In this document: piece after piece, positions 1 through 64,000 of the stretch | Layout of the letters: each line of letters opens with the position of its first letter | Position numbering within the stretch: position 1 is the stretch's first letter | From: Nitrosospira multiformis | GTDB lineage: Bacteria > Pseudomonadota > Gammaproteobacteria > Burkholderiales > Nitrosomonadaceae | Length of the DNA stretch: 64,000 nt | NCBI RefSeq assembly: GCF_003050865.1 | Contig: NZ_QAOK01000001.1 | Span: forward strand, 124,001 to 188,000 | Direction of reading: 5' to 3' | Made by a program: the position numbers and the translations under genes | The notes under the pieces: generated by a model | Database searches by the model: none | What the model was told of the DNA's origin: nothing | The model's input: the letters and a program-made list of their open reading frames with translations, nothing else

Positions 1-773
1 GAAGTCCTTTTGTCGTCGCTGACCCAGGTAATACCGCCCAGTCCTCCCCAGTTTCCCAGCTCTTTGTCAAATCCGCCATCCCAACCGCCGGTTGCGCTCC
101 CGGTGATGACGCCCCCCATTACCGACCAATTCCCGTTGACTGTGTAGTTCCCTACGGCCCCCGTGTGGGTGAATGGCTCCCCATTGTTAAAGGTATAGGC
201 GTGAGTGTAAAAAAAATTGTCGGGTGCAGGAACGGTTTCATACCCTGTCGGCGAATAAAAATGACCTGCCTTGATGTTCAAGCCATTACCCAACGGTATA
301 TAGGCTTCAAGATACGCTTGCGGTAGCGCGACGCCGTACGTCCGTGTCGATGAGCAGCATATGTTCAGATCCCAGTGGCCCCTATTCAAGACTTGACCGG
401 TATTCACATCGAATGGCGGAACACCGAAAGCCTGGGTATAGATCGCATCGGTGCCGAACATGAAATCGACACGTCCCCCGAGATCAAAAGCCTTGCCTTC
501 CGTGACCACCGTGCGCTGGAGATATAGATTGAACTGATTCAACTGAAACCGATTTGCGCGGTCGGCAAAGGTAACGGGGCCGTTGTATCCGTTGACGGGA
601 TTGCTGGGATTATAGGTTGCCCCTGCATTGATCCACCCTCCCGCCCTTACACCGTTCTCCCTCAACCACCCTGCTATATCGACCGCCTGAACAATGCTGT
701 TGCTCATGAAGATCAATAAAAAACAACCTACTCCGTACGGAATCCGGCTGCTGCGCTTTCGCATGCATTTCAT
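1..773 (-). CDS. OmpL-like beta-barrel porin (BBP2 type), 3' part missing
   Basis: The N-terminal about 257 residues of an outer-membrane beta-barrel protein run off the left edge. The reading frame has a signal peptide (basic MKCMRKRSSR, then a hydrophobic stretch ending near SIVQA). Aromatic/Asn-Gly-rich barrel sequence follows, including GWINAGATYNP, NRFQLNQFNLYLQR and GGRVDFMFGTDAIYTQAF, which is typical of the putative beta-barrel porin-2 family (PF07642). The ATG at 773 was chosen because an AAGGA lies about 10 nt upstream; an in-frame ATG at 764 is the alternative. It is expected to form an outer-membrane channel with unknown substrate. It is separate from ilvA and transcribed in the same direction. 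Confidence 0.72.
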   Translation of the reverse strand, partial: MKCMRKRSSRIPYGVGCFLLIFMSNSIVQAVDIAGWLRENGVRAGGWINAGATYNPSNPVNGYNGPVTFADRANRFQLNQFNLYLQRTVVTEGKAFDLGGRVDFMFGTDAIYTQAFGVPPFDVNTGQVLNRGHWDLNICCSSTRTYGVALPQAYLEAYIPLGNGLNIKAGHFYSPTGYETVPAPDNFFYTHAYTFNNGEPFTHTGAVGNYTVNGNWSVMGGVITGSATGGWDGGFDKELGNWGGLGGITWVSDDKRT

Positions 774-921
774 TCTGAATTTTTCCTTAGCTCCCGGACA
801 CGGCTGTGAAACCTTCAAAACCGTTTTTTTTACATGACTGTATTCATCTGACTTGGACTATTGAAGGTTTAACACTGCAACTGGCGCAATACTCGATTTC
901 GAGGGCGCACAAAACTTGTCC

Positions 922-949
922 GGGATAAACAGGCAGCGCTGTCTGTCCC
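922..949 (-). terminator. Inverted repeat just after ilvA, possible terminator
   Basis: CAGGCAGC and GCTGTCTG (930-945) form a nearly perfect stem with one G-U pair, flanked by GGGA/TCCC. It begins at the ilvA stop codon. There is no uninterrupted T-run after it, so factor-independent termination is uncertain. Confidence 0.35.
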
Positions 950-2460
950 TATCCCAGGAATAATTTGTAGGCCGGATTCTGGGTTTCGTCCCAATAACGA
1001 TTGTCGAGTTGAGCGAGAAATGTCTTGAAATCCGCTTTCTCCTCCGGCGGCACCTCCATGCCAACCAGCACCCGTCCATAGTCTGCCCCGTGGTTACGGT
1101 AATGAAACAGACTGATATTCCAATGATTGCTCATGCTGTTCAGAAATTGCATGAGCGCTCCCGGACGATCAGGGAACTCAAAACGATAGACGATTTCATT
1201 TTTAACATCACGTGCATGCCCGCCCACGAGATGGCGGATATGCAATTTTGCCATTTCATTGTCGCTCAAATCCTCGGTGCGCAAGCCGTTGCTCTCCAGG
1301 TCCTTGATCAGTTTCGCCGCTTCCTCCCGGTTTTTTACCGACACCCCTACAAACACATGCGCTTCTTTCGGACCGGCAAAACGATAGTTGAACTCGGTGA
1401 TACTTCTCGGTCCCAGCATTGCGCAGAACTTCTTGAAACTGCCGGGTTCCTCGGGAATCGTCACCGCCATGACCGCTTCCCGCTGCTCACCCAGTTCCGC
1501 CCGTTCGGACACATGGCGCAATCGGTCGAAATTCATATTCGCACCTGAGGCGATCGCAATCAGGTTCTTGCCGCGGATACCTTCCCGCTTTGCATAAGCC
1601 TTAGCGCCTGCAATCGAGAGCGCTCCCGAAGGTTCAAGTATGGCGCGCGTATCCTCGAACACATCCTTGATTGCCGCACAGATGGCATCCGTGTCTACAA
1701 GCAGGATCTCATCGACCAGTTCGCGACATAAATGAAAAGTTTCCACCCCCACCTGCTTGACAGCGACCCCGTCTGCAAACAATCCCACGCGCGGCAACCG
1801 GACACGGCGGTTCTTTTTCAGCGACTGATACATGGAATCGGCGTCGACAGGTTCCACACCGATAATCCTGATTTCCGGATAGAGCCTTTTTACATAAGCC
1901 GCAATACCCGAAATCAACCCGCCTCCACCAATGGGCGCGAATATCGCATGAATTTCCCCCCGATGCTGGCGCAGTATTTCCATTCCGATCGTTCCCTGCC
2001 CGGCAATGACGTCGGGATCGTCATAGGGGTGTACAAAGGTTACCTGATTCTTTTCGGCGAATTCGTGGGCGTGCGCATAGGCTTCGTCATAGGAATCACC
2101 GAAGGAAACCACTGTCGCCCCGCGTGCCTCGACTGCCTGCAACTTGATCTGGGGCGTGGTGACAGGCATCACGATGGTTGCCCGGCAGTTCAATCGCTGC
2201 GCAGCGAGAGCTACCCCTTGCGCATGATTGCCGGCAGAGGCCGTCACCACTCCGCGTTCGAGTGCCGCGGGAGAAAGCTTGACCATTTTGTTGTAAGCTC
2301 CCCGCACTTTGAACGAGAAAACATCCTGCACATCTTCCCGTTTCAGGAATAACTGATTATTTATACGTGTGGACAGATTCGGCGCAAGCTCCAGAGGACT
2401 CTCTACCGCGACGTCATAAACCCGCGCGGTAAGGATTCTTTCGAGGTAACTGTTCTTCAT
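949..2460 (-). CDS. ilvA: Threonine ammonia-lyase, biosynthetic
   Basis: Cytoplasmic PLP enzyme that deaminates L-threonine to 2-oxobutanoate, the first step of isoleucine synthesis. It has 503 residues, the usual length of the biosynthetic form. The PLP lysine is in FSFKVRGAYNKM, the substrate loop is ASAGNHAQG, and the phosphate-binding glycine loop is GGGGLISG. The C-terminal about 170 residues carry two ACT-like regulatory repeats (from about residue 335, AVTIPEEPGSF, and from about 430, YRFEFPDRPGAL), so feedback inhibition by isoleucine is expected. It is divergent from rpiA across about 140 bp that must hold both promoters. Confidence 0.96.
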   Translation of the reverse strand: MKNSYLERILTARVYDVAVESPLELAPNLSTRINNQLFLKREDVQDVFSFKVRGAYNKMVKLSPAALERGVVTASAGNHAQGVALAAQRLNCRATIVMPVTTPQIKLQAVEARGATVVSFGDSYDEAYAHAHEFAEKNQVTFVHPYDDPDVIAGQGTIGMEILRQHRGEIHAIFAPIGGGGLISGIAAYVKRLYPEIRIIGVEPVDADSMYQSLKKNRRVRLPRVGLFADGVAVKQVGVETFHLCRELVDEILLVDTDAICAAIKDVFEDTRAILEPSGALSIAGAKAYAKREGIRGKNLIAIASGANMNFDRLRHVSERAELGEQREAVMAVTIPEEPGSFKKFCAMLGPRSITEFNYRFAGPKEAHVFVGVSVKNREEAAKLIKDLESNGLRTEDLSDNEMAKLHIRHLVGGHARDVKNEIVYRFEFPDRPGALMQFLNSMSNHWNISLFHYRNHGADYGRVLVGMEVPPEEKADFKTFLAQLDNRYWDETQNPAYKLFLG

Positions 2461-2597
2461 CGAAATGGGGTTGCGATTTTAAAGGTTGAGCATTTTAGCA
2501 TGTCGGGAAACCCTAAATGTCCAGCTTCATTGTTAAAATGGACTGATAGTATTATGCTCATAAACAGTCAATATTTTCAGGCATAAAAAATAACATC

Positions 2598-3257
2598 ATG
2601 AACCAGGACGAGCAGAAACGTGCGGCCGCGCGCGCCGCTATTCAACATATTCCCGCAGGCTGCATTGTCGGAGTCGGCACCGGCTCCACCGCCAACTACT
2701 TCATCGACGAACTGGCTGGCATCAGAAGCAGAATCGATGGAACGGTAGCAAGTTCAGAAGCAACCGCCCGCCGCCTCAGTGGGCATGGAATCGAAGTCAT
2801 GGACCTGAACAATGTCGACGAGCTTCCGTTATATGTGGATGGCGCCGACGAGATAACGCCGTACTTGCATATGATAAAAGGGGGCGGCGGAGCACTGACC
2901 CGGGAAAAAGTCGTGGCCGCAGTGGCGAAAAAATTCATCTGCATTGCGGACCAGAGCAAGCTCGTGAACGTGCTTGGCAAGTTTCCTCTGCCAGTGGAGG
3001 TCATTCCGATGGCGCGAGGTTATGTGGCGCTCGAGATAATACGGCTGGGGGGACAACCCGTGCTCAGGGAGGGATTTACTACCGATAACGGTAACCTGAT
3101 TCTTGATGTGCATGGCTTGCAGATCCTGAATCCCGTTGAACTGGAGACGGAACTCAATCAGATCACCGGCATCGTAACCAATGGGCTGTTTGCAAGACGT
3201 CCTGCGGATTTGCTGTTGCTGGGTGGCGAAGGAGGCGTTCGCACCGTTGCTGTCTGA
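2598..3257 (+). CDS. rpiA: Ribose-5-phosphate isomerase A
   Basis: Interconverts ribose 5-phosphate and ribulose 5-phosphate in the pentose phosphate and Calvin pathways. It has 219 residues, the normal RpiA length. Signature motifs are [15 protein letters not shown] near the N-terminus, DGADEI, and [14 protein letters not shown] with the catalytic region. It starts at ATG 2598. It is followed by phoU after 86 bp on the same strand. A Calvin-cycle role would fit the tkt-gap-pgk-fba block at 53-60 kb. Confidence 0.95.
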
Positions 3258-3343
3258 GGGCAGGTCAAAGATCAGTAGAATTGTCACAAGGGACTGGTAT
3301 TATCTTTGTTATTTTTTGCTTTCAATCGATCCACAGGTGAGAA

Positions 3344-4051
3344 ATGGGAAGCCACGAACATATATCCAAGCAATTTGACGCGGATCTCGAAGCGGTGCGC
3401 ACGCGCGTGTTGCATATGGGCGGATTCGTGGAAGAACAGATCGAAAAAGCGATTGAAGCGTTGATCACCGGCAACGAGGGTCTGATCGAAAATATCATCG
3501 CTGATGACCACCGAGTCAATGCGATGGAGGTATCGATAGACGAGATCTGCAATCAGATCATCGCGCGCCGACAGCCAGCCGCAGGTGATTTACGCATGAT
3601 CATGACGGTCATCAAAACCATTACTGACCTCGAGCGCATCGGGGATGAAGCGGAAAAGATCGCGCGCATGGCCAAACTGATCTATGCCACGGACCGCATG
3701 CACATGCCCCGTTTCGTCGAGATACGTCATGTGGCCAACGTTGCGCTGGAGATGCTGCGCAAATCGCTGGACGCTTTTGCGCGCCTGGACCTCACCGCCG
3801 CCGCCCAGGTAGTGCGCCAGGACGAGCTCGTGGATGAGGAGTTCCGCTCCATTATGCGCCAACTTATCACTTTCATGATGGAAGATCCGCGCAAGATATC
3901 GACTGCCCTGGAAATCCTGTTTATTGCAAAGGCGATCGAGCGCATCGGTGATCATGCCAAGAACATGTCCGAATATGTGGTATACATGGTAAAGGGCAGG
4001 GATGTGCGTCACGTCACGGTTGAAGAAATCGAGCGCGAAATACGGGAGTAG
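3344..4051 (+). CDS. phoU: Phosphate signalling protein PhoU
   Basis: All-helical 235-residue protein with two PhoU repeats, each carrying an acidic metal-binding motif: residues around ERIGDEAEKIARM in repeat 1 and ERIGDHAKNMSEYV in repeat 2. PhoU dampens the Pho regulon through PhoR and the Pst transporter and prevents toxic phosphate uptake. No pst or phoBR genes are adjacent; instead it precedes ppx by 36 bp, which links it to polyphosphate turnover here. Starts at ATG 3344 (GAGAA just upstream). Confidence 0.95.
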   Translation: MGSHEHISKQFDADLEAVRTRVLHMGGFVEEQIEKAIEALITGNEGLIENIIADDHRVNAMEVSIDEICNQIIARRQPAAGDLRMIMTVIKTITDLERIGDEAEKIARMAKLIYATDRMHMPRFVEIRHVANVALEMLRKSLDAFARLDLTAAAQVVRQDELVDEEFRSIMRQLITFMMEDPRKISTALEILFIAKAIERIGDHAKNMSEYVVYMVKGRDVRHVTVEEIEREIRE

Positions 4052-4087
4052 GTCCTCCCGCCGCCCGCACGCCTGCCAATAGACCCC

Positions 4088-5611
4088 ATGCCCGGATACT
4101 CCACACTTGCGGCGGTAGATCTGGGCTCCAACAGCTTTCGTTTGCAAGTCGCGCGAGTGGAAGGCAGGCAGCTTTATCCGCTGGACAATCTGCGCGAAAT
4201 GGTCCGTCTTGCCGCCGGTCTTACTCCCGACAAGCGCCTGGATGAGGATTCCCAGGCACGCGCCCTGGCCTGTCTAAAGCGCTTCAGTGAACGCCTGCGC
4301 GGCTTTCCCCCCCATGCCGTACGAGCGGTTGCGACTAACACTCTCAGGGTGGCGAAAAATGCGGCCGTATTTCTCAAAAAAGCCGAGGCAGCGATTGGTT
4401 TTCCCATTGAAGTCATCTCGGGTCACGAAGAGGCGCGCCTCATCTATCTGGGCGTGGCGCACGGCCTCCCTGCTTCTCCTGATGCTCGCCTGGTGATGGA
4501 CATCGGGGGCGGCTCTACTGAATTTATCATTGGCCGCAGACTGAAACCGGTCAAGCTGGAAAGCCTCTATATGGGTTGCGTCAGCTATAGCCTGCGCTTT
4601 TTTCCGGACGGCAGGATCAGCAGGGATGCAATGAACCGTGCCGAACTTTCGGCCCGCAGCGATATTCAGGCAATCGCAAAGGAATTCTCCAGTGAACACT
4701 GGCAGCTTGCATACGGATCATCCGGCACGGCACGCGCCTTGGGCGATATCATCCGGTTGAACCAGCTCGGCAGTGGAAGCGGCAACGGAGAGATTACGCG
4801 AGAAGGGTTGGAAAATTTTCGTAATCATCTGCTCAGGGTGGACGACATCAAAAAACTCGACCTCGCGGGCATCCGGAGCGACCGCGCGCCTGTCATAGCC
4901 GGCGGTTTCGCCATCATGTCCGCCGCGTTCGCAGAGTTGGGAATTTCCCAAATGGCGCAAGGCATGGGCGCCTTGCGCCAGGGCGTGCTGTACGATCTGC
5001 TGGGGCGTTTCCATAAGCATGACATGCGCGAAGTAACGGTCAGGCAGTTCATGCGCCGGTACCATGTGGATGGCGTGCAGGCAAGGCGGGTGGAATCGAC
5101 TGCGCTTCTGCTTGGAAAGCAACTGCTGACACCCTTTCTTGATGATGGAGAAGAACATCTGCAAGCTCTCTCCTGGGCTGCCCGGCTGCATGAAGTAGGT
5201 ATTTCAGTCGCGCACTCCGGTTATCACAAGCATTCTGCATATATCCTGGGCAACGCCGACATGCCTGGTTTTTCCCAGAAAGAGCAGGAGCGCCTAAGCA
5301 TGCTTGCGCTCGCCCATCGGGGCGATATCGGCAAAGCGCGTGGAAGCATCATAGAACCGCCTGGTTTCGCCCTGCTGTTTGCGCTTCGCCTCGCGGCATT
5401 GTTTCATCGAAGCCGCTGTGAGACGAATCTTCCAAGGCTCAAGGTCAGCCTTCGGGGCAGAGAATTCAGTTTATGTCTTGAAAGAAAGTGGCTGGAGCGC
5501 AATCCTTTGACGCATAACGCGCTGTTGGCCGAAATTGAACAATGGGATGTCCTTGGCTTTCGTTTAGATATAACCAAAGCCGATGGAAGCAAGCCATCCG
5601 AATCTGCATAG
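4088..5611 (+). CDS. ppx: Exopolyphosphatase (Ppx/GppA family)
   Basis: 507 residues. The N-terminal Ppx/GppA actin-like ATPase fold starts AAVDLGSNSFRLQVARV; the second phosphate loop is MDIGGGSTEFI and the third is YGSSGTARALG. The C-terminal part, from about residue 310, is an HD-like helical domain (WAARLHEVGISVAHSGYHKHSAYIL). It removes terminal phosphate from polyphosphate or pppGpp; the long form with the C-terminal domain favours Ppx over GppA. It is co-directional with phoU and 17 nt upstream of corA. A polyphosphate kinase gene lies at the other end of the window. Confidence 0.93.
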   Translation: MPGYSTLAAVDLGSNSFRLQVARVEGRQLYPLDNLREMVRLAAGLTPDKRLDEDSQARALACLKRFSERLRGFPPHAVRAVATNTLRVAKNAAVFLKKAEAAIGFPIEVISGHEEARLIYLGVAHGLPASPDARLVMDIGGGSTEFIIGRRLKPVKLESLYMGCVSYSLRFFPDGRISRDAMNRAELSARSDIQAIAKEFSSEHWQLAYGSSGTARALGDIIRLNQLGSGSGNGEITREGLENFRNHLLRVDDIKKLDLAGIRSDRAPVIAGGFAIMSAAFAELGISQMAQGMGALRQGVLYDLLGRFHKHDMREVTVRQFMRRYHVDGVQARRVESTALLLGKQLLTPFLDDGEEHLQALSWAARLHEVGISVAHSGYHKHSAYILGNADMPGFSQKEQERLSMLALAHRGDIGKARGSIIEPPGFALLFALRLAALFHRSRCETNLPRLKVSLRGREFSLCLERKWLERNPLTHNALLAEIEQWDVLGFRLDITKADGSKPSESA

Positions 5612-5628
5612 AACTATCATCCGACCCG

Positions 5629-6699
5629 ATGACATCGCATTCCAAAAGGAGATCCACGAAAGCAGGCCTGCCACCGGGCACGCCGGTGCATATCCGAGCA
5701 AAGAAAGGCGTAGCACCCGCCATAACCTTGCTGAATTACGATCCGGAAAGTGTGCGTGAATCCGAGGTGACTCCTGCGGAACTCGCCGAAAAGATCAAAC
5801 AGGCTTCAGGGGTCAAGTGGGTTAACCTGCAGGGACTGGGCGACATCCACATGATCGAGCAAATCGGCGCGTGTTTTAACCTTCACCCTCTGGTACTGGA
5901 AGACATATTCAACACAGAGCAACGCTCCAAGGTGGAGGATTACGGAGATTACCTGTACGTGGTGCTCAAAACCTTCGGGTATGAAACCAGAGGAACGGAA
6001 GAGAGAATATATTCCGAGCAGATCAGCCTCGTGCTCGGCAAGGATTTCGTGCTGTCGTTTCTGGAAGCGAATGGTGTTCAATTCCAGTCGGTCCGCGACC
6101 GCCTTCGGTCCGGCAAAGGCCAAAGCACAAAGCTCGGCGCCGATTTCCTGATGTACAGCCTTATTGACGCAGTAGTCGACACCTACTTCAGCATTCTTGA
6201 ACGCCTCGACGAAAAAACCGAGGCGCTGGAAACAGAATTGATCAACCGCCCGCAGCCGAGGACCTTGCAATCAATTCAAAGACTCAAACGTGAAGGCGTT
6301 TTTTTACGCAGGGCGCTGTGGCCCCTCCGCGAAGTGATCAGTTCGTTGCAGCGTGGGGATTCTCCCCTGTTTAGCCGCAATACCCTGCTCTACCTGCGGG
6401 ATGTATATGATCATACTGTCCACATTATCGAATCGATCGAATCGCTGCGTGATGTCACGGCAGGTATGCTCGATATTTATTTATCAAGCGTAAGCTTTCG
6501 CATCAGTACCGTCATGAAAGTTCTTACCGTCATCACCACGATATTCATGCCGTTGACGCTGATAACAGGCATTTACGGGATGAACTTCACATACATGCCG
6601 GGGCTGGAATGGCACATGGGATTTTTTGTTGTACTGGGCACAATGACAGTCATCAGTATTGCGATGCTGCTACTGTTCCGCTGGAAAAAATGGTTGTAG
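5629..6699 (+). CDS. corA: Magnesium/cobalt transporter CorA
   Basis: 356-residue inner-membrane divalent cation channel. It has a large N-terminal cytosolic domain, a long helix, and two C-terminal membrane segments (about 295-317 and 330-350). The signature YGMNF lies at the end of the first of these. The open frame reaches back to 5542 inside ppx, but ATG 5629 (MTSHSKRR) just after the ppx stop is the sensible start. It ends 33 bp from the convergent glycosyltransferase gene, so it marks the border of the housekeeping block. Confidence 0.92.
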   Translation: MTSHSKRRSTKAGLPPGTPVHIRAKKGVAPAITLLNYDPESVRESEVTPAELAEKIKQASGVKWVNLQGLGDIHMIEQIGACFNLHPLVLEDIFNTEQRSKVEDYGDYLYVVLKTFGYETRGTEERIYSEQISLVLGKDFVLSFLEANGVQFQSVRDRLRSGKGQSTKLGADFLMYSLIDAVVDTYFSILERLDEKTEALETELINRPQPRTLQSIQRLKREGVFLRRALWPLREVISSLQRGDSPLFSRNTLLYLRDVYDHTVHIIESIESLRDVTAGMLDIYLSSVSFRISTVMKVLTVITTIFMPLTLITGIYGMNFTYMPGLEWHMGFFVVLGTMTVISIAMLLLFRWKKWL

Positions 6700-6731
6700 C
6701 GGCTGAAATCACCATTCTCTCCGCAGAGCAT

Positions 6732-7778
6732 TCAAAGTAGCCTGGGAGTGCAATTTTCCTCGGCGGGCGCCCTTTCCCAGGTTAGTATCCGCAAGCCGCA
6801 AATACGCGCCCATAAAGTCAGCGCTCCATATCGCAGGCGTGGAACATCGGGCAATATCCAGATTTCCGAAATGCGCTTGTCCTCACGCCAGCTACATAAG
6901 AATAGCCGGATGGCAGCTTCCATGCCTGACGAGAGGGTCCTCATCTGCAAACAGAGAAGCATGCCCGCTGCTTCGGGCGAAAGCCAGTAAACGTATCCTC
7001 CTCCGCAAAACACATCGTCGAGCGCCTCCAGCAGGCTTAACGGAAAACCCGCCAGCGGGCAATCTCCGGAAAGAAGGAGAATATTACGCTTTGCGCTGGG
7101 ATGGCGCGAAAAAAAAAGCTTACGATTGCGTCTGACCAGTTTCTTGAAGGAGCGGCCGCGACCGAATGATCCGCCACCCTCATGTTGTATGTGAGCGTCC
7201 GGATGCACGCCTACCCGCCAACCGCGCTTGTTGAGCCGGCGCCCAAGATCGACATCTTCATAGTAGCCGCGACCGAATGCCAGATCGAAACCGTCCGCAT
7301 CCCGGAATACCTCGCGGCGGATGAGAAACGCGTGACCCCGAAGGCGGTGTGTCTGAACATAGCCGCCTGGCTGCCGCACATATCGGTTCAAATCATATTT
7401 GGCAAAATCATTTCCGGCGGGGATGATGACTGCCAACCGGGAATCAGCGACGAATGCTGCGTATAAGAGCGGTAAAAAATCTTCGCCCACTACTGTGTCG
7501 GAGTTCAGGACCAGCACATAGCCTGCGTCGGATCGACCGATTGCTTCGTTTACCGAGGCGCCGAAACCCTGGTTCTCCCGTGCGTGGTGCACGCGTATGC
7601 GCTCGCACGGCAATTGATCCAGCATGGCGTGGGTTTCCATGCCCGAGGCGTCGTCCTGAATGAAAATAAAGCGTATGGATTGGCTCAGGCAGGCAACGAC
7701 CGAATCGATGCAGCGCCGTGTCAACACTGGTGCATTATAGACGGGAATCACCACATCGATGGGTGGCATCGCCGGCAT
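6732..7778 (-). CDS. Family 2 glycosyltransferase
   Basis: 348 residues. The N-terminal GT2 GT-A fold starts VVIPVYNAPVLTRRCIDSV, with FIQDDASG and the DXD-like LNSDTVVGEDFL. The middle part (FLIRREVFRDADGFD, YYEDVDLGRRL) is typical of rhamnosyltransferase-like enzymes in O-antigen/capsule loci. It transfers an activated sugar to a growing glycan at the inner face of the inner membrane; donor unknown. Start ATG 7778 has AAGGAGG about 12 nt upstream; a second ATG nine bases in is possible. It lies 46 bp downstream of the GT-B-like gene in the same orientation. Confidence 0.85.
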   Translation of the reverse strand: MPAMPPIDVVIPVYNAPVLTRRCIDSVVACLSQSIRFIFIQDDASGMETHAMLDQLPCERIRVHHARENQGFGASVNEAIGRSDAGYVLVLNSDTVVGEDFLPLLYAAFVADSRLAVIIPAGNDFAKYDLNRYVRQPGGYVQTHRLRGHAFLIRREVFRDADGFDLAFGRGYYEDVDLGRRLNKRGWRVGVHPDAHIQHEGGGSFGRGRSFKKLVRRNRKLFFSRHPSAKRNILLLSGDCPLAGFPLSLLEALDDVFCGGGYVYWLSPEAAGMLLCLQMRTLSSGMEAAIRLFLCSWREDKRISEIWILPDVPRLRYGALTLWARICGLRILTWERAPAEENCTPRLL

Positions 7779-7824
7779 ACGGCTCAGTAACCTCCTTGAG
7801 AAAACTACCAGCGAAGCCGGCTAA

Positions 7825-9153
7825 TCAGGCAAAAGCGAAATCTTTGGGGTTGCTTTGCGACTCAAGCTGACTCTGGTCTTGGTCTGCCTTTGGCCGCACT
7901 TGTCCCGCCAGCAGCGCGACATAACGCGATAACACGTCCGGGTCCCCTACATCGATCATTTCCTTGAGGAAACGTTGACGATGCTCTTCTATATAAAAAG
8001 ACTCACAACCCTGGGTAAGGAATTTTTCCATGTGTTTATACACATCATCGCGGCAACGCAATTCTGCTTCCGGCAGGTACTCAGCCAGGGCCGAGCGGCC
8101 GGCGTGCAGATAATCCGCCGCCAATACAGGCTTCCCGACCTTTACCGCCTCGAATACTACAGAGGTGGCAAGATCGATAATGACATCTGCCCAATTCATC
8201 AGATGGATGGAATGAAGATTGCCTCCCGCTACCCGCACGTTGGGCAAGCGCCGGAGCGAAACATCTTTTGTCAGGGATTGCTGCCAGCCACCCCGGGTAT
8301 GCGGCTTTATTATAAGCTCCACTCCCGGAAAGCCTGCCACTATGCGCACTACCTCTCCCACTTCTTCCCAGAAAGTGGAAAAGTTACTCTTTCTCAGAAA
8401 CATTACCACCTTGAGGTTGCTATCGGAGCGCGTCAGCGGTGATGGCGGCATTAACGTTGCCAGTTTGGTGAGCCACTCGTCACAGTAGCGTGGGGAACCG
8501 AGTATCGCAAGTTTCTGATTATCCATGAAAGGGCGAAAGCGCACTGAGCATAACTCGTTCGGCACCACAACCTTCTCGAAAATGCCGGCGTTGGCAAATG
8601 TGGTATCCGGCTGCAGCCGCAACTCGCGCCGCCGGATCAACTGACTGGCGTGGGGACTGTCCCCATGCGGCAGCGATACCGTACCCAGACCCATTCCGCG
8701 CGCCGTCGCCAATACCACCTTGACCCATTCCACACAGATGGAGGAATTGCGTTCTATCCAGTCAAACACCACCACGCCTTCCTCATTCGCTGCGAAACTC
8801 CGGGTCAGCAAGTGCTTTGCAGTGCGCTCCCAAACCGGCTCGCGCCGCTTGGCATCATAAACCTCCTCCAGTTTCTTCATGATCGGCCCGAGGAAGGGGC
8901 GACGCAGGCTACGGATCAGTATCAGCGTCTGGAAAAACCATCTGATAAAGTCGAGCGGCGGCAATACATCCGCAATGTAGGCCATGCGCACGCCCTTGAG
9001 GTCTTTCAGGAATTCGATGCGATAATCCGTGCGGAATCGCGAGTTGCCGATCAGGACGATGTCGCAGGTATGACCCTTGCTGGTCCATTTGTAAATGACC
9101 GGTGTAATGTGATCGATGTCATTATAATGACGGAGGAAAAATAAAGCTTTCAT
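7825..9153 (-). CDS. GT-B-fold surface polysaccharide protein, copy A
   Basis: 442 residues from ATG 9153 (MKALFFLRHYNDIDHI); the frame extends to a TTG at 9180, but the paralogue at 23619 begins at the same methionine. The C-terminal half resembles UDP-GlcNAc 2-epimerase / CDP-glycerol glycerophosphotransferase-like GT-B domains: VVMFLRKSNFSTFWEEV, IIKPHTRGGW, and a nucleotide-binding-like ADVIIDLATSVVFEAV-KPVLAADYLHAGRS. It probably transfers a sugar or a polyol-phosphate during surface glycan assembly. The exact activity is not known to me. About two thirds of positions match the copy at 23.6 kb by eye. Confidence 0.75.
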   Translation of the reverse strand: MKALFFLRHYNDIDHITPVIYKWTSKGHTCDIVLIGNSRFRTDYRIEFLKDLKGVRMAYIADVLPPLDFIRWFFQTLILIRSLRRPFLGPIMKKLEEVYDAKRREPVWERTAKHLLTRSFAANEEGVVVFDWIERNSSICVEWVKVVLATARGMGLGTVSLPHGDSPHASQLIRRRELRLQPDTTFANAGIFEKVVVPNELCSVRFRPFMDNQKLAILGSPRYCDEWLTKLATLMPPSPLTRSDSNLKVVMFLRKSNFSTFWEEVGEVVRIVAGFPGVELIIKPHTRGGWQQSLTKDVSLRRLPNVRVAGGNLHSIHLMNWADVIIDLATSVVFEAVKVGKPVLAADYLHAGRSALAEYLPEAELRCRDDVYKHMEKFLTQGCESFYIEEHRQRFLKEMIDVGDPDVLSRYVALLAGQVRPKADQDQSQLESQSNPKDFAFA

Positions 9154-9523
9154 ACCAACATACCCATTCCTTGGACGCAAGCAATACGCTGCATCTCCTC
9201 ATTTTGAGGCCCTTCAAACATTCTCAGGGAAAAATCTTGCAATTTTACACGGGCTGATACCGATTTTACTAGCATTGCTAGCATTGCAGATGTTTTTACT
9301 TCCCCAGCCTTCTGTTAAAATGGAGTCACCACTGAGCCATTAGCCCGATTTTTGCGGCACCCCTGCTGCAATCGCCAAAACATAGCTCCAGAAATCACTC
9401 ACTGTATAATCCTCCGATGCCTGATGCGCACCTTTAAAGGGCAACCTATCCCGATAAATAAAGGCAGTCATCAGTCAAAGTGAAAAGCTCGGCTTCATCG
9501 CCTTCAATTAACATAAATCCCAC
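9154..9523. other. Divergent intergenic region between GT-B copy A and kdsB
   Basis: 370 bp without a gene. It holds a TATAAT at 9405-9410, a possible -10 element towards kdsB but without a convincing -35. It also has a 9-bp direct repeat TAGCATTGC at 9270-9278 and 9279-9287. No coding sequence or RNA gene recognised. Confidence 0.5.
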
Positions 9524-10291
9524 ATGAAAACAATTGCTGTTATACCGGCCCGTATGGGTTCGTCCCGTTTTCCAGGAAAACCCATTGCGAATCTGCTGGG
9601 CCGAACCATGCTCGAGCATGTGTATAAACGTGTCGCCTTGAGCAAGGCGCTTGATGCAACCTATATAGCCACCTGCGATGAAGAAATACGACGCGCCGCA
9701 GAGAATTTCGGTGCGCCGGTGATTATGACCGCAGATACTCACGAACGTGCGAGCGACCGGGTGGCCGAGGCGGTGGCAGAAACCGATGCTGAACTTATCG
9801 TCATGGTACAGGGCGATGAACCGATGACTCACCCGGAGATGATCGATGCAGCCGTGGAACCATTCCGGCATGATCCGGAACTGGGTTGCGTGAATCTCAT
9901 GCGGAGCATCGATAATAAAGGGGACTTCTACGACTTCAATACAATCAAGGTTGTTACAGACCAGCGTGGGGACGCACTCTTCATGTCACGCCAGCCGATT
10001 CCGACTGTGCCGGCGTCCGCCCTGTCCGCCGGCTCTGATTTTCCACATACTCTGGCCTTCAAACAGGTGTGCATCATTCCTTTCCGCCGTAAAACGTTGC
10101 TCGAATTCTCCAGGCTGCCATCCACGCCGCTCGAGAAGCTTGAATCGGTCGACATGCTGCGGCTATTGGAGCACGGTTATCGTGTAAAAATGGTGGAAAC
10201 CCGGTTCAATACCCAGGCTGTCGATACTCAGGCCGACCTGGAGCGTGTAGCCAGACTGATGGAGAAAGACCCGTTACTCGCATCATACTGA
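9524..10291 (+). CDS. kdsB: 3-deoxy-manno-octulosonate cytidylyltransferase
   Basis: Activates Kdo with CTP to CMP-Kdo for LPS inner core or Kdo-containing capsule. 255 residues, normal for KdsB. Motifs: IPARMGSSRFPGKPI at the N-terminus (nucleotide binding), DTHERASDRVAEA, VQGDEP, and FNTQAVDTQADLERV near the end. In many Proteobacteria the LPS kdsB sits beside lpxK. Here it sits in a polysaccharide cluster, so it may be an additional KpsU-like copy. It is followed by the aldolase operon after 50 bp. Confidence 0.95.
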   Translation: MKTIAVIPARMGSSRFPGKPIANLLGRTMLEHVYKRVALSKALDATYIATCDEEIRRAAENFGAPVIMTADTHERASDRVAEAVAETDAELIVMVQGDEPMTHPEMIDAAVEPFRHDPELGCVNLMRSIDNKGDFYDFNTIKVVTDQRGDALFMSRQPIPTVPASALSAGSDFPHTLAFKQVCIIPFRRKTLLEFSRLPSTPLEKLESVDMLRLLEHGYRVKMVETRFNTQAVDTQADLERVARLMEKDPLLASY

Positions 10292-10341
10292 TGCGGACTC
10301 TATAATTCTCTCGGACGCAATTCATTTCTCAAGGTTCATAC

Positions 10342-11103
10342 GTGCAATTAAAAGCAAAACTGGCCCGCAACGCTTTGACCATCGGCTCCTGGATCACCTT
10401 GGGACATCCTTCCATCGCCGATATCATGGCTGCGGCGGGATTTGACTGGCTAGTGCTGGATACGGAACACAGCGTTCTGGAACTGAGCGAAGTTCAGATG
10501 CTGATCCAGGTGCTCGACAGCCGTGCATGTCCCGCCATCGTGCGGCTGACGTCGAATCATCCTGACCAGATCAAGCGGATCATGGATGCAGGGGCGACAG
10601 GCGTAATGGTGCCCATGATCAAAACGGCGGCGGATGCCGAAGCGGCCGTAAACGCAGTATATTACCCTCCACGTGGACAACGGGGGGTCGGGCTTGCACG
10701 CGCCCAAGGGTATGGCGCGCGGTTTCAGCAATATCGCCACTGGCTGGAAGAAAATGCAGTCATCATTGCCATGATCGAGCATATCGATGCGGTCGATGCC
10801 ATCGATTCGATTCTTTCCGTTCCGGGAATCGATGCTTATATCATAGGTCCCTACGATCTTTCGGGATCACTCGGCCGTCCCGGAGAACTCGATGATCCGG
10901 AAGTCCAGGCTGCGATAGAACGGGTAAAAGATGCCGGGCGACGCGCGGGCAAGGCAGGTGGGATTCATGTAGTTGAACCGAATCTAGAACAGTTACGCCG
11001 CAATATCGACGCGGGTTTCAGTTTTCTTGGCTATGGCCTGGATATCCGCATTCTCGATACCGTCTGCCGCAGTCATTTGCAAAACGTCAGGGAAGGCCTA
11101 TGA
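10342..11103 (+). CDS. HpcH/HpaI family class II aldolase
   Basis: 253 residues from a GTG start at 10342. Family hallmarks: the catalytic/metal site LVLDTEHSVL (Glu42, His43), metal-binding Glu in IEHIDAVDAID and Asp in IGPYDLSGSLG. These enzymes condense or cleave pyruvate (or a 2-oxoacid) with an aldehyde, giving 4-hydroxy-2-oxo acids. The neighbours are a 2-hydroxyacid dehydrogenase (4-nt overlap), an SDR, a HAD phosphatase and a nucleotidyltransferase. That argues for biosynthesis of a glycan building block rather than aromatic catabolism. The substrate cannot be told from sequence. Confidence 0.85.
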   Translation: MQLKAKLARNALTIGSWITLGHPSIADIMAAAGFDWLVLDTEHSVLELSEVQMLIQVLDSRACPAIVRLTSNHPDQIKRIMDAGATGVMVPMIKTAADAEAAVNAVYYPPRGQRGVGLARAQGYGARFQQYRHWLEENAVIIAMIEHIDAVDAIDSILSVPGIDAYIIGPYDLSGSLGRPGELDDPEVQAAIERVKDAGRRAGKAGGIHVVEPNLEQLRRNIDAGFSFLGYGLDIRILDTVCRSHLQNVREGL

Positions 11104-12047
11104 ACAAACTTGCGATCTCTACCTCGTCATTCGATGTCACCCATAATACTGCGCTCCGGCCTTTACAGGAGAAAGGCATACACATTGCCGAAAACAGTCA
11201 TAAGCGGAAACTTACCGAGGATGAGGTTATCGCCCTGCTGGGCGAAGATACGGTGGGGATGATCGCAGGCGTGGAACCTCTCACAGAGCGGGTTTTCTCC
11301 TGTGCGAGGAGCCTGAAAGTCGTATCGCGCTGCGGCAGCGGCCTCGACAGCGTCGATCTTGGCGCAGCGAAGCGGTACGGAATCAAGGTGTTGAATACGC
11401 CTGAAGCTCCCGCCCAGGCGGTTGCCGAACTCTCGCTGGCCCTTATAATGGCAGCATTGAGGAAGGTATGCCAGACAGATAAACTGGTTCATGCGGGGCA
11501 GTGGCCCAGGGCCCAGGGAGGTCTGCTGGCTGCCCAAAAGGTGGGAATTGTGGGACTCGGGCGGGTGGGATCACGTGTAGCCCGGCTGTGCCGTGCGTTT
11601 GAAGCGCAGGTGGTGGCGCACGATACTTATGTCAAGGAAGTGCCTGCGGGAATGGAAGGCGTGAAACTGGCACCCTTTGAAACCTTGATAGCCGAAGCTG
11701 ATATTATCAGCCTGCACCTGACCTACGACGCGGACACTCATCATCTGTTGAATGAAAAAGCATTTGCGCGGATGAAGCCTGGCGCGATCGTCGTCAATAC
11801 GGCCCGAGGTGGTCTGATAGATGAAGCAGCGCTGGCCGACGCCCTGAACAGCGGACGGCTTGGGGGAGCGGCAATGGACGTTTTCGAGCAGGAACCATAT
11901 CATGGCCCGTTACTGCAATGCGATAACGCAATTCTGACGTCCCATATCGGCTCTCTTGCAAAAGAATCGCGGCAGCGCATGGAACTGGAAGCCGCGGAAA
12001 ATCTGGTGCGGGGATTGATCGAAGCGGGTGTGGTGGAAAAAGGTTAA
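11100..12047 (+). CDS. D-2-hydroxyacid dehydrogenase (SerA-like)
   Basis: 315-residue NAD-dependent dehydrogenase without an ACT domain. Rossmann loop VGIVGLGRVGSRVARL; catalytic Arg in NTARGGLIDE, Glu in DVFEQEP and His in TSHIGS. It resembles D-3-phosphoglycerate dehydrogenase and glyoxylate/hydroxypyruvate reductases. It overlaps the aldolase gene by 4 nt (ATGA), so they are translationally coupled and the substrate may be the aldolase product or precursor. It is probably not the housekeeping serA, because it is short and embedded in this operon. Confidence 0.85.
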   Translation: MNKLAISTSSFDVTHNTALRPLQEKGIHIAENSHKRKLTEDEVIALLGEDTVGMIAGVEPLTERVFSCARSLKVVSRCGSGLDSVDLGAAKRYGIKVLNTPEAPAQAVAELSLALIMAALRKVCQTDKLVHAGQWPRAQGGLLAAQKVGIVGLGRVGSRVARLCRAFEAQVVAHDTYVKEVPAGMEGVKLAPFETLIAEADIISLHLTYDADTHHLLNEKAFARMKPGAIVVNTARGGLIDEAALADALNSGRLGGAAMDVFEQEPYHGPLLQCDNAILTSHIGSLAKESRQRMELEAAENLVRGLIEAGVVEKG

Positions 12048-12055
12048 AACAGCAG

Positions 12056-12985
12056 ATGTCCAGCGAGATTGCCATTGTCTATGGCGCCAGTGGTTTTCTG
12101 GGTAGCCATGTCGCCGACGCGCTCTCTGTCTCGGGCTATCGGGTGCGCCTGTTCGACCGTTCTCCATCGCCCTACCAGCGCGCGGATCAGGAGATGATCA
12201 TTGGCGACATCATGGATCTTGAGCAGGTGAAGGAAGCGGCTCACGGCGCCGACGTGGTCTACAATTTTGCCGCCATTGCAGATATCGACGAAGCGCAGGA
12301 AAAACCCATCGCTACCGCGACCATCAATGTGCTGGGTAACATGCATACCCTGGAAGCAGCGCGTCTTGCCGGCGCCCGGCGCTTCGTCTTCGCAAGCACG
12401 ATTTATGTCTACTCCGAGTCAGGTTCCTTTTACCGCGCCAGCAAGCAGGCAGCGGAACGTTTCATCGAAACCTACCACGAACGTTATGGCCTGGAGTATA
12501 GTATTTTGCGCTATGGATCGCTCTACGGCCGACGCGCCGATGCGAGAAACGGCATCTACCGGATGCTGTACGAAGCGCTGGAACGGCACTCGATTACTTA
12601 TCACGGCAGCGGGGAAGCAATCCGGGAGTACATTCATGTGGAAGACGCGGCACGCATGAGCGTGCAGGTGCTGGCACCGGAGTTCGCGAATCGCCATCTG
12701 ATCCTGACCGGGCAAGAGCGGCTGCACATCAAGGATGTGATGACGATGATCTCGGAAATCATGCCCTGGAAAATCGACCTGCGTTTCGACGAAGCACGGG
12801 CGGGACATCATTACGAAGTAACACCTTATGCATACCAGCCGCGTATCGGCCGCAAGCTGGTGCTGAACGAGCATGTCGATCTGGGGCAGGGACTGCTGGA
12901 TTGTCTTCAGGATATTCACCAGAGCATGCATCGTTCGGATGAAGATGAGGAAGTCATACCTTTGGCCTCGGATAATAAGGCATGA
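12056..12985 (+). CDS. NAD-dependent epimerase/dehydratase (extended SDR)
   Basis: 309 residues. N-terminal dinucleotide loop YGASGFLGSHVADAL, then VYNFAAIADI and the catalytic Tyr-x-x-x-Lys in FYRASKQAAERF, then RYGSLYGRRAD and YIHVEDAARM, typical of nucleotide-sugar epimerases/dehydratases. It presumably modifies an activated sugar or sugar-acid made in this operon. 8 nt after the dehydrogenase, 4-nt overlap with the HAD gene. Confidence 0.85.
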   Translation: MSSEIAIVYGASGFLGSHVADALSVSGYRVRLFDRSPSPYQRADQEMIIGDIMDLEQVKEAAHGADVVYNFAAIADIDEAQEKPIATATINVLGNMHTLEAARLAGARRFVFASTIYVYSESGSFYRASKQAAERFIETYHERYGLEYSILRYGSLYGRRADARNGIYRMLYEALERHSITYHGSGEAIREYIHVEDAARMSVQVLAPEFANRHLILTGQERLHIKDVMTMISEIMPWKIDLRFDEARAGHHYEVTPYAYQPRIGRKLVLNEHVDLGQGLLDCLQDIHQSMHRSDEDEEVIPLASDNKA

Positions 12986-13623
12986 AGACTACTGCATGGC
13001 AAGCGATCATCTTCGACTTCGATGGGGTCGTGGTCGAATCAGGGGAGATCAAGACACAGGCGTTTGCCAATCTCTACCGGGAATATGGCGAAGTGGTAAT
13101 GGCCGAAGTTGCGAAGTATCATGTCCTGAATGGCGGCATGTCGCGTTATCAGAAATTTCGTTACTTTCAGGAAGCGCTGCTGGAAAAATCTCCGCTTACC
13201 ACGGAGGAGGAGCGGCAACTCGATCAGCGCTTCTCCGAACTGGTGGTCGAAGCTGTGATTGCCAGCGCCCCAGTTCCGGGCGCAGCGGAACTGATCCAGC
13301 GTGAAGCTGGACGCATTCCCTTGTTTGTTGCATCCGGTACGCCGGAAACTGAACTGAATACGATCGTTGTTCGCCGCGGTCTGGGATCTTATTTTACTGC
13401 TGTGCGTGGTTCACCCACTCCCAAGCAGAAGCTGATCGCGGATATCCTGACCACCCATCGCCTTCTGCCGGAACGCGTGCTGATGATCGGAGACGCCTTG
13501 ATCGATTATCAGAGCGCCATGGTCAACAATGTCGCGTTTATAGGCCGCGTACGTCCTGGCGATCAAAATCCTTTTCCAGCCCATGTAGATGTACTACCCG
13601 ACCTGAGTCCATTACTCCTTTGA
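12982..13623 (+). CDS. HAD hydrolase (beta-phosphoglucomutase-like)
   Basis: 213 residues. HAD motif I FDFDGVVVES (Asp nucleophile and Asp acid/base), motif II VASGTP, motif III Lys in PKQKLI, motif IV MIGDALIDYQSA. The helical cap sits between motif I and II, as in the phosphoglycolate phosphatase / beta-PGM group. It is probably a phosphatase or phosphomutase acting before the nucleotidyl transfer by the next gene. It overlaps the SDR gene by 4 nt. Confidence 0.85.
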   Translation: MKTTAWQAIIFDFDGVVVESGEIKTQAFANLYREYGEVVMAEVAKYHVLNGGMSRYQKFRYFQEALLEKSPLTTEEERQLDQRFSELVVEAVIASAPVPGAAELIQREAGRIPLFVASGTPETELNTIVVRRGLGSYFTAVRGSPTPKQKLIADILTTHRLLPERVLMIGDALIDYQSAMVNNVAFIGRVRPGDQNPFPAHVDVLPDLSPLLL

Positions 13624-13753
13624 ACATAGCCTCATGGACAGCGCCCTGCCGCATGCTCTACTCACTCCAGCCAAGCGGCCGGATAACAAAGCCGGGAATG
13701 CTTTAAAGATATAACCTTCAAGCGCTTGTTCCATTTCGGGAATTGATTGCAAT

Positions 13754-14527
13754 ATGGCGGGTAGCGAAAAACCTCCTGTTAAGGCGATTATTCTGAGCGC
13801 CGGCCAGGGACACCGGCTGGGTCCGCTGACAACCAGTATTCCCAAATGCCTGTTGCCGATTTCAGGCAAGTCGATCATCGAATGGCAGATCAATGCTCTG
13901 CTGTCAACGGGAATCAATCAGGTGACAGTGGTCACCGGTTTCCAATCCTGCCTGATTGAAACTTTGCTGCAGCAGCGTTATGGAAACGGAAGAATCGAGA
14001 CCGTTTTCAACCCCTTTTTCAGTATTACGGATAACCTGGTAAGTTGCTGGATCGCACGTGCGGTCATGGACCGCGATTTTCTGCTTCTGAATGGGGATAC
14101 GCTGTTTGAGGAGGTTTTACTGGCGAGAGTGCTGAGCTCTGATCCAGCGCCTGTTACGCTCAGTGTAGACCAAAAGCCTGTCTATGATGCGGATGACATG
14201 AAAGTTCAACTGGATGAAAACGGATGGGTCAGACATGTCAGCAAAACCTTGCCGACAGGTCAGATCGATGCCGAATCTGTCGGCCTTGTTCTTTTCAGGG
14301 AATGCGGGCCGCTGCTTTTTCGCGACGCCCTAGAGGAAGCGCTGCGACACCAGGGCGGACTCAAAGCCTGGTACCTCTCCATAATAGAGAACCTCGCCAA
14401 CAGACAACTGGTAAAAGCGTGTTTTGTACCGGAAAGCTCCTGGTGTGAAATTGATTTTCCCGCTGATCTGATAAAGGCAGAAGACCTCTTCGGCGAGAAG
14501 AGGTTGAGCAGAAGCGTAACCATGTAG
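13754..14527 (+). CDS. Sugar/choline-type nucleotidyltransferase
   Basis: 257 residues with the NTP-transferase loop LSAGQGHRLGPLTTSIPK (PKCLLPI), acidic metal site LLNGDTLFEE, and EIDFPADLIKAE at the end. It resembles LicC/glucose-1-phosphate cytidylyl- or thymidylyltransferases. It likely activates the product of the upstream operon with CTP or another NTP. It begins 130 bp after the HAD gene, so it may have its own promoter. The ATP-grasp relic follows on the opposite strand, stop to stop with 2 bp between. Confidence 0.82.
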   Translation: MAGSEKPPVKAIILSAGQGHRLGPLTTSIPKCLLPISGKSIIEWQINALLSTGINQVTVVTGFQSCLIETLLQQRYGNGRIETVFNPFFSITDNLVSCWIARAVMDRDFLLLNGDTLFEEVLLARVLSSDPAPVTLSVDQKPVYDADDMKVQLDENGWVRHVSKTLPTGQIDAESVGLVLFRECGPLLFRDALEEALRHQGGLKAWYLSIIENLANRQLVKACFVPESSWCEIDFPADLIKAEDLFGEKRLSRSVTM

Positions 14528-14529
14528 CG

Positions 14530-15220
14530 CTAGGCGGCAGACCTATTGTATTTAGTCTCGACAGTTCGTCTGAGATTGAATGCCAGAAGTTTTCCCAGCC
14601 GCTGCTCGCCAACCGGGCCTCCTTCCATCTCCGGCAGTTCGGGGACATTCCAATCCACTGCGGTGACCTTCCCCCCAATGATCTTGAAGAAGGCAGGGGC
14701 TGTCATGATTCCATGCTCACGGCAGCGAGCCATGAAGCGCGATTTGTCGGAAATGCAGGCGTGCTTCGTTCGGCTGGAAGAGGGAGACCGCCATTGTAAT
14801 CACGCAGGAAGCGATAAAGTCCGGCCTTCGTTTCGAGGCGATTCAGGTACTCTCCGGCGTGCCGCTTCTTGTCATCGTCATGCAATTCGAAGATGTAGTA
14901 CCATGGAGACAGGATTGCAAAGCGGAGTGCAAGCTCGATCTGCTCGCGAATGTGCCGGATGATACCCTTTCCTGTGCGCCTTTTTATGGGAGGCCCGTTG
15001 AGCGTGGTGAAAACGGCGGTCACAGCCATGATGACGAACGGGCACGGCTGGCAAAACTGCCCATATCACGGCCCTGTCGCGTAATCTGATCTCGCGCCAG
15101 ATCTCGAGCTGGAAGCAGCGGTGGATAAACGTCGCTGCGGAGTTATCGTCTTCACGCAAGCGGGCAAAGATCCACATGGCACCGCTCAAGTCCCGTGTGA
15201 TCCTGTCGATACCCGGTCAT
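14530..15220 (-). pseudogene. Broken copy of the sugar-transfer ATP-grasp gene
   Basis: Three frames on the minus strand match, in order, the intact 434-residue protein encoded at 20940-22244. They are IDRIT..LSGAMW and DDNSAATFIHRCFQ (about 15205-15060), then TGKGIIRHIREQIELALRF and WYYIFELHDDDKKRHA (about 15000-14800), then TAPAFFKIIGGK and GKLLAFNLRRTVE to a TAG at 14530. The ATG at 15220 is out of frame with the conserved start. At least two further frameshifts follow, and about 200 codons (intact residues about 201-406, the ATP-grasp catalytic core) are deleted. It can no longer make a working enzyme. Confidence 0.85.
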
Positions 15221-15799
15221 TCACAATCTTCATGATCCTTCGGCTTCATTGCAGAGATGGAAAAAATGGCAATAGCGTGTATTTCGAGTCCCGTCTACAT
15301 ATCGAAGAACCTGGAGCGAGTCGCCAGATCAGATGGATCCTCGAAAGCCATACCTGAGGGTAATCAAACTTCAAATCAATAGATTAACAGCGTTTTGTCA
15401 TATCGAGGCGAATTTTTTCACTAGGTAGCAGAAGTTTATGTACGCCAGCGCACATAATCGAAACTGTTTTTCCATGACCATCCATGACCATGAGTGCCAA
15501 TTGTCGGAATATGACCAGTGCGACAGAAAGGGTCCGCAAAGACAGCAGGAAATATGAGCCTGCCGTCTTGAAGATGTCGCCTTGCTCTCCATGTCTCAGT
15601 GCCTTAACGTCTGTCGCTGCAGTTCATGCATCTCAACCTGCAAAAGGCACACTGGCGACTGCAGGGATTTATTCATGACTTCATGCTATTCTGGAAACTT
15701 TACCGGAGCCGCCGTTGGGGTTGATCCTCATAGGTAGGGTCGATTCCGCATATCCACATATCGGGCCTCGCCAGCAAAATATCCTTAAAAAACTTCTAA
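15221..15799. other. Long non-coding stretch after the ATP-grasp relic
   Basis: About 580 bp with no gene that I can support. It has a short tandem repeat CCATGACCAT (two copies near 15472-15491), and small open frames without family resemblance or ribosome sites. It presumably contains the promoter of the HIT gene and decayed sequence from the relic side. Confidence 0.5.
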
Positions 15800-16261
15800 A
15801 TGATCAGCGTTCCACCCTCCGGTACGGCAATCCTGAATCCCACGATGCGGAAATTTGGCGCACCGGAGACAATCATTCATCAATTTCAGTATTGGATCGT
15901 CATGCTGCGTCCGATCCAGTTGACATTGGGTTCTCTCGTTCTTGCTGCACATGAGCCAGTCCGCTCCTTCTCCCACCTTGGTCAGGAAAGCTTTACCGAG
16001 CTTCACAAGGTAACGGGTCAGTTGGAATCGGCTTTGGCTAAGGCATTCAACTACGACAAGCTCAACTACCTGATGCTGATGATGGTCGACCCGGATGTGC
16101 ATTTTCATGTCGTTCCGCGATATGTGGAAAGCCGCTATTTCAACGGCCTGGAATTCATCGATGCCGGCTGGCCGGGTCCGGCCGACTTCAACAAGGCTAC
16201 AAAGACAGACGCTGACACCAATCGGCTGATAAGGGAGCACCTCATCTCCTGTTGGCCGTGA
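15800..16261 (+). CDS. HIT family protein with variant triad
   Basis: 153 residues (138 if the internal ATG at 15845, MRKFGAPETI, is used; similarity to HIT proteins starts there and neither start has a clear ribosome site). HIT proteins are nucleotide hydrolases/transferases that act through a histidine. The signature here reads DVHFHVVPRY: the first His of the H-x-H-x-H triad is Asp, while the middle (nucleophile) and third His are kept. It may hydrolyse or transfer NMP from a nucleotide-activated compound of the polysaccharide cluster. Confidence 0.75.
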   Translation: MISVPPSGTAILNPTMRKFGAPETIIHQFQYWIVMLRPIQLTLGSLVLAAHEPVRSFSHLGQESFTELHKVTGQLESALAKAFNYDKLNYLMLMMVDPDVHFHVVPRYVESRYFNGLEFIDAGWPGPADFNKATKTDADTNRLIREHLISCWP

Positions 16262-16519
16262 TAATGTACGCCTCTTCAGAAACCCTGGGAAATTCGGCTA
16301 TCGCCGCATTCCCCGCTCCCGATCAGATATCCGTTCCGCCACCGGTTATTGGCACCTGCCCTCGTCGTGAACTCGGGTAGTTTTTTTCCGGTATTTTGTC
16401 TATGTTGTACATATCATCTACATTTCGAAGCGAATGACACGTCCCTGCAAAAGAGATGCTCTTCCCGCCGAGCGTAGCCGTGTCGAACCCATTCCCTAAT
16501 CGAGAAGCAAACCCCATAT

Positions 16520-17233
16520 ATGACACAACTCGTTCTGCTGCGACATGGAGAAAGTGTCTCGAACCGCGACGGATGCTTTACCGGGTGGGGTGATGCCCCA
16601 TTGACGCCCCGAGGCGAACGGGAGGCGGAGCGGGCGGGTGATCTTTTGAAAAAGTCAGGGCACAAGTTCGATATCTGCTTCACCTCCGAGCTCAGCCGCG
16701 CGAGTGACACGCTCCGCATCGTGCTATCGGTCATGGGGCAGGATGAACCGGTGGTGCAACGGAGTTGGCGCTTGAATGAACGTCACTACGGGGCTCTGGA
16801 AGGAATCAATCGCTGGGAGGCAATCAGAAAATACGGCTTTTGCCCTATTCTCAGTTCGCAATGCCGTTTTGATGCGCCTCCACCTCCACTTGATCCCACC
16901 GATATCCGCTTTCCCGGAAACCAGCCGTGCTATGCAACCATCGATACCAGGGAACTGCCGCTTGGCGAGAGCATGCAGCAAGCCCTCACGCGAATGCTGC
17001 CTTACTGGCAGCAAACAATCGTGCCGGAAATCCAACTCGGCAAGCGGGTGGTCATTGTCGCCCACAAGCATATCCTGCGGGCGCTGATGATGCAGTTGGA
17101 TGGCTTATCCATTATTCAGCTTATAAAACTGTCAGTTGCCAGGGGCCGCCCACTGATCTATGAGCTTGACGATAACCTGCATCCCATCCGGCATTACTAC
17201 GCAGACACCGGATTGACCGGTCATACAGGTTGA
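16520..17233 (+). CDS. Phosphoglycerate mutase-like histidine phosphatase
   Basis: 237 residues, similar to 2,3-bisphosphoglycerate-dependent phosphoglycerate mutase (GpmA). The phospho-His is in [13 protein letters not shown] with [10 protein letters not shown], followed by [10 protein letters not shown] and [12 protein letters not shown]. The second His lies in [13 protein letters not shown] where GpmA normally has AHGNSLRAL. The middle ([12 protein letters not shown]) also departs from GpmA (NKAE...YG). It could be a divergent mutase or a sugar-phosphate phosphatase recruited to this locus. The glycolytic role is less certain than the fold. Confidence 0.75.
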
Positions 17234-17497
17234 GTGTTGAACAGAAGACGCAGGCGATATCCCGATGCCGGAATCATAGCTGGATCAGACGCTCCAGCGC
17301 TCTCTCCTTTGCCGGAAATACCAGCCCGGCAAACCCAGGTTTTCGGGTAGTCGCCGAGTAATGAACTTGTGCTGCAAAATGTGGGGAAGTGCAGATGGAT
17401 TCCAGGAATTATCTGCGAGCAGGATGCATACAACCAGCAGAAGCGAAAAAAGCAAGACAGAGAGAACTTGATATGGTTTCCACAGGAGCAGGAAAAA

Positions 17498-19492
17498 ATG
17501 CTTGAGCTGGCTGGAGTTGCCCGACGCCCCCTATTTTCGGATCGCGGTCGTTTTGCAGTCACAGGATTATTAGCCGCGTTCCTCGATGGACTGCTGTTCG
17601 AGGTGCTGATGAGCTATGGAGCGAGCCTTGCCCTGTCGCATATCGCGGGCTTCTTCGCGGCTGCTACTCTCCACTATTGGTTTATTTCGAGACCGCGGCT
17701 CTTATACGACCTCGCGGGTTATTCCAGATGGACTGAATTCGGCCGTTTCCTGGTTGTCTGTATGCTGACGCTCTCCGTGCGCGGCGGCATATTAGCGGTG
17801 CTGATCCAGGCTTGGCATATACCGCCGATTGCGGCCATACTTCCGGCAATCGCGGCAACAGCCGTAATACTGTACCTGGGATCCGTTTTCTACGTGGTTC
17901 CCGCCGGGCACTCCACCACACCCTCGGTTGACGCAGACTGGCGTACCGCCTCATTCGGGATCATTGCATTTGTCATCCTGTTGCGCCTCATCTACATTGG
18001 CGTGGCGCAATTGATACCTGATGAAGCGTATTACTGGAATTACGCCCAGCACATGGATCTGAGTTTCTACGATCATCCGCCCATGGTTGCCTGGCTGATA
18101 TGGCTTGGTACGTCCATCTTCGGCAACAGCGAATTTGGCGTCCGGGTCGGTGCATTCCTGTGCGGCTTGATAACGATGGGTTATTTATTTGCACTCACGC
18201 GCAACCTGTACGATAGCGCAACGGGGATTCGCGCTGTGCTGCTGCTCGCGATTCTTCCCTTTTTCTTTGCCACGGGCGCATTGATGACGACAGACGCGCC
18301 GCTCGTGGCCGCGTGGGCGGCAACCCTGTACTATCTCGAGCGGGCCCTGATTGCCAATCAGGGGCGGGCCTGGCTCGGGGTAGGCATTGCCTTCGGTCTG
18401 GGTATTCTCTCCAAGTATACCCTGGGTTTGGTTGGGATTGCCGCATTGGTTTTTGTGATTATCGATCCGGTTGCACGCCGCTGGTTGCGCCATCCTTATC
18501 CATATCTCGCCGTATTGCTTGCGCTGCTATTGTTCTCTCCCGTAATCATCTGGAATATGGAACACGGCTGGATGTCGATATTGTTCCAGTCCGGCCGCGC
18601 CAGGGGCATAGGAGATAACGAGTTCGGACTATTCGAATTGATTCTTCATTTTGCCGTACTGCTTACGCCGGCCGGTTTGCTTGCTGCCGCGATAGCATTG
18701 CTGCCCGGTACTGATCAGAATAACAATTCCTCCATCTGCAGGCGCCACCTGTTCATTATGGTATTCACCGGCGTGCCACTGGCCATTTTCCTGATTCTCA
18801 GCATTTTCGATACCCAGCGGTTCCATTGGACTGGTCCATTGTGGCTTATGGCACTGCCTGCCATGGCCTGGATGATGGGAAAAACACGAAGTTTCTCCGG
18901 TAGTCCGACGATTTCGGACCGTGTAACGGCAGCCTGGAAACCGACTATCCTGGCATGTCTGGTTTCCTATGCGATTGCGCTGCACTACCTCGTTCTCGGC
19001 TTCCCGGGCATTCCCTACCAGGGTATATATAAAGGCTTCCCCGAGCATTATTTCTGGCGCCAGGCAACGGCGGGCATCGAGCAAATTGTAGAGAATACGC
19101 GGCGACAGACCGGCCAGGAACCCATCGTCGTGGGCATGAGCAAGTGGTCCGTAGCAACCGTCCTTACTTTCTATAACCGGGGCAAACCCATGGAAATACG
19201 CTCGCGCAACATGTTCGGCGACAGCGGGGCGATGTACGAGCTCTGGTATCCATCGGAATCCCCTACAACCCGACCTGTCATTCTCGTCGGCATGTGGCAG
19301 GATAATCTTGAATGCACCCGAAATAGCATCGAGATCGGGAGCATGCTTGTCGACCCTGGCCCGGTTCGGGAGCTTGCAATCGTCGAGGATGGAAAACCAT
19401 TGCGTGGCGTGTATTATCGCGTTGCGCATGGGTACCTGGGCAAGCAATATCAGCAAATCTCGCCCAAGTGCGCAGAGGGAAAACACACATAG
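17498..19492 (+). CDS. GtrA-like domain fused to PMT/ArnT-type glycosyltransferase
   Basis: 664 residues from ATG 17498, which has AGGAGCAGG just upstream; a longer GTG frame from 17369 is unlikely. Residues about 10-135 are a four-helix GtrA-like membrane domain (GRFAVTGLLAAFLDGLLFEVL...). From about 145 follows a polytopic glycosyltransferase of the PMT_2/ArnT type, with the acidic lipid-sugar motif IPDEAYYWNYAQHMDLSFYDHPP. It uses a polyprenyl-phosphate sugar and works at the periplasmic face; GtrA proteins usually flip such donors, so the fusion may couple flipping and transfer. Confidence 0.82.
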   Translation: MLELAGVARRPLFSDRGRFAVTGLLAAFLDGLLFEVLMSYGASLALSHIAGFFAAATLHYWFISRPRLLYDLAGYSRWTEFGRFLVVCMLTLSVRGGILAVLIQAWHIPPIAAILPAIAATAVILYLGSVFYVVPAGHSTTPSVDADWRTASFGIIAFVILLRLIYIGVAQLIPDEAYYWNYAQHMDLSFYDHPPMVAWLIWLGTSIFGNSEFGVRVGAFLCGLITMGYLFALTRNLYDSATGIRAVLLLAILPFFFATGALMTTDAPLVAAWAATLYYLERALIANQGRAWLGVGIAFGLGILSKYTLGLVGIAALVFVIIDPVARRWLRHPYPYLAVLLALLLFSPVIIWNMEHGWMSILFQSGRARGIGDNEFGLFELILHFAVLLTPAGLLAAAIALLPGTDQNNNSSICRRHLFIMVFTGVPLAIFLILSIFDTQRFHWTGPLWLMALPAMAWMMGKTRSFSGSPTISDRVTAAWKPTILACLVSYAIALHYLVLGFPGIPYQGIYKGFPEHYFWRQATAGIEQIVENTRRQTGQEPIVVGMSKWSVATVLTFYNRGKPMEIRSRNMFGDSGAMYELWYPSESPTTRPVILVGMWQDNLECTRNSIEIGSMLVDPGPVRELAIVEDGKPLRGVYYRVAHGYLGKQYQQISPKCAEGKHT

Positions 19493-19498
19493 CCGGCG

Positions 19499-20737
19499 CT
19501 ATGTCATAAATTCCCCTCCTCCTTCTCTTTCCTTCTGCCAAGCTATGGCTATGGCGGTGATGACCACGAGAAAGGTAGGAATTTTGCTGTAAAGGGCGAA
19601 AGTATCCGTCAAGCCGGATAAGAAGATGAAGAATACCAAGGCTGCCCCCAGGACTGGGAGACGATGCGATCTCAGCGTTTGAAACCAGCCCCACAGGAAA
19701 AAACCATAAGCCAGAATTCCCAGCGCCCCGGTATGCATTCCAATCTCGATCCAGTCATTATGGTAATGAGACGTTCCAATATACTCGGGTAAATCCTTGT
19801 AAATGCCGCCTTTATATGTAGGCACGGTTTTCTCGAAATAGCTTTCCGGCATTCCAGTGCCGTGGCCAAAGAATGGATGCTCCAGAATCCCCTGCAGGCC
19901 GACATCCCATATCGCCAGCCGATATCCCAGGCTGGTATCGTACTTTCCCTGCTGGGATAGCTTCATTTCAGCCTGTAACTGCTCAAGGCGGGTCTGGAAG
20001 CCATTGCTGCCATATACAAAAGCTGCAACGACAATAGCCAGTGATGCGATGATACCCAGGAGCGCTTTCTTTTCCGTTTTATAGGTCAGGAAAATCAACA
20101 GAAAAACGGCAAGAAGCGTGGCCAGTAAGGGACCTCGCCCATATTGCCCAAACTGGATCAACAATAAAAACAGGCTTCCTAGCCCCAGGGTGCACTTCCA
20201 CTTTATCTGGTCGATGGTCGTCGCAAGATAGAGTAAAAGAATAATACCGATCCCCAGCATGGAGGAAAACACGAGATAGCTTATGTTAAGGGGCGGAATC
20301 CCTTGTACTCCGGCAACAGCCCATTGATAAATACCTGACAGCAGGACAAGGATGTAACCCGCAAGCAGGCCGGCAATTGCCCATGGAAGGCGGTCTTTAT
20401 TGAGAAGCGATAAAAACGGGATGAAAACCAGGAAGCCGAAATATCGCCTCCATTTCAATCGTCCTGCCTCGGGATAGTCGCCCCAAAGGAGTCCTAACGC
20501 TACTACGGCACATAGAAGGAGTATTCCCAGCACGAGCGGCTCTCTACTGATCTGGCTGAGCCTGCGAGGACCGTGATCGAGAATCCAGACGAAGGTCAGA
20601 AGAATGCCGGTGCCCAGACTCAGCCATTTGCTCCATAAAGCGATCCCGAAAAACAGCAACACAAACTTTGCGGCCACATCTTGCCACGCGCGCACGTCGG
20701 GTGCCGGACTGCAAGGAACTGCGGCTTTCTCACTCAT
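19499..20737 (-). CDS. O-antigen ligase / polymerase family membrane protein
   Basis: 412 residues with about ten hydrophobic segments and one large periplasmic loop containing GILEHPFFGHGTGMPESYF, the typical Wzy_C/WaaL region, with His residues (TSHYHNDWIEIGMHTG) that are characteristic of this family. It ligates polysaccharide to lipid A-core or polymerises repeat units at the periplasmic face. Ligase and polymerase cannot be separated from sequence. Convergent with the PMT gene, 6 bp between stops. Confidence 0.85.
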   Translation of the reverse strand: MSEKAAVPCSPAPDVRAWQDVAAKFVLLFFGIALWSKWLSLGTGILLTFVWILDHGPRRLSQISREPLVLGILLLCAVVALGLLWGDYPEAGRLKWRRYFGFLVFIPFLSLLNKDRLPWAIAGLLAGYILVLLSGIYQWAVAGVQGIPPLNISYLVFSSMLGIGIILLLYLATTIDQIKWKCTLGLGSLFLLLIQFGQYGRGPLLATLLAVFLLIFLTYKTEKKALLGIIASLAIVVAAFVYGSNGFQTRLEQLQAEMKLSQQGKYDTSLGYRLAIWDVGLQGILEHPFFGHGTGMPESYFEKTVPTYKGGIYKDLPEYIGTSHYHNDWIEIGMHTGALGILAYGFFLWGWFQTLRSHRLPVLGAALVFFIFLSGLTDTFALYSKIPTFLVVITAIAIAWQKEREGGGEFMT

Positions 20738-20939
20738 GGAATATGGCTCATGCAGGGGATATAAAAGACGCGAAGAGCGGGAATATAAGCAAATAACCAG
20801 CAGAAAAATCAGTGCTGGTCAGCTAGCGCCATCAAGGAAGGCATAAATAGGCTACAAATGTCATCGTGATCATGCTTGAGTCGAATCCCTGCCCGCCCTG
20901 CCAACTTCATCGAACACCGGTTTGATTCTTCGGATCTGC

Positions 20940-22244
20940 TTAAAAAGGCTGATGCATAGCCTCGACGGTGCGTTTCAGGTTGAATGCCAGCAGCTTCCCG
21001 AACCGCTCGTTACCGAGCGGGCACCGGCCTATCCGCTGGATCATATCCAGATCCGGTGCTTTGTTGATTCCAATCATGCACGGCCCGCTGTCGAGCAGGG
21101 CGACATCCCAGCCAATCACTACCTGGTCGGAGAACGCGCGCTCATGCGCATGTCGAACCAGATCGAGCAACTCGGTCCAACACGGAAGCTTGCGGTGCAG
21201 AATCTGCACGCCTGTCTTGTGATGCCGTTCGTACCATCCTTCTCCCGTAAATCCCCACGCTCCGCAGGTGCCATTTCCCAGTTCGCCGGTATGAAGATCA
21301 ATGCTCGCTGCGACGCCGCCCCTGTGAAAGTTGTCGACAACCACAGTCTCATTCTGCGCCATTCGAAAAACCGCATTGGTTGCTTCGAATTCCCCCCGTT
21401 CATTGCGACAGCTCATCACCCGTACCGTCGCAAGGGTGCCATTTGCAAGGTCTGCAACCTCCCGGTGGGTGATGAGCCGTGGCTGCACCAAGAAAGACCT
21501 CCGCCATGATGCCTTGCACAGGCTTTCCAGCACCTCCTCGGCAGTGGCATGTTTACCATCGTTGCGCCGATACTGCCCCGAACCCAGATAATCCCAGCGT
21601 GCCGCATTTCTTCCATTCTCTCCCTGCAGCGGTTTCACGAACAGATCGGTCTCTGGAAGGCCGACACCACTCCAATCAATCGCCTTGATCTTCCCCTTTG
21701 AGACAATCAAAAACACAGGGGCTGTGGTTATGGAGAACTTACGGCAGCGTGACAGGAAGCATAGTTTGTCCTTGATGCAGGAGGTGCTGCGTTCTGCAGG
21801 GACGGGAAGGCCGCCGTTGTAGTCACGAAGGATGCGGTAGAGGCAGGTTTTTACTTCAAAGCGGTTGATGTATTCAGAAGCACGCTGCCGCTTGTCATCG
21901 TCATGCAGTTCGAAAATATAATACCATGGGGGCAAAATCGCGCATTGCAGCGCGATTTCAACCTGCTCCCGGACTTGCCGGATTATCCCTTTCCCGGTCT
22001 GCTTCTTTGTCGCCCGTCCATTAAGCGCAGTGAAGACGATAACCAGTACCAGAGTGACGAATGGCACGAACGGCAGAGCCGCATACATGAGGGTGCGTTC
22101 GCGAAACCCGGCTTCCCGCCAGCTTTCCCGCTGAAAGCACCGATGGACAAAAGTGGCGGCCGAGTTGTCGTCAGGCAGGGAGGAAAACGTCCACATTGCA
22201 CCGCTCAATGCCTGCGTAATTCTGTCGATACTCCAGGCGCTCAT
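20940..22244 (-). CDS. Sugar-transfer associated ATP-grasp protein
   Basis: 434 residues, resembling the ATPgrasp_ST family (PF14397) found in polysaccharide loci. Residues about 52-75 are hydrophobic. An amphipathic helical region with WYYIFELHDDDKR follows. The ATP-binding part has TDLFVKPLQGENG (Lys204), VQPRLITH, TLATVRVMS and FHRGGVAASID. The C-terminal end has VIGWDVALLDSGPCMIGINKAP. ATP-grasp enzymes join a carboxylate to an amine or other nucleophile, so it could amidate a uronic or nonulosonic acid; this is inference. A mutated copy lies at 14530-15220. Confidence 0.82.
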   Translation of the reverse strand: MSAWSIDRITQALSGAMWTFSSLPDDNSAATFVHRCFQRESWREAGFRERTLMYAALPFVPFVTLVLVIVFTALNGRATKKQTGKGIIRQVREQVEIALQCAILPPWYYIFELHDDDKRQRASEYINRFEVKTCLYRILRDYNGGLPVPAERSTSCIKDKLCFLSRCRKFSITTAPVFLIVSKGKIKAIDWSGVGLPETDLFVKPLQGENGRNAARWDYLGSGQYRRNDGKHATAEEVLESLCKASWRRSFLVQPRLITHREVADLANGTLATVRVMSCRNERGEFEATNAVFRMAQNETVVVDNFHRGGVAASIDLHTGELGNGTCGAWGFTGEGWYERHHKTGVQILHRKLPCWTELLDLVRHAHERAFSDQVVIGWDVALLDSGPCMIGINKAPDLDMIQRIGRCPLGNERFGKLLAFNLKRTVEAMHQPF

Positions 22245-22348
22245 TGTATTCCGTCACTGGCGTTGGGTGTCTGGGGCATGGCCGCCCGCATGATTTTATC
22301 GGATCCTGCGTCCCCTCTCACTGGCACCTTCCGCTGGCACCTCTCCGC

Positions 22349-23302
22349 TTAAACCAGAGCTTCGCCCGCTAACCTCTCCAGAATGCGCAATGACGAACGC
22401 GATGAGTCCTTCATCGCCTCAACGGGCAGATAGAAGGTCTGGTCGAGGCTATGTTGTCCTGATATCGCCCCATGCAGCACCAGATCTGTGATCGCAATCC
22501 AGCTCGCGCCTGCAGGAAATTCCATGATCCTGCGGGGTGCCGTCCGCTGGTACTCCTTGTCGCGCATGCCGAGCGAACGCAGCGTTGCGATATAGCGGTC
22601 GTATGGAGTCTTGGGACCGTCGATGATACCGAGGCGGCCCAGGAGAGAGGTGATCCAGCCCGGTTCACTTGGGTGCGCGGCAGGCAAGAAGCGCCGCACG
22701 AAGGGCTCAAACGGTTCGCCGAGCTGCCAGATACGCAGCCTGTCAGTGGGATTGATATTGGAGAACACACGCAGCATGCCTCGCCCCTGGGTGGGATAGC
22801 CGTAGCTTGAATCAATGTGCAGGGATTGGATGTTATTACGGGGGAAAGGACGATAGGTAACGCGTTTCCGCTCCAGGACTCCCTGGTAGCTGGGAAACAA
22901 TTGAGTGATGACACTCTCTGTCCATTTACTGTAGCGCGACATCATCGCCTCGATCTGAGGACGTGCCGAGTCCTTGACCTGAGCCCGCATCATCTTCCCT
23001 CGCACTTGGGCATAATGATACTTCTTGATATGGCCGCGCTCCGGATCAAAAATGATGGTTGGACGTCCATCCTCGACATCTGGCGTTCGGGACAGGATAT
23101 TCGCCGTATCCGAAATCAGCTCCCGCTCATGGTCAGACAACTCAAATCCACTTTTTGGCAGATAAATGACCCCGCCTCCTTCCAGCGTGTCGATTGCCGC
23201 GCGCTGCAACTCAGGCACCCTCAGGTCGGTTCCCGGCTCTATCGTCAGCATCTGCACGGTATCACCTTCCTGGTATCCCCCATCCTGTTCCTTATTTATC
23301 AT
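22349..23302 (-). CDS. Kdo hydroxylase family protein (KdoO-like)
   Basis: 317 residues, similar to the Kdo hydroxylase family (PF11004), Fe(II)/2-oxoglutarate oxygenases that turn Kdo into Ko (D-glycero-D-talo-oct-2-ulosonate) in lipid A-core. Visible features: HID metal motif in SLHIDSSYGYP, a later candidate distal His in ITDLVLHGAISG, and the conserved RVFSNINP and YDRYIATL. Start ATG 23302 has AAGGA six bases upstream. 105 bp upstream of the ATP-grasp gene in the same direction, so probably one transcript. It predicts Ko in the LPS or capsule of this organism. Confidence 0.85.
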   Translation of the reverse strand: MINKEQDGGYQEGDTVQMLTIEPGTDLRVPELQRAAIDTLEGGGVIYLPKSGFELSDHERELISDTANILSRTPDVEDGRPTIIFDPERGHIKKYHYAQVRGKMMRAQVKDSARPQIEAMMSRYSKWTESVITQLFPSYQGVLERKRVTYRPFPRNNIQSLHIDSSYGYPTQGRGMLRVFSNINPTDRLRIWQLGEPFEPFVRRFLPAAHPSEPGWITSLLGRLGIIDGPKTPYDRYIATLRSLGMRDKEYQRTAPRRIMEFPAGASWIAITDLVLHGAISGQHSLDQTFYLPVEAMKDSSRSSLRILERLAGEALV

Positions 23303-23618
23303 GATGTTCCTTGATCTGTTGGACGTACGAATAGTCTATAAGTAAAGTAATACCCACAGCGGGAAAGCGGCAATGACTTCCGTCACTGAATTTGAACATC
23401 GCTAAAAAATCTGCGCAATCACGTTAACATATAAATTTAATGATCGGGAATAAAACCAGCCGTGCGGTGCCAAGCATAAGAAACTGCGACAACGGCTTCC
23501 ATAGGGAAGCTCAGCAACAACTGACGATCTGAAACAGCTGTACTGTCTTTATACCTGGTTGCTGTAAATCAATGGCGAAAAACAACCTTCTGGCGCAAGC
23601 CTTTTTCTCAATTCCTAT
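23303..23618. other. Divergent promoter region
   Basis: 316 bp between kdoO-like and GT-B copy B, transcribed away from each other. AT-rich in the middle (about 23400-23450). No gene, repeat or strong sigma-70 pair recognised. Confidence 0.5.
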
Positions 23619-24959
23619 ATGAAAGCGCTCGTTTTTCTCCGACATTACAATGACATAGACCATATTACACCAGTTATCTCAAAATGGCTCAAGTCTGGTC
23701 ACCGCTGCGATGTCGTGTTGATAGGCAATCCGAAATTCCGTAATGATTACCGTGTTGAATTTCTGGGCACACTGGAGGGCGCGCGTGTTGCCCATATTCG
23801 CGATCTCTTGCCCCCCCTGGAATTTTTAGGGTGGCGGCTACAGACACTGCTGCTGGCCAGTCGCCTCCGACGCTCCATAATGGGTCCCCTCGTCGATGCG
23901 CTTGCCCGTACGTACAGCGTGGACCGGCGTCAACCAATCTGGCGCAGCACTGCCGGCAGATTGCTGGAACGCAGTTTCACCGCTGCTGACAAAGGCGTAG
24001 TGGTGTTTGACTGGATTACAAGGGATTCGCCTGTTTCGGTGGAATGGGTCGAAGTGGTTGTTTCCCTCGCGCGCAGCAAGGGCTTGGGCACGGTGTCGCT
24101 GCCACACGGAGACAGTCCGCATGCCAGCCAGCTGATACGGCATCACGAGTGGAGTCTCAAGCCGGATTCCCTCTACTCCGCAGCAAGCATATTCGACAAA
24201 GTGGCGGTGCCCAACGGGTTATGCGCGGAACGTTTTCGCCCATTCCTGGATGATCAATCCATCGCCGTCCTCGGCTCCCCCCGCTACTGTGATGAGTGGC
24301 TGGTGAAATTGGCGGAACTTTCTCCCGCCCCACCTGCTTTCCACCCCGGAAAGGAGCCAAAAAGAGTGAAGGAGTCCACGGAGACCGAAGGCCTTAAAGT
24401 CGTGATATTCCTGAGAAAGAGTAACTTTACGACCTTCTGGGAAGAGGTCGAGGAAATAGTGGGAATGATTGCAGCTTTTCCGAACGTGGAACTGGTGATC
24501 AAACCTCATACCCGTGGCGGCTGGAGACAGCCCCTCACCAGAAATGCCTCGTTGCGCAGGCTTCCCAATGTGAGTGTGGCGCCCGATCATGTCCATTCCA
24601 TTCATCTGATGAACTGGGCGCATGTCATTATCGATCTTGCCACCTCGGTAGTATTTGAAGCAGTCAAAGGAAAAAAACCCGTGCTCGCTGCCGACTACCT
24701 GCACGCCGGTCGCTCTACCCTGGCACATTTCATGCCGGAGACGGAATTGAAGTGCCGGGATGATGTATACCGGAGAATCGACGGATTTCTTTCCAATGGT
24801 TGCGATTCATTCTATGTAGAGGAACACCGGCAACGCTTCATCAACGAAATGCTTCACGTGGGTGGGTCCGATGTATTGCCGCATTATGTGGCGCTGCTTG
24901 AAACACAAGCGCAGGCATCGGGGACTGAAGACAGGCAGCGAAAAAACGTATTCGTGTGA
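23619..24959 (+). CDS. GT-B-fold surface polysaccharide protein, copy B
   Basis: 446 residues, paralogue of the gene at 7825-9153: both begin MKAL(F/V)FLRHYNDIDHI and share FDWI, GLGTVSLPHGDSPHASQLI, VLGSPRYCDEWL, FLRKSNF(S/T)TFWEEV and AADYLHAGRS. Copy B has an insert of about 10 residues near 250 (FHPGKEPKRVKESTETE). The GT-B-like C-terminal half suggests transfer of a sugar or polyol-phosphate in glycan assembly. It is followed after 98 bp by the GT2 fusion gene. Confidence 0.76.
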   Translation: MKALVFLRHYNDIDHITPVISKWLKSGHRCDVVLIGNPKFRNDYRVEFLGTLEGARVAHIRDLLPPLEFLGWRLQTLLLASRLRRSIMGPLVDALARTYSVDRRQPIWRSTAGRLLERSFTAADKGVVVFDWITRDSPVSVEWVEVVVSLARSKGLGTVSLPHGDSPHASQLIRHHEWSLKPDSLYSAASIFDKVAVPNGLCAERFRPFLDDQSIAVLGSPRYCDEWLVKLAELSPAPPAFHPGKEPKRVKESTETEGLKVVIFLRKSNFTTFWEEVEEIVGMIAAFPNVELVIKPHTRGGWRQPLTRNASLRRLPNVSVAPDHVHSIHLMNWAHVIIDLATSVVFEAVKGKKPVLAADYLHAGRSTLAHFMPETELKCRDDVYRRIDGFLSNGCDSFYVEEHRQRFINEMLHVGGSDVLPHYVALLETQAQASGTEDRQRKNVFV

Positions 24960-25057
24960 CTGAGCCTTAAAAAAATACTGGCGCTGCTTCTATAATTAAA
25001 CTTGCTTATCCGCGAAGAGTTAAGGCGGCCTCAGGTACACAACGATAAAAAGGAAAC

Positions 25058-26962
25058 ATGATGCCCCAGACATGCTCTCCATCGGTCAGCGTAGTAGTTC
25101 CCACCTATGAGCAAGCGCGGTTCATCGGACGCGCGCTGAACAGCCTGCAGGCGCAGGTTCTCACGGATTGGGAAGCAGTCGTCATCGACGACGGTTCACG
25201 GGATGCTACGGCGGAAGCCGTATCGGCATACCTGGGCGACACGCGCATCCATTATTATCGCTTTCCCGAAAATCGGGGGCTGGGTCACGCCCTGAATGAA
25301 GGCATTGCCAAAGCAAAAGCGCCACTCATCGCTTACTTGCCAAGCGATGACGTTTATTACCGCGATCACCTGCGCAGCCTGAAAACATGCCTTGAGACGC
25401 AGAAAGGCGCTGTGCTGGCTTGTTCAGGCGTTCGCCACCATTACAACCGCGAGGCCGCTGGACAGATTCCGGAATTTCCTTTGCAACTGGTGCAGTGCAT
25501 GCATCGGAAAATGCCGGTGCGCTGGGTGGAGCGCGCAGAACTGGAGTCGGATGACCTCGAGCGCCTCTACTGGAGCCTGCTGCGGCCCCTCGGCGCTTTT
25601 ACTGAGAGCGGAAGTCTTACCTGCGAGTGGGTCTCCCACCCGATGCAACGGCACAAGATCATGCAGGAACCGGAAGGCGGCATCAACACGTTTCGCTCCC
25701 ATTATCGCGTCAAGGAACCGCTGCGCTTTCATACGTCCGTAGGTCATCGGATCGATGAAGCGGACCACTACCGGAAAATGCGCGAGCGGCCGGACACTCC
25801 GCGTGCCGACAATGGGTTGAAAATACTTCTGGTCGGAGAACTGGCTTATAACGCCGACCGCGTGCTCGCCCTGGAAGAGCAGGGGCACAAGCTGTATGGC
25901 CTGTGGATGCAGAACCCGTACTGGTACAACGCGGTGGGCCCGATGCCTTTCGGGCATGTGGAGGACTTGCCGCGCGACAACTGGCGCGAAGCAGTGAAGC
26001 AGGTGCAGCCCGATGTTATCTATGCGCTGCTCAACTGGCAGGCGGTGCCGTTTGCACATGAGGTATTGATGGCCACTCGCGGCATTCCTTTCGTCTGGCA
26101 TTTCAAGGAGGGACCTTTCATTTGCCTCGAAAAGGGAACCTGGCCGCAACTGCTCGACCTGCACCGGTATTCGGATGGGCAGATCTTCTCCAGCCCGGAA
26201 ATGCGGGATTGGTTTGATACCATCATTCCCGGCCTGTCGCAGGATAAACCCACCTACGTGCTGGATGGAGACTTACCCAAGCGCGACTGGTTTGATCAAC
26301 CTCGCGCCCCGCTGCGTTCCGCAAACGAAGGGGATATTCATACCGTATCACCCGGGCGACCCATCGGTCTGCATCCGCATCATGTTGCGGAGTTGGCCCA
26401 CCACGGAATTCATCTGCATTTTTATGGGGAGATAACCCATGGACAATGGCTGCAATGGATTGAAAAAACCCGGGCAATGGCACCAGGCTACCTGCATTTA
26501 CATCCGAACGTGGACCAAAGCCACTGGACTGCCGAGTTTTCCCAATATGATGCAGGCTGGCTGCATCTCTTTGAAAGCAGCAACGGAGGGGAAATCAGGC
26601 GGGCAAACTGGGATGACCTGAACTACCCGGCGCGGCTCAGCACCCTTGCAGTAGCCGGCCTGCCGATGCTGCAGAAGGCAAATGAAGACGCATTCGTCGC
26701 CACCCGAACGTTGGCAAGACAGCTTGGCGTTGGGATTTTTTTTGATACCGTGGATGAGCTCGCCGCGCAGTTGCGCGACCGCAAACAGTTGCGAGCGACG
26801 CGTGAACGGGTCTGGCAGCAGCGGCACCTGTTCACGTTCGATCATCATGTACCGGAACTGGTTGATTTCTTCCGCCTCGTGATAGCTTCCACTTCCAGGA
26901 AACAGATGCGCACCAGAACTGCAGTGGAATCCGCTCACCTGCAAAGCCGCAGACTGGCATGA
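25058..26962 (+). CDS. Bifunctional GT2 + GT-B glycosyltransferase
   Basis: 634 residues. Residues 1-about 245 form a GT2 domain (VSVVVPTYEQARFIGRALNSLQ, AVVIDDGSRD, LPSDDVYYRDHL). From about 258 (LKILLVGELAYNADRVLALEEQGH) a second, GT-B-like domain begins, with VWHFKEGPFICLEKG and YDAGWLHLFESSNGGEIRR-NWDDLNYPARLS. Two transfer activities on one chain suggest it adds two linked residues of the repeat unit. Ribosome site AAGGAAAC directly before ATG 25058 (a second ATG follows at 25061). Upstream, TATAAT at 24991-24996 is a possible -10. Confidence 0.8.
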   Translation: MMPQTCSPSVSVVVPTYEQARFIGRALNSLQAQVLTDWEAVVIDDGSRDATAEAVSAYLGDTRIHYYRFPENRGLGHALNEGIAKAKAPLIAYLPSDDVYYRDHLRSLKTCLETQKGAVLACSGVRHHYNREAAGQIPEFPLQLVQCMHRKMPVRWVERAELESDDLERLYWSLLRPLGAFTESGSLTCEWVSHPMQRHKIMQEPEGGINTFRSHYRVKEPLRFHTSVGHRIDEADHYRKMRERPDTPRADNGLKILLVGELAYNADRVLALEEQGHKLYGLWMQNPYWYNAVGPMPFGHVEDLPRDNWREAVKQVQPDVIYALLNWQAVPFAHEVLMATRGIPFVWHFKEGPFICLEKGTWPQLLDLHRYSDGQIFSSPEMRDWFDTIIPGLSQDKPTYVLDGDLPKRDWFDQPRAPLRSANEGDIHTVSPGRPIGLHPHHVAELAHHGIHLHFYGEITHGQWLQWIEKTRAMAPGYLHLHPNVDQSHWTAEFSQYDAGWLHLFESSNGGEIRRANWDDLNYPARLSTLAVAGLPMLQKANEDAFVATRTLARQLGVGIFFDTVDELAAQLRDRKQLRATRERVWQQRHLFTFDHHVPELVDFFRLVIASTSRKQMRTRTAVESAHLQSRRLA

Positions 26963-27041
26963 AAACATCGAATATCGGATCCTCTCTTAATTGAGCAAGT
27001 CGCTTGCACATTCCCCCAGACCACCCTCTTCGGGCTTGCTA

Positions 27042-28136
27042 ATGGAGGTGGAGACCAAGGTTCCGTTCGAGATTTACTTTGGCGGCCCCGACCAGCCACC
27101 GGGCTATTTACGCGATGTATTGGCGGCGCACATCGCTACCGTCCCCGCCGGGGGAGCCATCGATTGGGTTACTTATTATTTCCGGGATATGCGCCTGGCG
27201 GAAGCACTTGTTCAAGCACACAGACGAGGGGTGAAAGTAACGGTGACCCTGGAAGGAAAGCCCCGGATTCCATATGCCAACGACGAAGTAATCACCCTGC
27301 TTTCCCAACCCGAGGGCCTCGGAAAAGCGCTGCGCATCATCCGTATTCCAGGCATTCCGGCCCCGGCGGGAAAATCGTGGAAACCGCAGTTGCACGAGAA
27401 ACTCTACTATTTTTCGCATCCTGCGCCTATCACCTTTATCGGCTCTTTCAACCCGTCAGGAAACATGCCGGACGAAAACCCGGAAATCATCCGCGAGTTG
27501 GGGGATCAGGACAGAGGACACAACGTGCTTGTCGGACTCGTCGATCCAATGGTGGTCGCGCAGTTGACGGCTCATGCCCGATGCTTGCACCGCATGCCCC
27601 CCGGCCTCCTGTACCGCTTCTCTGCCCGTGCAAATGAGACAATTTGTGGAAAGGACGCGACCATTTATTTCTGGCCCCGCATACATCCGCATCCGGTGGT
27701 GCAGCTCCTGGCCGGCGTGCGTGACGGGGCACGGGTGCGCGTTGTCGCATCCCACATCAGAACTGAACGCGCAGTTGAAGTCATGACGGCGCTTGCGCGG
27801 CGCGGAATAACGGTGCAGATTCTTGCCGAATCAACGTTGAGGCGCGTAACCGCAAAGGTGGAAAAGCGTTTTTCGGCAGCCAACGTGCAATTTTCACGTT
27901 TCCAGGATCCGGAGGATCTGCCGATGCATCTCAAGTTCGTACTGGTGGAGGATGGCGACCAGGTGTTCACCATTTTCGGCAGTTTCAACTGGACCAAGCC
28001 GTCATTCTGGCTCAATCATGAGATTGCCGTCATTTCCAGCAACTGCGGGCTTTTTCGAGCTTTTTCCGCGCGATGGGAAGTATTGAAAAACCAGACAAAC
28101 CCGAAAGCGGCAGATGGTCTAAAATGTCCTGATTGA
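27042..28136 (+). CDS. Phospholipase D-like protein in the polysaccharide locus
   Basis: 364 residues from ATG 27042; an upstream TTG at 26991 would add 17 residues and neither start has a clear ribosome site. Two PLD half-sites: LHEKLYYFS...GSFNPSG and MHLKFVLVE...GSFNWT. Both keep His-x-Lys and the later Gly-Ser-x-Asn, but the Asp of the HKD motif is Ser in the first and Glu in the second. The fold is PLD-like; the substrate may be a phosphodiester in a polymer or lipid, for example a transphosphatidylation linking glycan to lipid. No signal peptide seen. Confidence 0.78.
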   Translation: MEVETKVPFEIYFGGPDQPPGYLRDVLAAHIATVPAGGAIDWVTYYFRDMRLAEALVQAHRRGVKVTVTLEGKPRIPYANDEVITLLSQPEGLGKALRIIRIPGIPAPAGKSWKPQLHEKLYYFSHPAPITFIGSFNPSGNMPDENPEIIRELGDQDRGHNVLVGLVDPMVVAQLTAHARCLHRMPPGLLYRFSARANETICGKDATIYFWPRIHPHPVVQLLAGVRDGARVRVVASHIRTERAVEVMTALARRGITVQILAESTLRRVTAKVEKRFSAANVQFSRFQDPEDLPMHLKFVLVEDGDQVFTIFGSFNWTKPSFWLNHEIAVISSNCGLFRAFSARWEVLKNQTNPKAADGLKCPD

Positions 28137-28152
28137 ACTCTTAAAATAGCCT

Positions 28153-29565
28153 ATGGGAAATTCTGTTTCGACGCTTATCATTCCCGTGGAAAGCCAGGTC
28201 CGCGAACTGGATGCCAAAATCCTTCTTTCCTGCGTCGCGGCTGAGCGTGGCTTTCCCGTCATTATGGGTTCACGCGCATACGTCCACTTCGAACTGGCGT
28301 TGATTCCACGCGGCGTTTATCTTGCGAAGAGCATGCGCAGCCTGAGCAACACCATGTTCAGAATCGTGCGTCAGCTCGGTCATGAGATTGTTGCCTGGGA
28401 AGAAGAGGCTCTGGTGCACCCCCCGGCGGAGACCTATTTCACTCTCCGGCTTTCGCCAACGACGATAAAAAATGTGTCCCATGTATTCGCATGGGGGCAG
28501 GAAAATGTCGACCTGCTTCGGCAGTATCCGGCTTTACCTGCGAACATGCCGATCCACATCACGGGAAATCCCCGCGGCGACATCCTTCGAGCTGAAATGC
28601 GCCCCTACTTCGAGACGGAGGTGCAAAGACTGCGAAATCTGCACGGAAATTTCATTCTTATCAATACCAATTTCAGCGATGTAAATCCTTTTATCGGAAG
28701 TATCGGCCTGTTTCAGCCGGAGAAAAAGCGGGAGGGAAAAGCATGCCGCGGTCAATCGGGAATCGGGATGAGCCGTGCGTTTGCCGAAGGGCTGTGGGAT
28801 CACAAGCAGGCGATACTCAGAGATTTCACTCAGCTCATCCCGGCGCTAGAACGTGCATTTCCCGATCTCAACATCGTTGTTCGCCCTCATCCGAGCGAAA
28901 ACCACGAGATTTATCACGATATTGCCGCCCAGTGCGAGCGAGTGGCGGTAACAAGCGAAGGAAACGTGATTCCCTGGCTTCTCGCCGCAAAAACCATGGT
29001 GCACAATGGTTGCACGACCGGACTGGAAGCTTATGTTCTGGGAGTACCGGCAATATCCTACCTGGCCACGTTCAACGAGTATTATGACTATGATTTCCAG
29101 GGGCTACCCACCCGGCTAAGCCATCAGTGCTTCAATTTCGAGGAATTAAAGGATAGCTTGACCCGCATTCTTGCCGGCGAATTGGGTACTGCAGCGGGTG
29201 AAGAACGCGAGGCGCTGATTAAATACTATCTCGCAGCGCAGGATGGGCCGCTGGCCTGCGAACGCATCGTCGACATTCTCGAGGTGAGCGGCTATGGCCG
29301 ATCGAAACCGCCGGCAAAGCCTCTCCGGACTTATGCCCAAGGCTGGATGCTCGCTACGCTGAAGGCGATGGCGACCAAATTGAACATGCGGCGGCCGGGT
29401 CCCAACCGGCTTGCATACCACGATCACCGTTTTCCGCAGATTTCAGTGCCCGAGATCGAGCAGAGAATCGCTCGTTTCGGAAAATTACTGAATCGCTTCG
29501 GGACTATTCGCGTGGAGCAACACTCCAAGCATCTGTTCTGGATCAGGCGGTTGAATACCCAGTAG
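28153..29565 (+). CDS. Surface carbohydrate biosynthesis protein (GT-B type)
   Basis: 470 residues resembling the surface carbohydrate biosynthesis protein family (TIGR04396-like): start LIIPVESQVRELDAKILLS, GNPRGDIL, INTNFSDVNPF, VVRPHPSENHEIY, and the nucleotide-site-like MVHNGCTTGLEAYVLGVPAI. Such proteins accompany NeuB/CMP-sugar-acid genes, and the next two genes here are exactly that. It is therefore likely the transferase for the CMP-activated acid, which is inference. It is 16 nt after the PLD gene. Confidence 0.8.
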   Translation: MGNSVSTLIIPVESQVRELDAKILLSCVAAERGFPVIMGSRAYVHFELALIPRGVYLAKSMRSLSNTMFRIVRQLGHEIVAWEEEALVHPPAETYFTLRLSPTTIKNVSHVFAWGQENVDLLRQYPALPANMPIHITGNPRGDILRAEMRPYFETEVQRLRNLHGNFILINTNFSDVNPFIGSIGLFQPEKKREGKACRGQSGIGMSRAFAEGLWDHKQAILRDFTQLIPALERAFPDLNIVVRPHPSENHEIYHDIAAQCERVAVTSEGNVIPWLLAAKTMVHNGCTTGLEAYVLGVPAISYLATFNEYYDYDFQGLPTRLSHQCFNFEELKDSLTRILAGELGTAAGEEREALIKYYLAAQDGPLACERIVDILEVSGYGRSKPPAKPLRTYAQGWMLATLKAMATKLNMRRPGPNRLAYHDHRFPQISVPEIEQRIARFGKLLNRFGTIRVEQHSKHLFWIRRLNTQ

Positions 29566-29693
29566 CAGGTTTTTTTCGGAAAGCGGAGAAAAAGCGTCGT
29601 TTCGGAACAGAAAAGATGGCATTGAATGGACAGTCGCATTGCAGTTAAATTTTCGCCATCCCATCGCAGTATCTGTGTACAGGTCGAATACTT

Positions 29694-30572
29694 ATGAAAA
29701 CCCCATCAGTGGTAGCCGAGATCGGCTGTAATCATAAAGGCGATATCGAAATCGCCCGGGAAATGATAGGAATTGCCGCAACCTTCGCCAAATGCGATTT
29801 CGTCAAGTTTCAGAAACGCTCGAACCGTGAACTGCTCACCTCCGAAGAATATAATGCCCGGCATCCGAACCCGCAGCACAGTTATGGCAACAGCTACGGG
29901 GAGCATCGCGAGTTTCTGGAATTCGATGTGGACCAGCATCGGCTACTGCAGAAATGGTGTGAGGAGTTTGGAATAGGCTACTCCACATCAGTCTGGGATC
30001 TGACTTCGGCAAAGGAGATCGCCGGTCTCAACCCGGAATTCATCAAGATACCCTCGGCATGCAATCTGCATTTTCCGATGTTGGAGTATCTCGCAAAGAA
30101 CTATGGTGGGGAAATTCATATATCGCTCGGCATGACCACTCCCGCCGAGCAGGAGCAGATCGTGCAATTGATGGAGAAGCATGGAGTCGCCCCCAGGGTT
30201 GTGCTGTACGCCTGCACTTCCGGCTACCCCGTTCCTTTCGAGCAGGTCTGCCTGCTCGAGTTGCAGGCGCTGGAGGAGAGATTCGGGGCACGTATCAAGG
30301 AAATCGGCTTTTCAGGCCATCACCTTGGCATTGCGGTGGACATTGCCGCCCTCACATTGGGCGCCTCATGGATCGAGCGGCATTTTACGCTGGACAGAAC
30401 GTGGAAGGGCACTGACCATGCGGCCTCGCTGGAACCCGACGGGTTGCGGAGACTGGTCCGTGACGTCCGCGCGGCATCCAGGGCGCTTACTTTCAAGAAT
30501 GCGCCGATAGTGGAAATCGAAGTCGCACAGCGTAATAAGCTCAAACGTATCCAAGGGATTCACTTTCACTAG
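29694..30572 (+). CDS. NeuB-family synthase lacking the SAF domain
   Basis: 292 residues. TIM-barrel of the N-acetylneuraminate/nonulosonate synthase family: VVAEIGCNHKGD, FVKFQKRSN, GYSTSVWDL, EFIKIPSAC, ISLGMTTPAEQEQI, IGFSGHHLG and ERHFTLDRTWKGTDHAASLEP. It condenses phosphoenolpyruvate with an aldose (or aldose phosphate) to a 2-keto-3-deoxy acid. It stops right after the barrel (KRIQGIHFH) where NeuB proteins normally continue about 55 residues into an antifreeze-like SAF domain. Its stop overlaps the start of the next gene (TAGTG), so they are coupled. Confidence 0.88.
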   Translation: MKTPSVVAEIGCNHKGDIEIAREMIGIAATFAKCDFVKFQKRSNRELLTSEEYNARHPNPQHSYGNSYGEHREFLEFDVDQHRLLQKWCEEFGIGYSTSVWDLTSAKEIAGLNPEFIKIPSACNLHFPMLEYLAKNYGGEIHISLGMTTPAEQEQIVQLMEKHGVAPRVVLYACTSGYPVPFEQVCLLELQALEERFGARIKEIGFSGHHLGIAVDIAALTLGASWIERHFTLDRTWKGTDHAASLEPDGLRRLVRDVRAASRALTFKNAPIVEIEVAQRNKLKRIQGIHFH

Positions 30573-31774
30573 TGCGCTGGGTAGCTTTCATGCCTCTGCG
30601 CGCGCATTCGAAATCGATTATCGAAAAGAATGTGCGCAACATCGCGGGACGGCCGTTATTCGCATGGAGCCTGGAACAGGCGATCGCATCGCAGTGTTTC
30701 GATGATGTCTATGTTGCGACCGATTCTCCCAAGATCCGAAAAGCGGTATTGGAGGAATTTTCATCAGTGACGGTTCTGGAACGCTCTGCCGTAACCTCCA
30801 CGGACACGGCCAGTACAGAAAGCGCAATGCTCGAATTTCAACAGCAGATTCCCTTTGATGTCATGTGTCTTATCCAGGCGACCTCGCCGCTCACGCGGGC
30901 AGACGATTTTCGCTCCGCCAAGCATAAGTTCCTGGCAGAAAACCTTGATTCCCTTCTGACCGCTGTGCCTTCAAAGCGCTTTTTCTGGAGCGTACATGGC
31001 ACACCCGTCAACTACGACCCGATGCACCGACCAAGACGGCAGGACTTCGAAGGATACCTCATGGAGAATGGCGCTTTTTACCTGACGCGGAGGAAATTGC
31101 TGGAGGAATGCGGTTGCCGGCTAGGGGGGCGTATCGGTGTCCATGAAATGGCCGCCGAGAGCGCGGTCGAAATTGACGATGAAACTGACTGGATTGTTGT
31201 AGAACAACTCCTGCTCAAGCAGAAACGCCAGACGGTTAACGCCGTCGCGGCCGAAATCAAGGCGTTGGTGCTCGATGTAGATGGTACCCTGACCGACGGT
31301 GGAATGTATTACGGCCCCGACGGTGAAGCCCTAAAGAAATTCAACACCCGGGACGCGCACGGACTGAAACTGCTGCGGGAGAATGGCATCCGGGTCGGCG
31401 TCATCACCACTGAAACCAGCCCGTCAGTGGAGGCGCGGATGAGAAAACTCGGGATTGATGAATATTACCCTGGCGCCCGTGATAAATCAGCGCTTCTTCT
31501 GCAACTTGCAACACGCTGGTCGGTTTCATTGCAACACATCGCCTACATTGGCGACGATCTCTGCGACCTGGAATGCATGCGGCGGGTCGGTGCTGCGTTT
31601 TGTCCCGCGGACGCTGTTCCGGAAGTCATGCAGCAGGCACATCATGTCTGCGGGCATACCGGAGGGAATGGCGCAGTGCGGGAAGCCTGTGATCTCATTC
31701 TCAAAGCACGCACGTCAATGCTTGCCGCAGTCAGCGCATCACGCCCCGCCGCAACAGGCGCCATGAAACTTTAA
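30572..31774 (+). CDS. CMP-sugar-acid synthetase fused to KdsC-like phosphatase
   Basis: 400 residues from a GTG overlapping the NeuB stop. Residues 1-about 225 are an acylneuraminate cytidylyltransferase domain, with FMPLRAHSKSIIEKN replacing the usual IPARGGSKGIPxKN, and YVATDS and LIQATSPLTRADD. From about 228 a C0-type HAD phosphatase of the KdsC family begins: LDVDGTLTDGGMYY, FNTRDAHGLKLL, VGVITTETS, YIGDDLCDLECM. The pairing implies dephosphorylation of a phosphorylated sugar acid followed by CMP activation by one polypeptide. The last 44 bp overlap the convergent gene. Confidence 0.87.
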   Translation: MRWVAFMPLRAHSKSIIEKNVRNIAGRPLFAWSLEQAIASQCFDDVYVATDSPKIRKAVLEEFSSVTVLERSAVTSTDTASTESAMLEFQQQIPFDVMCLIQATSPLTRADDFRSAKHKFLAENLDSLLTAVPSKRFFWSVHGTPVNYDPMHRPRRQDFEGYLMENGAFYLTRRKLLEECGCRLGGRIGVHEMAAESAVEIDDETDWIVVEQLLLKQKRQTVNAVAAEIKALVLDVDGTLTDGGMYYGPDGEALKKFNTRDAHGLKLLRENGIRVGVITTETSPSVEARMRKLGIDEYYPGARDKSALLLQLATRWSVSLQHIAYIGDDLCDLECMRRVGAAFCPADAVPEVMQQAHHVCGHTGGNGAVREACDLILKARTSMLAAVSASRPAATGAMKL

Positions 31775-32717
31775 AACCCCACAACAGGGGATGGCGCCGT
31801 AGCATAGGGGTCACTTCGACGCGAACGCCGGTATGGCGCTCGATTTTCCAGGCGGCATAGCTGATGCTGTCATGAAAGGTAAAAGCCGCCTTCGACAGCC
31901 GCAGCACGGACAGGACTTTTCCCTGCCAACGCCGCAGCCGCCAGTGCCAAAGCGACTTCCGACGTTCTGCATCGCCTATCAGACATTCGTAACCTCCATC
32001 CGGCAGGGGCCTCAATTTTCCTGCCAGTGCCGGTATTGCGAGAGCAGTCAGGCGTGAATAGATCTCCAGGTCCATCTGCGCGAGCTGGCGCGCGCGGCCT
32101 GCTCTCTCGGGCCGCAATTCCGCAGCGTAAGTCTGGGTTAATCCATTGGTCCAGATCATTTCAGTGGTGGTCACTGTGGCCCCGGAACAATCGAGAGTGG
32201 GCAGGGTGGAGCCGAGAAAAGTGACGACCGCATGGGCCAAAGACTCCGAAATTCGCTTGCGAGCAGCTTCGTCGCGGGAAAATAATAGCCTCGAGGGCTG
32301 AGCAAAACGTGCCCAGAGATAAGGGTGGAACCAGCGGCGGGTCCCCTGCTCGAAGTCCGCCATTGAAACCACGGCATATTTGGCACGGAACGTTTTCTCC
32401 TCTTGGGACACCTCCAGATAAAAGACATTCGGAGGTAGCAATGCGTTGAAATAGCGCAGGTAGCGTTCCGGGTAAGCACTGCTGTAACTGCCCACGACCG
32501 CGTAAAAATCGACCACCCCATCCCCTATCTCACGCGCGCGCAGGCACGATCCATAAAGAAGCACAGCGTCGAGGGCTGAACCGAAGCGCAATTTCAACGC
32601 CTCTAGCAAAACGAGAAAATCCGCCGATACCGTATTTGAACTCAGTGCCGCCATCTCCGAAATCAAACCCTCTGGAAGCGGTGGATCCACTGTTGCAGGC
32701 CCTTGAAGCATACTCAT
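31731..32717 (-). CDS. Unknown protein with nucleotidyltransferase-like N-terminus
   Basis: 328 residues. I do not recognise the family with certainty. Residues about 50-75 read VLLYGSCLRAREIGDGVVDFY, which resembles the Gly-Ser ... Asp-x-Asp motif of Pol-beta-type nucleotidyltransferases, with the second acidic residue replaced by Tyr. The rest is Arg/Leu/Trp-rich and helical. The ATG overlaps the stop of the DAGK-type gene by 4 nt, so it is the last gene of the minus-strand lipid operon and probably works on the same lipid. No signal peptide or clear membrane span. Confidence 0.6.
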   Translation of the reverse strand: MSMLQGPATVDPPLPEGLISEMAALSSNTVSADFLVLLEALKLRFGSALDAVLLYGSCLRAREIGDGVVDFYAVVGSYSSAYPERYLRYFNALLPPNVFYLEVSQEEKTFRAKYAVVSMADFEQGTRRWFHPYLWARFAQPSRLLFSRDEAARKRISESLAHAVVTFLGSTLPTLDCSGATVTTTEMIWTNGLTQTYAAELRPERAGRARQLAQMDLEIYSRLTALAIPALAGKLRPLPDGGYECLIGDAERRKSLWHWRLRRWQGKVLSVLRLSKAAFTFHDSISYAAWKIERHTGVRVEVTPMLRRHPLLWGFKVSWRLLRRGVMR

Positions 32718-33730
32718 GATTTTGCGTTTGCGGCTGCCCTCTCCGCCACCAGAAAGGCGATCGGGCCAGCAGGCGTAATGCGCAAGGGTCCACTCTGGCT
32801 GTCCGCATGATAGGACTCGCCGTCGACGATGTAATCGTCATCGATCAGCAACTCCATCCCATCAGTGTTGTAGCTATGATAACCATCCTTGTCCCTGAGA
32901 TCGTTTCCACGCCCTATCAGCAACCGAAGCACGGAGCGCAGGGGAAGCTGCCGCTGCTGCCTGACGAATGTGACGTGCAGCGGCTCCGGTTGCTCGCCCC
33001 AGTACGGCCTCATGCCGAACAGCAGGCGGTCGAGAGTGCTGGCGAAAAGAAACGCGAAGGTTCCCTGGTGCTGGGGCAAGGTTTTCTCGGTAATGGTCAT
33101 TCGGACCGGCGCCCATGCTCCCTGACGCCGCCCAAGCAGAAAGCCTGCAACATAGCCGAAGGTAATAAGGGCAGAGTATATTTCTCCGGTAATACCCAAC
33201 CGCTTTATCCTGCTCTGAGAAAAGATCACAGCGCGGGCGATGAGTCCCACGCCGAAGAACATTCCATAAACCTTCCCTGCGCCGGACTGTTCTATGCAAA
33301 GGACATGACGCTTCACGAGTGCGAAGGGAAAACCTTTTTGAAAGCAGGCGCCCAGTTGCTGCAGGACGGATTCCGGGCTGCCGCTTATGCCGAGATCGAG
33401 CGCAGTCATGTTGGTTGTACCGCCCGGCACTATCGTCAGAACAGGCCACTTCGCCAAAGGCTGAGTGGCGAACAGATGGCACAGTACACCCTGCACTGTG
33501 CCGTCCCCGCCGATAATTACCAGCAGATCCGTACCAGCGTTCACGAACGCATCCACCGAGGCGCTGATTTCGTGTGCGTTCGTCACTTCCCTGCAGGCGC
33601 CGGAAATCTCGCCTGTGGCGCGCCGGATCGCCTCCTTCCGCTTGCGAATGCGCCCGCTGAGCGGATTGAAAAGCAATCCGACAGATCCTGTTCCGGACTT
33701 CAATCTATCAACCCGTGATCTTTCTGTCAT
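32714..33730 (-). CDS. Diacylglycerol/ceramide kinase-type lipid kinase
   Basis: 338 residues of the DAGK catalytic family (YegS/sphingosine-kinase-like). N-terminal LLFNPLSGRIRKR, ATP-binding IIGGDGTVQGVL, and VPGGTTNMTALDLG. The C-terminal beta-sandwich has VKRHVLCIE and MELLIDDDYIVDGE. It phosphorylates a lipid hydroxyl at the cytoplasmic membrane. It overlaps both neighbours by 4 nt (CDP-alcohol phosphotransferase upstream, nucleotidyltransferase-like downstream). In Caulobacter a DAGK-type enzyme (CpgB) is the ceramide kinase, so ceramide is a candidate substrate here; diacylglycerol is the alternative. Confidence 0.82.
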   Translation of the reverse strand: MTERSRVDRLKSGTGSVGLLFNPLSGRIRKRKEAIRRATGEISGACREVTNAHEISASVDAFVNAGTDLLVIIGGDGTVQGVLCHLFATQPLAKWPVLTIVPGGTTNMTALDLGISGSPESVLQQLGACFQKGFPFALVKRHVLCIEQSGAGKVYGMFFGVGLIARAVIFSQSRIKRLGITGEIYSALITFGYVAGFLLGRRQGAWAPVRMTITEKTLPQHQGTFAFLFASTLDRLLFGMRPYWGEQPEPLHVTFVRQQRQLPLRSVLRLLIGRGNDLRDKDGYHSYNTDGMELLIDDDYIVDGESYHADSQSGPLRITPAGPIAFLVAERAAANAKS

Positions 33731-34926
33731 CTACGTGATCTTAAAGGTACAAAAATACGAACGGCCAGCTTTCCTTCATCCTGCCCCGCAACGATCTCCT
33801 CAAACCAGGAATGCAAGGGTCCACGCGATCGTCGCGATAGCCATCCCATCACCACTCTCACTGAGAGAAAACCGGTCGAAAGCAGGTGCCAGATCACCAC
33901 GGACAAAAGCCCGATATCCGGCCTGCCCGCCAGCCAGCCAAGTGTCAGCAGAACCAGGTTGGGATTGCGGCGGGCAGTAATGAGCCGATTGAAGGAATCC
34001 AGTGGACGCCAGATGAAAATATCGAATAACGCGACCCAGAACTGGAATGCTCCCTCACACAGCCGCCCACCGATGTAACCGATAAGAATCAGCCCGAATA
34101 ATAGCGGCAGATGCGAGGATAAGGAATAGTCGGCGGACAGCCCCATGCCCCAGGCAATGTACCAGAGCGGTGGATGAATGATATCCAGGCCGTGGTCGAG
34201 CACATCACCCAAGCGGCTGGAGGTAACGGTTACCCGCGCCAGTTTGCCGTCGACGGTGTCCAGGAAGGTCATGAACCATCCCATCACCAGTCCCAATCCA
34301 TAGAAGCCGTACCAGAACGCAATCCCCGCCAGCACGGTAAACAAAAGACTGAGCAGTGTAATATGGTTAGGCTGCAAACCCGCACGTATGCAGAAGCGCA
34401 CTGCCCGAAATGCAGGCGCCGGCCACAGCCACTTTGTCACAAAATCCGTTACCCCTTTGTAAGACCGGTCGAATAGCTCTGACTCGAGATTACAGCGACT
34501 ATTCCTGCTGATCGGCAAAACGTAGGGAGCATCTCTTTTCTTGAGATTCTGGCGCAGGCTTGGCAGATCGAGGTCTTTCAACTCATAACGCAGCAAGGAA
34601 GAAAGGGTTTGCCCTTCTCCTCCGCGCGCAAATTCGTCAAACCCCTGTTGCACGTTCCCGCCGGAAATTCGCACTGCGACTGGCTCACCCTCCTCGCTGA
34701 CAAGCACAAGATCCGTTCTTGCTTTAATCAGGGCGCCCAGCACGATAGCGTCAAAAAGATAATCTCCGCGTAAAAGCAGTGCCGAGGCAGGGGCGGGAAT
34801 ACGTGCCGGATTGTCAACCCGCCTCGTCCCGCTAAATGCCTTTAACATGCGTTGCAGACGTTCCCGACCACTCAAGCCCCAGATATCGGTTTCGCTATCG
34901 CCAATGATATGGATATAAACAGGCAT
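33727..34926 (-). CDS. CDP-alcohol phosphatidyltransferase with nucleotidyltransferase-like N-domain
   Basis: 399 residues from ATG 34926 (GGCGGA upstream); a TTG at 34974 is less likely. Residues 1-about 115 resemble a degenerate NTP-transferase fold (VYIHIIGDSETDIWGLSGRERL, DYLFDAIVLGALI). From about 165 the membrane CDP-alcohol phosphotransferase domain begins (LQPNHITLLSLL), with the full signature DGKLAR(8)GDVLDHGLD. It joins an alcohol phosphate head group to a lipid or polyol with loss of CMP. The architecture recalls inositol-1-phosphate cytidylyltransferase/phosphotransferase fusions. First of three genes joined by 4-nt overlaps. Confidence 0.83.
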   Translation of the reverse strand: MPVYIHIIGDSETDIWGLSGRERLQRMLKAFSGTRRVDNPARIPAPASALLLRGDYLFDAIVLGALIKARTDLVLVSEEGEPVAVRISGGNVQQGFDEFARGGEGQTLSSLLRYELKDLDLPSLRQNLKKRDAPYVLPISRNSRCNLESELFDRSYKGVTDFVTKWLWPAPAFRAVRFCIRAGLQPNHITLLSLLFTVLAGIAFWYGFYGLGLVMGWFMTFLDTVDGKLARVTVTSSRLGDVLDHGLDIIHPPLWYIAWGMGLSADYSLSSHLPLLFGLILIGYIGGRLCEGAFQFWVALFDIFIWRPLDSFNRLITARRNPNLVLLTLGWLAGRPDIGLLSVVIWHLLSTGFLSVRVVMGWLSRRSRGPLHSWFEEIVAGQDEGKLAVRIFVPLRSRR

Positions 34927-35053
34927 CGACGAATCCGCCCGTTGCCCGATTATCTCTGTGCCTGGATTTGTCAAATTGATGGGTTTCGCAAGTCCTCCCG
35001 CAAGATTGCGGCAGGCATTCAGGTTAATAAAATCGGAACAAGTCAGAGGTTTG

Positions 35054-36118
35054 TTAAAAGATCCGCCGTAACCAGAAATAAGCCACGGCGATCAGCACCA
35101 CCCCTGGAAGAAGTGCGCTCAGCGCGGGATTCAAATGCAGCAACAAGCCCGCATTGGCAATGATCTGATCGAAGAGATAGACGCCGATTCCGAGCATCGA
35201 TGCGAGCACGAGCCTGTTCCCGAGGCCCGCCCGCACCGATCCAAAAACAAAGGGAATCGAAAGCAACAGCATCGCGATGGTCGTCAGGGCGCCACCCGCC
35301 TTGCCCCACAGGGCAAGCTCATAAGCATCCGACTCCTGCCCTGTGGCGCGCAGAAAATGCACATGTAAAAGTAACTCGGCGGGCGAGAGACTTTCCGGCG
35401 ATTTGGTCAATGTCGAGATATCCCCCTCCTTCAGGAAGGGTTCCCAGGGTACTGATTCTCTGGTTACGAGCTCCACGGCGTTACCGTTGAATGTCTTGAT
35501 GACGACGTCCCTCAACTCCCACAACCCCTCATTTATGATGTCAGCATGCCTGGCATACGTATACCGTAACAGGAAACCATTGTCGTCAAAATGCATTATT
35601 TCGATGTTCGCTGCCCTTCCCGCATACAGCATTTCTCCGATTCGCAGTATATTCCGCTCATCCCGCGTCCATATCCCTAATTGTTTGCCAAGCGCGGCGC
35701 TCTTCTCAAGCGCGGCTGCACGGGATGAAATGGCCTTCTGCTGAAATTGCGGCGCCACGAACTGATCCAGTGCAGTAATAAGCAGTAGAAGGGCCATTCC
35801 AACGGCAACCGGTGCAAGGCTGATGCCCAGAGGAGATACACCTGCTCCCCGTAACGCCGTGAGTTCCGATCCGACGGCAAGCCTTCCCAATGCAGTTACA
35901 TTGCCCATCAATGCGATGAAGGGCGCAAGTTGAATAAATCGTCGAGGCAGCAGTAGAGCCGTATAAAAAAATGCATCCTTGACGCTGTACGTGCCCTTTC
36001 CCACATCATCGAGCTGATCCAGCAAATCAAGAAAACCGAAGAGCGGCAGAAGCACCGCAGTAGCGATTCCCAAGCCCATCAAAACCTGGAGCGCAAGGTA
36101 GCGGTAAATTATCGTCAT
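35054..36118 (-). CDS. LptG-like permease (YjgP/YjgQ family)
   Basis: 354 residues from ATG 36118, overlapping the LptF-like stop by 4 nt. Six membrane segments in two groups of three flanking a periplasmic beta-jellyroll, the LptF/LptG architecture (PF03739): YRYLALQVLMGLGIATAVLLP, FIALMGNVTALGRLAVGSELTALRGAGVSP, and SIPFVFGSVRAGLGNRLV near the end. LptFG extract LPS from the inner membrane for the Lpt bridge. In this setting, between lipid-synthesis genes and without pepA, it may be a second copy serving another lipid. Confidence 0.85.
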   Translation of the reverse strand: MTIIYRYLALQVLMGLGIATAVLLPLFGFLDLLDQLDDVGKGTYSVKDAFFYTALLLPRRFIQLAPFIALMGNVTALGRLAVGSELTALRGAGVSPLGISLAPVAVGMALLLLITALDQFVAPQFQQKAISSRAAALEKSAALGKQLGIWTRDERNILRIGEMLYAGRAANIEIMHFDDNGFLLRYTYARHADIINEGLWELRDVVIKTFNGNAVELVTRESVPWEPFLKEGDISTLTKSPESLSPAELLLHVHFLRATGQESDAYELALWGKAGGALTTIAMLLLSIPFVFGSVRAGLGNRLVLASMLGIGVYLFDQIIANAGLLLHLNPALSALLPGVVLIAVAYFWLRRIF

Positions 36119-37185
36119 CTGCGCAGAAGCAGCTTCCACCGGAAACCGGGCGACAATAACGAGATTGCAAACAGCAGCATGACACCGTAGAGCCACCAAA
36201 CCCCCGGCACCCTGCCGATCGTACCCTGCTCGACCCAGGTCTGGGCCAATCCGCTCAAAATGTAGTAGATGGCGAAAACCAGAGCTGCCAGATAATAAGT
36301 CTTATCCCCCTTTGTCTGGCGGGGTGAAGCGCGGCTGAAGGGCACCGCTATCAGCGCCAGCAGGATCGTTCCCAGTGGGCGCGACAGCCGCCACTGAAGC
36401 TCGGCAGTATCCCGTGGCAGATCGGATTGCATCAATGCCGCGGTAGGGGCAGCCTTGCGCCTGTAATCCATTACGTTTCCGCTGTCCGTGAAATAAACCA
36501 GCTTTTCAAACTGGACGACGGTATCGCCCTTTCCGGTGTGTGATAGCCGGTAAATGGAGCCATCCAGCAGATGTATCTGGGGGCGCTGGCCGAACACAAG
36601 CTCAGGCTGGTATGCCTTCCTGGCAAGGATGATCTCGCTGCTGTCATGCTTGTTCAGATAATGGAATACCTCTCCCATCTGCTTGCCCGAGCTATCCTTT
36701 ACATAAATCACCCGGCCTTTTTTTTCGCTGCCGTAGAAACGCCCAGCGCGGAACCGCTCCGTATTCAACTCTGCCTCTGCCTGGGCATTGAGCAGATAGC
36801 TTTCCTCATACGCCCATGGACGCGCAAAAATGGAAAGAAAACCACTAATAAGCCCCACAGGAACCGCAACGATGAGCACTGCATAGATAATGCGATGCTC
36901 ACTGACTCCGGCGGAACGCAAAACGACTATCTCCTGGTCCCGGTGCAGGCGGCCCAGCCCCATGATGACAGCAACGTACAGGGCAATGGGCATCAGCACT
37001 TCCAGTGCGATCAGCGTTTTCAGGAACACGAGCCTGAGCACGGGGACAAGGCCAAGCGAATCTGTCACTGCTCCGGCCAGAAAACGGGCGGTGCTGAAAC
37101 TTGCAAACAATGTCGCGAGGATCACGGTGACTACCATAAACGGTATCAGCAGTTCTCGCGTGATATATCGTTCTATTATTTTCAC
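36115..37185 (-). CDS. LptF-like permease (YjgP/YjgQ family)
   Basis: 356 residues from a GTG at 37185. Same topology as the next gene: three membrane segments (IIERYITRELLIPFMVVTV..., IALYVAVIMGLGRLHRDQEIVVLRSAGVSE), periplasmic domain (about 110-260), then three more (ILLALIAVPFSRASPRQ...). Forms a heterodimer with the LptG-like partner and needs the LptB ATPase, which is not in the window. It follows the NTP transferase by 41 bp. Confidence 0.85.
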   Translation of the reverse strand: MKIIERYITRELLIPFMVVTVILATLFASFSTARFLAGAVTDSLGLVPVLRLVFLKTLIALEVLMPIALYVAVIMGLGRLHRDQEIVVLRSAGVSEHRIIYAVLIVAVPVGLISGFLSIFARPWAYEESYLLNAQAEAELNTERFRAGRFYGSEKKGRVIYVKDSSGKQMGEVFHYLNKHDSSEIILARKAYQPELVFGQRPQIHLLDGSIYRLSHTGKGDTVVQFEKLVYFTDSGNVMDYRRKAAPTAALMQSDLPRDTAELQWRLSRPLGTILLALIAVPFSRASPRQTKGDKTYYLAALVFAIYYILSGLAQTWVEQGTIGRVPGVWWLYGVMLLFAISLLSPGFRWKLLLRR

Positions 37186-37226
37186 GTTGCCTGTCGCCGT
37201 TGATCGGAATTCAAGCCTCTCACATT

Positions 37227-38069
37227 TCAGGGAGCGGGTCCGCGCAAATCGGCCTCTCCTCCGGCAGCCGGCCCCTTGCCGGCCAGCACCGACTCCGCCA
37301 GCACCAGATCTGCAACCTTGTCCACATCGACCCCCGCTTGAGGGTAAGGCAGGAATACCGGATGCGCCCTGATGGCGGTTTTTCTTCTGACTGCTCTCAG
37401 TCCCCTTTCTATCGTCAATAATCCCAGCAGATAATAGAAGACAGTCGCGAACCCGAAAGTCTCCATGATCAAGCGTACCGGTCGCTTGCGCAGGTCTTCC
37501 GCACGTTGCCAGAATGATACGAGACCGCGGCCGCGATCATTGAGAAAGGCATACAGGTTGCAGCCGCAGACATTCGCATCCTTTAACCTTATTACCGTTC
37601 GCCTTGCCCCGGGAAACGCAGCTGCCACATCTTCATATTTGACGACCCCCACAGCAGCATCGCAATCCGACGTCTGCGAGTTGCGAAGAAAATATTGCAC
37701 GATGGCCGGTGTCAATAACGCATGATCGGCTGTGGTCAATAATACCGGGTCCTCCTGATTCACCTGGGAGAGGCCGCTGCGGGCGCTGCGGCTGGGAGAA
37801 TCGAGATTTGGCAGCCAGATGACGCGCCCGCTGCGGATACGTTCCTCCAGCTCCGGACAAGCGGGCAGCAAGGACTTCGGTGGCCCGCACAAAATGATGC
37901 CCTTCACCATGCCGCTGGCTTCCAGCGCGTCCAGCACGCGGATAATCATCGGGATTCCCCCGACGCGCGCGAACGCCTTGCAGGGCGCTCCCGTTTCCAC
38001 GGAGATGGGATCGCGAGCCGTGCGGTCCGCTGCCAGCACCACGGCGGTGAACAGATCATTCTTTTTCAT
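37227..38069 (-). CDS. NTP transferase family protein (MobA/GT-A-like)
   Basis: 280 residues. N-terminal FTAVVLAADRTARD takes the place of the LAAGxGxRxG loop of nucleotidyltransferases; then PCKAFARVGGIPMIIRVLDAL, IILCGPP and LLTTADHALLTP (acidic site). The C-terminal part (RLIMETFGFATVFYYLLGLLTIERGL) is hydrophobic and may touch the membrane. It probably activates the head-group alcohol phosphate used by the CDP-alcohol phosphotransferase downstream. The glycine loop is degenerate, so activity is not certain. 46 bp after the GNAT gene. Confidence 0.75.
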   Translation of the reverse strand: MKKNDLFTAVVLAADRTARDPISVETGAPCKAFARVGGIPMIIRVLDALEASGMVKGIILCGPPKSLLPACPELEERIRSGRVIWLPNLDSPSRSARSGLSQVNQEDPVLLTTADHALLTPAIVQYFLRNSQTSDCDAAVGVVKYEDVAAAFPGARRTVIRLKDANVCGCNLYAFLNDRGRGLVSFWQRAEDLRKRPVRLIMETFGFATVFYYLLGLLTIERGLRAVRRKTAIRAHPVFLPYPQAGVDVDKVADLVLAESVLAGKGPAAGGEADLRGPAP

Positions 38070-38115
38070 TGCATCGTTTTACCGATTCCGGTTCTTCAGT
38101 TGCTCCATCCGGCAT

Positions 38116-39270
38116 TCACAGCATCTTCTGGTAAACCCGGTAGCGTTTATACTCCCTGCAGCCCAAACTATCCAGAATGGCACGCATGGGCTTGTTATCC
38201 TCAAGTATCCAGGATAATTCCATTGCCTTCACTCCCATGGCTCGTCCGAGTTCCCTCGGCGCATCGATGACCATGAAGGCAAGCGCCATACCGAGCGGAG
38301 TACTATGGAAGCGCCTGCGTACTCCCATTAATGGGATGCGACCGGTATGCACTCCTCCCCTGGATCTGATCCGGACCAGTCTGATCCATCCAAACGGGAA
38401 CAAGTGTCCGTTCAGTTCGGCAAAAATTTCGTTGAGATTTGGCAATGCCACCATGAACGCGGCGGGCACTCCGTCGACCTCCGCAATCTGGATACAATCA
38501 TCGGGTACGAGCAAGCGAAGGCTGGCCCCAAGTTCAGCGAACTCCGACTGAGTAAAAGGAACGAACCCCCAATTCTCGGACCAGGCATCGTTGAATATAT
38601 CACGCAGCACTTCCAGCTCTTCGCTGAACTTGTCGCGGCGCAGAGTCCTCAGGCGCACCTGATCCGCAAATTTACCGATCAAGGCATCCATCAGCCGCGG
38701 CACCTTGAAATCGAGCTCTATCCAATAGGCAAGCAAATCCTTTGCCTGTTGATACCCCTGTTCTTCCAGCAGGCGACCGTACCATTTGCGGGAGTGTGGC
38801 ATCATCACCACCGGCGGCGTATCAAAACCTTCCACCAATATGCCGCATTCCTGGTTGATTGATAAATTGAACGGACCGGTCACATGCCTCGTCTGCTGCG
38901 CACTCAGCCATGCCTCAGCCGTATAGAAGAGGGCAGCCGCCACTTCCTTATCATCTATGCACTCGAACAGACCGAAATGTCCGCTATCGCCGCCGTAGCG
39001 TTCCCGATGCAGTTGGTCGATCTGAGCGCTGATCCTTCCCACCGGCTGACCACTCCTGTATGCAATCCATGCCTGCCATTTTCCGTGCTTGAAAAAGGGG
39101 TTGAATCTCGAAAAATGCAGGCGTCGTTCCAGCCGCAAAGGGGGAACCCACATGGGATCATCAGCGTAAATACTCCAAGGAATATCGATAAAAATCCCCA
39201 TTTCCCGGTAGCTTCTGACGGGACGGACAACGACTTCCGAGAAGTTTGGGCCGCTAATCTTTTTTTTCAT
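38116..39270 (-). CDS. GNAT-fold acyltransferase, candidate bacterial ceramide synthase type
   Basis: 384 residues from ATG 39270 (MKKKISGPNFSE); earlier ATGs at 39318/39309 are possible because no ribosome site is decisive. Features: IDIPWSIYADDPMWVPPL, ERRLHFSRFNPFFKHGKWQAWIA, GQPVGRISAQID and, near the end, MELSWILEDNKPMRAI, a large GNAT-type family often mislabelled dATP pyrophosphohydrolase. From memory, the Caulobacter ceramide synthase bCerS belongs to this kind of protein; orthology is inference. First gene of the minus-strand lipid cluster that continues with NTP transferase, LptF/G-like, CDP-alcohol phosphotransferase and lipid kinase. Confidence 0.68.
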   Translation of the reverse strand: MKKKISGPNFSEVVVRPVRSYREMGIFIDIPWSIYADDPMWVPPLRLERRLHFSRFNPFFKHGKWQAWIAYRSGQPVGRISAQIDQLHRERYGGDSGHFGLFECIDDKEVAAALFYTAEAWLSAQQTRHVTGPFNLSINQECGILVEGFDTPPVVMMPHSRKWYGRLLEEQGYQQAKDLLAYWIELDFKVPRLMDALIGKFADQVRLRTLRRDKFSEELEVLRDIFNDAWSENWGFVPFTQSEFAELGASLRLLVPDDCIQIAEVDGVPAAFMVALPNLNEIFAELNGHLFPFGWIRLVRIRSRGGVHTGRIPLMGVRRRFHSTPLGMALAFMVIDAPRELGRAMGVKAMELSWILEDNKPMRAILDSLGCREYKRYRVYQKML

Positions 39271-39662
39271 GCAAAACTCGGCACTTGATGATCGACGTGG
39301 ATATTCCATGGTTCGCATTGGGCAGAGACCTGACAATGTTCGCACCGTGAAAGGCTGCGCCCCGGAAATGAGCTGACGGAAGAACGAAACGATTTCAGCT
39401 TTACCGAGTCCCGGCAGGAGCCAGTCTATACCCTGCGAACAGGGCGGATATGTTAACTTGTTAACTCGATGACATCTTGTTGACGTGTGATATTATAATT
39501 GGCGGTCTGCTACCTGGGACGGACTTCAGCATTTATCCCTGCCATCTCCGTACACTCAGTCCGGAGAATGAGCGGTAGTATAGCGAATGAAGTAAGAGGA
39601 AAAGAAGGAAACAGCGACTGGCAGTGATTCTGTAACGATTATTTGCGGAAGGTTGATTATTG
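39271..39662. promoter_or_regulatory. Divergent regulatory region of the lipid cluster
   Basis: 392 bp between the minus-strand lipid operon and the plus-strand small-protein/KAS/ACP genes. It contains two GTTAAC palindromes 8 bp apart (39452-39457, 39460-39465), ATGACA at 39469-39474 and TATAAT at 39494-39499. The last two form a possible but wide (19-bp) sigma-70 promoter reading rightward. The GTTAAC pair overlies its upstream edge and could be an operator. No gene seen. Confidence 0.45.
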
Positions 39663-39917
39663 ATGGAAAGTTCTGAGTATAGCCTGCTAGTGTCTCTCGC
39701 CCTTATTCCTGTCGTTATCGGACTGCAAATATGGGTAAGGAATCGCCGCAGGCGCCGGCGCAACGAAGCCGGGCAACAGGAATTCGATAGCCTGGCTGCA
39801 ACGCTCCTGTCAGCGCTTATCGAAGGAGTAGCCGTCATCTCGAGTTTATTACTCATCATCTGGATTATGGGAGGCATATTGAGATACCTGTTCCCCATGA
39901 TATTCAACGCAAAGTAG
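39663..39917 (+). CDS. Small two-span membrane protein
   Basis: 84 residues from ATG 39663 (GGAAGG upstream). Two hydrophobic segments (about 7-25 SLLVSLALIPVVIGLQIWV and about 52-78) separated by an arginine cluster NRRRRRRNE, which would be cytoplasmic. I do not recognise a family. It precedes the ketoacyl synthase by 174 bp in the same direction, so a role with the lipid genes is possible but unproven. Confidence 0.6.
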   Translation: MESSEYSLLVSLALIPVVIGLQIWVRNRRRRRRNEAGQQEFDSLAATLLSALIEGVAVISSLLLIIWIMGGILRYLFPMIFNAK

Positions 39918-40044
39918 CAACGCGAGTGTCCCACGCAACCGTGAAGCCGGAAACCTTCGGGCAATGGCCCCGGCTAACGATCCCCGGTGGATTCCGCTGT
40001 CCATTGCACAATGAGAGCTCACCTGTTCACTGCATTGAATATCT

Positions 40045-40057
40045 CCTCATAATGAGG
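40045..40057. promoter_or_regulatory. Perfect 6-1-6 palindrome upstream of the ketoacyl synthase gene
   Basis: CCTCAT-A-ATGAGG lies 35 bp before the ATG at 40092. Its size and place fit a repressor or activator site, or a small hairpin in the leader. No matching second copy noticed nearby. Confidence 0.35.
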
Positions 40058-40091
40058 TTGGGCAGATTCTTATGATTATTTCCGGTTTTGT

Positions 40092-41321
40092 ATGCGTGTA
40101 GTCGTGACAGGAATGGGAGTTGTTTCTCCCATTGGCATCGGGGTTGACCAGTTCTGGTCAGCAGCTGTCAATGGTGTGAGCGGAATAAAAAGAATAACCA
40201 GCTTTGATGCATCGAGCAGGCGTTCCCAAATTGCAGGAGAAGTGGCGGACTTTGATCCTTCAACCTTCCTCTCCCAAAAGTATATCGAGCAAACTGACAG
40301 GTTCACCCAGCTTGCCCTGCTTGCTGCGCGTCTTGCCCTCGAGGATGCCGGCGGACTTGATGCTTATGAGTCTCGCCGCATCGGGGTGAGCATAGGTTCG
40401 GGAATGGGCGGCTTTTCCACCTTCGAATCATCCGCGCTGCGCAAGTTTCGGAACCAGCCGGTACCGCCTTTCACCGTACCACGCACAATGGCCAACTCCG
40501 CCGCCGCCTGGATCGCGATCAAACATGGGTTCAAAGGCATGAACCTGACCTCCAGTACAGCTTGCTCTTCGGGAGCCAATGCCATCGGCGCGGCACTCGA
40601 TCTCCTGCGTGCAGGAAGAGCAGACGTGGTGATCGCCGGCGGCGCAGAAGCGTGCGTATTGCCGCTCACCATCAACGGTTTTGAGATATTGCATGCCCTG
40701 ACCACCACTTCCAACGACAATCCAGCCGGAGCCTCGCGTCCTTTCGCAAAAGGCCGCGATGGTTTTGTCATGGGAGAGGGTGCCGGAATACTGATTCTCG
40801 AGAAGGAAGAGCAGGCCCGCAGCCGGGGAGCGAAAATATATGCCGAGCTTGCCGGCTATGGACAGGCATGTGATGCAACGCATATCGTAATGCCCGACAT
40901 GGAAGGCCAGATAGCTGCCATGCGGGAAGCCATCCGTGATGCCGGAATGGAGCCGGATTCCATTGAGTATATCAATGCACATGCGACTTCCACGCCATTG
41001 GGCGATACAGTCGAAACGCGGGCGATAAAAAATCTTTTTGGAGCGCGCGCCGCTGATATTGCCATCAGCGCCACCAAATCGATGGTAGGGCATTCCATTG
41101 GCGCGTCGGCAGCAATCGGCAGTATCGCCACCATCATGGCGCTTCATACCGGCACCATCCATCCGACCATCAATCTTGATGAGGCTGATCCCGAATGTGA
41201 CCTCGATTACACACCCAACGTTGCGCAGAAAAGGAGTGTCCGCACCGGCTTGTGTAACGCTTTCGGATTTGGCGGCAACAATGCGAGCATCCTTTTCACA
41301 ACCCATGAAGGAAGAGACTAG
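40092..41321 (+). CDS. 3-oxoacyl-ACP synthase II-type (FabF-like), specialised
   Basis: 409 residues, normal KAS II length. Catalytic Cys in TSSTACSSGANAIG, His in NAHATSTPLGDT and His in TKSMVGHSIGASAAIG, so the Cys-His-His triad is intact. It condenses malonyl-ACP with an acyl-ACP. It is not in a fab operon; its only partner is the ACP gene starting 2 nt after its stop, which suggests dedicated synthesis of a special acyl chain, plausibly for the divergent lipid operon. Confidence 0.9.
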   Translation: MRVVVTGMGVVSPIGIGVDQFWSAAVNGVSGIKRITSFDASSRRSQIAGEVADFDPSTFLSQKYIEQTDRFTQLALLAARLALEDAGGLDAYESRRIGVSIGSGMGGFSTFESSALRKFRNQPVPPFTVPRTMANSAAAWIAIKHGFKGMNLTSSTACSSGANAIGAALDLLRAGRADVVIAGGAEACVLPLTINGFEILHALTTTSNDNPAGASRPFAKGRDGFVMGEGAGILILEKEEQARSRGAKIYAELAGYGQACDATHIVMPDMEGQIAAMREAIRDAGMEPDSIEYINAHATSTPLGDTVETRAIKNLFGARAADIAISATKSMVGHSIGASAAIGSIATIMALHTGTIHPTINLDEADPECDLDYTPNVAQKRSVRTGLCNAFGFGGNNASILFTTHEGRD

Positions 41322-41323
41322 AT

Positions 41324-41581
41324 ATGGACACAGCGGAGATTGAAGCAAAGGTCGTACAATTCATCGCCACAAAAGTCGAGAATCTCGATGCTTCCACTAT
41401 CAACCGGTCTTCAAAATTTGAAGAGCTTGGACTCGACTCCATGGATACGATCCAGCTTCTGTTTGACGCTGAAGATGCATTTGGCATCAATTTCGATAGC
41501 GAGGAAGCAAAGGGATTCAGCACCGTAGGAGATATCGTCTCCTATATCGAAACCCATCAGTCATCAGCAGCCTCCCAATAA
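41324..41581 (+). CDS. Acyl carrier protein, dedicated
   Basis: 85 residues with the phosphopantetheine serine in EELGLDSMDTIQLL (DSM instead of the usual DSL) and an acidic helix II/III (FDAEDAFGINFDSEEAK). Two nucleotides downstream of the KAS gene, so co-translated. It is divergent from housekeeping AcpP and carries intermediates for the adjacent synthase. Convergent with topB, 108 bp apart; no terminator hairpin was seen between them. Confidence 0.92.
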   Translation: MDTAEIEAKVVQFIATKVENLDASTINRSSKFEELGLDSMDTIQLLFDAEDAFGINFDSEEAKGFSTVGDIVSYIETHQSSAASQ

Positions 41582-41689
41582 AGGATGAGGCGTTACGCAA
41601 TCACGCTCCTCCCCTCTTCTTTCATTCTCTCAGCCCTCCGCTCTCCCGACACGGGTCTTGACGAAGCAAGCTGCGCCCCACTGCCCTTT

Positions 41690-44236
41690 TCACCTCGTTT
41701 TCGCGGAGAGGGTTTTTTTCAACGGCGCAGCCCTCGCCCTCGATCTCGATACCTTTGCTTCCTCCGTCTCTGCCGGGGTTTTAACCTTTGCCTCCTTCAC
41801 TTCGAACTCGAACCCGATTTTTCCATCCTTGCCGGCAACGAGATAGGCTGAAAACGGCCTGCCCTTCTTGGAAATAAACTTTGTCAGCAGATCCGTTTTG
41901 CCGGTCTGCAACAGTTTCATCACCTGCTCGCGCTCGAGCGGCCGCGAGAGAATGATTTTCCCTATTCTAAAGCTGCATGTGTGCGCAGAACCGAGCGATT
42001 TTTCGCACAGGTAGCTCATGCCGTGATCGAATACCCGACCACTGCACCGGGGACACTTTCCGAGCGGTTCCTGCCCGGAAAAATCAACTTCTTCGGCATC
42101 CTGCTCCCCGTCTGCGCCGAAATCGAACTTCATTTCGAACTCATCAGTCAGTTTGATGTTGGCGTTGAACAACCGGCCCATCTTGCTCCGAAAACCCTGG
42201 AGAGGTCCCACCTCGCGCCGGGTAATGAGTTGTTCCATTTCCGCCGTTTCAAATTGTCGTCCCGCCAGAATTTTCCATAGCGCGAAATCACATTTCTGGC
42301 ACTGAAATTTTTTATATGTCTCCTGAATCACGCCGCCGCATTTCGGACAGGGCGACTTGAGCGTCGAAAAATCTCCACTGATGGTTTCACCGCGATGACT
42401 TTTTGCCTGTTGCACGATGTGGCTCGTCATCTCCGCGATTTCCGCCATGAACTTGTTGCGTTCGAGCTTTCCCTGTTCGATCTGGCGCAGCTTGTACTCC
42501 CAGTCACCCGTCAGCTCGGGCGAAGTGAGTTCCGGTACTTTCAACCCGCGCAACAGGGTGATGAGGGAAAAGGCCTTGGCAGTAGGATGCAGTTCCCGTC
42601 CCACACGCTGGACGTAGTTTTCCGATACCAGGCCTTCGATAATAGCGGCGCGTGTCGCCGGCGTGCCGAGTCCCTTTGCGCTCATGGCTTCCCGCAGTTC
42701 TTCATCTTCCACCCATTTACCCGCACCTTCCATCGCGGACAGCAACGTGGCCTCATTGAATCGGGGGGGCGGCCGGGTCTGGTTCGAGGCAACCTCAATT
42801 TCCTCGGCGATCACCGATTCACCCGGCTCCAGCTTGACCAGGGTCGAACTGTCCTCTGTGCCTGAAGGCTGCGCCTCCTTGCCGTAAACGGCCTGCCAGC
42901 CGGGATTGACCAGGACCTTGCCTTCCGTCTTGAAGGGCTCGCTCTCCACTCGTGTGATACGGGTGGTAACGAGAAATTCAGCCACCGGATAAAATATCGC
43001 GAGAAAACGCTTGACAACAAGATCGTACAGTTTTGACTCCACCTCGTTCAAACCCCGGGCTTCAATGGTCGTAGGAATGATCGCAAAGTGATCGGAGATT
43101 TTTGCATTGTTGAATACACGTTTATTGGGCTTGACCCAGCCTGCGCTGAGAATCTGCGCCGCGAATGCTCCGTATCCGGAGTTTTCGAGCGAACCCAGGG
43201 TTTCCTTGACGGTGGCAATATAATCTTCCGGCAGGGCCCGCGAGTCCGTGCGCGGATAAGTCAACACCTTATGCTTTTCATATAATGCCTGTGCCAGTGC
43301 GAGCGTAGTCTTGGCGGAAAAGCCGAAACGGCCGTTGGCATCGCGCTGCAAACTGGTAAGGTCATAGAGCAAAGGGCAGGTTTCGGTAGCAGGCTTGCTT
43401 TCTTCGGTGACGACGCCAGATTTGCCGAGGCACTTGGCGCGGATAGCTTCCGCAGTCGCTTGATTCCATAGCCGCTCCGGTTTTTGCTCATTGTCTTTTT
43501 TGGCTTTCGTGAACGACTCATCGAACCAGCGGCCCTTATAGCTTCCTTCCCCGGCGGAAAACGTTGCATGCACTTCCCAGTAACTGCGAGGGACAAATTT
43601 CTTGATGATGTCTTCGCGCTCGATCAGAATCGCCAATGTAGGAGTTTGCACACGTCCCACTGTGGTTTTATGGAAGCCGCCTTCCTGCGAATTGAATGCA
43701 GTCATGGCGCGTGTGCCGTTTATGCCCACCAGCCAGTCAGCTTCCGAGCGGCTTACCGCTGCTTCCGCCAATGGCCACACGTCCTCATCATCCAGCAGCT
43801 TATTGAAACCCTCCCGGATGGAAGTGGGCGTCATCGATTGCAGCCATAGCCGTTTAACCGGTTTTCTGGTTCCAACATGGCGAGTGATGTAGCGGAAAAT
43901 CAGCTCCCCTTCCCGGCCTGCATCGCAAGCATTGATCAGCGCGTCCACATCCTTCCGCTTGATGAGCCTGGTCAGAAGCTTCAGCCGCGATTCAGTTTTC
44001 TCGATGGGATTGAGGTCAAAATGCGGTGGAATGACAGGCAGATTCGTAAAGCTCCATTTCCCTCGCTTGACTTCGTGTTCAGGAGGGACCGCGAGCTCAA
44101 GCAAATGCCCTACAGCAGACGACACGACATATTCATCGTTCTCGAAGTAGTCGGTATGTTTCGTGAATCCGCCCAGGACACGCGCAATGTCTGCGGCAAC
44201 AGAAGGCTTCTCGGCAATGATTAAGGTTTTACCCAT
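41690..44236 (-). CDS. topB: DNA topoisomerase III
   Basis: Type IA topoisomerase that relaxes and decatenates DNA through a tyrosine-linked cut. 848 residues from ATG 44236 (AGGAG upstream). Toprim domain at the N-terminus (MGKTLIIAEKPSVAADIARV, DACDAGREGEL), catalytic Tyr in LTYPRTDSRALPEDY, GRVQTPTLAILI. C-terminal zinc-ribbon-like elements: CPKCGGVIQ-CQKC near 600 and CPRCSGRVFDHGMSYLC near 730, then a Lys/Arg-rich tail. It is about 200 residues longer than E. coli TopB because of this tail, a common form in Betaproteobacteria. Confidence 0.94.
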   Translation of the reverse strand: MGKTLIIAEKPSVAADIARVLGGFTKHTDYFENDEYVVSSAVGHLLELAVPPEHEVKRGKWSFTNLPVIPPHFDLNPIEKTESRLKLLTRLIKRKDVDALINACDAGREGELIFRYITRHVGTRKPVKRLWLQSMTPTSIREGFNKLLDDEDVWPLAEAAVSRSEADWLVGINGTRAMTAFNSQEGGFHKTTVGRVQTPTLAILIEREDIIKKFVPRSYWEVHATFSAGEGSYKGRWFDESFTKAKKDNEQKPERLWNQATAEAIRAKCLGKSGVVTEESKPATETCPLLYDLTSLQRDANGRFGFSAKTTLALAQALYEKHKVLTYPRTDSRALPEDYIATVKETLGSLENSGYGAFAAQILSAGWVKPNKRVFNNAKISDHFAIIPTTIEARGLNEVESKLYDLVVKRFLAIFYPVAEFLVTTRITRVESEPFKTEGKVLVNPGWQAVYGKEAQPSGTEDSSTLVKLEPGESVIAEEIEVASNQTRPPPRFNEATLLSAMEGAGKWVEDEELREAMSAKGLGTPATRAAIIEGLVSENYVQRVGRELHPTAKAFSLITLLRGLKVPELTSPELTGDWEYKLRQIEQGKLERNKFMAEIAEMTSHIVQQAKSHRGETISGDFSTLKSPCPKCGGVIQETYKKFQCQKCDFALWKILAGRQFETAEMEQLITRREVGPLQGFRSKMGRLFNANIKLTDEFEMKFDFGADGEQDAEEVDFSGQEPLGKCPRCSGRVFDHGMSYLCEKSLGSAHTCSFRIGKIILSRPLEREQVMKLLQTGKTDLLTKFISKKGRPFSAYLVAGKDGKIGFEFEVKEAKVKTPAETEEAKVSRSRARAAPLKKTLSAKTR

Positions 44237-44515
44237 GAAACTCCTGTAAATATCGCGCGCCCCCACGCGATTCATCAGCATAACAGGTGGCAGGCAAAAA
44301 TAGATAGCACTGCCACCGACTCGGAACCAAAAACATCATCATGATAGGAATGCCTGTAAACAGGCAAGCTGAGCAGAAAAACAGCCATGCTTCTCCGCGC
44401 GGAATCATGCCGTCCGCACCAGTCGCTGCAGCTCCTGCAACCTCTTCCGGTTCCGCGTTACCCCCTCCAGAACTGGTTATCACATGAAAACCGTACCTAC
44501 CTCGAACACTGTAAC

Positions 44516-45634
44516 CTACCGGAGCCGCTGGTAACGCCCGCCGGGAAGACTGGCGACTATGCCATCCAGTTCAAGCGTCAACAGCATCGCCGATACCGTT
44601 TCTACCGTCAAGCCGCTACGCATGCAGAGGGTATCGATATCGATGATGTCGTGGCTGAGGTGTTTCAACAGCAAAAATTCTTCTCTTGCAGTCTCATCAC
44701 CTTCCGGGATGAGGGTGGGAACTCCAGGTGGGCAGCCGAATTCCTCCAGAATATCCCCTGCGCTTTCCACCAGCTTGGCGCCCTGCTTGATGAGTGCATG
44801 GCATCCCCTGGACAAGGGCGAGTGGATGGAGCCCGGAATGGCGAATACTTCGCGTCCCTGCTCCAACGCCTGTCGTGCGGTGATAAGAGAACCGCTCTGC
44901 AACGCAGCCTCGACCACAAGGCATCCCCTGCTCAGGCCACTGATGATGCGATTGCGACGCGGAAAGTTGCTGCCGATAGGAGGCGTACCCAGCGGAAACT
45001 CGGAGACAAGCGCGCCCTTTTCCGCCAACTCATGCGCCAACTTGCGATGGCTTGCGGGATAAACGAGATCCAGTCCGGTACCCACCACGGCAACACTCCC
45101 TGCCCTTCCTCGCAGTCCCCCACGATGTGCTGCGGCATCCACGCCAAGCGCCATGCCACTGGCGATGCAAAACCCCGCATTGCTCGCTGCCTCGGCAAAA
45201 GCTTCTGCATTGGAAAGACCTTGGGGCGTAGCATTCCGGCTGCCGACAATGGCAAGTATTGGCGTGTTCAGCAGATCGCGCTTTCCTTTGATATAGAGAA
45301 GCGGCGGAGGATCGGGGATATTGAGTAACAGTGCGGGATAATCCGAATCTGCCAGGGTGATGACGGAATTCTGCGGGTCTTCCAGCCATTTGAGCGAAGC
45401 GTTCAGCTTTTGCGGGTCAGCTCCCCCGATAATGCTGCCCGCCACCTTCCTTTTAACCACGCGCTCCAATGAACCCCTGCTCGCCGAAAGAATTGCAGCG
45501 GGACTGCCAAAAGCCGCAAGCAAACACCTCATGGACTGGTCGCCCAGACCATCGATCAAATCCAGAGCAAGCCAGGATTCGATATCCGGTTCGATATTCC
45601 GCTGCGAAATTACCTGGTCAGGTATTGATGACAT
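44516..45634 (-). CDS. dprA: DNA-processing protein DprA
   Basis: 372 residues. Loads RecA on incoming single-stranded DNA during natural transformation. The Rossmann-like fold has AIVGSRNATPQGLSNAEAFA, CIASGMALGVDAAAHRGGL, VGTGLDLVYPASHRKLA and SEFPLGTPPIGSNFPRRNRIISGLS. The C-terminal winged-helix-like part ends VSAMLLTLELDGIVASLPGGRYQR. Start ATG 45634. The 279 bp between it and topB contain no convincing gene; the smg gene often found next to dprA is not there. Confidence 0.94.
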   Translation of the reverse strand: MSSIPDQVISQRNIEPDIESWLALDLIDGLGDQSMRCLLAAFGSPAAILSASRGSLERVVKRKVAGSIIGGADPQKLNASLKWLEDPQNSVITLADSDYPALLLNIPDPPPLLYIKGKRDLLNTPILAIVGSRNATPQGLSNAEAFAEAASNAGFCIASGMALGVDAAAHRGGLRGRAGSVAVVGTGLDLVYPASHRKLAHELAEKGALVSEFPLGTPPIGSNFPRRNRIISGLSRGCLVVEAALQSGSLITARQALEQGREVFAIPGSIHSPLSRGCHALIKQGAKLVESAGDILEEFGCPPGVPTLIPEGDETAREEFLLLKHLSHDIIDIDTLCMRSGLTVETVSAMLLTLELDGIVASLPGGRYQRLR

Positions 45635-45806
45635 GGCCTCTTCATCCCGTAACTGCGGATGGTGGACTTCATTCCTTCACCGCTGCAGAACCCATGGTGA
45701 TCAACCTGGAGGCAAATCTCCGGTTACCATCATGACAGGACAATCTGATGAGTTATAGGAACTTGGCAGTGATTGAAGGTCGGAGAAAAGAAGGTTGCGT
45801 AAATCA

Positions 45807-45835
45807 GGATATAATATATCCGCAGGAATCCTGCG
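45807..45835. promoter_or_regulatory. Two adjoining perfect palindromes upstream of def
   Basis: GGATATA-A-TATATCC (45807-45821) and CGCAGGA-A-TCCTGCG (45821-45835) are both perfect 7-1-7 inverted repeats that share one base. The first contains TATAAT (45810-45815), a likely -10 element for def, although no good -35 is visible. Together they could be an operator or a leader stem-loop of the def-fmt-rsmB transcript. Confidence 0.45.
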
Positions 45836-45911
45836 AGGGTGCGGTGGACTATCCGCTATCAGGCATCGCCTTGAATTTTGCATTCAGTTTCTTTTATGTT
45901 CAAGCCTTTTT

Positions 45912-46415
45912 ATGGCGTTATTAAAAATATTGCAATATCCTGACGAACGGTTGCACACCATTGCGGCGCAGGTTCCCGAAGTCACCGATGAGATACGTGT
46001 CCTGGTGCAGAATATGGCAGAAACCATGTACGCTGCGCCGGGAGTCGGGCTGGCTGCCACCCAGGTGGATGTACACAGGCGCGTTATCGTAATCGATGTT
46101 TCCAATACCCAGGACCAGCTGCTTGTGCTGATCAATCCGGAAATCACCGCCCGCGACGGGGAATCGGACTATGAGGAAGGCTGTCTGTCCGTACCTGGGA
46201 TATTTGGCAAGGTGCGGCGCGCTGCGCAGATTACCGTCGAAGCACTGAACAAGAACGGCGAGCGCTTCACGCTGGATGCCGACGGCCTTCTGGCGGTATG
46301 TATCCAGCATGAAATGGACCACCTGCTGGGAAAAGTATTTGTGGAGTATTGGTCGCAGATGAAGCAATCGAGGATTCAGGCAAAATTCCGGAAACAGCGC
46401 CGAAAGGTGATGTAG
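45912..46415 (+). CDS. def: Peptide deformylase
   Basis: 167 residues from ATG 45912 ([14 protein letters not shown]); the frame extends upstream to 45795 but that part is not family-like. Removes formyl from nascent proteins, using Fe or Zn bound by the Cys of EGCLSVP and the two His of [16 protein letters not shown] is motif 1. First gene of the def-fmt-rsmB arrangement and divergent from dprA, a classical bacterial order. Confidence 0.96.
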
Positions 46416-46628
46416 CAGACCGCGTAAAAATTTATATCTTTATTGTGCGTCTCTTGCAAGCTTTTGGTACATTCCACGGCGCATTTCCCTGTTTCCACAG
46501 CAACCCCAATGCAACCCGCAATGCGAGATTATCCGGAGAGTTCACTGACCGGCGCCCTGGCAGCGGGAACGGGATGCGAACACTGACAGCCCTTTCTTGC
46601 GGTCGAGCGCCTGCTTCTGCCTATCCCC

Positions 46629-47567
46629 ATGAGAATCATTTTTGCCGGAACGCCTCCTTTCGCCGCTGTCGCGCTTGAAGCGCTGGCAGATGCCGGACAC
46701 GAAATTGCACTGGTCCTGACCCAGCCGGATCGCCCTGCCGGAAGAGGCATGAAAAATGTTCCCAGTGCAGTGAAGTTACTGGCGCAAAAGCACGGGTTTG
46801 ATCTGCTGCAACCCTCCTCCCTCAGGCAACCCGAGTTGCATGCGCAACTCGATGCCATCGGGGCGGATATCATGATTGTCGCCGCGTATGGATTGATTCT
46901 GCCTTTCTCCGTTCTGAATATTCCAAAACTTGGTTGCGTCAACATCCATGCCTCGTTACTGCCCAGATGGCGCGGAGCAGCTCCGATCGAACGCGCGATT
47001 CTAGCGGGAGACCGGGAAACAGGAATTACGATCATGCAAATGGATCGTGGTCTCGATACCGGCCCCATTCTGCTGGTACGAAGTATTACAATCGCAAAGG
47101 AGGATACTGCCGGAACATTGCATGAAAAGCTTGGGCAACTGGGAGCGGCCTGTATCATAGAGGCGTTGGCTTTGTTGCAGCAAGGAAAAATTATCGCCAC
47201 TCCCCAGAATGATCTGGCGGCGACATACGCCTCCAAACTGGAAAAGATGGAAGCCGAAATTGACTGGCGGATGGATGCAGAAAACATTGATCGCGCAGTG
47301 AGGGCCTTTAATCCTCGTCCCGGCATGCATTCCACCGTGAATGGAATTTCCATAAAAGTGTGGCGGGCCAGCGTAGATACCGCAGAGGCAGATGAAAAAC
47401 CGGGGGAAATCGTTGCAGTAAGGCCAGACGGAATTGTCGTTGCATGCGGCAAGCATGCCTTGGTATTGGAGATCGTGCAAAAATCCGGAGGTAAAAAATT
47501 AAGATCCGCTGAATTCCTCCTGGGGCATTCTCTGCAGCGGGGCGATCGTTTTGAAAGCCGGGAATGA
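46629..47567 (+). CDS. fmt: Methionyl-tRNA formyltransferase
   Basis: 312 residues. Formylates initiator Met-tRNA with 10-formyl-tetrahydrofolate. Motifs: MRIIFAGTPPFAAVALEAL, LTQPDRPAGRGMK, and the catalytic core INIHASLLPRWRGAAPIERA-like segment with IQMDRGLDTGPILL. The C-terminal OB-fold starts near 205. The stop overlaps rsmB by 4 nt, and 213 bp without a gene separate it from def. Confidence 0.96.
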   Translation: MRIIFAGTPPFAAVALEALADAGHEIALVLTQPDRPAGRGMKNVPSAVKLLAQKHGFDLLQPSSLRQPELHAQLDAIGADIMIVAAYGLILPFSVLNIPKLGCVNIHASLLPRWRGAAPIERAILAGDRETGITIMQMDRGLDTGPILLVRSITIAKEDTAGTLHEKLGQLGAACIIEALALLQQGKIIATPQNDLAATYASKLEKMEAEIDWRMDAENIDRAVRAFNPRPGMHSTVNGISIKVWRASVDTAEADEKPGEIVAVRPDGIVVACGKHALVLEIVQKSGGKKLRSAEFLLGHSLQRGDRFESRE

Positions 47568-48892
47568 TCAGGACCCAGCGCCTGGCCGCCACCGCTGTTG
47601 AAAGAGTGCTGAGCGGCGCGAGTCTGACAACCGTTTTGCAGGAAACCTGGCGCAGCCACAGCGGCCTCTCTGACCAGCAGCGAGGTGCGATTCAGGATTT
47701 AAGCTATGGCGTACTGCGCTTTTATGGTCAACTGGACATATTGCTTGGCTTATTGCTGAACAAGCCACTGAAGGATCAGGGTTTGCGCTACCTGCTGCTG
47801 GTGGGGCTGTATCAGCTTCAATACAGCAAAACGGCGCCGCATGTCGTGGTGGACAGCGCGGTATCCGCTTCCTGCAGTCCCTCGATCGATAGCAGGAATA
47901 GCAGGAACATGCGGGATCCTCGGCATGCGAAAAGTGTAGGCGGACTGGTCAATGCGATATTGCGCAACTTCTTGCGCAAACGTCCTGCCCTGCTTGAACA
48001 AACGGCGGCAACCGATGTAGGAAGGTATTCTCATCCACAATGGTGGATCGACAGACTCCATGCGCAATATCCCTCACGCTATCAGGCTGTACTGGAAACT
48101 GCCAATCGGCGGCCGCCCATGGCGCTCAGAGTCAATCGGCGGAGAACAAACGTTGAAGCCTATCAGAACCTGCTGCACAATGCCGGACTGAATGCCCGGC
48201 GACCGGAAAACAACTGGGCAGAAGAGGCGCTTGAATTATTTCACCCCGTCCCGGTGGAAAAACTGCCGGGATTTGGTCAAGGCCTGGTATCAGTTCAGGA
48301 TGTGGCCGCCCAAATGGCAGCGCCGTTATTATGCCCCCGGAGTGGAATGCGTGTGCTGGACGCCTGCGCTGCGCCTGGCGGGAAAAGTGCACATCTGCTT
48401 GAGTTGGCCGATCTGGAATTGATCGCAGTTGACAATGATAGCGAGCGGGTAGAACGGCTAAAGCAGAATTTCACTCGTCTCGGCCTCAAGCCTTATCGCA
48501 TCATTCAGGGCGACGCCATGCACCCGGAGGAGTGGTGGGATGGAAGGCCATTCGATCGCATCCTGGCTGATGTCCCCTGTTCTGCGTCCGGGGTGGCGCG
48601 GCGTCATCCCGACATCAAATGGCTGCGGCGCGAAAGCGATCTGGCGCAGTTTGCGGAGATACAACGTAAAACGCTCGATGCCCTTTGGCAAACCCTGGTC
48701 AAAGGGGGCAAATTGCTCTATGTCACCTGTTCCATATTCGCAGAGGAAAACGGTCTTCAGGTGGAAAACTTCCTGAATCATCACCCGGACGCTCGTCTGT
48801 TGCCCTTTTCCGTGCCAGAAATCGTTGACGGCCAGTTGTTGCCGGATCCCCATCACGACGGTTTTTTTTATGCGTTGCTTGAAAAGCTCTGA
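47564..48892 (+). CDS. rsmB: 16S rRNA (cytosine-967-C5)-methyltransferase
   Basis: 442 residues. N-terminal NusB-like RNA-binding domain (1-about 150), C-terminal SAM methyltransferase with DACAAPGGKSAHLLEL (SAM loop), ILADVPCSASGVARRHPDIKW (Cys-PC motif) and YVTCSIFAEENG with the catalytic Cys. Start ATG 47564 overlaps the fmt stop by 4 nt. A short insert rich in Ser/Asn/Arg (about residues 105-120) sits in the linker of the NusB-like part. Confidence 0.95.
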   Translation: MIRTQRLAATAVERVLSGASLTTVLQETWRSHSGLSDQQRGAIQDLSYGVLRFYGQLDILLGLLLNKPLKDQGLRYLLLVGLYQLQYSKTAPHVVVDSAVSASCSPSIDSRNSRNMRDPRHAKSVGGLVNAILRNFLRKRPALLEQTAATDVGRYSHPQWWIDRLHAQYPSRYQAVLETANRRPPMALRVNRRRTNVEAYQNLLHNAGLNARRPENNWAEEALELFHPVPVEKLPGFGQGLVSVQDVAAQMAAPLLCPRSGMRVLDACAAPGGKSAHLLELADLELIAVDNDSERVERLKQNFTRLGLKPYRIIQGDAMHPEEWWDGRPFDRILADVPCSASGVARRHPDIKWLRRESDLAQFAEIQRKTLDALWQTLVKGGKLLYVTCSIFAEENGLQVENFLNHHPDARLLPFSVPEIVDGQLLPDPHHDGFFYALLEKL

Positions 48893-49487
48893 TTTCCTGG
48901 CACGTCTCCTGCGCATGACAGCGGCAATGCTGCTGCTTGTACTCATAGGACAGGCATCCAGCGCACAGGCGGAAGCACGCATAGAAATCAAGTCGGTCAG
49001 AATCAAACCAGTGGAAGGCGCCTACGAGTTTGACGCCGATTTCCAGATTACCCTCAATCACAAACTGGAGCACGCACTGGAGAAGGGTATTGTGCTTTAT
49101 TTTGTCACGGAACTCGGCCTGGTGAACTCACGCTGGTACTGGTTCGATGAAAGAGTAGGCTATAGCAGGGTGCGCGAAGGGTTGAGCTACTACGCACTGA
49201 CCCGCCAGTATCGCTTGACGCGAGGGGCGTTGTCACAGAGCTTCGGTTCGCTCAACGAGGCGCTACAGGCGTTAAGCCGCGTGCGGGACCGGCCGATCAA
49301 TGCGAGTGAAGAATTGATCCCGGATGCGGAATATACCGTGGAATTGCGCATGCGTCTCGACATAGCGGCGCTGCCCAAGCCGTTCCAGGTGGAAACGCTC
49401 GGCTCCCGGGAATGGGATCTCGGTTCCGGCACTTTGCGGTGGGATACCCGCCTACCCTCCCAGAAGCTGCAGGATGACGGCAAATGA
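48870..49487 (+). CDS. DUF4390 secreted/periplasmic protein
   Basis: 205 residues from ATG 48870, inside the end of rsmB; ATG 48915 is an alternative. N-terminal signal sequence (basic LARLLR, hydrophobic MLLLVLIGQ, cleavage after SSAQA). The rest is beta-rich (IEIKSVRIKPVEGAYEFDADFQITLN, LVNSRWYWFDERVGY), the DUF4390 pattern. Such genes regularly sit between rsmB and ntrY in Betaproteobacteria; function unknown. Overlaps ntrY by 4 nt. Confidence 0.85.
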   Translation: MRCLKSSDFLARLLRMTAAMLLLVLIGQASSAQAEARIEIKSVRIKPVEGAYEFDADFQITLNHKLEHALEKGIVLYFVTELGLVNSRWYWFDERVGYSRVREGLSYYALTRQYRLTRGALSQSFGSLNEALQALSRVRDRPINASEELIPDAEYTVELRMRLDIAALPKPFQVETLGSREWDLGSGTLRWDTRLPSQKLQDDGK

Positions 49488-51718
49488 TGAAATACCTCAT
49501 CATCGCCGGCGTGGTGCTGGGGGCGATCATGCTGTTCCTGCTCGCGAGCGCTGGCGCCGATACCGGGCTCTTTGACCGTAAATACAGGCTTCTGATCAGG
49601 CTCAACGCCGGTTTTGTGCTGTTCCTCATGGCAATCGTCGGATACCTGCTATGGAGGCTCAGACGCAGGCTTCAGGCGGGCGTATTCGGTTCCAGGCTGG
49701 CGCTGCGCCTGTTGCTGATCTTCTCGCTGATGGCGGTGCTCCCGGGTGTCCTGGTCTATAGCATATCGGTGCAATTTCTGGGAAAAAGCATCGAATCGTG
49801 GTTCGACGTAAAAGTGGATCGCGCTCTGGAAGGCGGATTGGAACTGGGACGTACCATTCTCGACAGCCGGCTGGAAGATCTGTACAGAAAAGCCGACCGC
49901 GCCGCGCTTGCATTATCCGAGCAAACGGGGCCCTTGCTGCCAACATTGAACCAGCTCGTCCATCAAACGCAGGTGCGGGAGGCAGTCCTGTTCGATCACG
50001 AAGGTAACGTCGTTGCATTTGCACGTGCGGACACGAGCGAAACCGTGCCTGCCGGGCTCAGTACGACGTCAATGAATCAGATCAGGGCTGAGAGCGGGTA
50101 CAGCACGATTGAGTCAATTCCCGGGGAGGGTTTGTACCTGAAGGTATGGTCACCTATCGATGTTCCCGGCGTAAGAAACAATACGCGCATTCTGCAGTTG
50201 ACGCAGCCCGTGCCGAAACAACTGGCAGAAGACGCAGAAATAGTACAGGCAGCCTATCGGGACTACCAGGAATTGCTGCTGTCGCGCGAAGGTCTCAAAC
50301 ATCTCTACGGGGTGACCCTGACGCTCGCACTGCTGCTCGCGCTTTTCTCTGCCCTGGCCGCCGCATTCCTGATCAGCGAGCGGCTCAGCGCCCCTCTGGG
50401 AATGCTGGCGGAAGGCACGCGAGCGGTAGCACAGGGCGACTTCAGCAGACGTCATCCGGTACGGAGCCGCGACGAACTGGGTGTACTGACCGAATCATTC
50501 AATCTCATGACCCAGCAGCTGGAGGAAGCGCGGATAACTGCCCAGCACAATCAACAGGAAGTGGAAAGTGCGCGAGCTTATCTGGAAAATATCCTGGCCA
50601 ATCTTTCCTCGGGCGTCCTGGTATTCGATGAAAACCTGCGCTTGCGCACAGCCAATCTGAGCGCAGAGCAAATCCTGAACGTTCCGCTGCCCGCCCTGGA
50701 AGGATTGACGATCGAGGAATGGGCGACGCATGAATCCGGGTTGAACGCTTTCGCATATGGAATTCTGGAAGGATTTCACTCGGAAATAAAGGGCGAGTGG
50801 CAGCGCCAGGTGGAGCGAACGAGAGAGGGCATGCGTCAGGTCCTGCTGCTACGGGGAACATGGCTGGCGCATGTGCCGGGCGGAGGAGGCGTCGTCGTGT
50901 TCGACGACATCACCCATCTGCTGGAAGCCCAGCGCGCAGCAGCGTGGGGAGAAGTGGCGCGGCGTCTGGCGCATGAAATAAAGAATCCCCTGACCCCGAT
51001 ACAATTGTCCGCCGAACGCATACAGCACAAGCTTGCCGCGAAGCTGAATGACAATGATGCGCAAATTCTGCAGCGTTCCACCGAAACGATCGTCAATCAG
51101 GTGGAAGCGCTTAAAAGGATGGTCAATGAATTCAGCGAATACGCGCGCGCCCCTGAACCCGAATTTCACCTTCTGGATTTCAATGCGCTGGTACGGGAAG
51201 TACTGGCCTTGTATGAAAGCCCAGCCACAGCAGCGCCGGATAATCGGCAACCGCACATCGATCTGGTTCTGGCGTCCGACCTGCCGATGATGAAAGGGGA
51301 CTCCGCGCGACTGCGTCAGGTGATACACAATCTCCTGCAGAATGCCCAGGATGCGCTGGCCGGTTTGGCTCAACCCGCAATCATGATACAAACGGAAACC
51401 CTGACCTCAGGAATACGTTTCACTGTCAGCGATAACGGCGGGGGATTTCCTGAACAGGTGAGAGCACGGGTATTTGAACCCTATGTGACAACAAAACCGA
51501 AAGGAACCGGACTCGGTCTTCCCATTGTAAAAAAGATAATCGAAGAACACAGGGGAACGATCCAGATTGAAAATATGCGGCCGCACGGTGCGCGTATTTC
51601 AATCATACTCCCCGTCTCGCCGGACAAGCTCGTGGTTTCTCTCAAGGACAGATGGCTCCGGCCGATCGCGGGCAAGCCTGCGCTTTCACTTTCCTGTGAA
51701 ATGCAGTCAAAAGAATGA
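49484..51718 (+). CDS. ntrY: NtrY-type sensor histidine kinase
   Basis: 744 residues. Membrane segments near 5-25, 42-60, 73-98 and about 285-308 frame a periplasmic sensor region; HAMP follows (about 310-365), then a PAS domain (about 375-480), the HisKA box RLAHEIKNPLTPIQLSAER with the phospho-His, and the ATPase boxes NLLQNAQDAL, DNGGGFP and GTGLGLPIVKKI. NtrY senses nitrogen or redox status and phosphorylates NtrX. The response-regulator gene follows after 58 bp. Confidence 0.92.
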   Translation: MMKYLIIAGVVLGAIMLFLLASAGADTGLFDRKYRLLIRLNAGFVLFLMAIVGYLLWRLRRRLQAGVFGSRLALRLLLIFSLMAVLPGVLVYSISVQFLGKSIESWFDVKVDRALEGGLELGRTILDSRLEDLYRKADRAALALSEQTGPLLPTLNQLVHQTQVREAVLFDHEGNVVAFARADTSETVPAGLSTTSMNQIRAESGYSTIESIPGEGLYLKVWSPIDVPGVRNNTRILQLTQPVPKQLAEDAEIVQAAYRDYQELLLSREGLKHLYGVTLTLALLLALFSALAAAFLISERLSAPLGMLAEGTRAVAQGDFSRRHPVRSRDELGVLTESFNLMTQQLEEARITAQHNQQEVESARAYLENILANLSSGVLVFDENLRLRTANLSAEQILNVPLPALEGLTIEEWATHESGLNAFAYGILEGFHSEIKGEWQRQVERTREGMRQVLLLRGTWLAHVPGGGGVVVFDDITHLLEAQRAAAWGEVARRLAHEIKNPLTPIQLSAERIQHKLAAKLNDNDAQILQRSTETIVNQVEALKRMVNEFSEYARAPEPEFHLLDFNALVREVLALYESPATAAPDNRQPHIDLVLASDLPMMKGDSARLRQVIHNLLQNAQDALAGLAQPAIMIQTETLTSGIRFTVSDNGGGFPEQVRARVFEPYVTTKPKGTGLGLPIVKKIIEEHRGTIQIENMRPHGARISIILPVSPDKLVVSLKDRWLRPIAGKPALSLSCEMQSKE

Positions 51719-51776
51719 GAGGCAAGGCTTGACGTTCAATTTCATTTCCGTGGCAAGCAAATCCATTCCTGGAATT

Positions 51777-53027
51777 ATGAGCAACAATACGATACTGATC
51801 GTCGACGATGAAATCGGCATCCGCGAGCTTTTGTCCGAAATCCTGCGCGATGAAGGTTATCGCGTCGCCCTGGCGGAAAACGCCGCACAGGCGCGCGCTT
51901 GGCGGAAACAGGCTCGTCCTGATCTGGTATTGCTGGATATCTGGATGCCGGATACTGACGGCATTACCTTGCTGAAAGAATGGGTCAGCAGCGGACTTCT
52001 CACCATGCCCGTTGTAATGATGTCAGGGCATGGCACAATCGACACCGCGGTAGAAGCCACGCGTATGGGGGCAGCGGCCTATCTCGAAAAACCGGTACCG
52101 CTGCAAAAACTGCTGAGCACAGTCGGTCGCGCATTGCGCAGTGGACAAGCCAAGCCACGCATGACGCTTCCCCTGGCGAGCCTGGGACGTGGTGCGCTGA
52201 TTACAGACCTGAAAAGACGACTGGAACAGGTTGCCAGCCTCCCGACACCGGTGCTGCTCATAAGTGAACCGGGGACTGGCGTGGATCTGTGTGCCCGCTT
52301 TCTGCACCAGCCGAATACACCGTGGGTAGAACCCGATACCCTCGCCGCCCTATCGAATGCTCCGTTTGAGTTACTTGAACAGGCAAAAGGAGGGTTGCTT
52401 TTTCTCAAGGAGATCGGCGAGCTCAACAAACTGGCGCAAAAAGGACTGCTGCTGCTGCTGGGCAAGCTGGAAAGATACAGTGTCCGGCTCGTATGCGTGA
52501 CCTCCATGCCGCTTGCCAGCCTGGCGGCCCAAGGGGTCTACGACCCAAGGCTGTATGAGATGCTGAGCGGACTTTGCATTAACGTGCCCGCATTGAGGGA
52601 GCATCGGGAAGATATTCCCGATCTCGCGACCCAGATACTCTCGCGTTACATCGAATCGGGAGACGTCCCGTTGCGACAGTTCAGCACCGCTGCTCTCAAC
52701 TGCCTGCGAAATCACGACTGGCCGGGAAATCTCGCACAATTGACAGGCGCAGTGCATACCCTCGCCCTGACCTGCACCAGCGATGAAATATCGGCAGAAG
52801 ACGTAAAGCAGATGCTGACCCCTTCCTCGCCTTCACAGGCAGTGGGAGGCATCCCACTCGACATACCGTTACGTGAAGCGCGGGACATGTTCGAAAAAAC
52901 GTATTTTGAACAGCTTATCGAGCAGGAAAATGGCAATATGACCCGAGTGGCGGAACGCGCCGGCCTGGAGCGCACCCATTTGTACCGCAAGCTCAAGCTG
53001 CTCGGTATCAGACTGCGCGGCAATTGA
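51777..53027 (+). CDS. ntrX: NtrX-like response regulator with degenerate AAA+ domain
   Basis: 416 residues from ATG 51777. Receiver domain intact: Asp10/Asp11, phospho-acceptor Asp54 (LLDIWMPDTDG), Ser83, Lys105 (LEKPVPL). The middle domain should be a sigma54-activating AAA+ ATPase but is eroded. Walker A reads ISEPGTGVDL with Val169 in place of Lys, Walker B reads GGLLFLKEIGEL with Lys211 in place of Asp, and only about 40 residues lie between them with no GAFTGA loop. The C-terminal Fis-type helix-turn-helix is intact (MTRVAERAGLERTHLYRKLKLLG). Probably a DNA-binding regulator that does not drive sigma54. Confidence 0.88.
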   Translation: MSNNTILIVDDEIGIRELLSEILRDEGYRVALAENAAQARAWRKQARPDLVLLDIWMPDTDGITLLKEWVSSGLLTMPVVMMSGHGTIDTAVEATRMGAAAYLEKPVPLQKLLSTVGRALRSGQAKPRMTLPLASLGRGALITDLKRRLEQVASLPTPVLLISEPGTGVDLCARFLHQPNTPWVEPDTLAALSNAPFELLEQAKGGLLFLKEIGELNKLAQKGLLLLLGKLERYSVRLVCVTSMPLASLAAQGVYDPRLYEMLSGLCINVPALREHREDIPDLATQILSRYIESGDVPLRQFSTAALNCLRNHDWPGNLAQLTGAVHTLALTCTSDEISAEDVKQMLTPSSPSQAVGGIPLDIPLREARDMFEKTYFEQLIEQENGNMTRVAERAGLERTHLYRKLKLLGIRLRGN

Positions 53028-53104
53028 GATCCATTCTCTACAATCGGACTTGTCATATTGTCTGACATCCTATCTTAAGCGATAATGATGGTTTTGCCGA
53101 CCCG

Positions 53105-53128
53105 CACCGCTACTTGAGCGGTGTTTTT
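53105..53128 (+). terminator. Rho-independent terminator after ntrX
   Basis: Seven-base-pair stem CACCGCT/AGCGGTG with loop ACTTG, followed by TTTTT. It lies 78 bp after the ntrX stop and before tkt, ending the rsmB-ntrYX transcript. Confidence 0.85.
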
Positions 53129-53165
53129 GTGTGCGTATAAATTGTTGAGCTAGGAGTTCATGTTC

Positions 53166-55181
53166 ATGGGAACATTTCGAGATTTTGAAGCGCCGGTATT
53201 CAAGAACCTGACCAGCGCCATTCGTGCACTGGCGATGGATGCCGTGCAAAAAGCCAACTCGGGGCATCCGGGAATGCCTATGGGCATGGCTGAGATCGCT
53301 GAGGTATTGTGGATACACCACCTACGCCATAATCCGGCAAATCCAAAGTGGGCCGACCGTGACCGCTTCGTTTTGTCCAATGGGCATGGATCCATGCTCA
53401 TTTACGCCCTGCTGCACCTCACGGGCTACGATTTGCCGATGGAGGAAATCAAGCGCTTCCGTCAGCTTCATTCCAGGACTCCCGGCCATCCGGAATATGG
53501 TTATACACCGGGCGTCGAGACGACCACAGGTCCGCTGGGCCAGGGGATCACCAATGCTGTGGGAATGGCTCTGGCAGAGAAAATACTTGCCTCGGAATTC
53601 AACCGTCCCGGCTTCGATATCGTCAATCACCATACCTACGTATTCCTGGGCGATGGCTGTCTGATGGAAGGTATTTCCCATGAAGCCTGCTCGCTTGCAG
53701 GCACATTGGGACTGGGCAAGCTGATCTGTTTTTACGACGACAACGGTATTTCCATCGATGGACATGTGGAGGGCTGGTTCACAGACGACACGCCCAAACG
53801 CTTCGAAGCCTATGGCTGGCATGTTGTGCCGAATGTCAACGGACATGACCCGGTAGCGGTAGAAGCCGCCATCGAGGCGGCCAAGCAGGCGGTGGACAAA
53901 CCTTCCATGATCTGCTGCAAGACCGTGATCGGGATGGGCTCACCCAACAAGGCAAATACTCACGAGGTGCATGGCGCAGCACTGGGCGACCTGGAAATAG
54001 CTGCCGCGCGTCCGCACATCGGCTGGAATCACCTGCCATTCGAAATCCCCGAGGATGTCTACCAGACCTGGGATGCGCGCGCAAAAGGGCAAAGACTGGA
54101 AGACGGCTGGAATCACAAGTTTGCGGAGTACGCTGCGAAATACCCGGCTGAGGCGGCCGAGTTCAGCCGGCGGATGGCAGGCGAACTGCCGGAGGGATGG
54201 CAGGAGCACGTGGATGCGCTGGTCGCGCGTGTTCATGCGAAGGAAGAAACCATTGCAAGCCGCAAGGCATCGCAGAATGCGATTGAAGGACTGGCGCCCA
54301 AGTTGCCGGAACTGGTCGGCGGTTCGGCAGATCTGGCCGGATCGAATCTTACCCTCTGGTCGGGTTCAAAAGGCATCGCCCGGCAGGATGGCGGCAACTA
54401 CGTATATTACGGCGTGCGCGAATTCGGCATGAGCGCCATCATGAACGGACTGGCGCTGCATGGAGGAATCATTCCTTACGGCGCCACCTTCCTCATGTTC
54501 TCCGAATATGCGCGGAATGCGCTGCGCATGGCTGCTCTGATGAAAATACGGTGCCTGTTCGTATTCACCCATGATTCGATCGGCCTGGGCGAAGATGGAC
54601 CTACGCACCAACCGGTGGAGCAGACGGCGACATTACGCTACATCCCCAACATGGATGTATGGCGCCCGTGCGATACGGTCGAATCGACCGTTGCCTGGGC
54701 ACGGGCAATCGATCGCAAGGACGGGCCCTCTACATTGATTTTCAGCCGCCAGAACCTTCCCTTTCAGAAACGCGATGCGAACACGATCAAGCTGATCGAC
54801 AAGGGCGGCTATATCCTGTCGGAAGCGTCTGACAACCAACCGCGGGCAGTCATCATTGCCACAGGTTCGGAAATCGGCCTGGCGATGATGGCGCAAAAAG
54901 CGCTGGCCGAAACGGGAATTCATGTGCGCGTCGTTTCGATGCCCTGCACAAACGTATTCGACCGTCAGGATATCGATTATAAAAACAGCGTGCTGCCCAA
55001 GGGTATAGGGCGCGTGGCGGTGGAAGCAGGCGTGACGGATTACTGGCGCAAGTATGTAGGCCTGGAGGGAGCAGTAGTCGGTATCGATACCTTCGGCGAG
55101 TCCGCGCCGGCTGGAGAGCTGTTCAAGCACTTCGGCTTCACCGTTGAGAATGTGGTAAAGGCGGTAAACAGCGTCATTTAA
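53166..55181 (+). CDS. tkt: Transketolase
   Basis: Thiamine-diphosphate enzyme of the pentose phosphate and Calvin cycles that moves C2 units. 671 residues from ATG 53166 with AGGAG nine bases upstream; an ATG two codons earlier (53160) is too close to that site. Motifs: [33 protein letters not shown], the TPP motif [26 protein letters not shown] and [15 protein letters not shown]. First of the tkt-gap-pgk-pyk-fba block; the gap gene follows after an 80-bp spacer with a strong stem-loop. Confidence 0.97.
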
Positions 55182-55203
55182 TTCTGACCAGTTGCCAGCC
55201 GAA

Positions 55204-55227
55204 ACGCGGAGGAAATTTTCTCCGCGT
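55204..55227 (+). terminator. Stem-loop between tkt and gap
   Basis: ACGCGGAGGAAA and TTTTCTCCGCGT form a 12-bp inverted repeat with one G-U pair and almost no loop; a T-rich run (TTCTTTTTTT) lies about 8 nt further on. It could act as a partial terminator or an RNA-processing element setting gap expression apart from tkt. Confidence 0.55.
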
Positions 55228-55258
55228 CCGGAGTTCTTTTTTTATCCAAGGAGTGTAA

Positions 55259-56263
<1,005 letters not shown>

Positions 56264-56284
56264 CAGAGGACGAATTCGTCACAA

Positions 56285-56316
56285 GGGGAAGAAACCCGGG
56301 ATCGTTTTTCTTCCCC
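56285..56316 (+). terminator. Ten-base-pair hairpin after gap
   Basis: GGGGAAGAAA (56285-56294) and TTTCTTCCCC (56307-56316) pair perfectly over 10 bp, 22 nt after the gap stop. No T-run follows, so it is as likely to be a 3'-end stabiliser as a terminator. Confidence 0.45.
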
Positions 56317-56344
56317 CTGATCCCCGTCCTTCTCTTCAATTCAT

Positions 56345-56370
56345 CATAAGGAATCCCAAACTTCCTTATG
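56345..56370 (+). promoter_or_regulatory. Perfect 9-bp hairpin in the pgk leader
   Basis: CATAAGGAA (56345-56353) and TTCCTTATG (56362-56370) pair fully around an 8-nt loop. It ends about 12 nt before the GGAG ribosome site of pgk, so it sits in the leader of the pgk message and could tune translation or RNA stability. Confidence 0.45.
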
Positions 56371-56391
56371 TCTTAAAACTTGGAGTCTCCA

Positions 56392-57579
56392 GTGTCTGTC
56401 ATTAGAGTCACCGACCTTGATCTGAAAGGCAAGCGCGTGTTCATCCGCGCCGACCTCAATGTGCCCGTGAAAGATGGCAAAGTTACCTCCGACGCACGCA
56501 TAAGCGCCTCCATGGGCACCATCGACTACTGTCTGAAGCAAGGCGGAAAAGTGATGGTTACCTCCCATCTAGGACGACCGGAAGAAGGCGTATGGTCAGA
56601 AGAAAACTCGCTCAAGCCGGTAGCCGACAATATTTCCGAACGTCTCGGCAAGTCCGTGCGCCTGGTCAAGGACTGGGTGGACGGCAACTTCGACGTTGCC
56701 GAAGGCGAACTGGTCATCCTCGAAAATTGCCGCTTCAATAAGGGGGAAAAGAAAAACGTAGATGAAACGGCGCAGAAATATGCAAGGCTGTGCGACGTAT
56801 TTGTGATGGATGCTTTTGGCACAGCGCACCGTGCCGAAGCGTCGACCTATGGCATTGCCAGATACGCTCCTGTTGCCTGCGCTGGCATTCTGCTTACAGA
56901 AGAGCTGGATGCGCTGACCAAGGCGTTGTTGGATCCAGCCCGTCCCATGGTGGCAATCGTCGGAGGCTCGAAGGTCTCGACAAAACTGACCGTCCTGGAA
57001 TCCCTGTCAGAAAAAGTGGATCAACTGGTGGTGGGTGGCGGCATCGCCAATACCTTCCTCAAGGCGGCGGGAAAGAACATTGGAAAATCCCTGTGTGAAG
57101 ACGACCTGGTTCCCACCGCCAAAATGCTCATGGAAAAAATGGCAAAGCGGAATGCGACCATTCCAATTGCCGTTGACGTTGTTGTCGGGAAAAAATTCGA
57201 CGCCAGTGAACCGGCGGTATTGAAGGATGCAGGTGCGGTAACGGATGACGATATGATATTCGATATCGGTCCGAAGAGCGCCCGCGAGTTGTCGGACATC
57301 ATCATGAAAGCCGGTACCGTAGTATGGAATGGCCCTGTCGGAGTGTTCGAGTTCGATCAGTTCGGTGAAGGCACCAAAACCATCGCCATGGCTATCGCCG
57401 ATACCGACGCCTTTACCCTGGCAGGGGGAGGAGACACCATTGCCGCTATCCAGAAATACGATATTTATGACAAGGTTTCTTACATTTCCACTGCGGGTGG
57501 GGCCTTTCTGGAATTTCTGGAAGGCAAGAAACTGCCTGCCGTGGAAATACTCGAACAGCGCGCAGCCGGCAGCAGATAG
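56392..57579 (+). CDS. pgk: Phosphoglycerate kinase
   Basis: 395 residues from GTG 56392 ([16 protein letters not shown]), with TTGGAG six bases upstream; the frame can be read from a TTG four codons earlier. Substrate site [19 protein letters not shown], and [13 protein letters not shown]. Nucleotide site [13 protein letters not shown] and GGGDTIAAI. Transfers phosphate between 1,3-bisphosphoglycerate and ADP; in autotrophy it runs toward bisphosphoglycerate. 57 bp before pyk. Confidence 0.97.
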
Positions 57580-57636
57580 GCCCAGATAGCGAAATATGCG
57601 GATTGATACGCCGATTCAACGCGTGCCCTCATCAGA

Positions 57637-59091
57637 ATGATTCGAAGAACAAAGATCGTAGCAACACTTGGTCCCGCATCCCGAGATGCAAAGGTGCTGG
57701 AGCGGATGATAAACGCCGGCGTTGATGTAGTCCGTATCAACTTTTCCCATGGGACCAGGGAAGAGCATATCGAAGGTGCCGAGTTGGCGCGCTCCCTGGC
57801 ACGCGCTGCCGGTCACGCGGTGGGTGTGCTGGCGGACCTGCAGGGGCCCAAGATTCGAATCGGCAAATTTGAAAATAATAAAATTCTGCTGAAAACGGGC
57901 GATCAATTCATACTCGACGCCGAATGCGAGCTTGGAAACCAGGAACGGGTGGGTCTGGATTACAAGGAATTGCCCAGCGATGTCGAGACCGGTGCAACGC
58001 TAATCCTGGATGATGGGCGCATCGTGCTCGGCGTTTCCGAAGTCAAGGGAAGCCAGGTTTATTGCGTGGTTGAACAGGGTGGAATACTGTCCAACAACAA
58101 GGGAATCAACCGGAAAGGCGGGGGTCTGAGTGCGCCTGCCCTCACCGGCAAGGATGTGGAAGATATCCGGACGGCCGCAGCGCTTAAAGCCGATTATCTG
58201 GCGGTATCGTTTCCCCGTTCTGGGGAGGATATGCGCTGGGCGCGCGATGTAATGCGCGAGGCGGGCGGGAAAAGTTTATTGATGGCGAAGATCGAACGAT
58301 CGGAAGCCATCCTGGCGCTGGACGATATTCTGGAGGCCTCCGATGCAATCATGGTTGCGCGTGGAGACCTTGCGGTAGAGGTAGGCGATGCAGTGGTGCC
58401 GGCGTTGCAAAAACGGATGATCCGCACTGCCCGAACCAGGAACAAACTGGTGGTAACCGCCACCCAGATGATGGAGTCCATGGTCAGCAGTCCCATCCCC
58501 ACCCGCGCGGAGGTATCGGATGTAGCAAATGCGGTACTGGATGGCACTGATGCGGTGATGCTGTCAGCGGAATCCGCCACCGGGCAATATCCCGTTGAAG
58601 CAGTTGCGGCAATGGCAAGGGTATGCTTGGAGGCGGAAAAGGAATACCTGGTAAGCAGTGAAAATCGACGGCTGCAGGGCGGCCTGCCCGATAATATCGA
58701 AGAAGCAATTGCCCGTGCGACCATGTTCACCGCAGGGGGATTGAAGATCAGAGCTATTGCGGCGCTTACGCAAAGCGGCAGGACCGTGTTGCTGATGTCG
58801 CGCAGGAGTTCCACCGTGCCCATATTCGCGTTGAGTCCGCAGGAGGATACACGGCGCAAGATGACGTTATTTCGCGGCGTGTATCCGGTCAAGTTCGGCG
58901 GAGGTTCGAACGACCCCGAAATCATCCTGAATCACGCCGAAAACGAGTTGCTCAGGCGTGGCGCGGTGCGCAACGGCGACCTGATCATCATGACCATCGG
59001 TGAACCGGTGGGCAAGGCAGGCGGCACCAATACCATGAAAATAGTGAAGGTCGGCGAGCACAGGAAGCAGGAACGGAAGGTGGAATCCTGA
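57637..59091 (+). CDS. pyk: Pyruvate kinase
   Basis: 484 residues. Start MIRRTKIVATLGPAS; active-site motif MAKIERSEAILALDDI with VARGDLAVEVG; TATQMMESMV; C-terminal effector domain from about 350 (ATMFTAGGLKIRAIAALTQSG). Makes pyruvate and ATP from phosphoenolpyruvate. It is located between pgk and fba, so the whole block handles triose phosphates made by CO2 fixation. Confidence 0.96.
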   Translation: MIRRTKIVATLGPASRDAKVLERMINAGVDVVRINFSHGTREEHIEGAELARSLARAAGHAVGVLADLQGPKIRIGKFENNKILLKTGDQFILDAECELGNQERVGLDYKELPSDVETGATLILDDGRIVLGVSEVKGSQVYCVVEQGGILSNNKGINRKGGGLSAPALTGKDVEDIRTAAALKADYLAVSFPRSGEDMRWARDVMREAGGKSLLMAKIERSEAILALDDILEASDAIMVARGDLAVEVGDAVVPALQKRMIRTARTRNKLVVTATQMMESMVSSPIPTRAEVSDVANAVLDGTDAVMLSAESATGQYPVEAVAAMARVCLEAEKEYLVSSENRRLQGGLPDNIEEAIARATMFTAGGLKIRAIAALTQSGRTVLLMSRRSSTVPIFALSPQEDTRRKMTLFRGVYPVKFGGGSNDPEIILNHAENELLRRGAVRNGDLIIMTIGEPVGKAGGTNTMKIVKVGEHRKQERKVES

Positions 59092-59187
59092 GCACGTTGC
59101 AAGTATTGCCACTTAGGGCTTTTCGCTGCCTGTGATTCGCATGTTCCGGTTTTACCATATACTGATTCTAACTTTGAGGAGGTTCTA

Positions 59188-60252
59188 ATGGCACTCGTAT
59201 CATTGCGTCAACTTTTGGATCACGCGGCAGAAAATGGCTATGGCCTACCCGCTTTCAACGTCAACAACCTCGAGCAGATTCATGCCATCATGCAGGCTGC
59301 GGATGAATGCGACAGCCCGGTGATCATGCAGGGTTCAGCAGGCGCGCGCAAATATGCTGGCGAGCCTTTTCTGCGCCATCTCATTGCTGCGGCCGTAGAG
59401 GCATATCCGCACATTCCCATCGTCATGCACCAGGACCACGGAGCTTCGCCAGCGGTTTGCATCAATGCCATTCGCAGCGGTTTTTCCAGCGTCATGATGG
59501 ATGGATCCCTGGAAGCGGATGCGAAAACGCCCTCTTCCTATGAATACAACGTTGAAGTTACAGGCAAGGTAGTGGAAATGGCACATGCAGTGGGTGTTTC
59601 CGTCGAGGGTGAACTCGGGTGTCTCGGTTCCCTGGAATCGGGCATGGGTGAAGCGGAAGATGGTCATGGCGCCGAAGGCAAGCTGTCTCATGATCAACTG
59701 CTGACCGATCCGGAGCAGGCAGCTGACTTCGTCAAGCAAACGGGCGTGGATGCGCTGGCAATCGCCATCGGCACCTCTCATGGCGCGTACAAGTTTACGC
59801 GCAAGCCAACTGGAGATATTCTCGCCATCGAGCGTATAAAGGAGATTCATGCGCGCATTCCCAATACCCATCTGGTGATGCATGGCTCCAGTTCCGTGCC
59901 GCAGGATTGGCTCGACATCATCCGTGAATATGGTGGAGAGATGAAAGAAACCTATGGCGTTCCGGTCGAGGAAATCCAGGAAGGCATCAAATACGGCGTA
60001 CGCAAGGTCAATATCGATACCGATATCCGGTTGGCGATGAGCGGTGCGATACGTCGCCATCTTGCTAAGAACAAGAGCGAATTCGACCCGCGTAAATATC
60101 TCAAGGACGCGACTGCCGCAGCCAAGGACATTTGCAAGGCGCGCTTTGAAGCATTTGGCTGTGCAGGGCAGGCGGCCAAAATCAAACCTATCGCCCTGGA
60201 CAACATGGCAGGCAAATACGCGAAGGGGGAATTGAAGGCTGTCATCAAGTAA
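59188..60252 (+). CDS. fba: Fructose-bisphosphate aldolase, class II
   Basis: 354 residues, Calvin-cycle subtype of class II (zinc) aldolases. [30 protein letters not shown]-type start, zinc and catalytic region [39 protein letters not shown] and [12 protein letters not shown]. Splits or forms fructose 1,6-bisphosphate and may also serve sedoheptulose bisphosphate. A strong AGGAGG lies seven bases before the ATG. The gene is followed by a clear terminator. Confidence 0.96.
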
Positions 60253-60329
60253 TCAGGTAAACTGACAGGTCCACCAGTTCAACCGTCAGTGCTGGTTTTA
60301 TAAGCAACTGGAATTCGAACGGGATAAAA

Positions 60330-60355
60330 GGCGAGCCGATACGGTTCGCCTTTTT
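60330..60355 (+). terminator. Rho-independent terminator after fba
   Basis: Stem GGCGAGCC/GGTTCGCC (8 bp, one G-U), loop GATAC, then TTTTT. It closes the carbon block. On the other strand the hairpin is followed by TTTT, so it may also serve the convergent CYTH-CHAD gene. Confidence 0.88.
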
Positions 60356-60436
60356 ATTACCGGAGGCTAAAGTGCCCGGTCGAATTGCTCGAACTTCCAG
60401 AGCTGCTGGCTGGCCCCGATCTTGCACTGGCAATCA

Positions 60437-62029
60437 CTACCCCGGCAGGCCCGCGGGCGGCTGCCAGAACACCCTCTTTTTCTCGAAATCCCCCCAGACC
60501 TCATCAAACTCATTTCTTTTCGTCAGCCCACGCTGGGCGATCCAACCGAGAACAATACCTTTTCCTTCGCACTCGCCGCCTTTCCCGCCTTTCCCGCCTT
60601 TGTCCCCTATCATGCCGACTTGATTCAGCAATCGTCCGGTCACGGCAGTGTCAATTACCGCGCCCAGCGTTTCCTGCAATACGGCCAGAGACTTGATGTA
60701 GCGCTTCACCTTTTTTCGGCGGTACAGGTCTGAGAAAAACTCAGCGGTATAGCGCTGTTCTTTTACCGCAATGCGCAGGGCATGCACTCCTTCTGTACCC
60801 TCCCCATCCACCCTTTTGTGATACTTTTTCAATTTCTTGTGTCCGTGCGACAGCGCGTTATCTGCGAATTTCTTCACTGACCATTCCAGCGGGGCCTTTC
60901 GCGATTCACTCTCCTGCGGACCAGGTGCCGGAAGCCATGTCTCCGCGTTCAGCCAGGCGCCGAGCCTCAGCATCGCTTCCGTATAGCGGGTAGATCCTAC
61001 CGCCTCACGCGCCGCATCATTACGGTTTCGCCGCATCTGCTCGCATTCTTCCCACAAGGCGGAGATACCGGCATGTTCATGAAAGTAGTTCCTCACTTCG
61101 CTTAATGCTTCCGACATGAATACATCCCAGTCCCGCGCCGCGCCGAGGGAACGCGACAGCCCTTTCAAGTCCGGGGTTGCAGAAGCAAACGCAGTTGCAT
61201 CGAATGCCCGGGCAAAAACACGGCGCACCGTACGCACCCTGCGTAATGCCACGCGCATCTGATGCAGATACTCCGGATCCTCGCTTTGCAGCATGCCTGC
61301 CTCGTTGCCCTGCAGATGATTAAGGCAATTCCATGCGATCGCCTTGAATGCTTCACACAGATTCATTTCCGTCTCGAGTCGAACAGGTACTGCCTTGACG
61401 GGGGCGGGTTTGGAGTCGACAGCGAGCCTATAGCCACGCTCGGCTTTGCTTGCGTTTTCCAACCTGAAAGGAATGGTGTGCAGTATATCCAGTGCGAACT
61501 GGTATAACGCCTGCACATTTCCCGATTTGAGTTCCAGTTCGATTTCGCAAATCTCCCTGGTAAAATCAGCCGGCGTTCTGATTACTCCCTGATCCAGAGA
61601 AAATTCGATCTCGCTTCCGTCCACCAGCCGCAACATGCGTGTGCTGCGCTTGAAGTCGGTGGTAAACAGGGCAAGCAATTGGCCGTGCAGTTCAATATTG
61701 TCGAACAGGCCGGGAAGCGCAGGCTCGGATATTCGGGTGAAATCGGGCTGTCCTGTCGGCACCATGGACTCCCATTCATGATGCTGGTGCAATCCCAGGG
61801 CAGCATCCCCCCCTCCTTTGATGGACTGTATCCATTTTTTTCCGATATGCCGCAACCGGAGCGCCATCTGATGCTTCTGGAGATACAGATCAGGCGTGTC
61901 GTAATAGGTGGTGAAAAGTTTCCGCGTAACAGGGCGGGAAACGGTAAGGGATGCCAGCAACGGATCATGTCGAAGCCGAGCGGCATCCTCGGGTGACAAT
62001 CTTAATTTGAGTTCGATTTCGAGCGGCAC
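60437..62029 (-). CDS. CYTH-CHAD domain protein
   Basis: 530 residues from GTG 62029 (PLEIELKLRLS), with GGAAAAG upstream; the open frame continues into ppk, but the CYTH signature E-x-E-x-K sits at this start. Residues 1-about 210 are CYTH (tunnel fold binding triphosphate/polyphosphate), and about 235-500 are CHAD (His-rich helical: YLHQMRVALRRVRTVRRVF, EGVHALRIAVKEQRYTAEFFSDL). CHAD domains bind polyphosphate, and the gene is beside ppk1 in the same orientation. A glycine-lysine repeat (DKGGKGGKGGE) from 9-bp tandem DNA repeats lies near the C-terminus. Confidence 0.88.
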   Translation of the reverse strand: MPLEIELKLRLSPEDAARLRHDPLLASLTVSRPVTRKLFTTYYDTPDLYLQKHQMALRLRHIGKKWIQSIKGGGDAALGLHQHHEWESMVPTGQPDFTRISEPALPGLFDNIELHGQLLALFTTDFKRSTRMLRLVDGSEIEFSLDQGVIRTPADFTREICEIELELKSGNVQALYQFALDILHTIPFRLENASKAERGYRLAVDSKPAPVKAVPVRLETEMNLCEAFKAIAWNCLNHLQGNEAGMLQSEDPEYLHQMRVALRRVRTVRRVFARAFDATAFASATPDLKGLSRSLGAARDWDVFMSEALSEVRNYFHEHAGISALWEECEQMRRNRNDAAREAVGSTRYTEAMLRLGAWLNAETWLPAPGPQESESRKAPLEWSVKKFADNALSHGHKKLKKYHKRVDGEGTEGVHALRIAVKEQRYTAEFFSDLYRRKKVKRYIKSLAVLQETLGAVIDTAVTGRLLNQVGMIGDKGGKGGKGGECEGKGIVLGWIAQRGLTKRNEFDEVWGDFEKKRVFWQPPAGLPG

Positions 62030-62103
62030 GATTCTTTTCCGACTATTGCCTGGACGACTACTCGCTACCGGGTGAAACGCCATGCCTCTGAGGGCTGCCG
62101 CCT

Positions 62104-64000
62104 CTATTGCGCGGCGGCCAGTTTCATCAGTAGCGTCTCCTGAGCGCTTCGCTTCTTGCTCTGGCCGGGATGCTTCAAATGATAACGGCCGTCGCTGTCC
62201 ATTTCCCAGGCCTGGCGATTGTCCTTCAGAAATACATACAGGCCTTCTTCGAGCACACGCTTTTTCAGCTTTGGCTCCAGAACCGGAAAGCAGATCTCGA
62301 TCCTTCGAAAAAAGTTTCGATCCATCCAGTCGGCACTGGAAAGGTAGATATCGTAAGCGCCGCCATTGCGAAAATAGAAAATCCGGCTGTGTTCGAGAAA
62401 GCGGCCGATAATGGAACGTACCCGAATGTTTTCTGAAAGCCCTTTGATGCCCGGCCGCAAAGCGCACACCCCGCGAACAATGAGATCGATCTTTACGCCT
62501 GCCTCGGAAGCGGCATAGAGTGCCTTGATGACTCCCGGTTCCAGCAATGCGTTCATCTTTGCGATAATTCGGGCAGGCTTTCCTGCTTTCGCATTCTGCG
62601 CTTCGTTTTCAATGGATGCGATCATCTGGCTATGGAAACTGAAAGGAGATTGCCAGAGATATTTGAGTTTTCCCGCCTTGCCCAGTCCCGTAAGCTGCGT
62701 GAAAACTTCATTCACATCAGCACAGAAATCCTCTTGGCAGCTGAACAAGCCGAAATCGGTATAAAGCCGGGCCGTGCTGGCGTGATAATTCCCGGTGCCG
62801 ACATGAACGTAACGCCGAAGGCTGCCTTCCTCACGCCGCACTATCATTGCCATCTTTGCGTGGGTCTTATGGCCTACCACTCCATAAACCACATGCGCTC
62901 CCACATTCTCCAGTCGGCTGGCCCAGTTGATATTGGCCTCTTCATCAAACCGGGCCAGCAGCTCCACCACCACAGTGACCTCTTTTCCCCTGCTCGCAGC
63001 GGCGATAAGCGCGGCCATGACTTGGGAATCGGCACCGGTACGATATACGGTCTGCTTGATGGCGACCACATCCGGATCGGTTGCAGCCTGCTGGAGAAAA
63101 TGAATTACCGGCTGGAACGACTGGTAGGGATGGTGTAACAGGATATCGTTCTTGCGAATCAACTGAAAAATGTCAGACGCTTTTTTCTTTTGCAGCGTCA
63201 GCGGCAAACCCGGGATGAAAGACAGATATCTCAGATCGGGCCGGTCTATGCGTTCGAAGACGTGCATCATCCGCGCCAGATTCACGGGCCCCTCTACCTG
63301 ATAGAAATCCTCCTGGGCAAGACCGAGCTGCTCCAGCAGAAAGGCTGACATATGCAGGGGGCAATTGTCCGCCACTTCCAGCCTCACGGCATTGCCGAAG
63401 TGGCGCTGCGGCAGTTCACCCTGTAGCGCAATGCGCAGATTCTTGACTTCTTCCTCATCCACGAACAGATCGCTATTACGCGTGGCGCGAAATTGATAGC
63501 AGCCGAGCACATTCATTCCGGCGAATAATTCCCCTACGTGCGCATGCAGGATGGAAGAGAGAAATACAAAATTATAAGTGCTGCTGCTGATTTCAGCCGG
63601 CAACTGAATCAGCCTGGGCAGCACGCGCGGGGCCTGCACGATGGCAACTCCGGAATTACGCCCGAAGGCATCCTTGCCCTCGAGTTCTACCGCAAAATTC
63701 AGACTCTTGTTAAGCACTCGAGGAAAGGGATGTGAAATGTCAAGGCCGATGGGAGTCAGCACCGGCATCATTTCGCGAAAGAAGTAAGACTTGATCCACG
63801 CGCGCTGTGCGTCATTCCAGGTGGCGCGCCGCAGAAAATGGATCCCCTCACTGGCAAGGCCAGGCAAAATCTGCTGATTCAGCAACGCGTACTGCCGCGC
63901 CACCAGCGTATGCGTCTGTTCGCTCACCAATCTGAATATCTGATGCGGCAGCATGCCAGCTGGATCAAAACCGCGGGTATCGAGTTTGATCTGCTCCTTG
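62104..64000 (-). CDS. ppk1: Polyphosphate kinase 1, 5' part missing
   Basis: The last about 632 residues of PPK1 are present; the frame continues without stop off the right edge (upstream of MLPHQIF it reads KEQIKLDTRGFDPAG). The enzyme polymerises the ATP gamma-phosphate into polyphosphate. Features: LPGLASEGIHF, PRVLPRLIQLP, ILLHHPYQSFQPV, KQTVYRTGADSQVM, the phospho-His site VVGHKTHAKMAMIVRRE, HVGTGNYH, and a C-terminal half with IYLSSADWMDRNFFRR. CYTH-CHAD starts 75 bp after its stop. ppx and phoU lie at the other end of the window. Confidence 0.95.
   Translation of the reverse strand, partial: KEQIKLDTRGFDPAGMLPHQIFRLVSEQTHTLVARQYALLNQQILPGLASEGIHFLRRATWNDAQRAWIKSYFFREMMPVLTPIGLDISHPFPRVLNKSLNFAVELEGKDAFGRNSGVAIVQAPRVLPRLIQLPAEISSSTYNFVFLSSILHAHVGELFAGMNVLGCYQFRATRNSDLFVDEEEVKNLRIALQGELPQRHFGNAVRLEVADNCPLHMSAFLLEQLGLAQEDFYQVEGPVNLARMMHVFERIDRPDLRYLSFIPGLPLTLQKKKASDIFQLIRKNDILLHHPYQSFQPVIHFLQQAATDPDVVAIKQTVYRTGADSQVMAALIAAASRGKEVTVVVELLARFDEEANINWASRLENVGAHVVYGVVGHKTHAKMAMIVRREEGSLRRYVHVGTGNYHASTARLYTDFGLFSCQEDFCADVNEVFTQLTGLGKAGKLKYLWQSPFSFHSQMIASIENEAQNAKAGKPARIIAKMNALLEPGVIKALYAASEAGVKIDLIVRGVCALRPGIKGLSENIRVRSIIGRFLEHSRIFYFRNGGAYDIYLSSADWMDRNFFRRIEICFPVLEPKLKKRVLEEGLYVFLKDNRQAWEMDSDGRYHLKHPGQSKKRSAQETLLMKLAAAQ

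Follow-up and report, generated by a model that had tools for sequence, protein, structure and literature searches.

Which lipid does a block of ten genes in Nitrosospira multiformis make, and what does the LptFG pair inside it carry? The block occupies 31731–41581 of the window, by which we mean the whole 64,000-nucleotide stretch of DNA analysed here. We consider it likely that the block and a set of distant genes make a ceramide-phosphoglycerate (CPG) lipid, that LptFG exports it, and that a phosphosphingolipid takes the place of LPS.

The gene block and its conservation

The ten open reading frames picked out in an earlier, sequence-only reading are all present, on the strands it gave, and the gene families it named are borne out by Pfam and NCBIfam profile scores. 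Together with a cytidylyltransferase gene elsewhere in the window, they are:

31731..32717, minus strand: CpgC-like (CC_1161 type), Tam41-type lipid-phosphate nucleotidyltransferase; predicted CTP:ceramide-1-phosphate cytidylyltransferase
32714..33730, minus strand: putative CpgB-like ceramide kinase (DAGK_cat, from Pfam)
33727..34974, minus strand: CpgA-like CDP-alcohol phosphotransferase with an NTase-like N-domain (TTG start, uncertain)
35054..36199, minus strand: LptG, CPG-linked type (TIGR04408 and trees)
36115..37185, minus strand: LptF, CPG-linked type (TIGR04407 and trees)
37227..38069, minus strand: MobA-like NTP transferase, probable CC_1153 counterpart (NTP_transf_3)
38116..39345, minus strand: ceramide synthase-type N-acyltransferase (CerS/aca, GNAT; likeness to YghO)
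39660..39917, plus strand: small hydrophobic protein, 85 aa (hydrophobic by eye)
40092..41321, plus strand: FabF-type ketoacyl-ACP synthase (TIGR03150)
41324..41581, plus strand: acyl carrier protein (PP-binding)
13754..14527, plus strand: CpgD-like cytidylyltransferase (LicC-type); predicted CTP:phosphoglycerate cytidylyltransferase (PDB profile, plasmid clusters)

Where "several" 4-nt overlaps had been claimed there are exactly two, both ATGA (32714–32717 and 33727–33730); the overlap of LptF and LptG varies with the start codon chosen, and the real LptG start is probably internal, since the domain begins near 36112. Scores exceed the cut-offs for LptG (321 bits against 240), LptF (337 against 230), the NTP transferase (63 against 27), FabF (524 against 494), and the acyl carrier protein (43 against 20.8). 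The MobA-like NTP transferase also matches TTHA0179 (PDB 2dpw, E 1.9e-15) and is 41% identical to its counterpart in the Pseudomonas pPNP1 cluster.

Conservation was followed in public loci, the best 80 of 580 CpgC relatives, which for that reason come mostly from Nitrosomonadaceae. Among these best 80 of 580, the same seven-gene order recurs in 44 loci, and 13 more hold six of the seven genes, without the CDP-alcohol enzyme; in 17 a single open frame covers both the kinase and CpgC. With the order kept in so many of the 80 loci, the arrangement is far beyond chance. The single families are common, and a chance neighbourhood of unrelated lipid genes might be built from them; the conserved gene order refutes this idea, to which we assign a negligible probability. 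The remaining 23 of the best 80 of 580 deviate, some on short contigs and others truly without a gene in place—the NTP transferase is absent from its place in L117, L124, L127, and L137, for instance, and L121 and L138 are without the front genes. At least 16 of the best 80 of 580 have no CpgA in the block (the 13 six-gene blocks plus L167, L168, and L174); we do not claim its loss, because one genome, G034, carries a copy elsewhere (L075). The small hydrophobic protein adjoins the block in 20 of the same 80 best loci, and FabF with the acyl carrier protein in 13; these companions belong to Nitrosospira/Nitrosovibrio-type loci and are absent from the Nitrosomonas ones.

Predicted ceramide backbone and head group

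The earlier reading correctly placed Spt and CerR outside the window: both have counterparts in the genome (G000:C12, locus L009), where aasR, cerR, acpR, and spt form one operon on another contig, with the AcpR counterpart at L009:9925-10119. Identities to E. coli BL21 are 54% for spt, 47% for cerR, 46% for aasR, and 45% for acpR, and Spt occurs at 74% identity or higher in 79 of 81 Nitrosomonadaceae genomes. A further candidate for Spt, L002, was rejected; it is 32% identical to E. coli Spt and adjoins a gene that looks, by eye, biotin-synthase-like. Pfam by itself supports the GNAT only weakly (18.5 bits, cut-off 20.7), but across 373 aa the protein shares 48.8% identity with E. coli BL21 YghO (ECD_02850), and it is 46% identical to two plasmid-cluster homologues, with homology beginning near 39234. 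YghO is described as a ceramide N-acyltransferase in PMC9386255. The genome holds counterparts of all the ceramide genes sought, namely aasR, cerR, acpR, spt, and cerS.

The kinase scores 58 bits for DAGK_cat (cut-off 23.6), has GGDG at residue 74 and no CxxxCxxC, and is 34% identical to the kinase of the Pseudomonas cluster in a comparison with plasmid-borne clusters. It adjoins CpgC in relatives and in plasmid clusters also carrying spt. The motif is GGDG in 40 of 79 relatives and AGDGT, not GGDGT, in 38, so that 78 carry one or the other; the remaining one is a fragment. Taken together, the spt and cerR counterparts, the match between GNAT and YghO, and the kinase beside CpgC identify the backbone, as read from sequence, as ceramide and the matching published pathway as CPG/CPG2. 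As acyl carrier, this pathway probably uses the AcpR encoded next to spt rather than the acyl carrier protein at 41324, which is linked to FabF. A feed from FabF and that protein is unsupported, because AcpR and AasR sit with spt and the pair adjoins only those 13 of the best 80 of 580 loci, though it may have some role.

CpgC is present in 80 of 81 Nitrosomonadaceae genomes and is related in fold and sequence to Tam41, the mitochondrial/bacterial CDP-DAG synthase. Its profile matches Tam41 6ig2 in the PDB (E 2.7e-4), and the best Foldseek matches of its AF2 model (pLDDT 85) are Tam41 7ecd (E 4.6e-7) and 6ig4; however, the sequence match is weak, below the Pfam Tam41 cut-off (12.4 against 24), and the predicted acceptor is ceramide-1-phosphate. 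In an alignment of 39 sequences (38 of the best 80 of 580 loci; L172 left out), Y55-G56-S57, D70, and Y72 are invariant in all 39. The textbook nucleotidyltransferase motif includes a second acidic residue, and in CpgC that position is Tyr, again in 39 of 39. Given its likeness to Tam41, CpgC probably makes CDP-ceramide.

For the head group, CpgA scores 36 bits for CDP-OH_P_transf (cut-off 22), with the motif DTVDGKLAR-x8-GDVLDHGLD intact. The CpgD-like protein matches PDB 1jyk (E 4e-13) and shares 51% identity with the cytidylyltransferase of the Pseudomonas pPNP1 cluster and 44% with that of the Diaphorobacter pDCB2 cluster. Two sets of other candidates for CpgD were rejected: L014, at only 29%, and the other NTP transferases, which by eye are of GlmU, IspD, KdsB, RmlA, GalU, and GlgC types. 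The CpgC, CpgA, CC_1153-like, and CpgD-like enzymes were recognized through similarity to plasmid-borne clusters (5 of the 17 plasmid records with a CpgC match), and individual Cpg names were assigned by context, the comparison being with these clusters, not with Caulobacter sequences. Orthology overall is based on cluster context, E. coli BL21, the plasmid clusters, and a published statement on Nitrosomonas eutropha.

The sequence-only reading had left the lipid as "ceramide- or inositol-like". The ceramide half stands, through the spt and cerR counterparts and CerS; the presence of a CpgD-like gene makes glycerate a likelier head group than an inositol-like one. That ceramide bears inositol or some other polar group instead of phosphoglycerate is rather improbable in our judgement, even though the solved structures nearest to CpgA (AF2 model, pLDDT 86) are AF2299 (4o6m, E 4e-11), PIP synthases, and IPCT-DIPPS, and its top NCBIfam match is archaetidylinositol phosphate synthase, far below the cut-off (53 against 180). 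The CpgD-like gene shares a locus with cpgC in 9 of the best 80 of 580, and Caulobacter CpgD is reported to make CDP-glycerate (PMC12275187), both of which favour phosphoglycerate. Caulobacter is also reported to make CPG without CpgA (PMC11324152).

LptFG in a family in which no LpxC was found

Our family sample comprised 81 genomes taken as Nitrosomonadaceae. The lipid A search, made only for LpxC across the family and LpxB in the N. multiformis genome, found LpxC in 0 of 81 and no LpxB in the one genome; E. coli and Caulobacter served as positive controls for LpxC. In a survey of the order, LpxC was found in 238 of 250 genomes, and the 12 without it were all 8 drawn Nitrosomonadaceae, both drawn members of family f40, and 2 genomes that are 84–86% complete. 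PMC3087551 describes N. europaea and N. multiformis as almost devoid of lpx genes, losses recorded in 2010 and then ascribed to genome reduction; its independent survey reports lpxK as the sole one in N. europaea, and for N. multiformis it cites lpxA alone.

Just two PF03739 genes were found in the N. multiformis genome, the lptF and lptG of the block, and no second pair, LPS-type included, was found there by PF03739 search and tree. Across the family, LptFG occurs in 79 of 81 genomes (75 have exactly two of the genes, 4 have three, and 2 have none) and LptD in all 81; the Lpt searches covered these three components. Counting one LptF or LptG match per genome in 79 of the 81 genomes, cpgC and that match share a contig in 73 and lie no more than 8 kb apart in 72.

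Could the block be an accessory CPG/CPG2 cluster as published, with LPS kept through divergent, undetected enzymes? Very divergent genes can escape profile searches, two genomes of family f6 carry both LpxC and CpgC, and the LpxC-bearing E. coli and Caulobacter include strains with sphingolipid genes (PMC11324152). However, the same search detected LpxC in those 238 genomes of the order, the published survey independently reports the single lpx genes given above, and no LPS-type LptFG was found in the N. multiformis genome; we consider this explanation very unlikely.

Copy numbers in a comparison of 25 genomes follow the two lipid markers: genomes with LpxC and without CpgC have one LptFG pair (10 of 10), those with both have two (G178 and G217), and those with neither have none (G119 and G163). 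Nine other CpgC-bearing genomes, scored on CpgC and not on LpxC, have two pairs each; N. europaea and G323 have one pair each, inside the Nitrosomonadaceae LptFG clade. In a tree of 53 pairs (10 duplicate pairs and L059, which has no LptF, dropped), the 15 Nitrosomonadaceae pairs form one clade within a CPG-linked clade of other proteobacteria. The CPG-linked pairs are not one clade as a whole: five of them (L078, L079, L081, L229, and L231) branch off deeply on their own, and an unlinked pair, L210, joins them there with a long branch. In a reduced tree, with 8 more dropped (the long branches L210, L226, and L227 and the clade of L078, L079, L081, L229, and L231), the Nitrosomonadaceae pairs and 10 CPG-linked pairs group with support of 100/100, and their union with the LPS-type pairs of their own order is rejected (p-AU 9.3e-5). 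The LptFG of the block is, by this sequence evidence, of the CPG-linked type, grouping with CPG-linked and not LPS-type pairs. The genes, their linkage, the searches without LpxC, the copy numbers, and the tree are direct observations.

A CPG-type lipid might be made while LptFG carries something else, such as a residual lipid-A-like or Kdo-bearing molecule from a non-canonical route, with the adjacency merely historical. LptD is retained. The window also encodes a homologue of Kdo hydroxylase (22349-23302, 298 bits) and, at 9524-10291, a protein resembling CMP-Kdo synthetase, so that synthesis of Kdo may continue, perhaps to supply a capsule. We find such a cargo unlikely, though worth weighing: LpxC and LpxB were not found in the genomes searched for them, the retained LptFG is of the CPG-linked and not the LPS type, and both surveyed genomes without LpxC and CpgC have no LptFG.

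Proposed pathway and relation to known systems

The seven minus-strand genes constitute, as we read them, a CPG operon: CerS, the MobA-like NTP transferase, LptF, LptG, CpgA, CpgB, and CpgC. The earlier proposal of a lipid pathway with its own head-group activation and LptFG-like export gains support from the genome-wide pathway genes, the CpgC- and CpgD-like enzymes, and the CPG-linked LptFG. From these we infer enzyme activities, lipid structure, transport, and outer-leaflet location as follows. AasR, AcpR, and Spt would form the long-chain base, to which the GNAT would attach the second acyl chain; CerR would then reduce the acylated product. CpgB would phosphorylate ceramide, and CpgC would use CTP to turn ceramide-1-phosphate into CDP-ceramide, which would gain the first glycerate. 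CpgD would make CDP-glycerate, from which CpgA would move phosphoglycerate, with the MobA-like enzyme aiding at this transfer stage. The ceramide lipid is probably exported: the operon's LptF and LptG would pull it from the inner membrane into the Lpt bridge and on to LptD, and the phosphosphingolipid would fill the outer leaflet in place of LPS. Since LPS genes appear absent in these ammonia oxidisers, the ceramide lipid very likely replaces LPS; and since Nitrosomonadaceae are without lpxC and LPS-type LptFG, the outer leaflet most likely consists of a phosphosphingolipid.

Clusters of this type have been published for Caulobacter, and orthologs for N. eutropha (2024; PMC11324152). The Caulobacter crescentus CPG2 cluster, CC_1168-CC_1152 (PMC11324152; PMC10331486; PMC12275187), has CerS, CpgA, CpgB, CpgC, and the CC_1153-like and CpgD-like genes in common with ours, LptF2/LptG2 within the cluster (PMC11324152), and AasR, CerR, AcpR, and Spt in the genome. 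Unlike in Caulobacter, neither LpxC nor a second LptFG of the LPS type was found here, the genes lie in three places, and some relatives have kinase and CpgC in one open frame; a CC_1158-like phosphoesterase is absent within our block. For N. eutropha, of the same family, at least 13 of 17 genes are reported in three regions, in an account whose passages on this species make no mention of LPS genes being missing or of LptFG occurring as just one pair (PMC11324152). The sphingolipid island of E. coli BL21 (NC_012971) shares aasR, cerR, acpR, spt, yghO, and an LptFG pair in the same tree clade; however, LpxC is present in E. coli, K-12 carries another LptFG, and the ten island proteins compared gave only chance-level matches to CpgA, CpgB, and CpgC. 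Sphingomonas likewise is described as lacking LPS, with a glycosphingolipid in its place (PMC11324152, PMC10964400). The genes here, from a betaproteobacterial family, are in contrast of phosphoglycerate type, and LptFG is a single pair of the CPG type. Sphingomonas belongs to the Alphaproteobacteria and has sugar head groups.

A connection between the CPG cluster and LPS loss did not turn up in print: among the matches listed from open-licence literature, no paper joined Nitrosomonas LPS loss with sphingolipid export. According to PMC11324152, it is unknown how sphingolipids get to the outer membrane.

We lean, with somewhat less assurance than for the lipid itself, towards a broader proposal: that the entire family of betaproteobacterial ammonia oxidisers has an LPS-free outer membrane with an outer leaflet of phosphoglycerate-type sphingolipid, its Lpt bridge, from a sphingolipid-type LptFG gained with the pathway through to LptD, having switched cargo to become a dedicated sphingolipid exporter. 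If true, an Lpt system without lipid A synthesis would open Lpt cargo to study free of LPS. Nitrosomonas and Nitrosospira perform the initial step of nitrification, in soil as in wastewater plants, and our view of their cell surface would change; the recorded lpx losses would gain a positive explanation—LPS replaced, not merely lost.

Gene block and probable ceramide backbone

The sequence-only reading had placed ten open reading frames in a lipid pathway, and the analysis confirmed all ten in position and in family. Seven form a minus-strand block in which ATGA overlaps of 4 nt occur at two joints. That reading had also pointed to spt and cerR as genes to seek elsewhere; both are present in a single operon on contig C12 (locus L009) of the same genome, which spans 3.29 Mb in 85 contigs and is 99.5% complete; the window occupies 124001-188000 of its contig C1.

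Candidate lipid genes (block in transcription order; L009 identities are to E. coli BL21 proteins)
39345-38116, minus: GNAT (CerS type), first; GTG start uncertain, homology from near 39234
38069-37227, minus: MobA-like NTP transferase, second
37185-36115, minus: LptF, third
36199-35054, minus: LptG, fourth; TTG start uncertain, homology from near 36112
34974-33727, minus: CDP-alcohol phosphotransferase (CpgA-like), fifth; TTG start uncertain
33730-32714, minus: DAGK-type kinase, sixth
32717-31731, minus: NTase-like protein (CpgC), seventh and last
13754-14527, plus: CpgD-like cytidylyltransferase; identity to plasmid cytidylyltransferases 51% (pPNP1) and 44% (pDCB2)
L009 12801-11146, minus: aasR, 46%
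L009 11069-10185, minus: cerR, 47%
L009 10119-9925, minus: acpR, 45%
L009 9889-8717, minus: spt, 54%

Fold-type I aminotransferases gave 15 matches in the genome, one of them inside this operon. Objections resting on a missing spt or cerR fail because the aasR-cerR-acpR-spt operon was found. The window's GNAT is 48.8% identical across 373 aa to E. coli YghO—ECD_02850, described as the N-acyltransferase of the E. coli sphingolipid set (PMC9386255). From sequence, the lipid backbone is predicted to be ceramide.

Head group genes

In Caulobacter, CpgB is reported to phosphorylate ceramide, ceramide-phosphoglycerate (CPG) to require CpgC, and CPG2 to require CpgA, CC_1153, and CpgD (PMC11324152; PMC12275187; PMC10331486); CPG is reportedly made without CpgA (PMC11324152). 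We compared the block with named plasmid clusters rather than Caulobacter proteins: Pseudomonas pPNP1, Diaphorobacter pDCB2, two from Roseomonas, and one from Qipengyuania. An spt-like gene lies within the cluster stretch of pPNP1 and both Roseomonas plasmids, and is absent from that of pDCB2 and the Qipengyuania plasmid. Identities to pPNP1 are 39% for CpgC, 34% for the kinase, 47% for the CDP-alcohol enzyme, 41% for the NTP transferase, 36% for LptF, and 39% for LptG. The cpgD-like gene lies outside the block but inside the same window, and the best solved match of its protein is CTP:phosphocholine cytidylyltransferase (1jyk). The CpgA-like enzyme keeps the full CDP-alcohol motif intact, and its predicted model resembles AF2299, PIP synthases, and IPCT-DIPPS.

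A CpgC profile built from 39 sequences has the mitochondrial CDP-DAG synthase Tam41 as its top PDB match (6ig2, E 2.7e-4); the first five Foldseek hits of the AlphaFold2 model (pLDDT 85, pTM 0.85) are likewise all Tam41, the best being 7ecd (E 4.6e-7). Published work notes an InterPro hint of a CDP-DAG synthase in CC_1161 and proposes an activated ceramide (PMC11324152); the predicted Tam41-like fold supports that proposal.

Among the best 80 of 580 public CpgC relatives, a set leaning towards Nitrosomonadaceae, CpgC identity is highest in a Nitrosospira multiformis MAG (97%), followed by N. multiformis Nl7 (93%); Nitrosovibrio, Nitrosospira, and Nitrosomonas rank below them. Kinase and CpgC share one open reading frame in 17 of these 80 loci, including that of the 97% MAG, which shows no stop at the junction; as read from ORFs, this arrangement would fit two consecutive steps on one substrate. 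A cpgD-like gene shares a locus with cpgC in 9 of the same 80, and five of these nine come from records whose titles do not name Nitrosomonadaceae.

A plus-strand run at 9524-13623 (CMP-Kdo-synthetase-like, HpcH aldolase, 2-hydroxyacid dehydrogenase, epimerase, and HAD genes) leads into the cpgD-like gene and may belong to a pathway for a surface sugar or for the head group; the epimerase and its neighbours share a locus with cpgC, convergent with it, in 18 of the best 80. At 30572-31774 (plus), a NeuA-like cytidylyltransferase domain is fused to a HAD phosphatase domain, preceded by a NeuB-like gene (judged by eye). Another surveyed genome carries, away from its main block, a third LptF gene, with a NeuA-like gene and a cpgA homologue (71%) close by (L075, G034:C1:200000-219999).

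LPS genes and LptFG copies

LpxC was found in none of 81 family genomes in a search where the E. coli and Caulobacter controls were positive, and LpxB was not found in the window's own genome; the family (f1) was identified as Nitrosomonadaceae by inference from the closest CpgC-bearing loci. An order-wide survey found LpxC in 238 of 250 genomes. The 12 in which it was not found comprise all 8 drawn from Nitrosomonadaceae, both members drawn from family f40, and two assemblies of 84-86% completeness. LptD is retained in 81/81 family genomes, CpgC occurs in 80/81, and Spt at an identity of at least 74% in 79/81; the remaining two (G021 and G024, both <90% complete) have only a ~30% Spt homologue. 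The two f40 genomes (G119 and G163, 98-99% complete) yielded no LpxC, CpgC, LptF, or LptG, and are possibly another LPS-free lineage, without the Lpt inner-membrane pair.

Profile PF03739 detects LptFG in 79/81 family genomes—two genes in 75, three in 4, and none in G021 (89% complete) and G028 (72% complete). In 73 of the 79, cpgC sits on one contig with a match to lptF or lptG, and in 72 the two are no more than 8 kb apart. In one locus (L060, G038:C2) LptF is outside the block, on another contig, and LptG remains.

LptFG number follows the lipid gene sets in a non-random sample of 25 chosen genomes with small classes: one pair in LpxC-positive, CpgC-negative genomes (10/10, with one further fragment below the cut-off in G122), two pairs where both genes are present (G178 and G217, 2/2), and none found where both are missing (G119 and G163, 2/2). 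Nine further CpgC-positive genomes, mostly gammaproteobacterial MAGs and predicted to carry LpxC, have two pairs each; N. europaea (G333) and G323 have one each.

LptFG history and the outer membrane

In a tree of 53 joined LptF and LptG pairs, the 15 family pairs form one clade (100/100) inside a 26-pair clade (100/99) that also holds ten CPG-linked pairs, drawn from MAGs, E. coli BL21, and pPNP1, plus the further pair L227; G323, titled Gammaproteobacteria, groups with Nitrosomonadaceae. Nine of ten unlinked pairs from CpgC-positive genomes stand apart, with ten other Burkholderiales pairs (84/79); the tenth, L210, falls in another part of the tree and is long-branched, and the E. coli K-12 LptFG, also long-branched, has no secure position. 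CPG linkage is not confined to one LptFG clade: a separate deep clade holds five further CPG-linked pairs, those of two Roseomonas plasmids, pDCB2, G178, and G217. With that clade and the long branches taken out (45 pairs), the family and the ten CPG-linked pairs unite at 100/100, and a tree constrained to join the family with the pairs of its own order is rejected (p-AU 9.3e-5; its log-likelihood is 216 lower). By sequence relationship, the family's remaining LptFG pair is of the sphingolipid type.

Clusters of CPG type with their own LptFG sit on the IncP plasmids pPNP1 (L077) and pDCB2 (L078), the latter typed conjugative; therefore the pathway can travel. Two public MAGs titled Klebsiella pneumoniae (L167 and L168) carry an spt-linked cluster resembling those of environmental gammaproteobacterial MAGs, and their titles look wrong.

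Parts of this picture are described in the literature. Caulobacter has both LptF2/LptG2 and the CPG2 pathway, and N. eutropha has orthologs (PMC11324152). Two ammonia oxidisers nearly lack lpx genes: a 2010 survey reports lpxK alone for N. europaea, cites lpxA as the sole such gene of N. multiformis, and invokes genome reduction (PMC3087551). Sphingomonas is an LPS-free sphingolipid bacterium (PMC11324152; PMC10964400). Among the matches listed in the open-licence literature, we found none joining CPG genes, lpx loss, and an LPS-free sphingolipid membrane for ammonia oxidisers.

The simplest account is that a phosphosphingolipid, carried by CPG-type LptFG and LptD, replaces LPS in the Nitrosomonadaceae outer leaflet. 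Against it stand two genes in the window: a Kdo hydroxylase homologue (22349-23302, minus; PF11004, 298 bits), present though LpxC and LpxB were not found in the genome, and the CMP-Kdo-synthetase-like gene. Kdo may therefore still be made, perhaps for a capsule. The genes, their linkage, the negative LpxC and LpxB searches, the copy counts, and the tree are observations on sequence, from which enzyme activities, the lipid itself, its transport and its location are predicted. Under replacement of LPS, we infer that the family ancestor would have gained the CPG pathway together with its LptFG; lipid A synthesis would have been lost later, as would the LPS-type LptFG, and the LptD that was kept would deliver the phosphosphingolipid to the outer leaflet.
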